Part shown: piece by piece, positions 1-64,000 of the stretch
How the letters are laid out: every line of letters begins with the position of its first letter
Numbering within the stretch: the first letter of the stretch is position 1
From: Tetraselmis striata
Taxonomy: Eukaryota; Chlorophyta; Chlorodendrophyceae; Chlorodendrales; Chlorodendraceae
Length of the DNA stretch: 64,000 bases
NCBI GenBank assembly: GCA_006384855.1
Contig: VCJN01002669.1
Location: 62,001 to 126,000 of the forward strand
Direction of reading: 5' to 3'
Made by a program: the position numbers and the translations under genes
Notes under the pieces: model-generated
What the model was told of the DNA's origin: nothing
Databases searched by the model: none
Seen by the model: the letters and a program-made list of their open reading frames with translations, nothing else

Positions 1-1498
1 GCGGAGTCGCGCCAGCCTACAAGGCTTTCCCCATCGGCACACTTCACGTATCTGAAACCCACAGTCACAAAGTCTGTGTAGCTGTGTTGCCACGAGGAGA
101 CCTCTGCGCCGCCACAATGAAGTGGACCTATCGACGGTCGTGAGATGAGAATACATACCGGCGCTGTACTGGCAACAAACGAACCCATATGGGCTTTGGG
201 GAGTGAGACGGTATTTCTTCATGGGGTGGGTCGAGCGGTGGGGATTCCGGCACGTCGCCACCTGGGGGATCCTCGCTTTCGACCTACCGTGACCGTCGCG
301 CTGCCCCCCCCCCCCCCCCCCCCCGGCGCCGGATGACCAGCCGGAGCGGAGCGAGCCGTATGGTTCCTCCACAACATCTTCTGCACACCGCCACTCACCC
401 ATACAGGCTCCTTCTTATAGGCCCTTTGTCGCTTGGCGCCGGGCCAATACATTGCTACCGACGGCAGGCAAGGGAGCAAGGGCGGGGGTGGCCCCACTAC
501 TGGTGGTGTGATTCCGCGAGCTATTTGAATTTGTAATTTTAATTCTTTGCTCTTGTATTAATTTGAATAATATTTAATAACAATCACTTTTGTTGCTCCG
601 CGGGCCGCGACTGGGTTTCTCGGCAAGCATCTGTAGGGGTATCGGATACATTATTCAGAAATCGCTACATGGCGGTTCCGCGCGCCGGTTTCATCGTAGT
701 CGTCCGGTTTCGCAGAATTCTCGTCATTTTGCAATATTCTATTGCAGCGTCGATCATATATAGTCGCTATGCTTGAAAATTAAAATCCCGCTTCATACTC
801 GTATTCATACTCGTTGTGACAATAATCCGAAATATACTACGGGTACCCGACGACGAGTACTCAATCTCTACCTGTAATAATATTTGCTGCACTGTAATAT
901 AATTACGACCGGTCAGCTCCAGTCCTGTCCCGGAGGCGAAAAATAAACAAAACGACCGGTCAGCTGACGCTATACCCCGATGATGCCCGTGTCCCGCTCG
1001 GTGAGCATAGTTCGAACCGACGAAATGATGACCGGGCGAACCAGTGGGCGCGGCGGCACATCATAATTCGGCGGTACTGGGACTCGGTACCCGTACTGGT
1101 ACTCCGTACTCGCACCAGTTAATCCTTGTAATTATCTAATGTAATTATTTAGTTGATCCTTGTGGGATTTGTCGGCCACTCAACTCAGCGGGCCGCCGTG
1201 CCGCGGTGAAATCATCCGCCTCGAGACTGCGCAACTGCGACTGCGCGATGAGCATGCGTGAGCGTTTGATGAGGTGCACGGTTAGCCTGTCACTCGATAC
1301 AAGTGAACCCTGTCGCCGCCAGCTGAGTTGCAGCTCCCTTCAGTCAATTGTCCAAGCGCTGCAGTAGTCTGCCAGTGCGTATGCGCAGCGCCGAACGCGC
1401 TCGCGTAGGCATAGGCATGGCATAGGGCCGTCGGGCTGCGTCACGGGAGGAGGCAGGGATTGCCTCGCAGGAGAATATCTGCCGCGAGATCAGCTGCA
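1..1498. other. upstream spacer, no gene seen
   Basis: I see no protein-like exon here. The stretch holds a C tract at about 301-322 and GTACC-rich, AT-mixed DNA at about 530-1150. The last 250 bases before 1499 would be the promoter and 5' UTR of the GT29 gene, but I recognise no promoter motif. Confidence 0.5.
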
Positions 1499-4470
1499 AT
1501 GAGCACGCTCAAGTTTCTGTTCATGCTCGGGACTGCGCTGCTCATGTACGCGCTGGCACTCCGCCGCATGAACAGTAAGTCCCTTGCTGCTGGAAACTAC
1601 GGCGCACTTCTCCGGAGCCGCATGTAGTTGGTGCATTTGCTGTCGGGCTCTGCTGATGGAACCCGTGTGGCCCTGACATGTTCAGTGAGCTCAGACTCCT
1701 TGCCACACGCTCGAAGCAATCGCGAACACATCCACGATTCGTATCTTGACGGCGTGCTTCACCTGCTCCATCTCGAGGTGCCCTCCGCACCCACGCTGCT
1801 GCCCCCCCTCACTGTCGCTAAACGCCGGAGGGTGCCTTGCAGAAGCCCCCCCCCCCCCCCCCCCCCCCCCCACCAACCCCCACCCCACCCAGCAGACTTC
1901 ACAGTCCTCCCGCAGCCCCCCGCCGTCGCAAAGCATGGTTGCACAACACCGGCAGCGCGGCGACCTGAAGCCAGCTCACTGCGCCCACCCATTGTACGCA
2001 GAACGGTGACGGGGGAGCGCAGACATCAGCGTACTTTCCAGCCCCGGTTGCAGACCCACCGCCCCATCTTCCCGCACGGCTAGACTCCGGTGATGAGGCG
2101 GCCCGCTCACTGCGCCCGGACCGACCGGTGTACCAAGGCAGCGCTGAGCGCATGGGGGCAGCCGATCCCCACCTGGATGCATACCATGCCAAACCTGGAC
2201 TTGCGCAGCAACCGCAGCAGCCGTACAGCCAAGCGAGAGCTTTACCAGTTCCGCGCGCACAATCTCCAGTGGATCACACCCTCCAACACCCCCTCCGCAT
2301 CGCCGCCAACGCTGGCCACGCTCCCGCACGAGCCGGCACTTTCTCATTGCCGCAGGACTCTTCCCGAGCGGGCGCCCCATATCTGTCCCGAGCCAAGCAG
2401 CCGCCGCCTCGCCCATCCCCGCCCCCTTCCCCGCCAAAGTCGCCGCTCGCCCAATCCCTCGCATCCAATGCTCTCCCGGCAGCAAGTTCGCCACGTGATA
2501 GCACAAAGGTCAGTTGTGAGACACTTTACGGTGCCGCTGGCCGTTGTCCGCATGTCCTGATTGGGCTGCAGCCAACTGTGGCAGCTGACCCGTTGCTGGT
2601 TGCCGTGCCTCCCAGGCAAACCCGCCGGCCGGGACATCGTCCTGCGGGCAGTTTGGCGCCTGGAAGCACGGGCGCTGCGTGTGCAACCGCCTTCACGCCG
2701 GTGCGCACTGCGAGCGGCGCGTGGACCTGTCGCGCTTCAAGGTGCTGCAGAAGATACAGAGCGACTTCAAGGGCGCGATCACCATGAGCAAGCGTGGGCT
2801 CGCGGGGAAGCGCGTGCTGCGGGTGTTCCTGCCAGGTGCGCGGGGGGGGGGGGGGGGGGGGGGGGGGGGGAACTGGAGGGGGAGGGGAGCATGACCTGCT
2901 TGGCCCAATGAGTGAGGAAGTGTCTACTTGCTGACGCAAAGCTGGGTCAGGGTCAGGCTGGCTGTGGAGTTATTCCAGGATAGGAAAACGCGGATGAATT
3001 TTGCCGTATAGGCCAAATTATGGCCAGTAGCCTAATTTACCCGGTGAATATCTTTTCAAGCCAGCAGTCTTCACCACGTAAACTATATTTTTGTGTTACC
3101 TCACACGCGCAACCCCCGAGCAAATCTGAGCTTTGACCTAAGCGCCACGTGCACTAGTCGCTACCTCTACGAGGACTTGAATTTTCCTTGTATCCTGGGC
3201 TGGCACAACTATATTCTCTGAGTGGTTTGCTTCCGGCGCTCTGCCTAATCAGGGAAGGAGAAGGACCCAGACAAGGGGAACCGCGTCCTGGGTCGGGTCA
3301 CGTCAGGTCTCGTCGCGGCAGTTGAGGACGACGACATCTTCCGGCAGAAGATCTTTGACAAGTGTGCCGTCGTTGGGAGCAGCGGCATCCTGCATCATTT
3401 CGACCTGCGAGTGCCCCCCCCTGCCCCCTTCGACCTTCGGATCACCCCCCCCCCCTCCCCCCTCGTCGTCGGCCGGCTGCGCCTCTGGCTCATATCAGCC
3501 TTGCCCAGATGTCTGATACCCTCAGGTCTATTGACTGGTGTCTGTCGATCTGCAGCGGCTCCGAGATCGACAGCCACGACATGGTGCTGCGCTTCAACAG
3601 CGCGCCCACGAAGGGCTTCGAGCGCTTGGTCGGCAGCAAGACAACGCACCGCATCACCAATACCCAGAACTGGGTGTTCCGCGAGTCGGACTCGGAGCAC
3701 ATCATGGTCCACATGCGCTCCGCGTCGTCGGTGACAGCCGTCATCCGGACACACATTGTGCGCCCCTCACACAGTATGTCGTCGGCGCCTGGTGGATTTC
3801 GTGTGCGCACAGCGTGACACACATGCTCGGCCCAAAACGCACGCAGGGCGACAAGAAGGTCAAGCTCGCCCCGTTCGACACCGACTTCGTGCACTACATG
3901 GCCAACAGCCTGCCGTTCATGGCCACGAGCGGCCTGTACGGCATCATCATCGCGCTGCACCACTGCGCGGAGGTGGACCTCTACGGCTTCCAAGTGTCGA
4001 ATCAGCATGGCATGAAATGTAGGTGCCGCTGGCGACATGCACCCGACCCGCACCATCGCGCCCCGCCGCACGCTCTGATTCATGCGCATGCCAAGCCTTG
4101 TGGTGCGCGTTGAGACGGAGACGTTGCCTGCCGCGATGGCGGTGGCCACATCGGCGCAGATCACTACTACAACGTGTGCGATCAGCCGGCCAACGCGGAG
4201 CGCGACGGGGACGAGTGGCACGTGGTGAAGGCCATCGTGCAGTCCGGGCTCGCCCGCTTCCGCGAGCCCTGCATCATCGAGTGCCACGAAAGCAAGGCCG
4301 AGTGCGAGCGCTGCAAGGCGTCGACCCAGCTCAAGCGGGTCACCAGCTACGGCAAGGCGGAGCGCGGCCGGTGCCCGCGGTGCAGCACGCAGTACGGCGG
4401 CTGCCGGCCGCCCCAGCACTGGGCTTTCCGGAGGCGCTGGACGCCGCCCAGGGGGCACAGTCGCAGGTAG
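1499..4470 (+). CDS. GT29 sialyltransferase-like glycosyltransferase, multi-exon
   Basis: Golgi-type glycosyltransferase of family GT29, which moves a sialic or other 2-keto sugar acid from its CMP form to a glycan. Exon 1 (1499-1574) encodes a type II anchor, [20 protein letters not shown], and ends at a GTAAGT donor. An EGF-like cysteine exon lies at about 2640-2836 (C-x(10)-CVC-x(8)-C). Sialylmotif L is split: [11 protein letters not shown] near 3360-3390, then [17 protein letters not shown] from 3555. Sialylmotif S follows (3847-4018: [23 protein letters not shown] region). The final exon (4160-4470) completes motif III as YHYYN and ends at TAG. Exons 3847-4018 and 4160-4470 join in phase. 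The junction inside motif L (about 3410 to 3555) does not close cleanly, and the stem exon(s) between 1575 and 2600 are uncertain (a candidate lies near 2190-2290). A Glu expected in motif VS is not obvious. The family is clear; the donor sugar is unknown, and plant and algal members may use Kdo-like sugars. Confidence 0.85.
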
Positions 4471-6838
4471 CCGGACGCGCCGGGGGCAGATGGCTCTGAA
4501 GGGACCCTAGCCGCCAGCACCGTAGCACCGGCCTCGTACATGAGCGCGCGCTGGCCCGGGTGCAATTCGCGATTGGTCTCAACAAGGACCATCGGCAGCA
4601 GCTGTGCAACCTATGCTGTTGTGTGCTCCGCTGCAGCAGCAGCACCGGCGTCTTAGTCATCTGCATATGCCGGTCGGGGGTCAACCCGCCCGGCCGAACC
4701 CCGTACTCCATTTGTTTTGGAAGGGGGGGGAGGGGGGGGGACAAATCCAAATTGGAAATCGATTGCCATCATAGCGGCGATAGTCATCGAGATTCGCAGA
4801 GCGTAGGTGGCCAAAAGAATCAAACGCCCATGCTTGGCCGTGTTTTGTCACCCTTCTGCCGTTTCCCCCATTTGCATTCTATTCTGGCACAATTCTACTC
4901 TCTTCTTGTTATTGCTGAGGCTCCGTCGTAGTTGACTGTCTGGACGCAGTAGTAAGAATTTCCTTCATGTCCTTCGTGTCTGCACCTGATTACACAGCGT
5001 TCGTGTTCCAGTATTTATTTGCACGCGTTTAGTTTTACCGCAGAAGAATTACTTGACGCAAAAAACTAAACCGCATCTTATCATCGCCATCAGTCTGTTA
5101 AACGTCTGATGGCAACGAACGTTAACATCAGAACGTTCGAAGATGCATTGGTCTGCATTCACGTGCATTGGCCTGCATTCCTGGATCGCTATCTAATTTC
5201 TAACACTGCACATATACTTTTTTCCTGAATAAACAGACAATACTAACTCAAATAATGTCATTAGTACTATCTGAAATCGATCCCAGAGAATACGACTGAG
5301 ATGTATGTCAGTTTTCTTTTGAAATGAATCCAAGTTATCAACGCATTTTCCATTTCTATTCTGTTCCTTTTCCAACTGCCGATCTTCCATCTCAATAGAC
5401 TGTATAGTCGGAGCCCACACCCTGTTTCTGCAATGACATGGCGGATACTCATATTCCCAGCAAGCAAATGCCATGTTGCTAGCGCCATGCTAACCATGTA
5501 TATATAGTACATAGGCAGTTCCTACAAAGGCACCACCACCCTTTGACCCGACAAATCCGGACCCCAGACTACCACCCATCTCCCGCCTCCCCCCCACATA
5601 TGCACATCCCACCCCCCCAGACCCCCCGGCCCCCCAGACCCTCACAACCTTCAACCTCAGAGGCTCAAAGTTCACCCTCCATGACGTGCAACACATGCCT
5701 ACACACAGACTGCCCGGACATAATGATACTCACACAAACAAAACGTCCAAACCCCGGCTACGTAATGTCTACAATGTCGGGAAACACTCGACTCATAATG
5801 GGGCAGTGAGATACATTTGGTACCCGGATTGGCAAGCCCTACAAAAGCATTCCCAGTAAAGCGGGGGGGGCTACAGCATTCCCACAGGCGCATCCAGAAT
5901 TATCTTTGCGATGCAGTTGCAAATTGAGCGACCAGACTTGCGAAGTGGCACATACAGGTGCCGGCCGGCGATTGGGTGCCATCGCACCTATGAGATCCTG
6001 CTCTTCTAAGCATCAAGTTTGGCTTGCGTGCAGAAGAAAAAAAAAAACTAAGCACATTCGCTGTAGAAGATTCCGCTACATTCTCGTCGAGATGTGATTT
6101 CTGGCAGCGCAGGATGGCCCTTATTCGCATTGTTGTCCTTTATAACCGCGTCAGCACCCGTAGATCCCCGGCAACCGCAATCATTGAAATGGCATCCCCA
6201 GCGCACAGCACCGCTGGCCTCGAGGGTCTGCCAGATACAAGGCAGCCAGCGGTGCGTGCTTTGGTGAATGAAACGCAACAAGTGACGGACATTCCCTTGC
6301 AGGACGTGATGAACACACTGCCAGAGGGGGGAGAGGGAGCCAGGGGAGAGAAGCCCGCTCTGCTTACAAAAGGATAAAATTTAGGTTAAGGTTAGACGAC
6401 TGCAACAATCGAGGCGACATCTGCCTGAAAAGGGCAACGCTTGCCACACGGCAGCTTGACATCATATATACACTCATAACCTCAGGCACACATCGTCCAC
6501 GCGCTCGTAGCATACATAGACATCGCAATTGTCACACGTCTCTACAGCGGATCCACATCGAATGTTCCTACAGGCACGCGCGTGCAACCGCAATCCGGGA
6601 CTTTCAGTCCAGGTGCGTGTGGGCAGGTGCTTCGGCACCCATATCGCCTGCAGACAGCTCAGATAGGGGGCGAGGGTCACGGCGCGTGCGTGATGGAGGT
6701 GGCGATGCATCATTACATGGCACAGCGACTAGCACGGTGCATGCATCCTGGGGACCTAGAGCCCCGGCTCTGACGAGCACACTGCCAAAACGCGCACGCT
6801 GGTACCCAGGAGCCACCAAGCCACAGCCAGGCCCGGAT
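4471..6838. other. intergenic, no convincing gene
   Basis: Only short, low-complexity reading frames occur. The region holds a G-rich tract (about 4723-4740), AT-rich DNA at 4900-5500 and a C-rich stretch at 5570-5650. A 117-codon frame at 6024-6377 (+) matches nothing I know and I do not call it. Confidence 0.5.
6713..6717 (-). promoter_or_regulatory. TGTAA poly(A)-signal-like word for eS24
   Basis: TGTAA is the green-algal polyadenylation signal. It lies here on the minus strand about 120 nt beyond the eS24 stop. A five-base word is weak evidence alone; position and orientation are the support. Confidence 0.4.
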
Positions 6839-8276
6839 TTACTTCTTGAGGACTGCGCAAACAACGGGGGGGGGGGCAATGCGTACAGGGGGAGTGAGTG
6901 AGGGGCGCAAACACAGGCACCCATAAGCAAACCGGTGGAAGGGCGCCTGGCCTGCACGCAAGGCGCGCTGGGGTGCGCGCCAGGTACAGCAACGAGCAGC
7001 GCGGAAAGAGCGTGCGGCCACTCACCGGCCGCCTTCTTCTTGCCGCGGCACTTGATGGCGCGGTTCTTCCTCTCCTTGATCTGCTTACGAGAGGTCTGGA
7101 CGGCTTCCTTCAGCCCGGCCTGCACGAGGATCACCACAGGCAAAAGTGCGTCAGTCCAGTGGCCCTCCTCGATTTCCTCACAGGGTAGGGGGGGGGAAGG
7201 GGGGGGGGGGGGGGGGCATCCCTCGCCATCGGCCACCCCATACCACACCCCCCACGGAATACCGCCATGAGTGGGAAGCGGGACAAACATTCGCAGGCAT
7301 GCAAGCAGGCAGCCGCGCCGCCGCACCTTGATCAGGCGGTGCTTGGGCTCGAACTTCTTCGCCGCGTCCACGCTGTCGTAGATGAGGCCGAACCCGGTGG
7401 ACTTGCCGCCGCCGAACTGCGTGCGCAGGCCAAAGACGGCGATCTGGTTGTTGTCGCGCACGTCGTACATCTTCGACAGCTTCTCCTTCAGCTCCGCCTG
7501 CGCGGCCAGGACAGAGGGACGGCTCAGGCGACGCTGCCACTGCAAATCTCGCTGCTTCTCGGGACACTTTTTCAGCCGCAGCGCCGCATGCGGTCACATC
7601 GGGCCGCACCTTGGAGCAGTTGGCGCGGCCGGGGTGCAGCACATCGACAACCTGAGGGGGAAGGCAGGCATCCTTTCAGTATCTCGCAGTTCATCTGAGC
7701 GCCCCCCTGGCCCCCTTCCTCCCTCCCCATCCCGTGCATGGCCTAGCCGCCATCGCCACGCGGCCCCGCAGGATATCATAATTCTCCCTCAGAAACAAAT
7801 ATGCCTACACACGCGCAAGCGGATTGTCTGTGTGGATGTGTCTGACTGTTGACGTGTGTGCGTGTGTGTGTGTGTCTGTGTGTGCAGCGGGAGGGGTCTG
7901 CTCCGAGCCTGTCCTCGAACAGCCCTGCCACAGAGGAAGCGATGCCAGCCACCCGAGGACGCTGCCACAGCACCAGCGCTGCTGTGGTGTGGTGTACCCC
8001 CCGCCCGCCCTCTCGCCCCCCCCCCCCCCCCCGCGCCGCCCCGGGGATCCCCTGCATTCTGAATGCGCAGAAATAGTCACCGCTAGCATAACTCGCTGTG
8101 TTGTTACTCGGTGGCCAGGAGGCCGCCCCATTCGGCAGGGCGATCTCCTTCGCACCGGCGGGACCGCAGCGGGGCCGGGCGCGGGGCGGGGAAAGGGGGC
8201 GCACAAACTGCCGGCGGCTGAGCAGCCTGTTCGTCATGAACTTCCGCGTGCGCACGGTGACCGTCTTCTCACTCAT
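6839..8276 (-). CDS. RPS24: 40S ribosomal protein eS24 (RPS24)
   Basis: Component of the small cytosolic ribosomal subunit, involved in pre-rRNA maturation. Five exons on the minus strand: 8276-8205, 7651-7610, 7497-7327, 7119-7026 and 6852-6839. All join in phase, giving 393 nt and a 130-residue protein, the usual eS24 length. Conserved blocks in order are [50 protein letters not shown], and [11 protein letters not shown] followed by a basic KCRGKKK tail. The last exon is only 14 nt (encoding VLKK and the stop). The ATG at 8276 gives [10 protein letters not shown], matching the family start. Upstream (8290-8450) is very GC-rich, as expected of a housekeeping promoter. Introns carry C tracts on the sense strand (about 6868 and 7190-7217). 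Confidence 0.95.
7857..7886. repeat. (GT)n microsatellite
   Basis: A short GT-rich tract lies inside the first intron of the eS24 gene. Confidence 0.8.
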
Positions 8277-10260
8277 GGTTGCGAGCGAGGTAAGGTGCAG
8301 GCACAGGGCAGGGAGTGTGGTGGCGGCCGGTTGGCGGAGAGGGAGAAGGGTGGGGGATGCGGCTGCCCTGAAGTACTCCCCCGCCGCCGCCGCCACTGCC
8401 GGGCGCCGCCGCGCCGCCGCCGCGCTGCCGCGCACGCGCGGGCGCGCGAGGAGGCAGGATTTCTACGAGCATTCCCACCGAAATACTATTGCAGGTACTG
8501 GGTCGTGGCGAATGGAAAGTAATCATTACGCATATATCACGCGAATGGCATTCCGGTACTCGCGTCGTATTCTACTTGATGCATTCACATTTTTTTTAAA
8601 GTACCTGTACTTATATCATATTTACATGGGCTAGCTGCAATAAAAGGCGATCGGGAAATCACCCGAAAAGGCACAGGGAAACTCCTAGCGTCTACGGCAA
8701 CTGCATTTATTAATTGAAAGACTACCACCCTCGCGCGTGCTATCCATGATACCCTGCCTGGGTATTCTACAGGTACTACCACATGGTAAAATAGATACTA
8801 CGGGTACGGAAATCATAAGTAGTGCAGCATGATACTGATGATGGTACTATACGGGTACCGACACAAGTACTGTAGTCATCTCGACACTCGTCGTATTATA
8901 TTACCCGCCGTAATAGCCCGTAGCGATACTTGGACCATCCCGTATTGTTTATTAGGTATTAGTATGTTCGGGACCAACATTCATGTTTGCACGATAGGCA
9001 GACGACGCACGGTATGGATTGAGTAGGATTGCGATATCATCACGGATCTCATGGGTTACGGGTGCTCGAATTCACGGGAGTGACTACTGCATGCTTATGG
9101 CGACGGGTACTCTGCGCCTGAGATGATGATATACCATGAAATGATTGCGGATGCCGCCTCTGTAGAACTTCAAGATGATAAAACGTCTGATCCTCCAATA
9201 GCTGCTGTATGTTTATCTCAGAAGCAGTGCTCTTCCCGTACATGGAGTGCCCGCTATCCAGCATATTAATGTAGCGGGGATACGACGTTGACAAAGTAAT
9301 CAGGTGTTCGTTGTGATTGTGCCCCCGTCCACCTTACAATTGAATGTCAGAAATGTATGTTTGCATGCCCATGAATAAAAGACAGCGTTAGCGTTTGCAT
9401 ACCCAAGTAAAAAGAACAAGGCTGACGTTGTTCTGTCGCATTCAGTGGAGGGTTGCGGGTACACATATGCTGTGCGTACATGACACATGCGTATGGGCAT
9501 GTGCATAGGCCTGCATTCACGCGTCCGCTGGGCATGCTTGCTCTGCAGTCAAAGAGGAGCGCCAACTATTCATGTTGGTAGAATCAGACTGGAACACGAA
9601 GATCGTGTTGCGTGCGGGTGGGGGGATTCCCTGTGGAAAGCGAGCCGTAAATGGCGCTATCCGGAGTGTGCCTGCTGACTCAGTGTGCCTGGCTTCTTAT
9701 GTTTACATTCCAAGAAACGGTCTCCAGCTAAGTGGGACAAAGAGTGAGCCTAGAAGCGACACTGAGCGGATACCGATCCATAAGCTGCTGTATCGCGGCA
9801 TGCCTGGGGAGGCGCTTGAAGCGTGTTGCTCCGGAAATATGTTCAGAGAATATTTTGCCGCACAGATAGGCGTGTCTGCGCCACCCAGAGCAACCGGGCA
9901 ACAGATGTACTGGATGGAGGACACAAGACACCAACGTCTCACACGACCACAAGCCTATTCGCCCAATAGCTGGGAACACTGCCAGGATGCCACGCACTCG
10001 CTCTCTTCCTGCAGAGACTACCAAGCATCTGGGCACGCTGCCTAGTCGGCGCCACGCCAGGCGCAATCGGGGCGAAGGCTCAATGCAGAATAACCATAAC
10101 TGCTGATGTAGTTGCCGGCGGGATACGTTCTGGGGCGAGACCGGGTCCAGAAGCCCTCGCGCAGGTCTGGTCGTTACAGTTTCTAAAATCCATAGAGGGG
10201 CTGTTGCTGTGCGGCCTCGAGCTTGGCAGAATGCGCAGGACGCTGGTGTAAACCACACTT
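8277..10260. other. intergenic, only an unrecognised 157-codon frame
   Basis: This divergent-side spacer of eS24 is AT-mixed and rich in GTAC words. A frame at 9572-10045 (+) would give 157 residues (starting MLVESDWNTKIVLRAGG), but it has no motif, membrane segment or codon bias I can support. I leave it as unassigned. Confidence 0.4.
10174..10178 (-). promoter_or_regulatory. TGTAA poly(A)-signal-like word for CK2 beta
   Basis: Minus-strand TGTAA about 85 nt past the CK2 beta stop codon, a typical distance for a green-algal poly(A) signal. Confidence 0.4.
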
Positions 10261-11190
10261 CTATCGTACAGGTCGATCTTGGTTTGCCGCCTGAGACGTG
10301 CCAGCGCCAGCTTGGCGTTCCTGCTTAATGGCAGCTTCAGCGTCGCCTTGGTTATCAGCATCGCCGATGGCCGCCTGTTCCGTCCTTGCTGGTTGTTGCA
10401 GCTGCCGCGTGGCATCGTGGAGCTTGAAGCCAAACACCCTTGGCGTGTACTGCACAGATGGCTTCGGGGGTCGGAGGACCGGGTAAGTCATGAGGAGCAG
10501 GTGAGGAAATGTGGTCCCGAAGTAGGCGCCGTCGATGTTGCTGTGGTACTTGGAGCGCGGGTGATACACGTCCTCGCACTTGGGGCAGTAAATCTTCACT
10601 GAGCTGTTGCGCGGCACGTCAGCAAACCCTACCGGCAGACAGGGCTGCCCGTTGCAAAAGGCTCTTGGGCAGCGACCAAAATCCAGGTTCTTGTACTTCT
10701 CGAACATCGCAGCGAGGCCGCGCGTTGTCAGGATATAGCGGACGTGGATGAGGCCATACAGCAGCTCTGCGGCGCTTTCTATCATCTCGTGCTGCTCCTC
10801 TGTCAATGAGTCATCTGCTGGCACGTCCACATCCAGGATGAGGTCTAGAGCATAGTCATAATACGGGACCTGCGAGCTGAGGCCGCTCAGGTTGAAGTCG
10901 TCTTGCACATAGTCCTCGTCCACCTCGCAGAAAAACTCGTTACCCTTGAGAGAGCAGAACCATGAAATCCAGCTGGAGTCCTCCTCAGTCCCGCTGCCGT
11001 CGCTCTCATCTACCTCGCTATCAGACATCAGATAGTCCGACACCGCCGCTTGGCCGTCCGGGGGATACTTATCGGCGTCCCTGGAACCCTTATCAGTGCC
11101 GCCCGCAGCACTGCCGCTCGCCGCAACGCCCGAAACCCCGCCTGTGTTCGCAGCTGTATCGTAAGCCTGCCCGACGGCGGAAGGTATCAT
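10261..11190 (-). CDS. CKB: casein kinase 2 regulatory (beta) subunit
   Basis: Dimerising regulatory subunit of protein kinase CK2; it assembles the alpha2-beta2 holoenzyme and selects substrates in nucleus and cytosol. A single open frame of 309 residues. An acidic, low-complexity N-terminal extension of about 90 residues precedes the core, which begins [20 protein letters not shown]. The core keeps the acidic loop, the RYILTTRGL destruction-box region, the four zinc cysteines (CPRAFC and CPKC) and [15 protein letters not shown]. After FGFKLH a Q/A-rich tail of about 50 residues replaces the short animal tail. The ATG at 11190 is the first in frame after an upstream stop; an upstream coding exon cannot be excluded (AEEAKRAARG-like sequence near 11,450). 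The gene is intronless over its core although its neighbours are heavily spliced. Confidence 0.93.
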
Positions 11191-12371
11191 ACGGGTGGCT
11201 GTGCGGTGCCACCCAGTTCACCGGCCACCCCAGGTAGCCAGTCGCGCCCCAGGGCGAAGCAGGTGCGGCGCGAAAACCCACACGGGGGGACGTGTGTCAG
11301 CGATCCTCAAGGGGAGAGTAGGGTCCAGGTGCAGGGTGGGCAGCGGGCGGGGTATTGGTGACGCAGGGCAGGTGAAGGGCCTCCACATCCTGGAGGACGC
11401 CTGCCGCCGTGATGTCGCCGCCGCGCAGCCCGCGCGCCGCGCGCTTCGCCTCCTCGGCGTTTATTACTGGGCGCGCAACATTTCGCGGCGCGGCTACGAC
11501 AACGGCAGCGCACGTACGAGGGCGGCTGGCTGTGGCGGTAACCTACCTCAGGTCCTCAGTACCCTGCTTCCAGTAGTATTCTACGACAGGAAGGCGGTAG
11601 TATACCCAATTAGTCGCAGTTCGTTGTTAATATTGCCGCTACGACGGCAATAAATATGACGGCAGGCCAGTCCTGCCAATCGGATGTTATCGGCTTCACC
11701 GACCGGCTTTTATCACAATCTGCGGATGACCGGGAATCCATACAAGGAATAACGTAGTCGCTACTAAGGATTTACTCGTTCGCGATTCCTCTCAGTCTGT
11801 CTGTCGCTTCTCCTCATCTGGCTGCTTGCACATGTAAATTGATCACATGCCCATCCTAGGTTTCATCCGCACTCTCGTACCTAGAAGTACCCTGTATATA
11901 TGTATGTTCTATGTCGATATATGAATAAGTGACATGGATAGAACTAGCTGCAGGCCTGTAGCTCCGTGGTACGCCGAATATAAGGATGAAGGAACAGCGA
12001 CTGGTCTAAATAAATAACGATCGGTAGCTATCACGTCGCTACAGAGTCGCCAGCGCAATCAGCGCAATCGAGCGGCGTAAGTCAGCGCAATCGTCTGATG
12101 ACGATGACAACGATGACCTCTGTTTCGTCTGCTGCTGACGACGAATGCACGCTCGGAAGGGGGCGGGGATGGCTGGCGATGCCACAAGACGATGGGCTGC
12201 CCCGATAGTCGTGTGAGGAGCAGGCGGCCCAGGCAACCGTGGGGCGGCACCACCAACAGAATACTCTGTACCAATCAGGCTCACTTTCAGCTCTCAATTT
12301 ATTGAGGGATGTCTTGAACGTGTTCGGCGCTGTCCCGGATTCCACAGTAGGTACTCGGCAGGAGGCTGACA
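11191..12371. other. intergenic between CK2 beta and the sialidase
   Basis: This divergent promoter interval is GC-rich next to CK2 beta and AT-rich at 11,560-12,050. I see no convincing gene. A minus-strand frame near 11,310-11,510 may be 5' UTR or an upstream exon of CK2 beta. Confidence 0.45.
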
Positions 12372-15300
12372 ATGCCCCGCCTTCCAAGCTTCCGGGCGGC
12401 GGGGAAGTCTGCGGCGCTTGCGCCGGTGTGCCTCAGCTTGCTGCTCGCGCTAGGCCTTGCTTGGGCGGCACTTGACCTTCGGCTGATGGCGTCCCGATTA
12501 AGGGAGGAGCTCGGCGCTTCAGAACGCGAGCGCGGCCGGCTCGTGCAAGTTGTCACGACGGCTGAGGCTGCGCACAGGCGTGCAGCACGCGAGCTGGCCG
12601 ACTGCCGGTTGCGCGAGGGGCGAGCGGCCTCCGAGGCCGCCTCGTTTGAGAGCGAAGCAAGGCGATACCACCAGGAGGCGACAAAGCACAAACAAATACA
12701 GCAGCACGCGGAGGAGATGCAGGCTGCATCACTCAAGGCTCAAACGGTGGAGCTGCAACAGGCGTGCGATCTTCGAGTCGCAAACAAGAGTGCCGCGTTG
12801 GAGCGCTGTCATTTGCAAGTCGACCAGCAAACAGAGGTGGGGTGATCAAGCAACCACCTGCGGATTGGTCCCAGCATATCGCACTGTGCGAGTGCTCTAT
12901 CCCAACACAGGCAGCCTGGCAGAACTCGGGACATGGGTTACCCGTGCTGTTTCGCTCGGCAGGAGGTGGCGCAGGTGAGTGCGTCGCTGGAGCAGCTGCA
13001 AAAGGCAATGCTGGAGAAGGTGGCCATCGTGAGTGAGATGAATAAAACGGCGCTGGCAGCGCAGCAGAGGGCTGACTCGTTGAGAGTGGCGGCAGCACGC
13101 CAGGTGATCAGCGGCCCCCCTTTGACGGCCTATGCCGGTGCTGCCGGAGCTTTGCATATGCATCGCCCCCGCATGCGTCATGCCATGCCCCTTGACATGG
13201 GGACTTTGCCTGCCAACGCTAGGGTGGCGACGCGGCGAGGCAGCCATGCCGCGAGACACTGGGCGCAGCCTCAGACGCCATGGGTCCTGCAATCTCGCGA
13301 GATGCGACGATGAAATCTCTCCGCGCGTTTGAAACGCTGGCAATGCGGCTCATGCACGGCGTGTCACAGCATAGTGGCAAGAAGGGCCCCTGGGGACACC
13401 TTCCCCCGGTGTACCCCAAGGAGCCCACCTTTGCAGCTCCATCCTGCCGAAGGATTGTCGCCTCTCAGTCAGTGAGTGCCCCTGATGTCCCGACAAGGCG
13501 CAGGTGCGCATATGGATGGCACTGCCGCCTGATGTCGCTGAACCATGCCGGCTTCCACGTGTCGGTGTGTCCAGGCCTTGCCTGTGGTTGCGATGAAAGA
13601 GTGGGCGTTCCAAGTGGATTCCGCGCAGACCGGCACTGGAATGGGCTATGCGCACATGGTACCCCCCCCCCCCCCCCCAGCGGCATTTGCGGTCACTACT
13701 CATCGCGGCCCTCGCCGTTGCCTGCCTGTCCCTGCGATGTCTTCTTGCTTGGCGGGTCAGTGCATTTCCCTCGCCATGCAGGCCATGCTGTCGTCACTCC
13801 CGCCTGCCTCGCCATGGGAGTGGATATTAGTCTGGCAAGCTGCCAACAAGGTGGAAGGAGGGGACGATCAAGTGCTCATGGTGCGCGCAACCTTTCGACA
13901 ACTCTCTCCATGGAACAAGCAGCTGTATTCCCGCTGCCTTTGAAACCCCCTCCCTGGGTATTTTCTCCCAGGGAAATATCCCGCCTGCTTGTTCCAGGCG
14001 GTATATTTCCCCCGCCTGCGGTACTGACCTCCGTGTGCCCCTGGGTCCCGATCCTTACCCCGCTTGCTGCTACCTAGGCGTCCTTCTCCCTGGATGGCCG
14101 TGCATGGACCGATCCGCTGAAGATGCCCGGCCTTCGGTCCAGCGGGTGCATATGGAGCCCCGTCCTGCACCGGACGGCCGCCATGGTATGCCGCAGCTAG
14201 CTCGACAGGCAGTCAGGCAGCTAGCTTGCGTTGGAGGTGTGACCATGGCGAGGTGGGTCGATGGCGTAGCACTGCGTGCCTGAGTTTACCGCTACCATGG
14301 GCTGGGCCCTGGCGCGCAGGTGTGGCTATTCTACACGGAGAGCGTGTCATGCCTCAGGCCTGCCAACAAGGTGGGAGCGCGCCCCCCGACATGTCCAAAT
14401 GGCGCGGCGCCGTCGGCAGTGGCTGCTGGCCTCTGGGAGGTGAATGTGGCGATCGCTGATGTGGCTGCAGGTGAGGGGGATTCCGCCTCGCTGGGCGCCC
14501 GGGGGCACGCTGAAGTACGTCCAGTCCAAGGACGGCGTCGTGTGGTCCTCTCCAGTCACTGTCCTGGAGCAGTGGCGAGACGGAGGCGTCCCCAAGGTCG
14601 CACATGCTCAGCCCTCAACCATGTCCCCCCCCCCCCCCCCCCAACCCATCCCCCCCATCTCACCCAACCCACCCACCTTCACCCGCTGCTATGTTCGCCA
14701 GATGTGTCCCATGGTCAGGACCTGAAAGATGCTGAATCTGTGCTGGTGGTGTGTTCCGTCTGCCTCCATTCCGAGCAGGTCATCGCCAACCAACTTGCGG
14801 TGCATCACTTCAACGGCACAGGTACGCTCGCCCACCGTTTCCCCCGGGCCAACACCCCCGAGTGCGTCACTTCGAGCACCGGCATCGACCTGACTTTCCT
14901 CTGCGGGGCGGGCTTGGGGCCCGCAGAGAGGTGGGCGCTGCCGTACTGGCAGGAGGTGCCCATCCTGCCGGAAACCACTCCCGGCTGTCCGTCGAAAGGA
15001 GAGAACTCGGCGGGCGTTCTGCTGAGCTCAAACAGAGGGAAGACGTGGAGAAAGTCGGCACAGGTGAAGATGGAGGAGGAGTACGGCCTGAACTGGCTGA
15101 TTGAGGGCACCGCCGTGCAGCTGGAGAACGGGACGCTGTTTCAGATGTTCCGCACCAAGACGGGCGGCATCTTCGGCAGCACGTCCAATGACGGGGGCGC
15201 CCATTGGGCGCAGGCCAAGCCGGTGGGCCTGCCAAACCCCAACAGCAAGGTCAACATGATCCGCATCAAGGTGCGCCCTGCCGCTACTAGCGTAGCCATT

Positions 15301-16189
15301 CACATGACGTATCCAGTTTGCATACGCGGGCGGCGTGGGCAGAGTCAAAGCGCCCGTGTTGCGCAGGGCGGCGGCGGCGGTGGGACGTCCGACATGCTGG
15401 CATTGGCCTATAATCACAATGAGACCATCGGGGCGAGGAACAACCTGCGGGTGGCGCTGTCTGCGGACATGGGACGGACCTGGCACATGGTGAGGCGGCC
15501 CCCGATCCAGGGTTGGGCGGTAAACCCTAATTAGGGTTTCAAAATCAAATCAAAAATCAAATTAGGGTTTGGTTTTAGGCTTAAAAAAGTTCAAAACCCC
15601 CCAGGTGAGGGTTATTTTGAGGCCCTTCAGTGTTGGGGCATATTGGGTGGGCAGTGGTCAGCAAAGCAGCTGAAGTCAGGGGAAGCTTACAGTTGCATTG
15701 GCAGACCAGGGACGGGTTAGAATTTTTTATCTAGGGCAAAGTCCTACTGATATTTTATCCCTGATTTTCTGACCTAGAATTCCAGTGTTTCAGAATATTA
15801 GGGTTTGCTAGGGCTGGCCGCCCAACAGGGAGTGCACTGCAATTGGAGACTCCCTCGCAGCTCGGCCTTTTGTTGCGGCCACTGCTTGGCCGCTGAGGTC
15901 TGCGTGAATGCACCACTGCCAGGTGGCCGAGCTGGAAGGCGTCCCGGAGGATGGCGCGATGTACCACTACCCGACAATGGCCCAGGACGGCTGCCGCCTG
16001 CTGATCGCCTACAGCGTGTACTACCAGCTGATCTCGAAGTGCAGCCTGTCCAACCCTGTCTGCCCTCCTGAGCGGCCCCGTGGCGCCGCCGGCATAAGGG
16101 TGGCTGAGCTGGACCTCGCGGCTGTGGACTTGACAGCAGAGACACTGATCCCGCCTACGGGAGTCAGGACGATTGTTGATGGCTTGTGA
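12372..16189 (+). CDS. membrane-anchored BNR/Asp-box sialidase with N-terminal coiled coil
   Basis: Exo-sialidase-type beta-propeller, expected to release a terminal sialic or related keto-sugar acid. Eleven exons join in phase: 12372-12836, 12963-13103, 13575-13658, 13782-13880, 14078-14185, 14320-14370, 14471-14596, 14779-14821, 14927-15270, 15367-15489 and 15923-16189. They total 1851 nt, or 616 residues. Residues about 1-35 are a type II anchor (LAPVCLSLLLALGLAWAAL). Residues about 36-200 are charged heptad coiled coil. The rest is the propeller with five Asp-boxes: SLDGRAW, SKDGVVW, SSNRGKTW, SNDGGAHW and SADMGRTW. Other family blocks are WSPVLH, VWLFYTES, LIEGTAVQLENG, GLPNPNSKVNMI and MYHYPTMAQ. 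The anchor suggests a Golgi or surface location with the propeller lumenal or outside. I did not identify an FRIP motif or the full arginine triad, so activity is not proven. Introns carry C tracts at 13,662 and 14,627. Confidence 0.9.
15490..15922 (+). other. last intron of the sialidase gene, with AAACCCTAA-like words
   Basis: This intron contains a short palindromic TAAACCCTAATTAGGGTTT region and further GGGTTT words at 15,520-15,570 in otherwise AT-rich DNA. It resembles degenerate interstitial telomere sequence. Confidence 0.5.
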
Positions 16190-16443
16190 GAGCGGCCGTG
16201 TCGCTGCCGCGATTTGCCTCAGACATGCAAGTGGGCGAGATGAGGGGGGGGGGGGGGGGAGGCTTGATTTTAAAACGCACATTCCAAGCGATGTTTCAGC
16301 CATTGCGTGGGCACTCTGCCTCATCAGCCAGGCTGCTCAAAGCCATCGCATGTCGTCGCGGTCACCGCTTATATGCAGATCCCAGATACACAAACGCCAA
16401 ATAGCACGCCGAGTTTACATGCACTTTATTGCTATTCGTGCGC

Positions 16444-17010
16444 TTATACGCACTTGCTGAGGGGGTCCTCTTCTGTGGGCGCCGCCCGCCGTGCCAGAAT
16501 GCTCCGAATGAGACGCTCCGTGAGTTGCTCGCTGTCCCGCAGATCATCCACACCGCGGCGCAGGTAGAGCAGCAGGACTGCTATCACCGCGATGCAGATC
16601 GCCGAGGAGGTCACGTAGAGAAACAGGATCTTGTACCAGCCCAGGTGCCAAAACACCAAACACGTGGTGCCCATGCAGCCGAAGACGAGCGGCACCACGT
16701 AGCTGTGGAACAGCTCCTGCAGCCGCTGTTGCACTTTGGCTAGCTTGTCTGCGCCTGCATCGCCACGCCATACCTGCGAGAGATCGTGCAGCATTCCCAT
16801 GCTCCGATACTGTGCTAGCACACCACCTAGCCCCTATTCCCTCCGCCCAACCGCACTCGCCGCTGCGACCTCCTCGCCGCCCGGGTGTATCACCAGCACG
16901 CCGGCAATCCGCCGCACCGTGCCATTCCGCCGGCTCGAGTCGAGGGTTGTGTACGCTTCGTAAGTCGCTCGTTGCGCTGCGATGTCTCGAGCCGGTCGCT
17001 CCCTCCGCGT
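16444..17010 (-). CDS. small two-pass membrane protein, 5' end incomplete
   Basis: I do not recognise this gene. The last exon (about 16,790 down to the stop at 16,444) encodes a basic/helical stretch, LAKVQQRLQELFHSY, then two hydrophobic segments (VVPLVFGCMGTTCLVFW and ILFLYVTSSAICIAVIAVLL) and a charged tail ending LSKCV. A second exon upstream (about 17,010-16,870, minus strand) reads through IAAQRATYEAY and IAGVLVIHPGGEE to a GT donor and joins in phase at the acceptor before VWRGDAG. No start codon was found upstream of it. The gene converges on the sialidase gene, 254 bp apart, with a G tract between them. It is probably an endomembrane protein; the function is unknown. Confidence 0.5.
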
Positions 17011-17310
17011 TGCGCTGCCAGTAGTGCCGCCGCGTCGGTGGCTCTCAAGAACGCTTGCCGTGCCGTGGCTGCTGTGCGTGAACCCTGCGATCAGAGCGCA
17101 GTGACGTTGGCATCGTCAGCAGCAGTAGTAATAGAGCGGCAGCAAGTGGCATTACCCAGCGGCACGCCAGAGGGTACCTACCCGTACCTGTCGCTACAAC
17201 CACATGCCTCACTTAATCCTTCCTTGTACCCTGTGGGGCTGCCGGCAGTCGCGATGTATCGACTCTATATCGCGATATATTTGGCATTTATAAGGCCTAT
17301 TCAAACCGCG

Positions 17311-17336
17311 TTTCAAAGTTGAGTACGGTTGCGCCA
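17311..17336 (+). repeat. direct repeat bracketing the dispersed repeat, left copy
   Basis: TTTCAAAGTTGAGTACGGTT and flanking bases recur at 18159-18184 with few changes. The pair brackets the dispersed repeat that holds the TRIM element. Confidence 0.6.
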
Positions 17337-17492
17337 AAAGGTCGCGCAGGCTGTTTTACACGGAGAAGACCCGAAATTGGAGCGAAAGCGTGGAGGGATA
17401 ACGGAGTAAGGGGGGCGCTGCGTGTGACGCAGCGAAACTGGAAGATGGCAGGCTCAGCTGTTACAGGGTACGGCTGCTTTCATGTCTACTCG

Positions 17493-17565
17493 TGTAAGGA
17501 TATGTACCACACAAATCCCCATGTGGGTACCCAGTGCCTGGTGCGTTTTGCGCAGTATCCTTACA
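17493..17565 (+). repeat. TRIM LTR 1
   Basis: 73 bp, starts TGTAAGGATA and ends TATCCTTACA. It is preceded by target-duplication copy ACTCG and followed by GT and a TGG primer-site-like sequence. Confidence 0.85.
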
Positions 17566-17592
17566 GTTGGTGCTTCTACGCACGCGGATCCG

Positions 17593-17602
17593 GGTTCGAT
17601 CC
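17593..17602 (+). promoter_or_regulatory. RNA polymerase III B-box-like site in the TRIM
   Basis: GGTTCGATCC matches the B-box core GGTTCGANNCC. It lies in a tRNA 3'-half-like stretch (a GTGC/GCAC hairpin, then a T-arm-like segment, then AGAACCA). The same site recurs 236 bp later. No good A-box was seen, so Pol III use is only possible. Confidence 0.4.
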
Positions 17603-17728
17603 CGCGGAGAACCATAAAATATGATATGATATCCCGCAATGTTGGACGACCCGCGATCCGCGGATCGCCACCGAATCCAAGCCGAAACGTTGCTGGAGGA
17701 GGTCCTCCATCCTATGGGGGGGGTGGAG

Positions 17729-17801
17729 TGTAAGGATATGTACCACACAAATCCCCATGTGGGTACCCAGTGCCTGGTGCGTTTTGCGCAGTATCCTTAC
17801 A
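17729..17801 (+). repeat. TRIM LTR 2 (shared middle LTR)
   Basis: Same 73-bp sequence, preceded by the purine tract ending TGGGGGGGGTGGAG. It serves as right LTR of the first unit and left LTR of the second. Confidence 0.85.
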
Positions 17802-17964
17802 GTTGGTGCTTCTACGCACGCGGATCCGGGTTCGATCCCGCGGAGAACCATAAAATATGATATGATATCCCGCAATGTTGGACGACCCGCGATCCGCGGA
17901 TCGCCACCGAATCCAAGCCGAAACGTTGCTGGAGGAGGTCCTCCATCCTATGGGGGGGGTGGAG

Positions 17965-18037
17965 TGTAAGGATATGTACCACACAAATCCCCATGTGGGT
18001 ACCCAGTGCCTGGTGCGTTTTGCGCAGTATCCTTACA
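17965..18037 (+). repeat. TRIM LTR 3
   Basis: Same 73-bp sequence, followed directly by the second ACTCG target-duplication copy. Confidence 0.85.
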
Positions 18038-18158
18038 ACTCGGGCTGCAACCAAACAGGGCGCAACGACAGGTGCCTAGTAACCCGTACCCTTTAGCAAC
18101 AACGGTAGCTGGAAAGCGGTTAGGGAAAGGAGGAAACCCCATAAATAAGTTTAGAACA

Positions 18159-18184
18159 TTTCAAAGTTGAGTCCGGTTTTGCCA
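18159..18184 (+). repeat. direct repeat bracketing the dispersed repeat, right copy
   Basis: Partner of 17311-17336; reads TTTCAAAGTTGAGTCCGGTT at its core. Confidence 0.6.
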
Positions 18185-18784
18185 GAGCAAACGGAGAGAG
18201 CGGTAGATCGACGTAGAAGGGGTAGCGCCATGTCGCGAAGGGAGCACCGGGAAGACCACCGTTGCGAAGTCTTGTCACACCGCTTCCCGCGGTTAGTAAT
18301 TGTATCGTAGTTAAGATTCCGAATACACCACGGACAATACAAAAGGCGCCAGGCACAGCCGTTGGCGGCGGTGCCATGCCATCCCTGCCACATCGCCCAC
18401 CCACACAACGAGCCGGCCACCAGGTTGGTCGTCGGTCAATCCCAGAGATGACTGGCAAGAGGCCCATGGGGCGGGGGGGGGGGGGGCTCGTAGCTACATG
18501 GTTTGACCGCGATGGTGTTGTCCGGGGTACCGAATCGCCCGCGGACGCGGCATGAGGCAACAGCTTGCCCGCTCGTCGCATGCAAAACGCGAGTAACTAA
18601 TTGTTGTTGTTGTACGCGTCGACGGTCTCGACCCGCCGCAGCAAGGACGAGGCCCCGAACGGGGCGTGCATGGTCGCTTCGCCGGCACTGCGCGTGGGCC
18701 ACGGCGCTCCGCTGCCCGCCCGCGCGCCGGACGCGATGGCGCGGTTGCCTCGTTGGAGTCGCATCTGGCGGCCGCCCCGCCCGG

Positions 18785-18882
18785 AGCGTTGAAGAACAGC
18801 TAGTCGAGCTGCAGGCTGAGGTGAAGCAGCTCCGTAAGGACGAAGCAGTGCAGCGCGCTGAGCAGCTAGCCCGGGCGGTACA
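18785..18882 (+). pseudogene. coiled-coil reading frame, 5' part, cut by the CACTA-like element
   Basis: The frame reads EEQLVELQAEVKQLRKDEA and onward as a heptad coiled coil, and breaks at 18,882 where the CACTA-like element begins. If the element and one ACA target copy are removed, the frame continues from 27,225 with more charged, helical residues (DKDKQLAGMRVQLERAY) for about 30 codons. The protein is not recognised. The upstream start is unclear; the frame is open back to about 18,503. Confidence 0.5.
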
Positions 18883-18913
18883 CACTGTGAGATTCAGATG
18901 TGACATACAGGTG
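18883..18913 (+). repeat. CACTA-like element, left terminal inverted repeat
   Basis: Begins CACTGTGAGA. It matches the reverse complement of 27191-27221 with 28 of 31 bases identical. Confidence 0.72.
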
Positions 18914-19134
18914 ACGAAGCACTACTACTAGCGACTATTATTTATCCGTGAAGGCTGCTGCTGGTGGCGGCACGTCCATCCAGTTACGTGCGAGTACATC
19001 CGGCGTTATTGCCGGCGGGCGATAAATCCTTTTTGTCATCATTCTGGTAGTCGTACCAGCCCGGTGAAGCGTACATGGCACTGGCGTACAAGGTACAAGG
19101 TTGTCCGTGTAGTACCGGGTAGTACGCGATATAT

Positions 19135-19185
19135 TTATTACGCCGGTACCGGGTATCTACTACCCGGTACCCGGTACCCGGGCAC
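19135..19185. repeat. GTACC/GGTAC-rich short repeats
   Basis: Repeated TACCGGGTA, CCCGGTA and GGTACCCGG words form a self-complementary cluster near the left end of the CACTA-like element. They may be subterminal protein-binding repeats, by analogy with other CACTA elements. Confidence 0.5.
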
Positions 19186-19618
19186 GATTATGACGAGTGG
19201 TCCTGTGGATAACTACGACTATTAGTACATGGGAGCGCAAATCGCAGCCGTACGTATTTGGTAACACTGGGGAATTTTGTGTACATTATAGCTAGTACTG
19301 CTGAACGGGCCTGCCAGCCGTCCGATCAAAGGTCATCAGATGGGCGGTTTGGCTGCCATGTTTTGCCAAAGAGTGCTCACGTTACATAAATATTCGCGAG
19401 GGGGAGGGCGGGGGCAGGCAGCGGTTTGCCGAAGAATGATTGAATTACAATATTCGCGACAGCTGCCATCGGGGAATGTGGCCCGGGGGGGGGGGGGGGG
19501 GGGGGGGGGGTGGGGGGTGCGGGGGCGGGGGGACCACGCCCGCCCCGCCCCCCCCCGCCCCCCCTCGCCGCCAGCCGCTCCCGCCTTGGGGGGGGGGGGG
19601 GGGGTAAGGGGGCGGGGG

Positions 19619-20027
19619 CTACTGCTTGTTCTTGTTCTTGCGTGCCCGGGGGACCCTCCGCTTCGACGATCTCGCTGCCTCCGCCTCCGCCTCCGCCTCC
19701 GCCTCCGCCTCCGCCTGCGCCTCCGACTCCGCCTCCGACTCCGCGACCGTCAGTTTCTTACCTCGGCGTTTCTTCACTGGCCTCTTCCGCTTCTTGTCAT
19801 CCGTCAGTGTCTTCACCACCCCGGGAGGCTGTGCCGTCGACGACGCCGCCATGAGCTTCCTTACCTTCGCGTCGGGACGCCCCCTGTGCCCAGACACCCA
19901 CAACAAGCCACAATCGTTTCGCCTGTAAGCGGCTGAGGATGCGGCCTCCTCGGCCACCACGAGTTGCGCCGCTGGCACCGTGGAAGCCTTGGCGTTGAGG
20001 TGGGCCTTACGGGGCTCCCGGACGAAC
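19619..20027 (-). CDS. basic, low-complexity C-terminal exon, unknown protein
   Basis: Minus-strand exon following an acceptor at 20,028-20,029. It starts FVREPRKAHLNAKAST, has an A-rich middle (VVAEEAASSAAYRR), then a lysine/arginine nuclear-localisation-like block (KKRKRPVKKRRGKK), an AE dipeptide run made by a GCCTCC microsatellite, and ends KNKNKQ. It lies inside the CACTA-like element, so it is probably part of an element-encoded DNA-binding protein. No upstream exon was identified. The open frame extends to 20,356, but the extension is proline-rich around a G tract and looks noncoding. Confidence 0.35.
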
Positions 20028-20488
20028 CTGCGCGCGGCACAAGTTAGCCACGAGTGGGTGCGTGCTAATGCGGAGGATGGAGTGTTTTGTTGCGCGCCCA
20101 CCTTGTCACGCGTTTCCTCATGTCTTTCTCGTCCTCCTCGATGCCGGCGGCGCGGACACGCGAGACAACAAGGCTCGCCGCCCACTTTTGCCCGGGGGGG
20201 CGAGGTCGGCCATGGCGCTGTGAGCGGTGAAGGGGGGGGGGGGGGGGGGGCGGCGGCCGAGGTGGAGAAACTAACACCCAGTCGACGACCGCCTTCCGCA
20301 GCAGTCAACGACACATCGGAGGCGAGGAGCAGCGCGCCACTACTATTTATATGCACGTATTGACAAGAGCTAGTCGGTGCGGCATTGTGTCGGTGTAATT
20401 TCGCAATGCATGTTTATTGTTGAAGTAGCACGGCGTAATGGATACGGCGAGTGAATCCGGGATAATGTGTGCGACGAATGTGCGCGCG

Positions 20489-20540
20489 CAGCGTTGTGCG
20501 GCGGTGTGCGGCGGTGTGCGGCGGTGTGCGGCGGTGTGCA
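20489..20540. repeat. 10-bp tandem repeat, GCGGTGTGCG type
   Basis: Four near-perfect units of a 10-bp GC-rich repeat immediately precede the large satellite. Confidence 0.85.
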
Positions 20541-20639
20541 CCGATGTTAATACAGTGTGAATATTATATCGGCCGTAGACGATCAGGTCTGGCAGCACCG
20601 CCCTTGCTTGTAAATAAGCGACAATGGGTCTAGTCTCCC

Positions 20640-22530
20640 GCTAGTCTGTGCACCGCAAGTGCACTTCGCAAGCCTCGCCTCCATCCGCGTCGGAACCGGT
20701 AGTAAGTGTTGTTGTGTGCGCACATCGTGACAACATTACACGGTGGCAATTGCAATTATTAGCGGTGGGTAATGTGAAGGCGTTTTCGAAATCGACAGAG
20801 AATGAGGCGGTGCTGGCGGAGTGCATTGGCGGTGCATAGAATAGCGTGTTGCTGGGGTTTTGGCTGCATCGGACGCCGTATTCCCACCCATCCGGCACGG
20901 AATGTCCGGTTTTCACACATTTGTGTGTTAATAAAGCAGTGTGAATATTACGCGTCTTTTACGCCGGGTGGATGGGCATCCGGCGTCCGATGCACCCCAA
21001 TTATTTGCAGCACGCTACTCTACGCACCCCCAACGCACTCCGCAAGCCTCGCCTCCATCCGCGTCGGAACCGGTAGTAAGTGTTGTTGTGTGCGCACATC
21101 GTGACAACATTACACGGTGGCAATTGCAATTAGCGGTTAATGTGAAGGCGTTTTCGAAATCGACAGAGAATGTGGCGGTGCTGGCGGAGTGCATTGGCGG
21201 TGCACAGAATAGCGTGTTGCTGGGGTTTTGGCTGCATCGGACGCCGTATTCCCACCCATCCGGCACGGAATGTCCGGTTTTCACACATTTGTGTGTTAAT
21301 AAAGTGTGAATATTACGCGTCTTTTACGCCGGGTGGGTGGGCATCCGGCGTCCGATGCACCCCAATTATTTGCAGCACGCTACTCTACGCACCCCCAACG
21401 CACTCCGCAAGCCTCGCCTCCATCCGCGTCGGAACCGGTAGTAAGTGTTGTTGTGTGCGCACATCGTGACAACATTACACGGTGGCAATTGCAATTAGCG
21501 GTGGACAATGTGAAGGCGTTCTCGAAATCGACAGAGAATGAGGCGGTGCTGGCGGAGTGCATTGGCGGTGCACAGAATAGCGTGTTGCTGGGGTTTTGGC
21601 TGCATCGGACGCCGTATTCCCACCCATCCGGCACGGAATGTCCGGTTTTCACACATTTGTGTGTTAATAAAGCAGTGTGAATATTACGCGTCTTTAAGCC
21701 GGGTGGATGGGCATCCGGCGTCCGATGCACCCCAATTATTTGCAGCACGCTACTCTACGCACCCCCAACGCACTCCGCAAGCCTCGCCTCCATCCGCGTC
21801 GGAACCGGTAGTAAGTGTTGTTGTGTGCGCACATCGTGACAACATTACACGGTGGCAATTGCAATTAGCGGTTAATGTGAAGGCGTTTTCGAAATCGACA
21901 GAGAATGTGGCGGTGCTGGCGGAGTGCATTGGCGGTGCACAGAATAGCGTGTTGCTGGGGTTTTGGCTGCATCGGACGCCGTATTCCCACCCATCCGGCA
22001 CGGAATGTCCGGTTTTCACACATTTGTGTGTTAATAAAGTGTGAATATTACGCGTCTTTTACGCCGGGTGGGTGGGCATCCGGCGTCCGATGCACCCCAA
22101 TTATTTGCAGCACGCTACTCTACGCACCCCCAACGCACTCCGCAAGCCTCGCCTCCATCCGCGTCGGAACCGGTAGTAAGTGTTGTTGTGTGCGCACATC
22201 GTGACAACATTACACGGTGGCAATTGCAATTAGCGGTGGGTAATGTGAAGGCGTTTTCGAAATCGACAGAGAATGAGGCGGTGCTGGCGGAGTGCATTGG
22301 CGGTGCACAGAATAGCGTGTTGCTGGGGTTTTGGCTGCATCGGACGCCGTATTCCCACCCATCCGGCACGGAATGTCCGGTTTTCACACATTTGCGTGTG
22401 AATATATATAGTGTGAATATTACGTAGGCGTCTTTTACGCTGGGTGGATGGGCATCCGGCGTCCGATGCACCCCGAATCTCACCAACACGCTACTCTACG
22501 CACCCCCAACGCACTCCGCCAGCCCCGCCT
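20640..22530 (+). repeat. dimeric satellite, about 367-bp monomer, five copies
   Basis: A unit of about 365-369 bp repeats about five times. It runs from AGCCTCGCCTCCATCCGCGT through GGTGGCAATTGCAATTAGCG, a gene-like TGGCGGAGTGCATTGGCGG and ACACATTTGTGTGTTAATAAA to TACGCACCCCCAACGCACTC. Copies 2 and 4 share one set of variants (GGTTAATGTG, AATGTGGCGG, AATAAAGTGTG) and copies 1, 3 and 5 another (GGTGG..AATGTG, AATGAGGCGG, AAGCAGTGTG). So the true period is a dimer of about 735 bp. Long frames run through it only because the unit lacks stops; I see no protein signature. Confidence 0.9.
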
Positions 22531-22624
22531 CTTTCCGCGCAGGTCCTACGTTCCATTGTATGTATATACATACGTACATGTACTGCTCCGAAACCAGCCC
22601 AAACTTAATGAGTGCACAAGTGTA

Positions 22625-22772
22625 AATGGGGGGGGGGGGGGGGGGGGGGATGTGGCGGCGGGGCATCCACTCACACATACCCCGGCGATGCATGACAAAT
22701 ATTACATGCCGTGGCGGGTCGGCGGGCCGACCCGGCGGGCCGACCCGGCGGGGGGGGGGGGGGGGGGGGGGG
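22625..22772. repeat. two G tracts around a GGGCCGACCCGGC repeat
   Basis: G runs of about 20 bases at 22,627 and 22,751 flank a short sequence with triplicated GGCGGGCCGACCC. It can fold on itself or, with the G runs, form quadruplex-like structure. Confidence 0.7.
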
Positions 22773-23433
22773 CGTCTATTGAACTACACGTGCGACAGTG
22801 TCGTTTCGTGGAGCAGTATATGTGCCCGGCCTCATTTATACCGCCCCCTACCTGCGCTGCATGGTCTACCCCTACGAATTACTTAGCACAAACCGCCATT
22901 ACTTAATAGGAACCTAGCACAGTCAGGCTTATATGCCCGCTTTCCCGATCAACTTCTACGCACTTTCCGTCCCTCAACCGCCGGACATGGGGGTTAAGCC
23001 GCCAGCCTCGGCAGTTGCTTAGCCAGACTTGGCATCCCGTACCGTGTCCATGGCTTCGCAGCTCTGCCGCTGGCACACGCCGAGTCCGGCGCTTGCTGCC
23101 GCGGGGTTGCGCACGCATGCACGCACGGTAATACGCCGCCGACGCCGCCACGCTTACTTCCACCACCTTCGCCAGCCGCAGCTTCGCACGCCTTTCCGCC
23201 GACATACGAAACGCACGAATCCCCCCCCGTCCCCGCGTCATGTATATTATATTCGAGGCGACTATGCGGGGCGCAGCACACGCCGCGGCGTGGGTCGGCG
23301 GAGCGACAGGCGGCGGGAGCCCTAATGGCCGGGCAGTATCCACACCCACACAGGCACCGCCGCTCACCTCCGACGCGGATGAACCGCCTCCCAAAGGAAA
23401 CATGCCGGTTGGTGGTAAGCCCAGCAGGCGTGC

Positions 23434-24135
23434 GTGGGGTGCCGGCGCCGGTACTGGTGCGACGGAGCTGTCGCGTCAGGAACCGCACCGCATGTGGAGC
23501 AACACATGGCGGTGCCGGCCCCACCTATGTCTAGGGCCACCTCCTCACAACACCCCGCCACGACGGCGTCGGCCACCGCCGACGGCGCCGTTGCGGGGGG
23601 GGACGCCCTGCCAGGCGACGATGATGCGCCTGGTGCGCCGCGTCAGGAGGCGGAGGAGGCCGTGGTCGAGGCGACTGATCGGGCTGAGGGGGTTGTCGAG
23701 GCGAGCGAGGCTGCGCTCGCGCCACCCGCCCCGCAGCCACCTGCGGGACATGCCGACTTGCTCGTCGCCATGTTGACCGGAGCACTACGAGCAGTGGCGG
23801 GAGGCGGCCACATGCACTATCATGTGCGTGTCCTGGCCGGACGCCCGTCATGCGTGGACTGCGGCCAACGGACGGACTGGGAGTGTTGCTGCGACGGCAC
23901 CCCGGCTTTGTGCGGCCCCAAGTACCCATGCATGGCGACCCATCAGCGGGCAGTCCCCTGCCCGACCACGGCCACGAAGAGGGCGGAGTTCCGCCATGTC
24001 AGGGACGCGTTCCACGACGCGACTCGCGCCGCCGTGTGTGAGGCTTCCGAGAAGGCACGCGCGGCTGGTAGGGTGCGCAGGGTGAGGCGGCGGACGGCCC
24101 AGGAGCTGAAGGAGAGCGAGACATGCCGTCAGTGA
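23434..24135 (+). CDS. ORF with C-terminal cysteine/histidine finger, transposase-like
   Basis: A 233-codon frame. The N-terminal half is A/E-rich and low complexity. The C-terminal part has a C-x2-C then ECCC..LC..C..H pattern (CVDCGQRTDWECCC, ALCGPKYPCMATH) followed by a basic helix and the stop. This cysteine spacing resembles the zinc finger at the end of piggyBac-type and related transposases. The catalytic domain is not seen upstream, so it is a fragment or an accessory DNA-binding protein of the CACTA-like element. Family assignment is weak. Confidence 0.4.
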   Translation: MGCRRRYWCDGAVASGTAPHVEQHMAVPAPPMSRATSSQHPATTASATADGAVAGGDALPGDDDAPGAPRQEAEEAVVEATDRAEGVVEASEAALAPPAPQPPAGHADLLVAMLTGALRAVAGGGHMHYHVRVLAGRPSCVDCGQRTDWECCCDGTPALCGPKYPCMATHQRAVPCPTTATKRAEFRHVRDAFHDATRAAVCEASEKARAAGRVRRVRRRTAQELKESETCRQ

Positions 24136-24179
24136 GGTCGGGCGCAATGTCATTGGGTGGGGCACACGGACGTGTAACA

Positions 24180-24480
24180 CTTGCACTTTGCGCGTACTGC
24201 TGGGTTACATCCAGGCTGCGTCACACTATGCAACCGGAAAGGCTGCGTTGCTACTGCAAACGATGCGACGCCTCACTCTGTAGCAACCGCTGCCGCGACT
24301 ATCCCACAGCCGCTGCCCCCCCCCCCCCCCCCCCGCGCGCGGGGTCCCCGCCATCAGCAGCTTGCACTTGCACTTTGCGCGTACTGCTGGGTTACATCCA
24401 GGCGGCGTCACACCGGAAAGGCTGCGTTGCTACTGCAAACGATGCTACGCCTCACTCGGTAGCAACCGCTGCCCCGCCCA
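24180..24480 (+). repeat. tandem duplication of about 180 bp
   Basis: The block ACTTGCACTTTGCGCGTACT through CTACTGCAAACGATGC and TAGCAACCGCTGCC occurs twice, at about 24,178 and 24,363, with a C tract and a CCGCGCGCGGGG joint between them. Small deletions separate the copies. Confidence 0.8.
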
Positions 24481-25077
24481 TCCCACTCGGGATGCTGAGA
24501 GCAGCTAAAGGGCACCGGGGGCGGGGCAAGAGGGAGCATGGCCAATGATTGTGGAAGAGCGGGGACCCGCTTGCATGCCATCGTATTATATCTTGCACAA
24601 TATCTGTTGCTGCACTCATATCTCACATCACTAGCTTAGCTATAGTGATTCCCCCCCCCCCCCCCCGCACCCCGTACGCACAAGCCTGGGTATACGCATC
24701 AACTGCCCGCCGGGATGAGAAACTGGTATTGGTAGTGTGTCTGTGGGGTGGAGGGGGGGCAAAAGAGCTGCCAATTGCTGCCAAGCTGGTGCGTTACATT
24801 GGGGCAGGCGCTGGGCAGACAATTGGGGCTCGCTTCAGAGCATTGTCTAGTGCCTATGCGGCTGCGCCGCCTCCGCCGCATGCAGACTCTGCGGGCTCAC
24901 CAGCACCGCCACCTCAGTCATGCGGCCCTGCATCCCGCAGCCCGCCGCCGTCAGCCAGATCAGAGGTATCCAGAAGCCAGTGCTGGGGTTGTTGCGGCAT
25001 GACCGCATAGTTTTCAGCGGCTGCCGTCCACAGCTTGTAATGCATCCCTTTCCGCCGATTCCGCTGTATGCGCTGTC

Positions 25078-25151
25078 TTGGCGCCGCGCTGCCCCGGCCG
25101 CCGCGCCTTGGCGCCGCGCTGCCCCGGCCGCCGCGCCTTGGCGCCGCGCTG
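25078..25151. repeat. 31-bp tandem repeat, 2.4 copies
   Basis: GCGCCGCGCTGCCCCGGCCG and the following CCGCGCCTTG are repeated head to tail. Confidence 0.85.
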
Positions 25152-25220
25152 GGTATCGAGTCCTCCCCTCCCTAGTGAGCGCGTCCACCTGCGCCTTGCG
25201 CTCGGGGCCGTCCTCCTCCG

Positions 25221-26773
25221 TCACCACATTCTGCAACCCCCACCGCGTGACGAACCACGCAGCTCCTTGCATGCGCTTGTACATGTGCCCAAGCACCGCT
25301 TGGGGACGCGAAGCTCCTTCTCGGTCATGATCGCCTTCACCCGGGCCTCCTCGAGCAGCGGACCGGCGTTAAGAATGGAAAACGTTTCCATGTGGTGCAA
25401 GCAGTCCTCCATGACCCAGCCGGACTGCACCGTCACCTTGCCTGACCCTGCAGTCATGGAGGGGAATGCCGTCACGCCCACGCCCACGCCCACGCCCACG
25501 CCCGGGGGGGGGGGGGGGGTTACCTTTCGATTCTTGGACACTGCAAACGAAGGGCGCAACCCGCGTTCAAAGTTGCTGGGTATCGGGACTAAAGCATGGC
25601 GCCGGTCTTCCTGCTTCATAGCTCGGAATCCAATGTGGCCCTGCACGGTGACAAATTTCCTCCAGAAGTCCCTTCCCAAGCCAAAAAACAACAGGTGGAA
25701 CGGCGCGAGGGGGAAGAGGTTGATCATGCTGACATAGCCCAGGACCACATGCACATGGCACACGCCATGGCAGCAAGTGTTCTGCTTGGCCTCCGCCAGC
25801 CGGGTTGTGTTGAACGCACGCCGGGCAAGGTGCGTGATTCACTGGACAAGTCATCGCCTTGATGGACGGTTACCAAGCGAGCCTCCCCGTCCGCATCCAC
25901 AGGGGGGTGCTCCTTGGCAGCCGCCATAGCCTCCACAACCTGCCACGCCGACCGGGCAGGTGCGTGTGATTCCATACAACCGCAGTTGAGTGGTGCCACC
26001 AGCACGCAGGCCGGGCCCACTCACCTCTGAACGCAGAAGGTCCACAATGTCACCGTCCTCGAAAACAGCGCGCCACTGGGTCGCCCCGCCGTAGTCCTCC
26101 AACACCCACTCGGTAACGACGCCGGTTATCACGCCGTAGTGCCATAATCCCCGGAACTTCTTGGCGATGACCTTCATGTAGAAGTCGCCGGGATCGCCTT
26201 TCCATATCACGCCCTCATCGCGGGCTCGACGCCCGCCGGCGGCCACGCAGGCGCGTCGATGTCCATACCGTCTTCGCCAACGGGGTCCTCCCCCACGCCC
26301 ATCACATCGTCCACCTTCGAGCCGCCGTCGTCCGAGACCGGCGCCGGCGGGCCGTTTCCGACGGCTGCAGCTACTCCAGCTGCCGCGCTTGTTGCTGCTG
26401 CTGCTGCTGCCGCCCCTGCTGCTGCTGCTTGTGATAAGGCGGCCTTGCGGCGCAACTTAGCCGCACGCTTCAACGAGTGGCTACAGTTCGGGAATTTTAG
26501 GAAGTGCCGCTCTCGCGCCGTCCTTTCACTACTGCCCGTCACGATGCCGTGGCAGTGCTTGCATGTGTACACGCCATCCTTCGACACACTCGCTATCCAT
26601 CCCTTTGCCGGCATGCCTGCTGCCGCGCGCGGGGGGCGGGGGGGGGGGGGGGGGGTTGAGAGTTGGGGTGGATGTAACCCACCACCGGCAGGCAACACAG
26701 ATGCGAGTGCGCGGCTGTCCGCGCTTGATTCAACGGTGAGCGGCGGTGACCGTGAGGCGACCCCGTACTTCAT
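25221..26773 (-). pseudogene. BED-finger / Tudor-like transposon protein, degenerate
   Basis: Minus-strand parts in order. First is a finger, YTCKHCHGIVTGSSERT..HFLKFPNCSH (about 26,600-26,510), with the C2..H..C layout of BED-type fingers. Next is an alanine run and an acidic linker. Then, in another frame (26,246-25,851), comes a chromo/Tudor-like module: WHYGVITGVVTEW, ATQWRAVFEDGDIVDLL. Then, in a third frame (about 25,800-25,530), INLFPLAPFHLLFFGLGRDF, which resembles a stretch next to the catalytic core in algal DDE transposases. A hexamer (CCCACG) run and C tract interrupt it before more coding-like sequence (CLHHMETFSILN, VKAIMTEKELRVPK). Frame changes could be introns or decay. This is the best candidate for the CACTA-like element's own protein. 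Confidence 0.45.
25473..25520. repeat. CCCACG hexamer array plus G tract
   Basis: Five CCCACG hexamers are followed by a run of about 15 G. Confidence 0.85.
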
Positions 26774-27190
26774 GCGCGTGCTGGGGCGTTACACAATCCT
26801 CAGCAGTTAGGGCGGCTGCATTAAAACGCGCACCTACGAACACCACCTACCGCCTACCACCTACCGTACCACCTACATCCGCCCACACCTCCGCCCGTCG
26901 TGCCGCACATCGCGGCACACCGCGGGGTCAGCGGTCAGCGATGTGCGGTCAGCGATGTGCGGCGATGTGCAATGAGTGCGTACATCCGCCTGTACTTAGC
27001 CCGGGTGCTCCGCGTCGGCGGGCGACACGCGAGCCCGCGTGCGCATATCAATTTGATGAAATTATGGAAACGAGAAATTCATATAGTACTTTACAGGTCG
27101 CGCGCGATAGTCGTCGCTACTGGGTATGAAATCCACGTCCCTCGTCCGTCCCGTATCGTCCCCGTATGTCGTCGTTCGTCACCAGTAGGG

Positions 27191-27221
27191 CACATTTACG
27201 TCACATCTGAATCTCACAGTG
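27191..27221 (-). repeat. CACTA-like element, right terminal inverted repeat
   Basis: Ends CTCACAGTG on the plus strand. It is followed by ACA, matching the ACA before the left end. Confidence 0.72.
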
Positions 27222-27224
27222 ACA

Positions 27225-27697
27225 TGACAAGGACAAGCAGCTAGCCGGCATGCGTGTGCAGCTCGAGCGCGCGTACAAAAGCTACAATGGAGCACACGCG
27301 CCGTCATCTTGGGCTCGTCAAGCGCAAGCATGAGGTCAGCGAGGCGCTCGAGATTGCGGCGGTGCACCTACTGTCTTCCAGCAAGGCAGGCCAGCGAGTG
27401 CGTCTTGAAGGTGCCCCGCCCCGCACCTTCTCGCATCAGTGGTCCGCGAACAACGCCGCTAAGAAGATCGGAGGGTTCCTAGACGCGGTGGCAGGTCGTG
27501 CCGAGGACGACACGGAGGGAGCCAGGCTGCAACGGCACGTTGCAGCCAAGCTCACCGACCGCTATCAGCCCCCTGCCCCATCCGGAGCGCCGTGCTACGG
27601 CCCGTGCTACGGCAGTGACGGCTGTGGTCGGCGAGATTCAGGAGCACTTCTCGCCGCAGTTGGGCAGCTGTCTAAGGTCACGTTGCGAATGCAGTGA
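27225..27697 (+). pseudogene. 3' part of the coiled-coil frame plus an overlapping 147-codon ORF
   Basis: From 27,225 the frame continuous with 18,882 reads DKDKQLAGMRVQLERAYKS and stops near 27,331. A second frame in the +1 register (27,254-27,697) carries MEHTRRHLGLVKRKHEVSEA and HQWSANNAAKKIGGFLDAVA, also helical and charged. A one-base indel near 27,290 would join the two, so the target gene seems to continue here. It may be an old retroelement gag-like gene. No named family was recognised. Confidence 0.4.
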
Positions 27698-27839
27698 CGA
27701 GGGATACCAGTGCATGATCCGGGGCATCGGGCAGTAATTTGATCCGGTCAAACTAACGCGTGCATATATATGCCACGCACCCTATCATTGTTCGACATCC
27801 CCTTCCCGCAGTTGTCCTCAAACCGTGCGGTGAGCGTTG

Positions 27840-28930
27840 TGCCGCACCCGCACGCGTGCAGCTGAGTTGGCGGAAAACGGCATTCCAAGTGTAACATATT
27901 CTGGCAGTTTTCGCACTATGGTATGGGTTACCGCGGGGAGCGGTGTGGTTGGACGTGGAAGTGGCGGAGGGGCGCGATGTGACCGAAGAAGGACCACGCC
28001 CCGAAGGAAGGACGTTGGGGTCGATGTAGTCCAAAACGACGTCGGAGTTGGTTGCCCATCCACCTTGGTAGCGGATGTGGGACAGCGGGACTCCGATGGC
28101 GCTTGCAACAGATGCTGAACCTTTGCAAAGGCAGTGTGAACTCCATGAAGTGCCGGCGGGAGGGGGCACCACCAACGGCGGTGGAGAGCCAGTCCGACAT
28201 ATGGTAGCGGCAGTCCAAGATTTGGACTGTTCGCTCGGGTTGGCCGCCCAAAAGTTAGTTTCGGCCACGGCAACACGAGCCAAGGGGGCATACGGTACGT
28301 TGTCGACGAAGTGGTGCAAGAGACGCGCAATGCGAGGGTGCTCCGACACTGGAAGGAGCAGTATAACGCGTAGCTCGTCGGGCCGCGCCGCCATCTGGCG
28401 CGTCCCTTCTCGAGGTACACATGTAGGGTGATGTTGCAGGCGTCGACGTGCACGTCCCGCGCTTGGCAGGACACGCAGTAAGTCCTCTGGCAAAGAACAT
28501 GAAGTTGACAACCGAGGCCATGAGGGCTCGGAAGTCGTACTGGGATTCGGGGCATACGCAATCAACTCGGCCCGCTCGACAAAGTTGTAGGCGACATCAG
28601 CAGGCAGAGGAACTCGCAAAGGGGCAGCCTCCGTGCGGCGTTGCCTTAGCAGCATACCACCACGCGCGACGGTGAGGTGCAGGCTGTCCTTAGCGATCGG
28701 GTGAGTCGAGGTTGTGAACATGTTGATTGCTGAGATGTAGGGTTGACAAAAGTGATTTAGCCCCGATGTGACCCCGCTCACCAATCCAAGCGACGTACTG
28801 GACGACATTAGCGGTGACCGCCTCCAGCGGGTTGATGTTCTCGGAGTCGAGGCAGAACTCCGCGAATTGAGACAGCCCGTCAGCGTAGACTGCTCTTGAG
28901 TGTCTGAGCGGTGAGGAAGCTGTAGAGCAA
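27840..28930 (-). pseudogene. DIRS-type tyrosine recombinase remnant
   Basis: Minus-strand, frameshifted. The N-terminal SAM-like part reads NVVQYVAWIGERGHIGAKSL (about 28,820-28,760). A middle part reads ITLHVYLEKGRARWRR. The catalytic C-terminus reads KGSASVASAIGVPLSH then IRYQGGWATNSDVVLDYIDP. The canonical HxLRKG arginine box is changed to CLCKGSA here, so it is probably dead. At least two frame changes separate these parts. It belongs with the gag-like frame upstream on the same strand (29.5-30.6 kb); no RT lies between them, so the element lost it or was non-autonomous. Confidence 0.65.
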
Positions 28931-29559
28931 GTCGAGGGTCCGCTGTCTCAACTCTTTATCTGAGCCGAACGCCTTCTGCAGGCAAGACCGGAGTGAAGCA
29001 GCCCATAGGGCGCCATATTCTGGTTCGTTACTTGCATAAGTACGGCGCTTGACCGACGGAGTAACAGGGGCCGGTTCATTGTAGCAAAGTATCCGGCCGC
29101 GGCGGTTGGATTCCCAGCGGTTGGTCGGTAGTTGCTGGATAGGTTAGTAAGGTTACCAATACGGGTTTGCGGGGATAGATTATGGTAGGAGGGCCGCTTC
29201 GCGCGCCCGCTGCCCTCGTAGCGCCTCTCACGTGGGTAATGTACACGCGCGGAAGTTGGTCGTTGCGAACCAGTCGTAACACGCAGTGTAACAACCGACG
29301 GACGCAGTGATGAGATGGTACGGGAGGCGGGTGGTTGAGCCGCCATGTCCAGGTGTGCGGATGGTTGAGCCGCACTCGGTTGTGGCTGTAAGAAGCGTCG
29401 CACCGAAGAGGGCCTGAATTCTGTAACGTGGGAGGGTCCATCCGGCCCGGACATAGGACGCTCATCTCGCCGGTGAGATGCTAGGGCTCGCCGTGCGGCG
29501 GTCACCGAAAGGTGACCTCGCAATGCGCGAGGAGCTCCGGCGAAAGGCGCCCCACACCG

Positions 29560-30578
29560 TCACTCGTCGTGCTCGCCTTCGCGGCCACGCCCGCGACCGT
29601 CGTCACGTCCACGTCCACGCCCGCGCCCATCGAGCGGCGTTGTTGCCCGAGCAGTAGCGGTAGCTTTTGCGCTGCTGGCGACCGACGCCTCGAAGACGCG
29701 ACGCTCGTGGTCCTTCATCGGGTCCCCAAAAATCGCAGAGCTCACGTGCTCGGCACCATGCTGAAAAGGCTGAGCCGCCCGCAGTACGTCCATAACACCT
29801 TGGTCACCGTGCACACGCTTGATCTCGTTAAGCCTCCGCAAGAAGGCTAGACGAAAGCGAAACGCTTTGGCGATGGCCTCGGCATGATTCCAAGCGCGAG
29901 CGAGGTGGAGGGTGAAGTCTTGATTAGCAGCAGGGACATAGGGTAACAGCTCGTCGAGGGCCACGAAAAGGGCAGCCTTGTGAGCTCCAAAACACGTCAT
30001 CCAAAGGTACTCCTCCTGGGCCGGCAACCGCCGGTCATTATGCTTAGGTATAGTCGTTCGTCAAGTCGATGCTCAGGGAGAAGAGCCCAGGCACTCGGCT
30101 GACCAGTCGAACGGCCTCGAAAGTAACCATGCTATGCTCGTTGCAATAGTTCTAGCACCGCGAGGTAGTCGTCCTCGTCACTCACGGTTTTTCCTCCGAC
30201 ACGGCCGCTCTCGACCAGCTCTAGCAAGTTGGGGCGCTCTGGGCTCCCCCGCCCGCTGCATGTCGGTTGTCCCGCAACGCGCTGCCCGGAATCAGAGCCA
30301 TGTGCTCCGCCTCCACCGACAACACGGTCACGAGCCGTCAGTTATTGAGTTAACGATATCGCAAGCTCGCGCAACAACGTAGAGTGGGCCTTCATGCCCG
30401 CTTGTAGCGATTCGAGCGTCGGCTCAACGACGGGTTCTTCTCCATCCGACACGGTGACGCACGGATGTACGGATGAGAATTTCACACTCGGATGGTGAGC
30501 CGGGTGGTCTTGAACAACTTGGGTGACCTTGCTCGCAATGGATGGCGAGACAGTTAATCGCTGCGTGTAACGCAGCAA
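29560..30578 (-). pseudogene. gag-like retroelement ORF, frameshifted
   Basis: The main frame (30,027-29,560, 155 codons) is helical (FTLHLARAWNHAEAIAKAF, FLRRLNEIKRVHGDQG) and ends in an arginine-glycine-rich RNA-binding-like tail (DGRGRGRGRDDGRGRGRE). A second frame upstream (30,578-30,342) has VTQVVQDHPAHH and LESLQAGMKAHSTLLRELA and looks like its N-terminus. The layout gag then tyrosine recombinase on the same strand fits a DIRS-type element. Confidence 0.45.
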
Positions 30579-30750
30579 AACTGGAAGATCACATGCTCAG
30601 GTGTTACGGCTGCTTTTATGTATATTTGTGTTGCAACCAAAAAGGGCGCAACGACAAGTGCCTAGTAACCCGTGCCACTTAGCAGCAACGGTAGCCGGAA
30701 AGCGGTTAGGGAAAGGAGGAAACCCCAAAAACCAGTTTAGAACAATTACA
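30561..30750 (+). repeat. dispersed repeat, copy 2 (empty site for the TRIM)
   Basis: Continuous counterpart of 17418-17492 plus 18043-18160. At the position where copy 1 carries the TRIM and two ACTCG copies, this copy reads through (TATATTTGTGTTGCAACC) with one target-length segment. Confidence 0.75.
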
Positions 30751-32779
30751 TGCTCGAATATGTGATATTATCCTAACAACGTCGTGATAATGACCGATGT
30801 CATAAATATTGGCCCATGCTCGAATAAGGGAGAAAGAGAAATGGCCATTCTCATGCGTGATGTGCTGCCTAGAGAAATATTGTACAAATATTGCATCCGT
30901 ACCGGAGAAGCAGCACCCATGGTTGGATTAGAAATCGCGATATTTCTCTCGGATCACAAGAGAAACGGAGCCGCTACGACAGTCCGGAAGTAGGCGGGTT
31001 GGCTGTGGGATGGGATCGACCCGCCCAGTACAGCCAACCCGCTCACGACATGTGGTCGGTCTCCGCCCCGCCTCACGCCGCTCAGCTACATCCGGCTGTG
31101 CACATGAATAACCGTTCAGTCCGGGCGGGGAGGGGTGGCGCGCGGTGGAAGCTAGATGGTAACATAGAGGAGTCGCGACGGCCCGCGACGAGGGCGGCCG
31201 CGACTCGCTAACTTATTCCCCTCAACATCCGTCGCCTTGCGGTATATTTAGGCGACGGATCCGGTCGACTAGGGCGAGGAGGGGGAGGCGGCGGGTTGCG
31301 GTGGCTACGCATCCTCCGCCGCGCCGGGGTGGGGGCGTGGGATTGGTATCATCGTCCCGTCGGGTTCAGCGTGGTGCCTCGATGACGTGCCGACGATGAT
31401 TGGCGACGGGATAATGCGTACGGCGCGCCCGTGGAAAGTGCATCGCGATATACTATATGTCGCTATTTCTCCCGCGGGAAAGTAATACTTTTCCAGCGGG
31501 AGAAAGAAGTCTGTGTTTCTCCCGATCTGGAGGCCTTTGTCCCGCCGCGGGAGAAGTAGCGATTTCTCCTTGGTAAATATTTCGCCGACTTTGGAGCTGT
31601 CAGTGGTGACATTGTCGACGAAATGATGTTTTTGGATGGGGCGGCACGACCGCGTGCATCGTGAGCTCTCCGCTTAAGCAGGCGGCGTTACGAATAATTT
31701 AACTAATCATTCAACGCCTACCGACAGCTGATGCGACGACAGCTAAACCACTTGGAGAAGCGTTACCCTCCGAAAGGCAACAACCGCAAGGTTAGAGCGA
31801 CGGAAGAGGAAAATCAAGCGAGACTTGATCAGGGTGTAGTGGGTCGCGGGGGCCGTAGGAACCTCGGCTTTCCCACTACAAATAGATTGGAGGTCTGCAA
31901 GATCCGACTCACCCGCTCATCAGTTATAGCTTTTCATCGATAAGATATCGACAAGACTCATGTCTCGCCTCTACCCGCTCCGGCACCCATCACCCATGCT
32001 CGTCCGTATCATGGCACCCATCCCGAGTCGACCGACATGGGCGGAGGGGCGCGCTCACCGGGGAATCCCAGCAACATTGGTGGCCGAGCTCCGCTGCGTG
32101 GGAAGGGACGGACACTCCGCGATTGATTGATGGCCCCGTTTGCTAAGCGTTGCCGAAGGGCACAAGGGCCTCTTCGTGGGCAGCAGGGACGACGCAGCAC
32201 CGAGCTGACCATGACGGCTTGCCACCTCGCGGGCCGAGGGCAGTTGGTAGCGCTGAGCTCGGCCGACCAGTCACGTTATGTGGCAATGTATGACAGCCGG
32301 TGGGCGGTGCGTATTGTTTTCGGGAAACGACATGCCGCCGGCTCGGTGCGGCGCACCGTAGTAGGATGCATGGTAGGCATTGCACTCCCTCTCCCTATCG
32401 CCTCGCTCACTACACATGCGCTTGCTTTCATCACCCCTGCCCGTCGGCACCATAATTCGTAGCGCGATTTGCTCAACATGGGGGAGTGGGGGGGGGGGGG
32501 GGGGGGGGAGGACTCACCTTTGAGTGCCTACGCAATGACTGAAATACAGAATTTTGTGCGTCTGCTTTGCTGCGCCGCCTTGCGGATGCAGAATAGTCCG
32601 CGATACCGCGAGCCACCGTTCGCGCCTCCATCCACGAGACCTGCGTCGATCGCCGCAGACTGACATCGACCGACTACACCCCAACCGCTGAGCCACTACG
32701 CCCCATCGTTAGTGCAGTGCATTGCGATCGGTCACTACTGGTATCGCCAGCAAACGGTGAGCGGCCGTATTAATCTCGT
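30751..32779. other. no convincing gene
   Basis: Only short unrelated frames. There is a cluster of TTTCTCCCGCGGGA-type inverted words at 31,450-31,570 (TTTCTCCCG and CGGGAGAAA recur), and a G tract at about 32,489-32,508. Confidence 0.5.
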
Positions 32780-33787
32780 ACCGGTAGTACCGTCGCACCG
32801 CGCACGACCGCGATGCGTACGCCCACACGGACGAATGGGGATAGGCAGCTAGTCGCGCTGCTAGTGACGCCCCGCCATGCGCAACGCGTACAAGCCGTAA
32901 GCATGCGAGGCGCTGGGACAAGGTACGCTCCTACAAGGTGCCGGGCATACGCACCCCGGAACCCGTGGGTCCCTGCGTGGGGGGCGGGAGGCGTTTACTC
33001 GTACCGATACCTTTACCATATGCTTATTATCGACCGGCGGCCGCAGGTCGCGCGCTGATGCTTGATGACGCCTCGATGAGCAGCGCAACTGCGTGCACAT
33101 GTACCGGTACGCGCCGGCGTACACCTAGTTGGATTAGCGGGTGTTGCCCCGGACACCGCCGGCGTCTACGGAGCAAACCTCAATCATATCTGAGTAGCAG
33201 CCGAGGACCCGCGAGGCGCTAGTTCTCGTTACGCTCCGGCAACATATCGGTCATGTGCACCCGTGGAGATCGGCACGGGGGTCGGAGAAGTACGTCGAAC
33301 TAGCTTTATTACCGGCAGTGGAGCACGCTGCTGATGACGCCGCGACACGCGCAACTGCGTACACGCCGGCTAACACCTAGTGGAACCATCGGGTGGTAAC
33401 CAGGGCGCCGTTGTCTACGGCGTATCCTGAATCTCTGGTACTGAATGAAGAGCAGCCGAAGTGGCGATTAACCTAGTACGGTCGCGCCACGCAAGATCGC
33501 GATGCGTACTTATACGCTCACACGGACGATGTTAACCGGAAGTTGATCCCTCAACTGATGACGCCTCGTTGCACGCAGCGCGTGCACGCCGCCGTGCCTT
33601 ACATGACATGTCACATGTGATGCGAAGCGTTACTTCTCATTGTGCTTCGGCAATGTCTCGGTCATACGCACCCCTGAAAATCGACACGGGAGTCGGAGAA
33701 GTAGGGTTCGTCGAACTACCTTACCGGCAGCGGACCACCATGCTGATGACGATGCGTCGAGCGCAACCGTACACGCCGGCGCACAAC
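32780..33787 (+). repeat. diverged tandem array, left part
   Basis: Repeating blocks in fixed order: GATCGCGATGCGTAC, CACACGGACGA, CTGATGACGCC, GTACACGCCGGCGT, GCGAGGCGCTAGTTCTCGTT, GGTCATACGCACC, CGGAGAAGTACGTCGAACTA, CTTACCGGCAGCG. The anchor CGGAGAAGTA occurs at about 33,283 and 33,696. Units vary at about 375-500 bp with perhaps 75-85 percent identity by eye. It continues at 34.94 kb after an insertion. No frame is conserved. Confidence 0.75.
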
Positions 33788-34940
33788 AGACGTTCACAGA
33801 AAGTGTTTTGTTGTTCACTTGTGAAAGTCGCCTTTTTTGAGCCATTTTGCACGAAATTCTCAAAACGCATGTTTTGGAGGGAGAATTGCACTAAATCCCC
33901 TTGTTTGCACTCAATTTCACTGTTTGCCCGCCAAAACGTGCAAAATTGGGCATGCGCAGGGCGGATGCGAGGAAAAACCTAAGTCAAAACGCGCGCCACC
34001 CCATCAAGTCATTGCGTTTGACGTCGTATGATTGTGGGGCAAGCGTGCGAGGGCAAGTACTTTAAGTGTCTAATTGTTACAGTGCTCAAATCGTATTGTC
34101 AAATCGGCACGAGTAGCCACCAATCGCATACTTGCCCCCACCCCCCCCTACAGATACGTACATCACCAATGTCGATCATTCTATTGTCAACATGTCCAAA
34201 ACGCACTTCTTCTCATCTGCAGTGAAGCGGTGGTCGTTGAACCACCTTCGTTTGTTGTCGACATCGAGTTTGTGGACGTTGAGCGCGGCACGGAGTTTTG
34301 CAAGCTCGTAAGTGATTTCCATGTGCCTGATGCCGTCGAGGAGCAACGAAGCACCGCACTCCCCATTCGCCTCTTCCTGCAATTGCATGGTGTAGCGAAG
34401 CTTTGCCAAGCAAGGGCCGGCGCACAACAAGGTTCTTGTGTCTGGAGTCCTTGATCTCTGCATATGCATATTATTCATGTCCTCACTTCATGCCTTTCGG
34501 CTGCATGACAAACATGATGGTTTCGGAGCTTGTCTAAGAGACTTTACTCTTGCATTGCTATTATTACCATCCATGTTTTGCTGCATGGTAGCTTTGATCA
34601 TACATGAAAATAGCAATAATAGCAATGTTATGGTTTCAAAGAATGATAGAACATTTCTATTACATACTTAGTTAGCCATAAACCACAGCGCCCACTACGT
34701 TATATACTTGGTAATACACTACCAAGTTATATCCGTGGTCATCATCTGTACCAAGTTATATCCGCCGTGATCATCATGTTGACCCATCCGTGAAAGCCCG
34801 GGGGGCAAGACGTCGGCACTTAGATTATGTTGTGGCGCACGTGTCTTGTCTCCTGAAAACAAGGATCTTCAGGCAAACGTTGCTTAACACCGCAACCAGG
34901 CTTCTTTTGGGGAACATAACATTTATTTCGAACCACTGTT
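33788..34940. mobile_element. insertion of about 1.15 kb within the diverged array
   Basis: The array breaks off after TACACGCCGGCGCACAAC and resumes at ACATAGTTGGATCAGC, which follow one another in intact units. The inserted DNA is AT-rich compared with its surroundings. A minus-strand frame (34,478-34,176) reads LRYTMQLQEEANGECGASLL then ITYELAKLRAALNVHKLDVD and looks like part of a transposon protein. End repeats are weak (ACAACAG versus GCAACAG inverted), so the class is unknown. Confidence 0.5.
34176..34478 (-). pseudogene. transposon protein fragment, about 90 codons
   Basis: Helical frame with LCAGPCLAKLRYTMQLQEEA and KRRWFNDHRFTADEKKCVLD. It resembles regions of large algal transposases where H/Q-x-QEE-x-G patterns occur, but I cannot name the family. 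It sits inside the insertion at 33.8-34.9 kb. Confidence 0.35.
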
Positions 34941-36185
34941 GCACACATAGTTGGATCAGCAAGTGTTTGTGTTTCGGGAGCCGTTGTCGTCTACAACGTA
35001 ACCTAGAATCTCTGATGGACGGCCGAAGTAGCCCCGTGCCGTCGCGCAACGCACGATCGCGATGCGTACGGCCGTAAACTCGCTCGGTCGAAGTGTTAGT
35101 ACCGGCATAGGGTCTCTCAGCTGATTGCGACCGGTCGTACGCTGTGCGTACACGCCGGCGTGCCTTGCATAGCCTGCAAGGGGCTAGTTTTCGTTGCGCT
35201 CCACCTATGCGTTGGTCATACGTACCTGATGAGATCGATATGAGGGGTCGGAGAAGTACGTCGAACTAGCTTGCCGGCAGTATTTCAGCTGCTGATGACG
35301 CTGCGATGGGCGCGACTGCGTACACGCCGGAGTACACCTCGCTGGACCAGCCACCGGGTGGTTCTATTTCGGGCGCCGTTGGCTACGGCGTGACCTACAT
35401 CTATGCTGAGGGGCAGCATCCGAAGAAACCTCGTACACGTACCGTCGCGCCACGACCCACGATCGCAATGCGTACATACGTACTTGTAGGCGCGCTTGGA
35501 CGAAGTTTGCCCTGCGATGATTGCCTCGTACAGCCGCGACACGCACGATTGCGATGCGTATTATCCGCACTCGGCGGGCGTAGGTACTTGGTAACTGGCA
35601 GACGGTCCCTTTGCTTTAGATGACGCCCAGCGTCGTACGCATACACGCCGACGTGCCTCGCATGACATGCGAGGCGCTAGTTCTTGTTGCACCCCACACA
35701 TGTGTCGGTCATCTTAGGCAGCACCCGCAGATATCGGCACGGGGGTCGGAGAAGTATCAAGAACAAGCTTACCGGCAGCGGATCACCCTTATGATGACGC
35801 TGCGATGAGCGCAACTACGTACACGCCGGCGTACACCTAGCTGGACTAGCGGCGGTTAAAACCGGGCGCCGTTGTCTATGGCGTAACCTAAATCTTTGAG
35901 GGAAGCCGAAGTAGCCTCATACTGTTGCGGCACGCATGATAGCGATCCGTACGCTCATTCGGACGAAGTTACCGGGCAGGTGGCCCCTCAGCTGATAACA
36001 CCCCGTCGTACGCGGTGCGTACACACCGGCGTGCCTTGCCAGAACCTGCACGGCGCTAGCTCTATTTCGAGGCGCTCCATCTATCGGTGGGTCATACGCA
36101 CCCGGCAATATCGGCATGAGGGATCGAAGCAGTATCTCGAACTGAGTTACTGGCAGCGTTTCACCTGCTGCTGATGTTGCGATGG
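34941..36185 (+). repeat. diverged tandem array, right part
   Basis: Same ordered blocks as 32,780-33,787. The anchors CGGAGAAGTA lie at about 35,250 and 35,747, with a worn one at 36,124. Spacing is about 496 and 377 bp. Confidence 0.75.
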
Positions 36186-36588
36186 GCGTCACTATGATGG
36201 CGGAATATTGCTCGCGGAGGAATTGAATATTTGTCGCCCCGGATAGTTCTGCCCGAGACTGACTACGAATGATTTCGGTGAAGAGCGAGGTGGCCGTCAC
36301 CGCAACGCGGGCGGCCAAGTGGGCTGCGGCAGCCCATCACATCTACGGTGTGGCACTAGCCAAAATATCGATGCCGCACGGGCAGTTGGTTGCGGTCGTC
36401 GGTTAGGTGCCTTCTGTGGTGCTTCGCCGTTGTACCTCGGCGGGGGCAAGCCTACTTGATGGAGTTCTGCACATCGCGAAACACACTGTTCACCGGCGGC
36501 CTGCCGTCGAGCCCGAGTCGAGTGGGACCCGGATGAGCTGTGTCGCGTCGGCGACCCGGCCATCGCGGAGCAGCGCGGATGATTAGAC

Positions 36589-37640
36589 ATGTTGCAGCGC
36601 GAGTGCGCGGTGCCGTTTGATCGAGGGGTGCACCCCGAGGACGTGGTACTCGCGCGTCCGTTTCTTGTTGGCACTGACGGACCGAGTACGCTCTGGGACA
36701 AGTCGGTTTTACATTCGCTGCCGGACGATGCGGAATTATTGGCATCGTGGCATGAAGTACGACCCGAACCTAGTGTACCAGGGGTGTTGCAGCCATTCAA
36801 TCCACAATTCCGAGGATTATTACGTCGGACGCATCCGGATTCGCAGGCGGCACACAGTGACGAATTTAACGATGCATTATCGCTTGCGCAGCCGCAATTA
36901 AATCGTTCGAATCTCGATAGGTCATCGAACATGCGCATGGTTATGGATGCGCTACGTACACCGGTATGGGCCGCTGTCACGCGGTAAACGCATTTTGTTC
37001 CGACTAGACAATAATGCAAGCGGCCGTAGGCGTGATTGACAATGAGAACGGTTCGACGTACCCCCACATCAACAAGTTGTTGCTCGCTTTACCACAAAAT
37101 GTGCCAGACGTACAATTTGCACGTAGTGGCACGACATATTCCGGGTAAAGACAACGGTTTGGCGGAGGACATGTCCCGGGTAGAGGGGCGGCTGGATGAC
37201 GATCAACATTTGCTATCTTCCGGCGCCTTCCTCACCGAGGTCGGGCACTTCGACATGGATGCGTGCTCCTACTACCCCCTCGGCCGGAACGCTTATTGCG
37301 CTGTTTTATGGTTGGCAGTCGACTGACGTCGTCGACACGAGTGATGGAACCGGCATATTATTTACTCCAACCCGCCGTTCACGCTGATCAAAGCGATTGA
37401 TTCTCGAACACTTCTTGGGCCGAGTTTCATGCGACCCCCACCACGAGCGACCCATGTCGCGTTCAACCTTCTGACATGGTTTAATGTGTTTGTGGCGGAA
37501 ACTGCTCGCCGGGGCCCGCGTCGTGGGTTATATATTCGGCAGGGCAAGGGTATGTTTCTGCGCCCGGACGGGAATCAACCTCTGGTTGCGAGAGCAACCG
37601 GAATCGCAGCAACACGTTTTTTAGCAGCCACGAAGCAAAG
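36589..37640 (+). pseudogene. RNase H / N6-adenine methyltransferase end of a DIRS-type element
   Basis: Plus-strand remnants in order. LHVVARHIPGKDNGLAEDMS (about 37,110-37,180) matches the end of retroelement RNase H, where the pattern HIPGKDN.LAD.LSR is usual. Next is GHFDMDACSYYPLGRNAYC, then after a frame change YSNPPFTLIKAIDSRT (about 37,357-37,405). That carries NPPF, the catalytic motif of N6-adenine methyltransferases, which DIRS-type polyproteins carry after RNase H. KGMFLRPDGNQP follows. The frame from 36,589 (about 130 codons) upstream is not recognised. At least two frame changes; dead. Confidence 0.55.
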
Positions 37641-38590
37641 TAGTAGTGGGGCGTCGTACAAATTCATTTCCCTTTTGTATTGTTGGAGGGCAGCGCCCCA
37701 TAGGACGTCGACATGCTTCGCATGTTGGGGAACAGACAGTCTGCCTGTCTATTGTTGCGCGGCCTATGGGATGGATTTGTGCGCGAGCTGCGCGGGGCGA
37801 AGAGTCACCGGCGCGCATGAATAATGGTTCAAATGCACAGCGTGCAGTTTGCCATCTGGAGCAATTGCTCAAGCTGCCGTATGGACCATACTTGTGCAAT
37901 TGGCGGACAACCTGGAAGCACAGGGCCTCTTGATGTCGTCTAAGGAAACCTGCGAGGCGTCGATGGCCATTTCCCAACGGTTTTGCAATGCCAGAGGTGT
38001 GTCACCACCCCTTCATGCAACGGTGGGACTACTGCGTTCATTTATTGCACATATTGCATTTGTGACTTGTGAAGGCATCAACCTGCAACGATAGGTAGGA
38101 GCTAGAATAGCCGCTATCAATGACTGGCATGGGCGGCAGCATCGCTCGCTGTCACTCGTTGGATGAACGTTGGCAAATCCGTGCCAGGAGCGAGGCGGCT
38201 GGCGTGGAATTATTGTCTGCACTTCACCACTAGGCAGTAGGGTAGATCCTTACAGCCTACATACTTTCAGCATCTATTTTAAATACCTAATACCGACACG
38301 CGCCCGTCGCAAGCGAGAGCGTGACTCGTTGTCCCTCGTCAGCTGTAGTAGCAGGAATACTGGTAGCACTGCAGTGCGCGCCGAGCTGCTGTGCGAGCCA
38401 ATTCTGACGCTTTCTTGCTCTATAGCTTTGTGCGATGCCGCGAGACTGACACACATCTCGGCCGGTGCAGCAACCATCGACTGCTACCCCGATCCTGTCT
38501 TATCACCTGGATGTTCGCCGGTATCAGGGGTATAGCCTGCGTGGAGACTCTTTGCCCGTCGTTCTGCCGCCCGACTCGGCTCCTCCAGCG
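37641..38590. other. retroelement-derived or anonymous spacer
   Basis: Short frames only. The first 400 bases may be more of the DIRS-type remnant. From about 38,100 onward this is the upstream region of the next gene. Confidence 0.4.
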
Positions 38591-38699
38591 CCCTATGCCA
38601 TGGCACCGCGTTTACAGCGCCGCCGGCAACCAGGGGCGCTCCTCCAGGCGGCCCCCGAAACCCAGTAGCGGCGGCCCGAGAAAGGCGGCCAGGCGTCGC

Positions 38700-41600
38700 G
38701 GCCCTGCCAAGCAGCGCCGTGGGGCAGGGGAAGCGGGCGGCGCGGCGAAGGGGCGACCCGGTCGGGCGGAGCTGGGCGAAGTGACCTCCGAGCTGGCTGA
38801 CCTGCACAGCCACTCCTCTCTGGTGGGCTGGTCGGTGCGCCTGCTGGGCGAGACGGGTGCGCAGAGCGGCTGGTGCGGACGTGTGGAGACGGTTTCGGGG
38901 GACTCGTCCCGGGGGGCGACGCTCCTGCGCGTGCTGGGCCACGCTGCGAATGAGGGCGGCGAGGAGGAAGAGGTGCCTCTGTTACTGCCGCTCGGCTAGC
39001 GAGTTCATCCGCCGCGTGGACACGCGAGCCAGGATGCTGTACGTGCAGCCCCCCGAGGCAAGCGCCCTCGCTGCCACCCTCAACGTATCTTGAGGCTTGG
39101 CCCCGCCGTGCTGTGCGTCGATGCGTGGCCCGCTGCAGTGGGTCGGGGGTGATAGGCGAGGCAACCCGGAGGTAAACCCTCGACACGCGTCGTTTGCCCC
39201 CCTTTCGTCGTGGCTGAGGCCTGGCTCGATGCGACAGGTCCTGCTTGAGCTCAGCCAGCGGCGGATTCTCCTGCGGTGGCTGGACCCGCAGCTGGAGAGC
39301 ATTGCCCAGGACATGGCGAGCGAGGCGGACAGGGCCAGCGGCCAGCGGCCTCGGATGCCCACGCAGCAGCACCTGGCGGCCCTCGGGCGCAATGACCTCA
39401 CCAGCATCATCGTCGCCGCGGGCGGCTTCCTCGAGGTGCGCACACCCCCACTGTCTCGCGGGTCTCGCCCGCTTCGGACGTGCCTCACACAGCGCAATAG
39501 CCTCGCCGGAAAAGGGTGTGAGGGCTGTGTTATGCCGCCCCTGCAAGCAAGACTCTTGGTGCGCAATGGGCCTCAATGCGTACCGCGACTTGGTGGGGCG
39601 CAGGTGGCACTGGAGCTTAACCTGCGACACCGGCGAAAGCCTGCCGGGTACTGGGATAACCTGGACACCCTGGACCAAGAGATATCGAGGTCCCCCCCCC
39701 CCCCCGCCTCCCCCACCCACCCGGGATGATTGCGCCGATGGCGCCTTGGCCCCTCCGCCGCATGCAGCGGTTCTGGAGAAGTTCAGCGGTGCTGACCTCT
39801 TTCCCGTGCGGCTCTCAGGTTCATCGCGGCCAACTGGATGGAGCTCTACGATGTGGAGGAAGACAATCCGTACTACTACAACCAAGTGCGATGCTTGCCC
39901 GGCACTCAAATGTTGCACACATGCGCTGCGCCAGGCACTGCGTCCTCGGCAGATCGCGCAGCCGGCATGCGTACTTAATCGGTGTGCATGGCGGCGCTGT
40001 GCTTTGCTGTGTGGCGCCAGATTACGGGCGCGGTGCAGGTGCACGAACCGGAGCTGCCCACCGTGGACACGAGCGCCGAAGGCGGCACGGTGTGGGTGAT
40101 ACACGAGGTGACCCGCGCGCGCCCTGCCCCGCCTCCTTTGGGACAGCGCTGCCCGGCTCCCTGCTGCTGACCCCCCGGTATCAGTACGGCCCCAAGCAGC
40201 GCCGCTTGGTTGCGTGTCTTGTCAACACCGAAACCACGAAGGCTCCCCGCCCGTCCTTGTTATTGCAATGAAATGCAAGCGGGTGCCGATGCCCTCAGGG
40301 CGGCCACCGGGCATCATCACGTGCCCGTTGCGATGGTACCGAGGCCGCCAGAGGGTTATGCTTAGAGCTGCTCAACAGGTGGGGGGCATTGTGGAATCTC
40401 GATTTCTTTCTTTCGCCACCGTTGAAAGATGACAAGGCTGCAGCACCTGCTGCATCATAGATACGCGCCGGCTCGTCATCGGCAACAGTGGCGTTCTCGC
40501 GCCATTTCTGATGATTGTCCCCTTTCCGCATCATCCAGTGCTTGGCAGTATTGAACTGTGAATGAACGAGCAGGGCACTTCTCTGAGCCGGGATGTCGCG
40601 CACCATTAGCTTCAGGCACCGTCGCGCTTAGAAGACCAATCCTTATCAGAACCTGTGGTGCCATTGCGTCTGTTGTCCTTCACACGAATTAATATTCGTG
40701 TCGATTCAAGGATGCATTACATATACGGGCATTCAGAAGAACAGTTCCTATATTAACATCCTGCTGTGCCATTCCGTCTATTGGCTTTTACACGAATTAA
40801 TACTCGTGTCGATTCAATGATGCATTGTATAAGGGCAATCAGAAGAACAGCTCCTACAATAAGAACCTTCTGTGCCATTCCGTCTATTGTCTTTCACACG
40901 AATTAATATCAGTATCGGTTCAAGGATGCGTTGTGTAGGGACATTTTGTCAACACCCCCGATCCGAGAGCAAACATGAGTGGCGTACCTGCAGGCGCCAT
41001 CGTTATATTCATCCATCTGAACATGCGAAAAACATACACCTTTCCACAAAAATAAAGCTGTCTGGCTGAACCTGTACACTACTCCATGAATTAAGATTCA
41101 TTAATCATTCGACGGTCCGGGGTCACCGCCGACACACCCACCTCCGCGCTCCTTTTCGCCCCCCCCCCCCCCCCCCCTTGTCAGTCTCACCCATTGTCAT
41201 TGGCCCCAAATCACTGTCATCCTCACCCTAGCTTATAATTGACCGTATTGAGTTGTGAACGACGGGCGGGGCACTTTTTTGAGTCGGGATGTCGCCCATG
41301 TAGAGCTCCACGGGCGCCGTCGCGCTTAGAAGACCAATCCTTATAAGAACCTGTGTTGCCATTCCGCCTTTTGTCTTTCACACGAATTGATACTAGCGTC
41401 GATGCAAGGATGCATTATATAAGGGCATTCACAAGAACAGTCCCTAAATTGAGAACTTGCGGTGTCATTCTGCCTTTTGTCTTTCACACGAATTAATACT
41501 AGTAAGTGTCGATTCAATGGTGCGTTACGTAGGGACATTTTGTCATCACCCCCGATATGAGTGCACACATCAGTGGCGTACCTGCAGGCGCCATTGTTAT

Positions 41601-43093
41601 TCCAGCTGAACATGCGAAAAACATACACCTGTCCACAAAATTAAGCTGTCTGGGTGCATCTGTACACTACTCCATGAATTAAGTTTCATTAATCATTCGA
41701 CGTCCCGGGTCACCGCTGACACACCCACCTCCGCCCTCCTTTTTGCCCCCCCCCCCCCCCCCCCCGCCCCCTCTTTTTCGGCCCCTAACCGTTGGTCGCG
41801 CTTCCCCGCTCCGTGACTCCGCCCGCTGCTGCCGGACAGGACCCGTCGAATCGCGTGATGCCGTCGCAGCGTGAGATCTGCTCCGCCCGCCGGTACGACC
41901 TGCACCACGCCATCCTTTACAACGGAGGCTACCGCACCGTCGCGCGGGAGCTGCACCGCCCGCCGTCCTACCCTCGCGCCCGCATCCAGGTAAGCGGCGG
42001 GCTGCTCGGCAACTGGGTGCGAGTCGCACGGACAAGTCCCGGGATGCGTCCCACCTGGCCTGCGGTGGTCTTCGCCAGGGTTCACTTCGCGGTGAATCAC
42101 GCTGAATTCCGGCTAGGCCATCAGTCCAATGGTCACAGCTGCGCGGCACTTATGCTTGTCTGGCGGCTTGATCCCTGAATCCTGGCTTAATGCCTGGTTT
42201 CTGGCCCTTCATTCCATCCCAAGTCTGTTCCGCTTAATTCGGCTTGATTAATTCCACTGAATTAAGTACTGCCTTCTCATGCAACCTCCCATGCCCACTT
42301 CCGCGCAATGCCCCCCCCCCCCCCCCCCCCCTACCGGGCTGCTCCTTCTTCCGCTGCATCCGCGCCCAACGCCCCTCTGCGCTGCCCTCATCACGCCAGA
42401 GCTTGAAGGAGCTCGCAAAGGAGCTCCAGAAAATCATGGAGGAGGAGGGGCTCAAGGGGCGCGTCCCCCCGCCCTCGCTACTCTGCGAGCTCGGCATGTA
42501 GGTCGCCGTCCCCGCTGGGGCGCCTCTCAAGCTGGTTGGGCCCGGGCGGGGATGGCGGGGGAATCGCGCCATCCCTGAGTGCCTTTCCGCGCGGTTGTTA
42601 CTTCCCTTCAGGCAGCACCTCCTGCGGGATATCTACAACCTGGGCGGCTACCCGTCCGTCGTGGAGCGCATGAACGAGGAGCTGGGGCTGCAGGTGCGCA
42701 GCCGCCGCCGGGCGGGTCACTGGGACAACGTGGACCACCTCTGCCACGAGCTCCGCAAGTTCATGGGCCTCCCGGCGACCCCCCCGGAGCCGGAGGATGA
42801 GCCGTTTGACTGCTATCTTCCAACGCACAGGTGCGCGGGCGGCGCTTGAGCCGGTCAGTGAAGTCTCCCCGTGGCTTTGTGTCACGGACAGTCCCAACCG
42901 ACACTGGGATTGATGCGCCGAAAGTGCCAACGTTTCAACATGATTGCCGTGGCATGCATGCAGGCAGCTCATCCAAGCCGGGCGGCCAGACTTGCGTTAC
43001 GGGCTTCAGAAGCATGGGCAGCAAAAAGTCGCAAAGTTGCTGCGGGTCAAAATAAATCCACGTGGGCGGCCTGCTAAAAGCGATAGCAACTAG
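38700..43093 (+). CDS. protein with four copies of a small GR-DL / GYWDN domain and a WW-like segment
   Basis: Function not recognised. A basic A/G/R-rich N-terminus, possibly a transit peptide, leads to a module near 38,800-39,060 (LVGWSVRLLGETGAQSGWCG ... FIRRVDTRARMLYVQ). Domain copy 1 is RMPTQQHLAALGRNDLTSII then RKPAGYWDNLDTLDQEI (39,250-39,690). A WW-like segment (ELYDVEEDNPYYYNQ, ITGAVQVHEPELP) spans about 39,830-40,100. Copy 2 is at 41,858-41,988 (RRYDLHHAILYNGGYRTVAR). Copy 3 is at 42,392-42,830 (RVPPPSLLCELG, LLRDIYNLGGYPSVVERM, RRRAGHWDNVDHLCHELRKF). Copy 4 is at 42,964-43,093 (RQLIQAGRPDLRYGLQKHG), ending in TAG. The pattern P-x4-L-x3-GR-x-DL-x3-I-x3-GG-x3-VA then R-x3-GYWDN-x3-L-x2-E is shared. 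The 40.3-41.8 kb part would be a long intron; two genes rather than one is possible. The start codon is not fixed. Confidence 0.55.
40628..41178 (+). repeat. duplicated AT-rich block, copy A
   Basis: Shares long stretches with 41,325-41,768: GAAGACCAATCCTTAT, TTTCACACGAATTAATA, GGGACATTTTGTCA, GTGGCGTACCTGCAGGCGCC, ACTACTCCATGAATTAAG, and a trailing C tract. Internally it repeats a unit of about 100-117 bp three times, each with TGTGCCATTCCGTCTATT and CACACGAATTAATA. Confidence 0.85.
41325..41768 (+). repeat. duplicated AT-rich block, copy B
   Basis: Second copy of the block at 40,628-41,178, shorter by one internal unit and ending in the same C tract. The duplication lies between domain copies 1 and 2 of the surrounding gene. 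Confidence 0.85.
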
Positions 43094-43154
43094 CGCGTGC
43101 CGTTTCCGCGCGCTGATTCTGCATGTTTCTCTTTATTGATTATAATCCGCAACG

Positions 43155-43200
43155 ACATGTCCGTGTGTGTGTATGTGTGTGTGTGTGTGTGTGTGCGATA
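43155..43200. repeat. (GT)n microsatellite
   Basis: GT-rich tract just 3' of the multi-domain gene. Confidence 0.85.
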
Positions 43201-43484
43201 TATAGTGTCGTGGCGCGCAAAAAAACGCTTTTCAATGATCATCGCACGACATTCATGTTCCAAACACTGCACTGTCGGCATGCAGCATGCCGTCCACATC
43301 AGCCGCTGGACAGGGCGGGAATATTTCGTGCTTCTTTTCTATCCATGTAGAGGCAATAGCAACCAGCTCAGTGGGTTTATCAGCGCTGCTGATTCGAAAG
43401 CATGATATAACGTCAAATAGCGAAATGTAGTTGCCGTCCCTCCCTTGTTATTAACAACCACAGTAGAATATGATGACTTCGTCT

Positions 43485-43504
43485 TTAGGGTTTTAGGGTT
43501 TTAG
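43485..43504 (+). repeat. interstitial TTTTAGGG repeat
   Basis: Two and a half units of TTTTAGGG, the Chlamydomonas-type telomere repeat, 45 bp before the palindrome array. Confidence 0.75.
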
Positions 43505-43549
43505 CCATATGTATCGTCATTTTATTCATCCCCTCAATAAACTGTTATC

Positions 43550-44225
43550 TATATGTTAAGACCCATGTACGAAAATGCCCTATGTATACACAGGTCATGG
43601 TCAGAATGCCCTGTGTACATACAGGGCATTTAGGTGCCCTGTGTATACACAGGGCATAACCTTGTATGCCATGTGTACACATAGGTCACTTGCATTGACC
43701 TGTGTACACACAGGTCATTTTGGCCATGACCTGTGTATACACAGGTCACTTGAAATCATCTTGTGTACACACAGGTCATAGAAAATGACCCAAGTGCGAA
43801 CATCGCTGCCTTGTTTGTACACAGGTCATCTGACATATGACCCAAGTACATGTTTTCACCCATGCCATTTCACAGATGCCCCATGTGCAAACAAGGTGTC
43901 GGGTTTTAGGTATCATTGGTGACCCGTGTATACACGGGTCGATACCGTAATGACCTGTGTGTACACGGGTCATGATCACTTTGACCTGTTTGTACACGGG
44001 TCATAAAAGTGACCTGTGTATACACGGGTCAAAGTAAACATGGCCCGTGTACACACAGGTCATTACGGTATCGACTGTGTATACACAGGCAAAATAATGA
44101 CCTGTGTGTACACAGGTCAATAAAAAATATGACCTGTGTATAAACAGGTCAAATTGATGACCTGTGTATACACAGAGCGACCTGTGTGTACACAGGGCAT
44201 TTTCGTACCTGGGTCTTAACATATA
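43550..44225. repeat. array of about twenty 20-bp palindromes within a terminal inverted repeat
   Basis: About 20 units of the form GACCTGTGTATACACAGGTC, many perfect palindromes, are spaced by 8-20 bp so that unit centres lie roughly 33 bp apart. Arms vary between GACCTG, GCCCTG and GACCCG, usually with matching changes on the other arm. The whole is closed by inverted copies of TATATGTTAAGACCCA and the following GTACGAAAATGCCCT (about 45 bp, three mismatches), at 43550 and 44225. A spacer GATACCGTAATG (43941-43952) recurs inverted at 44061-44072. Reading frames through it (CVHTGH-like) are by-products of the repeat. No host-gene similarity was seen. It may be a foldback/MITE-like element or a protein-binding array. 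Confidence 0.9.
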
Positions 44226-45647
44226 CAAGACTACAGCTCTTGCCTGCACACAATGCCCGTGATGATACGAACGGATGAGATTGTGTAATGGCAATCCATA
44301 CAGCTAGCCATAATCCGCGATCCGGCGACCTAATTGTATGCTTCTAAAGATGTAGGTAATTTGCACATATTAATATGATGAGGCCGACCCACATCTGCGC
44401 CGTGACCTCACATTCGCCACACCTTTCAGCATCCTGCAGTAAAGTCGCAGCAGCGCAACTAATCATTCTTATTAATACGAAAGTAGCATATATATACATA
44501 TTAACATATACACCTGCTACATTCGGCGATAAATATTTAGTAATGAGTGATATTCAGGCTGTTTCGCAAATTGTGGCGGATCTTGCAAAATTGTGCTGGT
44601 AATTTTAGTTGACCCTTCACTGACCGAATAAACAATGATAAGTTTCTGGCAAAATCACTAAAAAATACATATGGGTGTTCAATTAAGGCGCCGATTCTCA
44701 GCATTGCGGGAGTTCATCTAAGTAACTTGAAATACTCCGTTATCGTCTCGTCACCATCATGCATCCGCAGCGCATGGTGGCGGGGGCGAGGCGGCGGCGG
44801 AGTGAGGGGGAGGGGGAAGGCGGGGAAGGCCCGTCGATCATCAGGCGCCTACAGTGGAGCTAGTTGTTTGACTGCGTCATATCGGGTACGACTGGCCCGA
44901 CATCGGTCGTCAGAACAACCGCCGACATGCCTACTCCAGGACCTAATAGATATCACTTTACAGTGACACTGCCTCTACAATGAACATTCGAACCCCCCCC
45001 CCCCCCCCCTGCTTTCACTGCAGGGGTACATTGATTATAGGGATAAGAAGTGATGTACTAGCAATCTTGTCTATGGCCCCTCCCCCCTGTTCAGTATCGG
45101 GGCGTACATTATAGATATTGTCAGTGTACTTATTAGGGCCAGCAAGCGCGTGCCGCCGGGCCGCCCCCGCGCTGGGAGACGATTAAAACCCGCCTCGGTG
45201 AGAATCGGCCGCCCTCGAATTGAACACTCGGATTTTCTGGAAATCGCGCAAAGCATAAGTTTCACTGAAAATACCATACGACAATTTTGCCACCTCCATA
45301 TCGTACATATCGATTCAGCAGAACCACAATCGCGGGAAAACCCCTTTTACATTACTACTAATGAATACATTGCATGACCGCGCCACCATTTCTTGCTTAG
45401 GCGTCCTCGAGCATACGGGTATAGATAATGCGGGGCAACAAAGTAAAAAGTTCGCCCCATGCCATTGCGGCGGAAGCCACCCCAGCCTCTTGCGCCAACT
45501 GCAGATCGTAGGTCTGGCACATTCCTTAGATCATCGTGTCATTTGGACCCCGAATAAGCATGGCTAATAAGAAATGTCTATCAACCACGTGAAGTGATAA
45601 ACCCGTGCCGGGATACGCCCGGGTCGCCCGGTCAAAATTGCCGTCAT

Positions 45648-45722
45648 TGGGAGAGCCGGCGAATCGAACCACGGACCTCTCGCATACAAGAGAGTTCCGC
45701 TCTACTGAGCGGACAGACAACG
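45648..45722 (-). tRNA. tRNA-like sequence, probably a pseudo-tRNA
   Basis: On the minus strand a D-arm-like GCTCAGTAGAGC, an anticodon-arm-like CTCTC-TTGTATGC-GAGAG and a T-arm-like GGTTCGATTC occur in tRNA order and spacing. The anticodon loop has eight bases (GTA if counted from the 5' side). The T-stem pairs badly, and the presumed 5' end does not pair with GCTCTCCCA. So it is a decayed tRNA or chance. Confidence 0.3.
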
Positions 45723-46026
45723 AGGCCTCAGCAACCAGGCCGAACCAAATAACGCGTTAATTTTCATCGCACAATAAAATTCGAAATGCTCAATAAAGAC
45801 GTTTGTGGCATGGTGTATCACATATGGTTTCGGAGCGCCTACTACTTCGCGTACCTGTATTGTTTTTAATTGTTATTATTTATACATTTACATGAGCTAG
45901 CAGCTTTTTTATTCTTATATTACAATGACATAATTGTAGCAGTCTATATGTTGAATATAATAATCAAAAAATAATCATCGCGACTGCTGTACCAGGTACC
46001 GTACCAGTACATCCAGTACCAGTACG

Positions 46027-46037
46027 ACCAGTACCTG
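46027..46037 (+). repeat. target-site duplication, left copy
   Basis: ACCAGTACCTG, identical to 50629-50639. The surrounding DNA is rich in CCAGTAC words, so chance identity is possible. Confidence 0.6.
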
Positions 46038-46096
46038 ATGCCTGGTGCCTGCACCCACCCAGCGGCCCCGGAGGCGCTGCGGGGCCGTGTGTCGCC

Positions 46097-47230
46097 ATGC
46101 CTCACCCGCCGCCCAGATCGCGTAGCTGCCCTCAACCCCCTCCCACGCGACGTCACCGTTATGCCCGGGCTGTGGCGGGTCGCTTGTATCCGGCGGGGCG
46201 CCGCGCGATGTCTGCGCCTTCCGCCGATGGTGCGGCAGAACGCGCCGTTGACCCCGGGTCGCCGCCGCCCCCCAGTACATCGTCCAGTATATCAGGCAGC
46301 CCCGGCGCATCGCGTGCGGCGGGAGCGTCGCCCGCGGCAACACCGTCCACCGGCAGTGCACCCGACGCCACCCAGCCAAGGCCGAGCCCGCCCGCGACTG
46401 ACGCCCCGCCGGCTCCCACGTACGCCCAGGCGGTGAGCCGGTCGTCGAGTCCCGAGTCCGCGACGGGCGCGGCAGGTACGACCGGCGCGCGCGCTGCCTC
46501 GCCTGTGTCGTCGCCTCGCCGCAGTACTTTCAGCAGTATTTCGGGGCCCGGCGCGTCACAGCGCGATCACGGTGGCGCTCCGACCGGCCAGGAAGTCTCC
46601 GAGCGGCCCCAGCCGCGGCCGCGCGGCGGCAACCGCGGCATAGCGCTCACCGGCCTCGATGCTCTCGCCCGCCTGCATTCCAGGCTACACGACAGCGGGC
46701 CGGCGCGGCGGGGCGTAGCACCGGCAGCGGCTTGGACAGTCGCCGACGCGCTTTCAGTCGCTGGCGTCGCCGCGGGCGCCGCATGGGCGCCGAGGATTGA
46801 CGCCGCAGCCAGGTCGCTCCAGCCCGCCCGCGTCAGGCACCACCCGGCCGATGTGTTGGCTTTCACCGAGGTCGCCGCCGCGTGGCTAGCCAAGGCGCGC
46901 GCCGTGTTGGCCGAGCGGCACCGCCGTCGGGGGGCGCGCCGCGCCGGTGGAGTTGGACAATCGTCGGTGCTGCCGTCGCCCGCATTGCCGTCCGTCGCTG
47001 CGTTCCGGGGCGTCGCAGCGCCCCCGGTTGTTGCCCCCACGCCGCCAGAGGTGGGCGCACCGGCCGGCCACCCCGGTAGCCAGGCCTCACGGGCTCGGTA
47101 TCCGCCCCCCCCCTACTCGCCCATCTCCAGCCGGCGACGGGGTGGGGTGGGGCGCGGTGGACCACCTCTCCGACGTGGACATGGTGCACATGCCGGCGGA
47201 GATGTCCATGGAGACGGCGGTGCCGATTGA
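46097..47230 (+). CDS. retrotransposon ORF1, low-complexity protein
   Basis: 377 codons from the ATG at 46,097. The first 200 residues are P/S/A/T-rich and presumably disordered. A helical region follows (GLDALARLHSRLHDSG, DVLAFTEVAAAWLAKARAVL), then an R-rich stretch that could bind nucleic acid. It overlaps ORF2 by 284 bp in a different register. A nine-C run at 47105-47113 lies in the overlap, near where the plausible coding sense passes from this frame to ORF2. Confidence 0.6.
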   Translation: MPHPPPRSRSCPQPPPTRRHRYARAVAGRLYPAGRRAMSAPSADGAAERAVDPGSPPPPSTSSSISGSPGASRAAGASPAATPSTGSAPDATQPRPSPPATDAPPAPTYAQAVSRSSSPESATGAAGTTGARAASPVSSPRRSTFSSISGPGASQRDHGGAPTGQEVSERPQPRPRGGNRGIALTGLDALARLHSRLHDSGPARRGVAPAAAWTVADALSVAGVAAGAAWAPRIDAAARSLQPARVRHHPADVLAFTEVAAAWLAKARAVLAERHRRRGARRAGGVGQSSVLPSPALPSVAAFRGVAAPPVVAPTPPEVGAPAGHPGSQASRARYPPPPYSPISSRRRGGVGRGGPPLRRGHGAHAGGDVHGDGGAD

Positions 47231-50200
47231 CTTTCAAGAAGCGTGGGCAGAGGCACAACGCTGCGTGAATGAGCGGGTGATGGCGGCGATGGAGGCCAAT
47301 GACCCCGTGGTGTTGGATAGGGCGCTTAAATGGAAGTACCTGTTGCCACAATTGTTGCTTAGGGCCCCGAGCCGAGGCGGACGGCGGCGGCTACAAGCCT
47401 TGGCGTGGCGCTTCCGCGCTTTCGCGGAGAGGCGCATGACCGAACTCGTGCGCTCATGGGACGACGCGCGCACTGAGGCGTTCTACGCCGGACATGCCCG
47501 CCAGCGTCGGACGGACGCCGATCTCTTTGCGGCGCTGCTCGTGGGCACCGCGGACACCGTTGTGGCGTTGGTGGAGGACGGAGAGCTCTCCCGAGCGGCG
47601 GGCCGACTATCTTCTAAGGGTATGGGCGACTTGTCCGATCCTGCTATCCTCGCCCAGCTGCGTGACAAGCACCCGTCCCGTAGCCACCCGATCCCAGACG
47701 CCGCGTATGACATTCCGGTGGACGAGGCCGCCCTGACGGTCGACATGCGCGTGCCGTACCAGCAACTCAAGCAGCACGTGGCGGCGGGGCCCTCAGGCAT
47801 GCGCAACGAGTATCTCCGCTGCTTGGTGGGCGAATACGCCCCGGCGTCCGGGCCCGCGGCAGTCCGCGCCATGTCGGAGGTTGCCTCCATGTATCTCCAA
47901 GGTCGCCTGCCCGGGTGGTTCAACCGGCTCTTCGCCTCTGCTAGGCTCGTGGCACCTGTCAAGAAGCTATGCGAGGGGAGGGCCCCGGACGTGCGGCCTG
48001 TGGCAGTCGGGGAGGCGGAGCGGCGCGCAGCAGAGCGGGCAGTGGTTGACAACATGAAGGAGGCATACGTGTCGGTGCTCGCTCCATCTCAGCTCGGCGT
48101 TGGCATTCCCGCGGGCGACTCTGTGCTCATCCACGGCGTCCGGCTCATCGCCGAGAAGCTTGGCCCACGTGCCGTCATCGTCCACACAGACCTTCGCAAC
48201 GCTTACAACGAAGCATGGCGCCGCACCATCATCCAGCGCCACATCGATTGCTCTCCACTACACCCTGTCATCCCTGCGCTCCTAGCCTCCCTCTCCACGG
48301 ACTCGTATCTTGTCGTGGACGACCGGTCCGCCCCTCTGCGGTCGGAGGACGGCGTGCAACAGGGCGCACCTTTGGCCACGACTTCCTTTTGCGTCGCGAT
48401 TCACCCCGAGGTGCAGCAGTGTGATACCACGTTGGAGGTCAATGACGGGGCGGCGCGCTTCAACGCCGACGATGGAATTTTGGTGGGCCTTCCGGAGCAC
48501 GTTTGGCCGGCTCTTCACGCCTTCCGCACGTCCATCAAGGCGTCCGTGGGGCTTGAGGTGCGCTTCGACAAGATGCAGGCGTACAGCGCAGACATGGAGG
48601 CGGCGCGGCGTGAGGCTCCGGCCGACATCGAGTGGCCAGAGCTAGATGGCCATCACGGCATCGCGGTCCTCAACGTGCCGCTCGGATCGCCAGAGTATGT
48701 GCAGGCGTACATGCGCGGCAAGGCGGAGGAGCTACGAGAGGAGGTGGACGCTAGCCTGAGCAAGCTTCTGTCTGCCAAGCCCAGCCGTCGGTACACCCAC
48801 GCCTTGCATCACCACGCATGGGCCCTGCTCAAGCATTGCATGCAACACAAGGCGGGGTATTGGCTCCGCAATTGTCTTCCGTCCGAGGTGGAGGCCTTTG
48901 CAGAGGCGGTGGATGCCACCATCCTCGCGGCGGTCGAACGGGTGCTAGGGGTCTCTTTTGATCCCTCCACGTACGGCACCGACACCAATCCGGTGGTCAC
49001 CGATTTCTTGGCGGAGCTTTTGCACGACCCCGACCCCATGGCAGCGGAGGTAGCTACCTTGAGCGAGGATGCAGTGGCCAGGGCGCGCAGCAGGCTTCAC
49101 CTCCCCACTCGATTGAAGGGAGCTGGCATCCGCCGCATGGCTACCGTTCGTGATGCCGCCTTCATCGGCTGCATGAACGCCATCCTCCCAAGGTTCATGA
49201 CTAAGAACTCCGGCACCAACACCCCCACCCCTGGTTTCTTCGACCCACAGCTCGGGTCCGTACTTGGCCGAGGCAGCTTCAACGCAAATTCTTCCGCCCG
49301 CCAGTATGACCACTTCCTCAACGATGCTCATGGGTCGGACAGCTACGCCGCGGAGATGCGCGAGGCGTGGGGCCGCCTCCAAGCGGCTACTGCTGGCCAT
49401 CTCGGCGACGCAGATGCACGCCAGATGGAGCGGGAAGTGGAGGCTGCGTCGGGCTCGCAAAAGGAGCTGACGGCATTTCTAGACCAGGCCAACAACTCTC
49501 GGCTTCGAAATGAGGTGTGCGCTCTCCCTGCCACATGTAGGGAACGGATCTTGTTCAACCAGCTCGACGCGGCGTCAGGCATGTGGACAGTGGCCATCCC
49601 CACCGCGCGGACAGCCATGACTCCGCATGAGCTGCGGGAGGTCGCTGCCGGGTACTTCTTTCTGCCTAGCCCGTGCTTGGCCCCGGTGGTTGGGTGCCAG
49701 ATTATTCTGCCCTCGACGGAGCACAACCCCGTCATTGTTGATCTATACGGCGACGCGCTCATGAACCTCCCGGCGCCTGGAGACGCTCACTGGCGTGTAC
49801 AGCACGACGCTATCGCAGATGCCTTCCGCGATCATTGTGTTCACGACCTAGGTATCGCGGTACGGCGGGAGGTGGATGACTTGTTCCAGCAGGCAGTGCC
49901 TCTCGGCAACACCGTACCCCGGGATGAACTCAAGGACCTAGTGCCGGACGCAGAGCTCTCCCTTCCGGCGTTCAACATCGTGACCGGGAGCTATGATCCC
50001 CGGAGCTTGAAGTCCACGCTGCTAGAGTTCAAGACTATGCGGTACGGGGTCAAGTACACTTCAGTGCCCCGGGCCACAGCTGTGGATCGGTTTGAGCGCT
50101 CCCTGTTGGGCGACATACAACGGGGGTTGGCTACGCGGGACGCGGCGTGGCACAACACAGAGCCCGGACACAAGGGTCCTCTTCGAGACATCCTGGATAT

Positions 50201-50573
50201 GTCGGAGTACACGGGCATGGTCTTCGGCACAGTGGGTGAGGTGAGCAAGGGGGTGCACCGCACAGTGCGTGGTATCGCATGCTTGGCTGCGGACCGGGGT
50301 GCCCTCTCATCGCGGGGCACTCGGTGCATCACCCGGGCTCACCAGGAGGCCTTGCTCGCAAGAGATTTCCTCGGGGTCCTGAGCTTGGTAGCCGCTCGAG
50401 AGCGTGCTCGCTGCCTCATCAGACGGCGCAGATTCGTCTCCCATCCCGTTGCTGAAGCTGCACAGCACGTCCGAGGATCACCCACACACACACGTGCTCG
50501 CGTGGCCCGGACTCTGAACCGTGTGCGCATCACTCATCCATCCCGCCTTATGCGGGATGCGGGCCGCTTTTAG
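46947..50573 (+). CDS. retrotransposon ORF2: reverse transcriptase plus C-terminal nuclease-like domain
   Basis: Open frame of 1208 codons; convincing protein starts near 47,140 (DHLSDVDMVHMPAEM). RT blocks: AAGPSGMRNEYLRCL, then RPVAVGEAERR, motif A HTDLRNAYNEAW (catalytic Asp about residue 415), motif B DGVQQGAPL, motif C FNADDGILVG (Asp-Asp at about residues 508-509). Motif C has Asn where Phe/Tyr usually precedes the x-D-D. Near the C-terminus, YDPRSLKSTLLEFKTMRYGV carries a D..ExK arrangement like restriction-type nucleases of target-primed LINEs. It then ends in an arginine-rich tail. The true start, by frameshift from ORF1 or an internal ATG, is unresolved. Confidence 0.88.
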   Translation: MELDNRRCCRRPHCRPSLRSGASQRPRLLPPRRQRWAHRPATPVARPHGLGIRPPPTRPSPAGDGVGWGAVDHLSDVDMVHMPAEMSMETAVPIDFQEAWAEAQRCVNERVMAAMEANDPVVLDRALKWKYLLPQLLLRAPSRGGRRRLQALAWRFRAFAERRMTELVRSWDDARTEAFYAGHARQRRTDADLFAALLVGTADTVVALVEDGELSRAAGRLSSKGMGDLSDPAILAQLRDKHPSRSHPIPDAAYDIPVDEAALTVDMRVPYQQLKQHVAAGPSGMRNEYLRCLVGEYAPASGPAAVRAMSEVASMYLQGRLPGWFNRLFASARLVAPVKKLCEGRAPDVRPVAVGEAERRAAERAVVDNMKEAYVSVLAPSQLGVGIPAGDSVLIHGVRLIAEKLGPRAVIVHTDLRNAYNEAWRRTIIQRHIDCSPLHPVIPALLASLSTDSYLVVDDRSAPLRSEDGVQQGAPLATTSFCVAIHPEVQQCDTTLEVNDGAARFNADDGILVGLPEHVWPALHAFRTSIKASVGLEVRFDKMQAYSADMEAARREAPADIEWPELDGHHGIAVLNVPLGSPEYVQAYMRGKAEELREEVDASLSKLLSAKPSRRYTHALHHHAWALLKHCMQHKAGYWLRNCLPSEVEAFAEAVDATILAAVERVLGVSFDPSTYGTDTNPVVTDFLAELLHDPDPMAAEVATLSEDAVARARSRLHLPTRLKGAGIRRMATVRDAAFIGCMNAILPRFMTKNSGTNTPTPGFFDPQLGSVLGRGSFNANSSARQYDHFLNDAHGSDSYAAEMREAWGRLQAATAGHLGDADARQMEREVEAASGSQKELTAFLDQANNSRLRNEVCALPATCRERILFNQLDAASGMWTVAIPTARTAMTPHELREVAAGYFFLPSPCLAPVVGCQIILPSTEHNPVIVDLYGDALMNLPAPGDAHWRVQHDAIADAFRDHCVHDLGIAVRREVDDLFQQAVPLGNTVPRDELKDLVPDAELSLPAFNIVTGSYDPRSLKSTLLEFKTMRYGVKYTSVPRATAVDRFERSLLGDIQRGLATRDAAWHNTEPGHKGPLRDILDMSEYTGMVFGTVGEVSKGVHRTVRGIACLAADRGALSSRGTRCITRAHQEALLARDFLGVLSLVAARERARCLIRRRRFVSHPVAEAAQHVRGSPTHTRARVARTLNRVRITHPSRLMRDAGRF

Positions 50574-50628
50574 GCGGCTTGCTGTGTTGATTTTCTAATT
50601 CTGGGGAACTGCCCTTTTTGTAATTCAC

Positions 50629-50639
50629 ACCAGTACCTG
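50629..50639 (+). repeat. target-site duplication, right copy
   Basis: ACCAGTACCTG, following GTAATTCAC at the element's 3' end. Confidence 0.6.
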
Positions 50640-51261
50640 TAATAAAATAGGAATCTCTGACGGCTGATGACGAGGACGACGCCAAGCGACGCGGAGGCGC
50701 GGAGCGCGCCCCTTCATGCCACGCGGGCGCCGGGCGGATCAGGAGGTGACCCGGCAGAGCAACCACAACACGCTGGCAGAACAGCTTCTCCACTTGCCGG
50801 CCTCATCCGCTGTCCACCTTCCCGGAGGCGTGCGGCCAGTTCTTGTGCCTGCGCAACAGCCACATTCCTATTTGAAGGGCTTGTTGCCGTGACGAGGCGG
50901 CCGGGTGTCACCACGTCATCGTCCCCGAAATGCTGACAGCGCTTTTTCCGTCGCGGCTGGCAAGCGGAAGGCTGGCAGGTACCAACGTCGCAGCAGCAAA
51001 TACACACCTGGGACTGCCCCTGCGGTATTGACGTTGTCGTTATTGTAGTGACAGACCACGGGTTTCTTACCGGCAGGTGATGAGCTGGCCGGTCCGGACT
51101 CGCAGCAGCCACGGGTCGGCCAGTCGGTGTCGGTGCCAGCCACCGATCCGCAGCCAAATAAAAACGCACTGGTCCGGTCTAATGCGCGAACAGTCACAAC
51201 CAGAATCCCGCCGCGGCCCGACTCGGGTGTTGGGGCTTGTGCCCATGGAAGTGCTCCATTG

Positions 51262-54200
51262 ATGCCTACTATCAGTACGGGTACCGGTGCTAAACACTGC
51301 CCTGCTTGCACCAAACCAGTCCCCAGTTTCGCGCGCCTGGGGGGAGACGCCCTCCGCGCCGTGTGCTCGAGCTCGCTGCTGCGGAAGGCGGACGTGTCGA
51401 TACTGCCAAGTGAAGACGCCCCTAGCGTCGTGTCGGAGCAGGAGCTGGCGGAGTTCCGCGAAAACGTCCGCGAATTTTCGCGCCGTGTGATCGCGCCTCA
51501 CGCAGCGACGGTACGGCCACCTTACTTTTCGGCGAGTACCATGCGTCTTCAGTGGCGCGTGACAGTGCATATACACATGCTCCCGGTTTTATCAGCAGCA
51601 AGGAAGGGCTGACGTGTACGTGCCCTGGACTTTGGTGGACAGATCGACAAAGCGAACTCGTTTCCAGCAGATGTCGACCTGTGGAGAGAGATGGGCGACT
51701 TCGGTCTGCACGGTGTGTGCATAGCCAAAGGGCGACCGGCTGCTTGCAGCAGCCCGCAGCCCCCAGCGCCCCGCTGCCGATGGCTGAAGCACAACGCAAC
51801 TCTCCCCCAACCGTCCGCAGGTGTCACGGTGCCAGCGGAATATGGCGGGCTGCAGCTTGGATACCGAGCCCACTGCATTGCCATGGAGGTTGTCGCAGCG
51901 AACGACTTTTATTGTTACTGCCTCCTCACTGGTCGCCCATGCCCCCCCCCCCCCCCCTCGGAAGCGCTGACCGACCTCGGCGCATTGCGCAGGAGTTGAG
52001 CCGCTGCTCGGGCTCTGTGGCGCTGAGCTATGGCGCGCACAGCAATCTGTGCATCAACCAGCTGGTGAGGAACGCCAACCCGGCTCAGCTTGAGAAGCAT
52101 TTGCCCAAGCTTCTGTCAGGTACGCCATCGTCTGCCGCCCTCATACGTGCGTCGCCACATGCACGTCCAGGTGCCCCGCCGTATGCGAGCACAGCATCCC
52201 TCCCCACCCTCCCCCGACCCAGCATGCACCTAGGCTGGCGCGGGGGCCAGCATGCACTGACCAAGGGTGCCCATGTCATTTCAGGGGAGCACGTGGGAGC
52301 TCTCTCCATCAGCGAGCCCAACTCCGGCTCCGATGCCGTCTCCATGCAATGCCGCGCCGCACCGCGCGGCGGGTCATTCGTCCTCAACGGCACAAAGATG
52401 TGGTGCGCATGTCGCCCGCCTTGCGCACCAGGGTTTTTAGGGTTTCTAAGTTTTTGGTTTTAGGTTTAAACCATATAAACCTAATACAAACCAGAACCCT
52501 GAAACCTTGCGGACCACATTATGTCGCCACAAAGCACGCACAGCCTACGGACGCCGGCCAATAGGCAACTGATATTGGAATTGGAATTTATTGTACAAAA
52601 TTGTCCCTGCTTAGTCTTTGATGCCAAGCAAGCGAACTTTCCAATACAAACTCGCATAGGGTCCGCTAGTAAATGTGTATAGCTCCCTGAAGGCCAACCC
52701 AACACGCATTGGGCATTGGTTTCTTTGGGACGTGCTGATTGGGAGTGCAGCTTTACATCGCTTTTCCCGCGCCGCCTGCATCGGCTGCCCCGCGTACCTC
52801 CCACAGCGTAGCACGTAGGGGCATGCACAAGGGCCGCCGTACCAACAATCGGTTGCATCGTTTTCTGTCCGCTACCGCCGATGGGGTGCCACGCCCCGTG
52901 CACCGGAGTGGGCGCTGACATGCCGGCGGTGCTCCTCGCAGGTGTACCAACGGACCCACGGTGCGCCGTGCCTACAACCACTTCCGCGCCCGCTGATGGC
53001 ATGCAGCTTGCAGGGTTTAGGGTTTGATGATTATAACAATTACAACAATACTGTGACACTCCCTTTATAATGAACAGTCGGCCCTCCTCCTCCTCCCTGC
53101 GGAGGAAGGTTTAGGAGGTTTAGGTGGGTTCATTACTATAGGGGGGTTCAATACTATAGAGGTAGCGTCCCTGTCTTCATCACAATAATAATGCCGCCCA
53201 TCAAGAGGCACGGGGACTAACCCAGCGGGTTCCCGCAGGCCAGCGTTCTGATTGTGTATGCCAAGACGGAGCCCGAAGCCGGCGCGCATGGCATCACGGC
53301 GTTCATCGTGGAGAAGGGGATGCCGGGCTTCAGGTTGACTGCGGCGGATGTTTGCCAATGACCTCTTTGTCCGTGCATGTGATCTCGTGATTCTGCGGCC
53401 AGACATTTGTGCCGCATCACCGTTCCCACCGTAACCACCAGTGTGTGTGTGTCCACAGCACTGCGCAGAAACTGGATAAACTCGGGATGCGGGGAAGCGA
53501 CACCTGCGAGCTGGTTTTCGACAACTGCGAGGTAACGATTCCCCAATCTCATTAAATCTCGCGGATAGTCTCCCTTATATAATCCCACTACCGGGCCTTC
53601 CTGCCGGTGCCGCACGTGTGTCATCCTCTGCCGCGCTTCCAGCTCCTACGGGTAGTGAGCACCGGCCAAATTGAATGTTCGGTGCGGCGACGGCGACGAC
53701 GGTAGCTGACCGGGAGCTGACAGTGTTTTATCTTTGATAGTTAAGAGCCGCAGACAATTTCCGCCCAACAACAGTCAAAGCTCATGTTGGGTGTTCAGCA
53801 AGAACAATGCAAGCAGGAAGCTGCCCCGCCTGGCAGAGGTCAAACTTGCACAAGACTGTAGCGGAACTACCGCGGATGTTTTTGTAGGTTGCGTTCAGAT
53901 CCATTAGGAGGCTTATACTAAGGGATCTCATCCTAAATGGACGGTTAATCATTGAGTCATTTAATGAATCGTCTTGCATGATTCATTAAATGCGTCTTGC
54001 TCAATCCTATTCCGTTTGATTCCGTGTGCATGATAGTGTACCACTTACTCTAGTAAGTATACCTAATGCCCTAGGAGGTGTCTCCGTTGTGATGGATCGG
54101 CCTGGCTCTGGGGCGACAGGTCCCGGCGGAGAATGTGCTCGGCGAGGTGAACAAGGGGGTGTACGTCATGATGAGCGGCCTGGACTACGAGAGGCTGGTG

Positions 54201-55264
54201 CTGGCAGGTGCGGCCGCCGCCGTGCGTTGATCCCTGCCACTGACCCGGGAGACGCCGCGCTTGCCGTGACGCTGTGGCTGCCCCGCGCTGCAGGAGGCCC
54301 GTTGGGGCTCATGCAGGCCAGCCTCGACATCGTGCTGCCGTACGCTCGCGAGCGCACCCAGTTTGGCAAGCCGATAGGAGAGTTTCAGGTCCGCAGCCCC
54401 AGGATGCTCGCCGCTCTGGACCACACGGCAGCATGGCGCGGGTTCGGCGCTGACGATCGCTGTTGTTCTCGGCAGTTGATCCAAGGGAAGCTTGCGGACA
54501 TGTACACAGTGACGCAAGCCACGCGGTCACTGCTGATGAGGACTGCGGCCGAGGCGGACATGGGCAGGTGACTCTTCTGTTTTAGCTCCGAAACCACTTT
54601 TGTGGGTACCTTGTCGACGCAAATCAGGCCTCCATGCATGCGCTGCTGGGGACCGGAATCGACAGGGAATTCTCGGGGATTAACCCGACGCCCCCCTTTT
54701 GAATCCTCCATCACTGGGATTCATTAGGGTCCTTGCGCCATCCTAACAGCCATCTGTCGACCTCCAGGGCAAGCACCAGGGACTGCGCCGCCGTGATCCT
54801 CTACGCCGCGGAGCGGGCCACCGCCATCGCCCTGGATGCCATTCAGGTGTGCAACGCTGCGTATGTGCGTAAGCATTCATGTCTGCGCCATTTTCAACAA
54901 AACTATACGGATCGCTTTTAGTGCGACTTGATGTCTTGATCATCGGCATAGTGAATGCCAAATTGCGCTATTCACTATGTGTGCTTTATTTATAACCCAC
55001 TAGAAACGCGCAATTAATGTTTACATGTTTAGGGTTTTAGGGTTTTCATGCTCAACGTTTATGGGCATGCATTTACCTGGATATAACTGTAACCTGTGCG
55101 TCTGTCCGTTGCGCCTGCAGATTCTCGGCGGGAATGGCTATATTAATGATTACGACACTGGCCGAATCCTCCGGGACGCCAAGCTGTACGAGATCGGTGC
55201 CGGCACTTCCGAGATCCGGAGGATGCTGATCGCGCGCGAGCTGCTCAAGGACCTCACGATGTGA
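51262..55264 (+). CDS. IVD: isovaleryl-CoA dehydrogenase, thirteen exons
   Basis: Mitochondrial FAD enzyme of leucine breakdown: isovaleryl-CoA to 3-methylcrotonyl-CoA, electrons to ETF. Exons: 51262-51510, about 51643-51712, 51821-51888, 51993-52119, 52285-52402, 52942-52960, 53239-53333, 53459-53531, 54120-54207, 54294-54388, 54476-54567, 54768-54846 and 55121-55264, all in phase. Landmarks: [100 protein letters not shown] and [14 protein letters not shown]. The Glu in DYERLVLAG is the IVD-type catalytic base, and the MCAD-type Glu position is Ala (IGAGT), which favours IVD over other acyl-CoA dehydrogenases. The N-terminus, from the ATG at 51,262, is a basic, S/A-rich targeting-like peptide. 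Exon 6 is only 19 nt. Confidence 0.94.
52425..52480 (+). repeat. telomere-like GGGTTTTTAGGG cluster in an IVD intron
   Basis: Degenerate GGGTTTTTAGGG, GGTTTTAGG and AGGTTTAAACC words lie in the intron before the 19-nt exon. CAGGGTTTAGGGTTTGATG at about 53,011 is a further copy. Confidence 0.6.
52942..52960 (+). other. IVD: IVD micro-exon 6, 19 nt
   Basis: Flanked by CTCCTCGCAG and a GTGCGC donor. It supplies the residues of the WCTNGPT turn (WITNGP in other IVDs). It joins exon 5 (ending in two bases of the Trp codon) and exon 7 in phase. Confidence 0.8.
55028..55046 (+). repeat. interstitial TTTTAGGG repeat
   Basis: TTTAGGGTTTTAGGGTTTT in the last IVD intron. Confidence 0.75.
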
Positions 55265-58200
55265 GCGTCACTCCGTGCCGTCGTCGGCCCCAAGCTGCTC
55301 TTCAGCAAGTCGGGCCCTACTGTGCGATGCGGCTTGCGCTTGTCTGCTCGACCCCGTTGGAAAGTCAGCTCGACGCAATGCGACAGTGCGATTGATTGAT
55401 CTCGCACAAGTAAGGGCCTATAGCACGACATCGGCAGCACGGCCCTACGGGGCAGCTATTGTCCGGTGTGACGGCCATGATGGTCTCGTGTAAATTGTAA
55501 AATATGTCGGGCGGCCCGACTCGGATCGACACCTGTGCGTCGAGAGCTGTAGGGGGCAATTACGATCGAACACGAACAAAACGAAGCCAGTGGCCGCCGA
55601 CAATAGGTGCACTGAATCGCAAAGCCAGCGCCCAGCAATGCAATTACTCTACGAGCACAAGAGCGACGCGGCGCATCTCACCGGCGTTATAGTAAGTTCA
55701 CGACTCATATATCAGTTAAAACATTTATCGTTTGGGCACCATGCAATAGTTTGTCTCGGTCGGCGCTCTCAGAATATAACGCGGCACTTGGAGTCGTCGG
55801 CTGTACGGCGCGGTGGTATATTTATATTGGTATATAGCCATGTGTTCTATGTAGCGTATTACGTCGTTATTGAAGCAGTATCGACAGTATGCATCACATA
55901 TCAAATTAGACTAAATACAATCGTTTTAATTTTTATTATCCATGTCTATTCCTGTCATAGTATGTATACTAAGCGAAGAACGAGGCCCAAGACTACCGTC
56001 GCCATACATCTGATGTTGTCCCTAATTATGTAATACGTGCTTTAGCGATATCGAGCTTGGAATTATCCATTGGAGTACCCAAGACCCAAACTACCCAAGT
56101 GTCACGCAGGGGGCAAAAACAGAACATCAGTTGCTGAGGCCATGAGGTGTTGACGTGTTGGAAACATACTGGAATCATTCTGGTAGTCGAAATTAGGCAG
56201 CCACAATTAAATGTATTACAAAGCTGATGCTGGCAGCAGCAGGTCAAATCGCGGCATATATATACAACCTTATAATTGGCGGCTCCTATTGACCGTTGAA
56301 CCACATCAAAGCACAATTTCCCCTGTTCCAATTCTGCCCTTTTCGACCGGCTACCTCAGCTCCCTGTTGGCCTACTCTATTCCTCCTCGGCGCTGGGGAC
56401 TTTGCCCTCCTGAGCTCAGAGTGCAGTGAGTCCTGACATTGTTCACTCAATTATCCTATCCTCGTCCGACCGTTTATTGACGCGGCCGGCGGGGCCTCTC
56501 GGATTCACTATCCACGGCTCCTGCCGCAATTTACTGCCGATTACTGGCCGACTGGTTCGATAGCTGGTCGCCCCCCTTTGTTGAATACGCCGCCGATTAA
56601 CCTTATCTCATCGTTCATATATAACATATCTGCATATGACATGACATTCAAAATACATGTTCGGTTGGTCACCAGATGCAGGGTTGCGGTGTTAAGAAAT
56701 ATTGGCCTCAGAAACCTTATATTTTCAGGGGGGGGCAAGATGTCGGCACTTACACTATTGCTGTGTGGTCAGCTTGCTGCGTGTGGATAATCCTTAACCT
56801 TCAAGGTTGGTTCCACATCAAATGGATATATTATGACCTTGTGTGTTATGGTGATACTTGGCTATAACTTGTAAATATAGCGGGCGCTATGGTTAATGGC
56901 TCTGCCATTGAACTGTTATAGGTTTCAAACAACATTGCCATAGCTAATATAGCATGTCATATGTTAAATAATAGTCCAATGTACGATGCAACAAAACATG
57001 GATGATAATTCAAGCAACGTAAGAGTAATATTGAGTTATTCTCCGCGACAAGTTCCGAAAGCATAATGTTTGTCATGCATTCCAAAACATGCTGATGCTA
57101 AGACACGAATGACATGCAGATGCTCCGAAACCAATTTGGGCGGTGACACCTTGTTACAGAAAGTGTTCATGGCCCTCCATTACAAGATAGATTCGGCCGC
57201 CCATGTTGAGTGTCTACATGTAGCACATGAGGCCGTAGCCTGGCGGTCTCGGTTCATTAGTACTCACCCACCGGATTCTCATCGCGACCGCTGGAACTAT
57301 ATCATCACCCTCTTCCGAATCCTCCTCCTCGGATTAAGAGGAGTCACCCCTCCTCCTCCTCCTATTCATCTTCATCATTGCCTCCGTCATCACCGTCATG
57401 GGACTGGGTGCAATACCGACTGAAATTGGTCCAAATACGCTACTCGGTAAAGGCCCATTTTGGGGGGGCAAAAGTCATCATCATCCTCCTCGCCGGTTTC
57501 GTCATCGACAACGGCATCATCATCATCACAGTGATAGCCACCAACATTGCCGTCCTCACCGGCATCGGCATCGACACCTAGGCCGTTGGCTGGCGCGTCC
57601 ACTCACGACAGCCATTTTGGCACCGAGGTTTCTCCCTCTACCTTGATTTGATCTGGCAACATCGGCTTGGAACGCTTACAAGTTTGTGCTCCTTGGCGAT
57701 ACGGGAGGCTACGATAAAGCGAAATGATTGTCGAAAGCGACACAGTGAAAAATAGCATTCGTATTTCCGCGCCTTGCCGTCGCTAATCTTACCACGAGCA
57801 AATCGATTCTTGATTGTTATAAGTATTAAATATAGATTAGCGCATTCCATGTTTTGTGCTTGAACGACATTTTTATTTTTCTTATTTTGAATAGAAGCCT
57901 AATGTGACCTACTACAGGTAAGCTCTAATAAATTATCAACGAAGCCACTTTTTGGAACCATGAACTCGTACTTCTTGCGCGTATTTTACTACAAATCAAA
58001 AGTACGGTACTGTACCTGGAAAGCAGCACGACAAATCGAAATTATTTGCAGCAGCACTACTACCTGCTGTTCATCAGAGCCCGAACTTCTACTTTCGCCT
58101 TTTTCTTTTACATTCTTAGTGTAATTGCGCTACATCCAATATGCTAAAGTCATACAATACCGGTAAAATGAGGGCGTACATACAAGGATAGTGTGTGATT

Positions 58201-58600
58201 GTGGGGGGGGTGTTTTGGGTCAAGAATTTGCTTTGCTCATCATTCCCGACCGAAAAACACCCCCACGAAGCCGCCAATCAGTGCAAAAATGATAAAGCCG
58301 GGTCCCTACTTCGGTATTTTTGGGTCAAGCGTGTTTCAAGCAACTTACACCTACTTGGGTAGACCCTAGTAGCGAAACGCTCGCCGCGCTTTGCCTTTGG
58401 CATTTTTTGGTCATAACCCGGTTCTTAAATCGAGGAGGGGGGCCTTCGTTAACAATCATAAGGACAATGTAGCGTGTATAAGAACCGGGGCCGCGGCATC
58501 GGCGATAATGTGGTTATCGCAGATGCCTCCCACATCGGCGCTGCCGCCCTTGTGGTTGGCCAAGCTGTGACTTTTCTCCGCGCTCAACACGCCAAGCCAC
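55265..58600. other. long AT-rich spacer without a clear gene
   Basis: Mostly AT-rich. 56,700-57,150 shares words with the insertion at 34.4-34.9 kb (GGGGGGCAAGAYGTCGGCAC, CATGTTTTG-TGCAT, TGTTTGTCATGCA), suggesting a worn related element. CTC/ATC microsatellite-like runs lie at 57,310-57,580. No frame was supported. Confidence 0.5.
55489..55500 (+). promoter_or_regulatory. double TGTAA poly(A)-signal-like site for IVD
   Basis: Two TGTAA words seven bases apart, about 225 nt past the IVD stop codon. Confidence 0.45.
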
Positions 58601-58605
58601 CTTGA

Positions 58606-59985
58606 TTGAGCGACGCCGGCGCGTTCCTTTCCGACCCGTCCGGCGTATCCAGCCCTCATAGCATATACCTTGTTGGGGCATCCTCGATTCACCAGGCTTT
58701 GGCCACCCCAACGTTGGAGCCCGATGCCGGCGCCAACGTTTCGGCGCCGATGTGGGTTGTCGAGCTTCACGCTGCTCATACCTGTGTCGTTGACGAGTGT
58801 GGAGACGCTGCGCTCGAGGATCTAGCGGGGCCGTTGGCCTCTGCCCTAAAGTTGCTCCCCTCCAAGCGCTCCCACGTTGCCCGTGCCGGCTGCTCGGCCG
58901 ATTGGGTTGATCCGGCGTCTGCGATGCGCTCGGCGGCCGACCTCCAAGCTATCCCGCATTACTCGGACTTCCCCTTGCACTCCATGCGGAAAGTCTAGGA
59001 AACCCCGAGCCACCGCATTCACACGGTCCGCTTCGCAAAGCTTGCGGCGCGTATGCCTACAAGCGGCCGTGACAACAACCGCTTCCGAGGCCGGCTCTTA
59101 CGCGCTGCGACAGCGTTCCTGGTGACTGATCCTCCAAGTGAGGGTCGCCTTGGTGAAGTCCGTGAGCGTGCCCCCCGAGTACTACGATTTCATGTTCCGC
59201 GTTGCCGCTTGCCGCCCATTTGGCCTTCCGGCGGCTCCTGTCCTCTCCCTGCTTGGCGAGCCATGCCCTTGTTCTTTTTGCTCCTTCTCGGTACAAGGTA
59301 TTATATGCTGGCCCGTTTTGAGGATGCTAGCGTGGATTTTAATCCGTCAACTTGGGCGGTCGCGTACGCTGATCACGTGGCACGTTGCTGTGGGGGCGAC
59401 TCCAATCACGCCGCACACGAGTGGGCGGCACATGGCCTTTCCGACGTTTGCCACGACGTGAAATCCGCGCTGGGCGTGGGTGTCCAGATCCTCACGGACC
59501 CGTCGGTGCTTGTTTCTCTTCCGAAGGGTAGCAACGGCCGGCCAGCCGATGTTGGGCTTTTTGGGTATGGTAGTATCCGCGGGAACACGGTTGCTGTCGA
59601 TACCACCATTGCCCCTATCCTCGGCGTGTCAAGCTCGGATCCAACGACTGCATTGCGGGCTGCAGAGCGCCACAAAATCCAGAGGTATGACGAGGGTGTC
59701 TGAAACGCCGCCGGCATGCTTCGCTTTGTTCCTTTCGCCGTTTCCGAGTTTGGCTGGCTGGCCCCGCACGTTGAGACCTTCTTGTTGGAGCTCGCGAAAG
59801 CTAGCCACACACACACACTGGCAAAAAAATCAGCCAGCTCTTGTCTGCCTGGCGCCGCCGTTTCTCCTTGCTCATCAGCATGGCGCAAGCAGACAACGTT
59901 CTTGGCAGGGTCGCGGCCGCGCGCGCGGCACGTGATGGTGCTCCTGCGCATGCGTCGCGTCGCTCGTCGGCCTGTGTTGCTATGA
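58606..59985 (+). pseudogene. 3' remnant of a LINE-like retrotransposon ORF2
   Basis: Pieces in changing frames. HYSDFPLHSMRKV ends the first frame. YYDFMFRVAACRPFGL then PCPCSFCS resembles the cysteine motif after the RT in restriction-nuclease LINEs. HAAHEWAAHGL..ILTDPSV, NGRPADVGLFGYG and VAVDTTIAPILG follow, with the RPADV..D.T pattern of the nuclease core, and then AAERHKIQRYDEG, a stop, and FVPFAVSEFGWLAPHVETFL. Stops and frame changes make it dead. It differs from the intact element at 46-50.6 kb, so a second family is present. Confidence 0.5.
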
Positions 59986-60294
59986 CCCGGGTCATTGGCT
60001 GCAAGCGTCTCGCCGCGGCTGATACCCTACCCCGGGGCAGTGGTCCCTTTGGTTCCTGGTAGCTTGGCGACTTCGTGGTTCCCTTGGCCCCTTTTTGGTT
60101 CTTGGCTCCCTTGCGTCCTGCTCGACCTTGGTTTCAGGCTTATGTCTCTCTTTCGCTGGCAACCTTTCATAGTTGCTGTTAGTTTTGTTTGTAGTGCGCA
60201 TTTGTTAAAGAACCGATGTAATAATTTAGAAGAACCGGGGCTTGTGACTTTTCCCTGAAATAGGTATGTGTCATCAGTAGGGATGTCATCGGAA

Positions 60295-60941
60295 TCAAAG
60301 TCCGCTTGAAAGAAGCCATTTATACCCTTGTCTGCGAAAGGGATAACGCTGTACGACGGCGAGATCGGTCCAATTTGAGCCGTCGTTACTTCCTTGTAAA
60401 TCGCAAAACTCTACTAGCTTGTCATTCCATGCTTCCGTATTCCGAATCGGTACGCCGGTAAGCTGGATGGCGAGGAAGTGCGGTGGCGAGTCAGCAGCAT
60501 TGGCAACCCATGTCTTATACGAAGCGCCGCTTTTCCTATCGAATGCCAGCCATCCTTCATAGTTCACACCAGCATTACTCGACTCTGTCACGATGTATGT
60601 ATACGCAGTTTAAGTGCGGGCACCAGCGGGAGTGGCTCGATGTCGCGGTACGCCTGCCCGGTACCCTCAGGACTGTTCGTGCCGGTGTGACTAATCTGTG
60701 CGCCGTTTCCGAAGATGATCCAACTCCCTAGTTGCGACCCGTTGACGGCGCCTAGGTTCCACGACCGCCCGGTCACGGGAACCTTCGTGGCGTAACTGGC
60801 AGGTAAACACCTTATGCTAAACAGGAGCTGTGGCTCCGCCACCGTTGCGGTCGTGGATGGCCAAGCCAGTTGAGAGTGCTCATCATCATGGGCGCAAGAC
60901 GAAGAAGTGGCGGCTGATGTTTTCGGATACACCATGTACAT
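60295..60941 (-). pseudogene. F5/8-type-C (discoidin-like) fragment
   Basis: The minus-strand frame 60,591-60,295 reads NYEGWLAFDRKSGASYKTWV, PPHFLAIQLTG, then FCDLQGSNDGSNWTDLAVVQ. WLAFD..W and GSNDGSNW are landmarks of the F5/8 type C carbohydrate-binding fold. Upstream, in another frame (60,941-60,588), SWNLGAVNGSQLGSWIIFGN looks like the preceding linker. Such domains occur in structural proteins of algal large DNA viruses and phages as well as in cellular lectins. No neighbouring gene supports either reading, and the reading frame is broken. Confidence 0.45.
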
Positions 60942-61355
60942 TTACCTTATTATCGTGCCGCACACTCGGATGCGCTGCACATCTACACCGCAGGCCGTGC
61001 ATTGCTGCTACTTCAATGCAATATAAATAGAGCCAAGCTGCCTAAGAGCCCAGCAGGTAGCACCGGGACATATCACCGGGCGTCATGCGTTGTCCCAGCA
61101 GCGGCTTTATTCGCTGTAATCGTCATCGTTGTTGCTCGGGTGCGGGTGGGTCTCACGGTAGGCCTCCTCCTGCTTGACGGAGCCCCGGAGAAGCTGCGCG
61201 ACGGCCGGATCTTCGGGATCGTCCCCCTACGGACATCAACACACATTCAGCAACTCCACGTCCGCATGGCGACATCGGGAGGTGTGTCACGCCAACCCCC
61301 TCCTCCTACCCGGCAAGTGTAAATGGATGGGTGCAACAAGAGGATGGGCCTGCGG

Positions 61356-63530
61356 TCATACCTCCGCCTCCTGGGAATCGTCTCCGCCCTCAAGCCGCTC
61401 CTGCTCATTGACCACATTGAGAATCAGGTTCGCGTACTCCAGGTTCACCCACGCCGCCGGGTGCGCCCCGTCCGGCACAAACTCCTCGTTGTTGCCCTGC
61501 CCCTGGAGCCGTTTCCACAACCAGCAATGCCTCAGTCTCCGCGACCGCACCACGGGCGCCGCGTCGCACCACAGCTGCGTTCCCCCGGGCCGGACCCTAC
61601 CTGCAGCATCATCTCCATGTCAAGGATGCACCACCCGCGCTTCTTTGCCATGTAGCGCGCCATTTGGTTCAGCGCCGCCACCACGTGCGGCCGCTTCTGG
61701 AAAAAGTGGTGGCTGCGGTCATTTGTGGCAACCTTGGGGGCGGTCCTCCAGCAATAGATCTTGGTGTCTGGGTAGCACTCCTCCACCTGTGCCGCAGCAG
61801 GGTCGGGATCAAACACTCTGGGGGGGGGGAGGGTGCGGACACTGCCTCGCTGGACTGAGCCAAGCAGAGTTACACACGAGCCGCATCTGCTGAAGTGCAG
61901 CGGGTAGTGAGAATAAGCAGCAGACACATAAAATGAGTACGAGTCTGACAGGTACCCCATGTTGTCTCGTGGTGCCCCGGTCACAACTGCGAGCACGTGG
62001 ATGATATCACTCCGCCGCGTGGTAAGCAGCGCCCTACCCAGACGGACGGCAGCCCCCACCGCTACGGTGTTGCCCGCGGTCGTACGCGCCGCACCTTTGC
62101 CATCAGCTTCGTCATGTCTCTCGAGAAGTCCGACAGGAGCGTCGCCATGTAGTCGGGCTCGGGCCTGGGCGCAGCGGGCCACATCACAACATCGCATTAC
62201 ACGCGAGTGCCTGACCATACCCTGAGATTGGAGGACGGCTGGGCCACGCCCGACAATCCTTACTTGTCTGGGTCGAGCAGAATCTGGCCATTGTACACAG
62301 GCGTGCCCAGGCGGACACCGCTCGCATGCTCAAACGTCGGCCTGTTCTCCCGGCTCACGGGGATCGTCCGGTTGTATTGCTTGTAGATCCTGCCGGTGCG
62401 GAGCGTGCCACACACGGCGGCTGTCTCAGCACGGTGATGCAAACACTGCGCAACCGGCGATTTCCCTCGGCACAGAGGTGATGGGCTTGTCCGAAGGTGA
62501 CTGCAAGCATGGGCTCGGGGCTGGGCGAGGGGGTGCAGCGCACGAGCGGGGGGAGTTACTCACTGGTTGACCGACTTCCGAATCCAGCTCTTGTCAGTGA
62601 GCGTCAGCACATCCGGGTGGCCGCGCCAGTACTTGCGCTCCCAGCGAGCCACCTCCCAGTAGGCGCTGTTGACCGAGATGAGGTACGGGCTCTGGGCCGG
62701 GTAGTACGGCAGATACTTGGGGCCGTCCTGGCAGATGCGCTCGTGCGTGTAGTCGCTCATGCCCTCCACCTTGCCCTCCTTCCACAGGCTGAAGTAGCGG
62801 GCCTCGTTGTTGGCGGCGAAGATGAAGAGGTTGGAGTAGGTGTAGTTGTGGAAGTTGACCATGCAGCTGCGGCCAATCTTCTGCGGGCGGCCGTCTGGCA
62901 GCCACATCATGGGGGTGTAGTCCCGGAAGGGGCGGCCGCTCCACTCGGAAAGCGCGATGACCACGTTTCTGTCCAGCGAGTCGCCGATGAGGAGGATGTG
63001 CTTCTTATTGCGGTACCCGCGCGGCGTGGGGAGGCTTTGAATGGCCCTCGGCGAGTGCTGCTCCACTAGGCGCCTGAGCTTGCATGCCTGGCAGAACAGG
63101 AGGGACAGAAGAGTGTCACTCGAGTCCCCCCCCCCCCCCCCCCCCGGGGCAGATTTGTTACTTCAAATGAAATCACTTGATCCTCCCAGAGCTACTATGT
63201 TCCCGTGCCCAGAGCATGGCATGGGAGCATATAAGGTGCATGCACAGGAACATGTAAATGGGCAGCAGAGCGCGCCACACCTACCTTGCTGAACAGCTTG
63301 TAGCGACTGGCCCACCAGTATCCAGGCTCGGAGCCGTAATTGCACTTGCTGACAGTCTCCCCCGAGGCTTGGCCGAGCCGATCCCCGAACGTTACCGCTC
63401 CGCCGTCGAGGTCGCCCGCCTGTCCCGTCCTAACCGCGAACGCATGGGCTGCTGGGGTTTGCACGTACAGCGCCAGCAGCGCCAGCAGGTGTAGCGCCGT
63501 CGCCGACCTGGGCCAGCGGGCGAAAGTCAT
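61356..63530 (-). CDS. secreted SGNH/GDSL-like hydrolase
   Basis: Minus-strand multi-exon gene. Exon 1 (63530-63285) starts MTFARWPRSATALHLLALLA, a signal peptide ending near AHAFA. Exon 2 (63087-62564) has KKHILLIGDSLDRNVV, where GDS is the block I nucleophile box, then YLISVNSAYWEVARWERKYW. Later exons: about 62,440-62,264 (RIYKQYNRTIPVSRENRP), 62164-62095 (DYMATLLSDFSRDMTK), 61818-61601 (VEECYPDTKIYCWRTAP, GWCILDMEMMLQ) and 61502-61356 (FVPDGAHPAAWVNLEYAN). DGAHP matches the Asp-x-x-His block V of SGNH hydrolases. An exon near 61,950-62,030 is likely, but its junctions and those of exon 3 do not close cleanly in my hands. It is probably extracellular or in the secretory pathway, perhaps an O-acyl esterase of glycans. 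C tracts lie in two introns. Confidence 0.7.
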
Positions 63531-64000
63531 CGCGGCGCCCGCCTGCCTCGGCCCCCGGCACCTGGGTCGGCAGTGACACGCCGAATCCCCACGGTATACA
63601 CTGCGGCTTTCTGCACACGCTTTGGGGGGCGGGAAATTGGCCTCGCGATCACAGGCAGGACTTGTCAACAGTCGCTCCGGGCTGCTGGCCTTGACAGCAA
63701 GGCGCCAGCTAACGGTGCCGATGTGCTGCTGTCTACCTGCCTGCGTCCTGACGACTGACGCGACGGTCTGCTGTGAAGGAGGAGGTGATTCTCAACTCCG
63801 CGCACCGGTTTGACCGCCGGACGGCTTCGCTGCGCCCTCGCCGTATATATAGGATATTTTGACCTAATCGTGCAGTGGGGACATCCTTTACCCCCTGCTG
63901 TAACCCTACACCTGAGGCCAGCGCCTGCTACAAGTCGCCCTTTATCCGCCATCGCTACGGTACCAGAAAATCCTTAAGGATTACAGGTATACCTGTACCT
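63531..64000. other. upstream region of the SGNH gene, no other gene seen
   Basis: Promoter side of the minus-strand gene. An in-frame upstream ATG at 63,668 exists but would bury the signal peptide, so 63,530 is preferred. AT-rich TATATATAGG at about 63,843 could be a core-promoter element. Confidence 0.4.

Follow-up and report, generated by a model that had tools for sequence, protein, structure and literature searches.

Positions 43550–44225 of the analysed window, a 64,000-nt stretch of contig VCJN01002669.1 from the alga Tetraselmis striata, are packed with short palindromes lying between inverted ends. What kind of sequence is this, and what are the palindromes for? Taken together, the evidence makes it probable that the locus is a deleted Ginger2-like element moved in trans, whose palindromes are putative sites for a transposase dimer. 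Integrase-type DNA transposons are related to the integrases of LTR retrotransposons. To our knowledge, the way in which their transposases recognize transposon ends has been little described.

The array contains 18 clear 20-bp palindromes together with five degenerate units, a density of roughly one per 30 bp (Table 1). Measured against the arm consensus GACCTGTGT-NN-ACACAGGTC, clear units agree in at least 13 of 18 positions and degenerate units in 10–12. From start to start, the 23 units are spaced 17–43 bp apart, with 16 of the 22 distances falling at 27–32 bp. All nine arm pairs are matched in 5 of the 18 clear units, and eight pairs are matched in 5 others. When up to three mismatches are allowed, GACCTGTGTNTACACAGGTC matches 30 times across the two strands of the window, always within 43577–44198, whereas 100 dinucleotide shuffles contain none. 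The inverted ends (43550–43596 and 44179–44225) are 47 nt long and 94% complementary with the duplication included; the outermost TATA on each side is the target duplication, and the repeat inside the element measures 43 nt. Farther inside lies a second inverted pair (43938–44003 and 44010–44075), with 66-nt arms that are 89% complementary. The original prediction, made from the sequence of the window, had described about twenty 20-bp palindromes, terminal inverted repeats of about 45 bp, and a spacer that recurs inverted, and all three descriptions hold. Folded as a single strand, the block reaches −225 kcal/mol compared with a shuffle mean of −95 (z −19, 20 shuffles). In reverse orientation, the window copy matches other copies at 65–68% over most of its length. 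A structured RNA gene is ruled out, with no Rfam match at the gathering level in 43000–44800.

Table 1. Coordinates of the element and its parts, as positions in the window.
Feature	Position	Strand	Remark
Left target site duplication, TATA	43550–43553		
Non-autonomous Ginger2-like element, 668 bp, ends TGTTAAGACCC..GGGTCTTAACA	43554–44221		End pattern recurs in the genome
Left terminal inverted repeat, reaching into the first clear palindrome	43554–43596	+	94% complementarity to the right repeat, duplication included
First palindrome array (8 clear units), from one transposon end	43577–43827		Aligns to an end of L055
Clear unit starts, first array	43577, 43608, 43636, 43668, 43697, 43728, 43758, 43808		Degenerate unit at 43787
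Degenerate stretch, three poor units (43787, 43847, 43878)	43787–43897		Inside the part aligning to long copies
Deletion junction, 30 bp including palindrome 43921–43940	43911–43940		Matches the long element at both ends
Second palindrome array (10 clear units), from the other transposon end	43921–44198		Aligns to an end of L055
Clear unit starts, second array	43921, 43952, 43983, 44011, 44042, 44072, 44099, 44131, 44159, 44179		
Right terminal inverted repeat, reaching into the last clear palindrome	44179–44221	-	Complementarity to the left repeat
Right target site duplication, TATA	44222–44225		

The genome to which the window belongs (224 Mb, 2903 contigs) was searched with the block. The search gave 141 first-look candidates, and all 40 that were scored matched over 590 or more of 696 bases, with 86–100% identity. 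The terminal 26 bp, with up to three mismatches, recur 189 times (95 forward and 94 reverse matches), and the reversed-pattern control has no match. Copies have sharp ends, and the DNA that flanks them varies from one copy to another. The block is one copy of a DNA element that is non-coding and dispersed, has inverted ends, and is flanked by a target duplication of 4 bp. Its recurrence at many sites with differing flanks makes an assembly artefact unlikely. A tandem satellite is ruled out by the dispersal of the copies and by their target site duplications (TSDs), in line with the earlier judgement that this was not an ordinary satellite.

The duplication was assessed in 38 hand-picked copies with both ends visible. 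This set leaves out L007, whose right end is rearranged; L012 and L016, which nearly duplicate L011 and L008; L017, which lacks its left end; L048 and L065, which are complex; L060 and L068, which are nested; the single-end loci; and repeat fetches of the same copies (e.g., L057, L071, and L079). L061 has several right ends, of which the outermost was taken. An exact 4-bp duplication lies immediately outside TGTTAAG..CTTAACA in 25 of the 38 copies, and a further 11 have a duplication with a one-base mismatch. Of the exact duplications, 20 are TATA, and the remaining five are CAAT, TATG, TATT, TATC, and CATA, one each. Because TATA is very common, re-pairing the flanks yields as many as 16.8 exact duplications on average, compared with the 25 observed; for the non-TATA class, 5 are observed against 0.32 expected. 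Neither 25 exact nor 5 non-TATA exact duplications were reached in any of 20000 flank shuffles. The outside context is R-TATA-Y, with R at −5 in 34 of 38 copies and Y at +5 in 36 of 38. By our own reading of the paired copies, TGTNR..YNACA termini are present in 37 of the 38 copies on the left and in 35 on the right, a share biased upwards because the copies were located by near-matches to the end. A piggyBac-like reading of the ends, based on the TTAA within TGTTAAGA, is ruled out by the position of the duplication, since the 4-bp repeat, which differs between copies, sits outside TG..CA.

Some pairs of family ends lie 2–4.7 kb apart in the genome. The long copies hold pieces of an apparently interrupted integrase-type transposase gene, including an H2C2 zinc-binding domain, D-D-E motifs, and cysteine-rich C-terminal segments. 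Three families, A, B, and C, are distinguished below. An exon-joined family A reading, assembled from pieces of L054, scores 25.7 bits against the Pfam Integrase_H2C2 model (PF17921; cut-off 25.5). The joined reading of family C stays under that cut-off at 21.9 bits, and the joined reading of family B has no listed match to the model. The D, D, and E residues are colinear in an alignment of the three families. The rve model scores under its cut-off in all joined readings (17.3 vs. 32.6 for family B), the best matches among solved structures (PDB) are retroviral integrase cores at a weak E of 0.09, and the unjoined integrase pieces have no Pfam match above a cut-off. A fragment carrying the DDE motif has 112 matches in the genome, and each of the 12 loci retrieved for the best of these bears one family end with 0–2 edits, although these loci are not all independent because at least two are copies already chosen by their ends. 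Another fragment, bearing the H2C2 domain and the first D, has 85 matches, and L055 (C193) is not among them. In L053, a long family A copy, interior open reading frames resemble a nested Copia-type retroelement by our own reading, with no Pfam match above a cut-off.

The relationship between the short and long forms is seen in L055, an integrase-bearing copy of 3628 bp. Positions 43554–43940 of the window align to one of its ends (3236–3628) at 92.9%, and positions 43911–44221 align to the other (1–312) at 93.6%. The two alignments overlap by 30 bp at one palindrome of the window copy. Because the window copy consists of both palindrome-rich ends of the long element, joined at one palindrome, it is an internal-deletion derivative of longer elements that bear integrase fragments. 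Many copies share a short structure like that of the window copy. Like MITEs, the element is short, non-coding, and present in many copies, with inverted ends, a TSD, and an origin by internal deletion from a family with transposase fragments. Unlike MITEs, it is made up almost wholly of palindromic sites. A transposon can thus shrink to little beyond its ends and yet persist in many copies.

Ginger2/Tdd transposons offer the closest comparison. In the main text of their description, these elements terminate in TGTNR and have inverted ends of about 45 bp or longer, a 4-bp (or 5-bp) TSD, an AT-rich RTATAY target, and an integrase-type transposase with H2C2 and DDE features, and they include short non-autonomous derivatives such as the 252-bp Ginger2-1N1_NV (Bao et al., 2010; PMC2836005). 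The element studied here resembles them in its termini, long inverted ends, 4-bp TSD, RTATAY target, H2C2 domain, and short non-autonomous derivatives. It differs in having both ends densely packed with 20-bp palindromes and in carrying extra cysteine-rich C-terminal segments. With a DDE core recognized by motif only, it is best filed as Ginger2-like. The strings “palindrom” and “subterminal” are absent from the main text of Bao et al. (2010; PMC2836005). Nor were palindrome or subterminal arrays found in the mainly open-access literature covered on such elements or on algae.

Repeats near transposon ends have precedents in other systems. Ac/Ds and En/Spm-type elements carry subterminal repeats that bind transposase. 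They share with the present element many short repeats close to both ends, but here the repeats are full dyad-symmetric palindromes, belong to an integrase-type element, and are candidate binding sites only. Foldback elements of the FB/Tetris type have ends that are long, repetitive, and self-complementary, as is the case here. They differ from the present element, which has an integrase-type parent, a 4-bp TSD, and a short, defined terminal repeat. For the present element, derivation by deletion from an integrase-encoding Ginger2-like transposon is a better description than membership of the foldback class.

The long copies also show where the palindromes are placed. Arrays are present at both ends, with 13 and 8 units in L054 and 11 and 10 units in L055, compared with shuffle means of 1.1–1.2. 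The interior of L054 is above its shuffles as well (13 units vs. a mean of 6.2 and a maximum of 11), whereas palindromes are at chance in the interiors examined in families B and C. Family B comprises the inner elements of L060 and L068, which are 89.5–89.8% identical to each other at the DNA level in two long aligned stretches. Its units are of the GGTCCATGT-NN-ACATGGACC type (e.g., GGTCCATGTGTACATGGAGC), and the L060 integrase is 52% identical to that of family A. Family C comprises L083 and L084 and has units of the GACTTGTTT-GC-AAACAAGTC type (e.g., GACTTGTTTGCAAACAAGTT); the integrase reading of L084 is 72% identical to family A. The terminal motif TGTTAAGAYCC adjoining TATA is common to family B and to the single observed family C end (L084). 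The plan of the arrays is also common to the families, with palindromes of about 20 bp, two central bases, a spacing of about 30 bp, and a location near the ends. The palindrome excess is large in family A and in the left array of the family B element of L060 (7 units vs. a shuffle maximum of 2). It is small elsewhere, with 4 and 4 units in the right arrays of family B (shuffle maxima 3), 3 units in the left array of L068 (shuffle maximum 3), and 6 and 5 units in the family C arrays (shuffle maximum 4), counts that include some windows falling between units. Three related families in one genome that have one terminal motif and different palindromes form a natural series for mapping transposase recognition.

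Because the sister families share a plan and a terminal motif but differ in their palindromes, the palindromes are interpreted as candidate family-specific recognition sites for a transposase dimer. Under this model, the element would move by cut and paste with a transposase supplied in trans. TGTTAAGAYCC would be the end at which cleavage and strand transfer take place, and the palindromes of about 20 bp are predicted to be recognized by the transposase dimer. Many such sites near both ends may load transposase and draw the ends together. Dense sites could also account for the multiplication of a 668-bp remnant made almost wholly of ends. In the sister families, the palindromes would have changed along with the transposase, with length, the two-base free centre, and spacing held constant. 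Of the possibilities raised in the original prediction (a foldback transposon, a recombination or replication structure, or a binding array for a dimeric protein), a mobile sequence with long inverted ends has been upheld and the dimer array is the best reading, but the foldback assignment has been set aside. The likeness of AGGTCA to nuclear-receptor half-sites is probably a coincidence.

The dimer could instead be a host protein, such as a transcription factor, silencer, or replication factor, with the arrays serving to recruit it or acting as promoters. Densely packed palindromes are a typical feature of regulatory sites, and the arrays flank the transposase gene on both sides, which makes a promoter role possible. 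Such a host factor is nonetheless unlikely, as the occurrence of three palindromes in three families of one genome is a better fit to a factor that diverges with the element.

The original prediction also held that a change in one arm is often matched in the other, as if symmetry were kept by selection or by copying through a hairpin. Arm changes were analysed in an alignment of 29 rows, comprising the window copy and 28 others. The alignment omits L001 (the window copy itself), L044 and L039 (repeat fetches, wrong-orientation matches), L012 (a near-duplicate of L011), L060 (nested insertion), and L052 and L065 (low identity or partial). Seventeen units entered the unit tests, with the unit at 44072 (only 3 rows) and the five degenerate units set aside. 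Matched double changes number 16, compared with 17.3 expected (sd 3.3) when arms are re-paired among units within a copy, and 3525 of 5000 such re-pairings reach 16. Likewise, arm pairs match in 138 of 153 cases in the unit consensuses and in 137.5 with shuffled arms. A weaker control, with shifted partner positions and all 23 units, gave 18 matched changes against 2–7, but this excess disappears when the hypermutability of the fourth position is taken into account. Compensatory evolution is rejected on the strength of the within-copy re-pairing and the consensus-arm shuffling. The symmetry of the arms is not kept up unit by unit, and copying through a hairpin is unsupported because matched arm changes are at chance, the outcome that the original prediction had named as counting against it.

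The impression of matched arm changes is due to a C>A hotspot at YCTG. Fifteen of the 16 matched double changes fall at the fourth arm position, all of them C>A, and 21.7% of cells at this position are off the majority compared with 3.6% in spacers. The hotspot (YCTG to YATG) accounts for changes in 181 of 845 CCTG cells in the element. C>A is also raised in the long-copy interior (L055 vs. other long copies), at 23 of 432 CCTG compared with 113 of 15669 for all C. The hotspot is therefore at least partly a sequence-context mutation effect rather than one of palindromes alone. No clear clock-like behaviour is seen for the hotspot (Spearman 0.29, p 0.12). Arm divergence is 5.7% with positions 4 and 6 included and 3.0% without them, against 3.6% in spacers (p 0.053 for the latter comparison). 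Those two positions aside, the arms show no clear excess of conservation over the spacers, so these copies do not demonstrate purifying selection on their palindromes.

The near-equality of arm and spacer divergence would also be expected if the palindromes were a passive by-product, that is, a motif without function multiplied by slippage or unequal exchange. Whole-unit gains and losses between copies, seen among the matches listed, and the small unit excess in some sister arrays point the same way. Against this, the architecture recurs in families whose integrase readings are 52–72% identical, and interiors are at chance for families B and C and modestly above it in L054; a passive origin is as improbable as a host factor. 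Slightly less credible still is a foldback role, in which the palindromes act as hairpins or cruciforms in replication or recombination, with hairpin-templated repair keeping the arms symmetrical, rather than as protein sites: single-strand folding is very strong, the element is largely self-complementary, and the deletion junction falls at a palindrome, but matched changes at chance reveal no arm-to-arm templating, and a pure hairpin role would not need palindromes that differ by family next to a common terminal motif.

Family B elements are nested in the family A copies L060 (555–5018) and L068 (555–4441). In both cases, the family B element lies in the centre of the same family A palindrome, GTGTATA[B]TATACAC, with TATA as the TSD. 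The two nested elements are oppositely oriented and the outer left flanks of L060 and L068 differ, so these are two separate insertions. L007 has the outer flank and the rearranged right end of L060, and its palindrome is uninterrupted at that site, which suggests the empty site from before the L060 insertion. The palindrome centre, GTATAC, fits the RTATAY target. A more speculative extension, which is rather doubtful at present, is that, in a group of integrase-type transposons, transposase and dense arrays of 20-bp palindromes co-evolve by family, the palindrome centre (GTATAC) coinciding with the RTATAY target of the group, so that the arrays would serve as loading platforms and also as landing pads on which sister elements insert. 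A preference for insertion into palindrome centres is not claimed, two cases being too few.

Other repeats and open frames are present in the window. A short interstitial run of a TTTTAGGG-type repeat lies directly upstream of the element (43486–43504), and telomere-type patterns, with 5 matches (control 0) and 3 matches (control 1), point to no clear telomere type for the genome. An open frame of 1208 aa at 46947–50573 (+) has a weak RVT_1 match (23.0 bits vs. a cut-off of 29.6) and may be a further mobile element, lying 2.7 kb away from the array. Tandem arrays occupy 20661–22539 (368-bp units, 5.1 copies, 95% matches) and 17492–18037 (236-bp units, 2.3 copies, 100% matches). Open frames match, above the Pfam cut-off, a casein kinase II regulatory subunit at 10261–11190 (-) (253.6 bits), BNR_2 at 14320–15534 (+) (54.5 bits), and an acyl-CoA dehydrogenase N-terminal domain at 51552–52463 (+) (33.7 bits).
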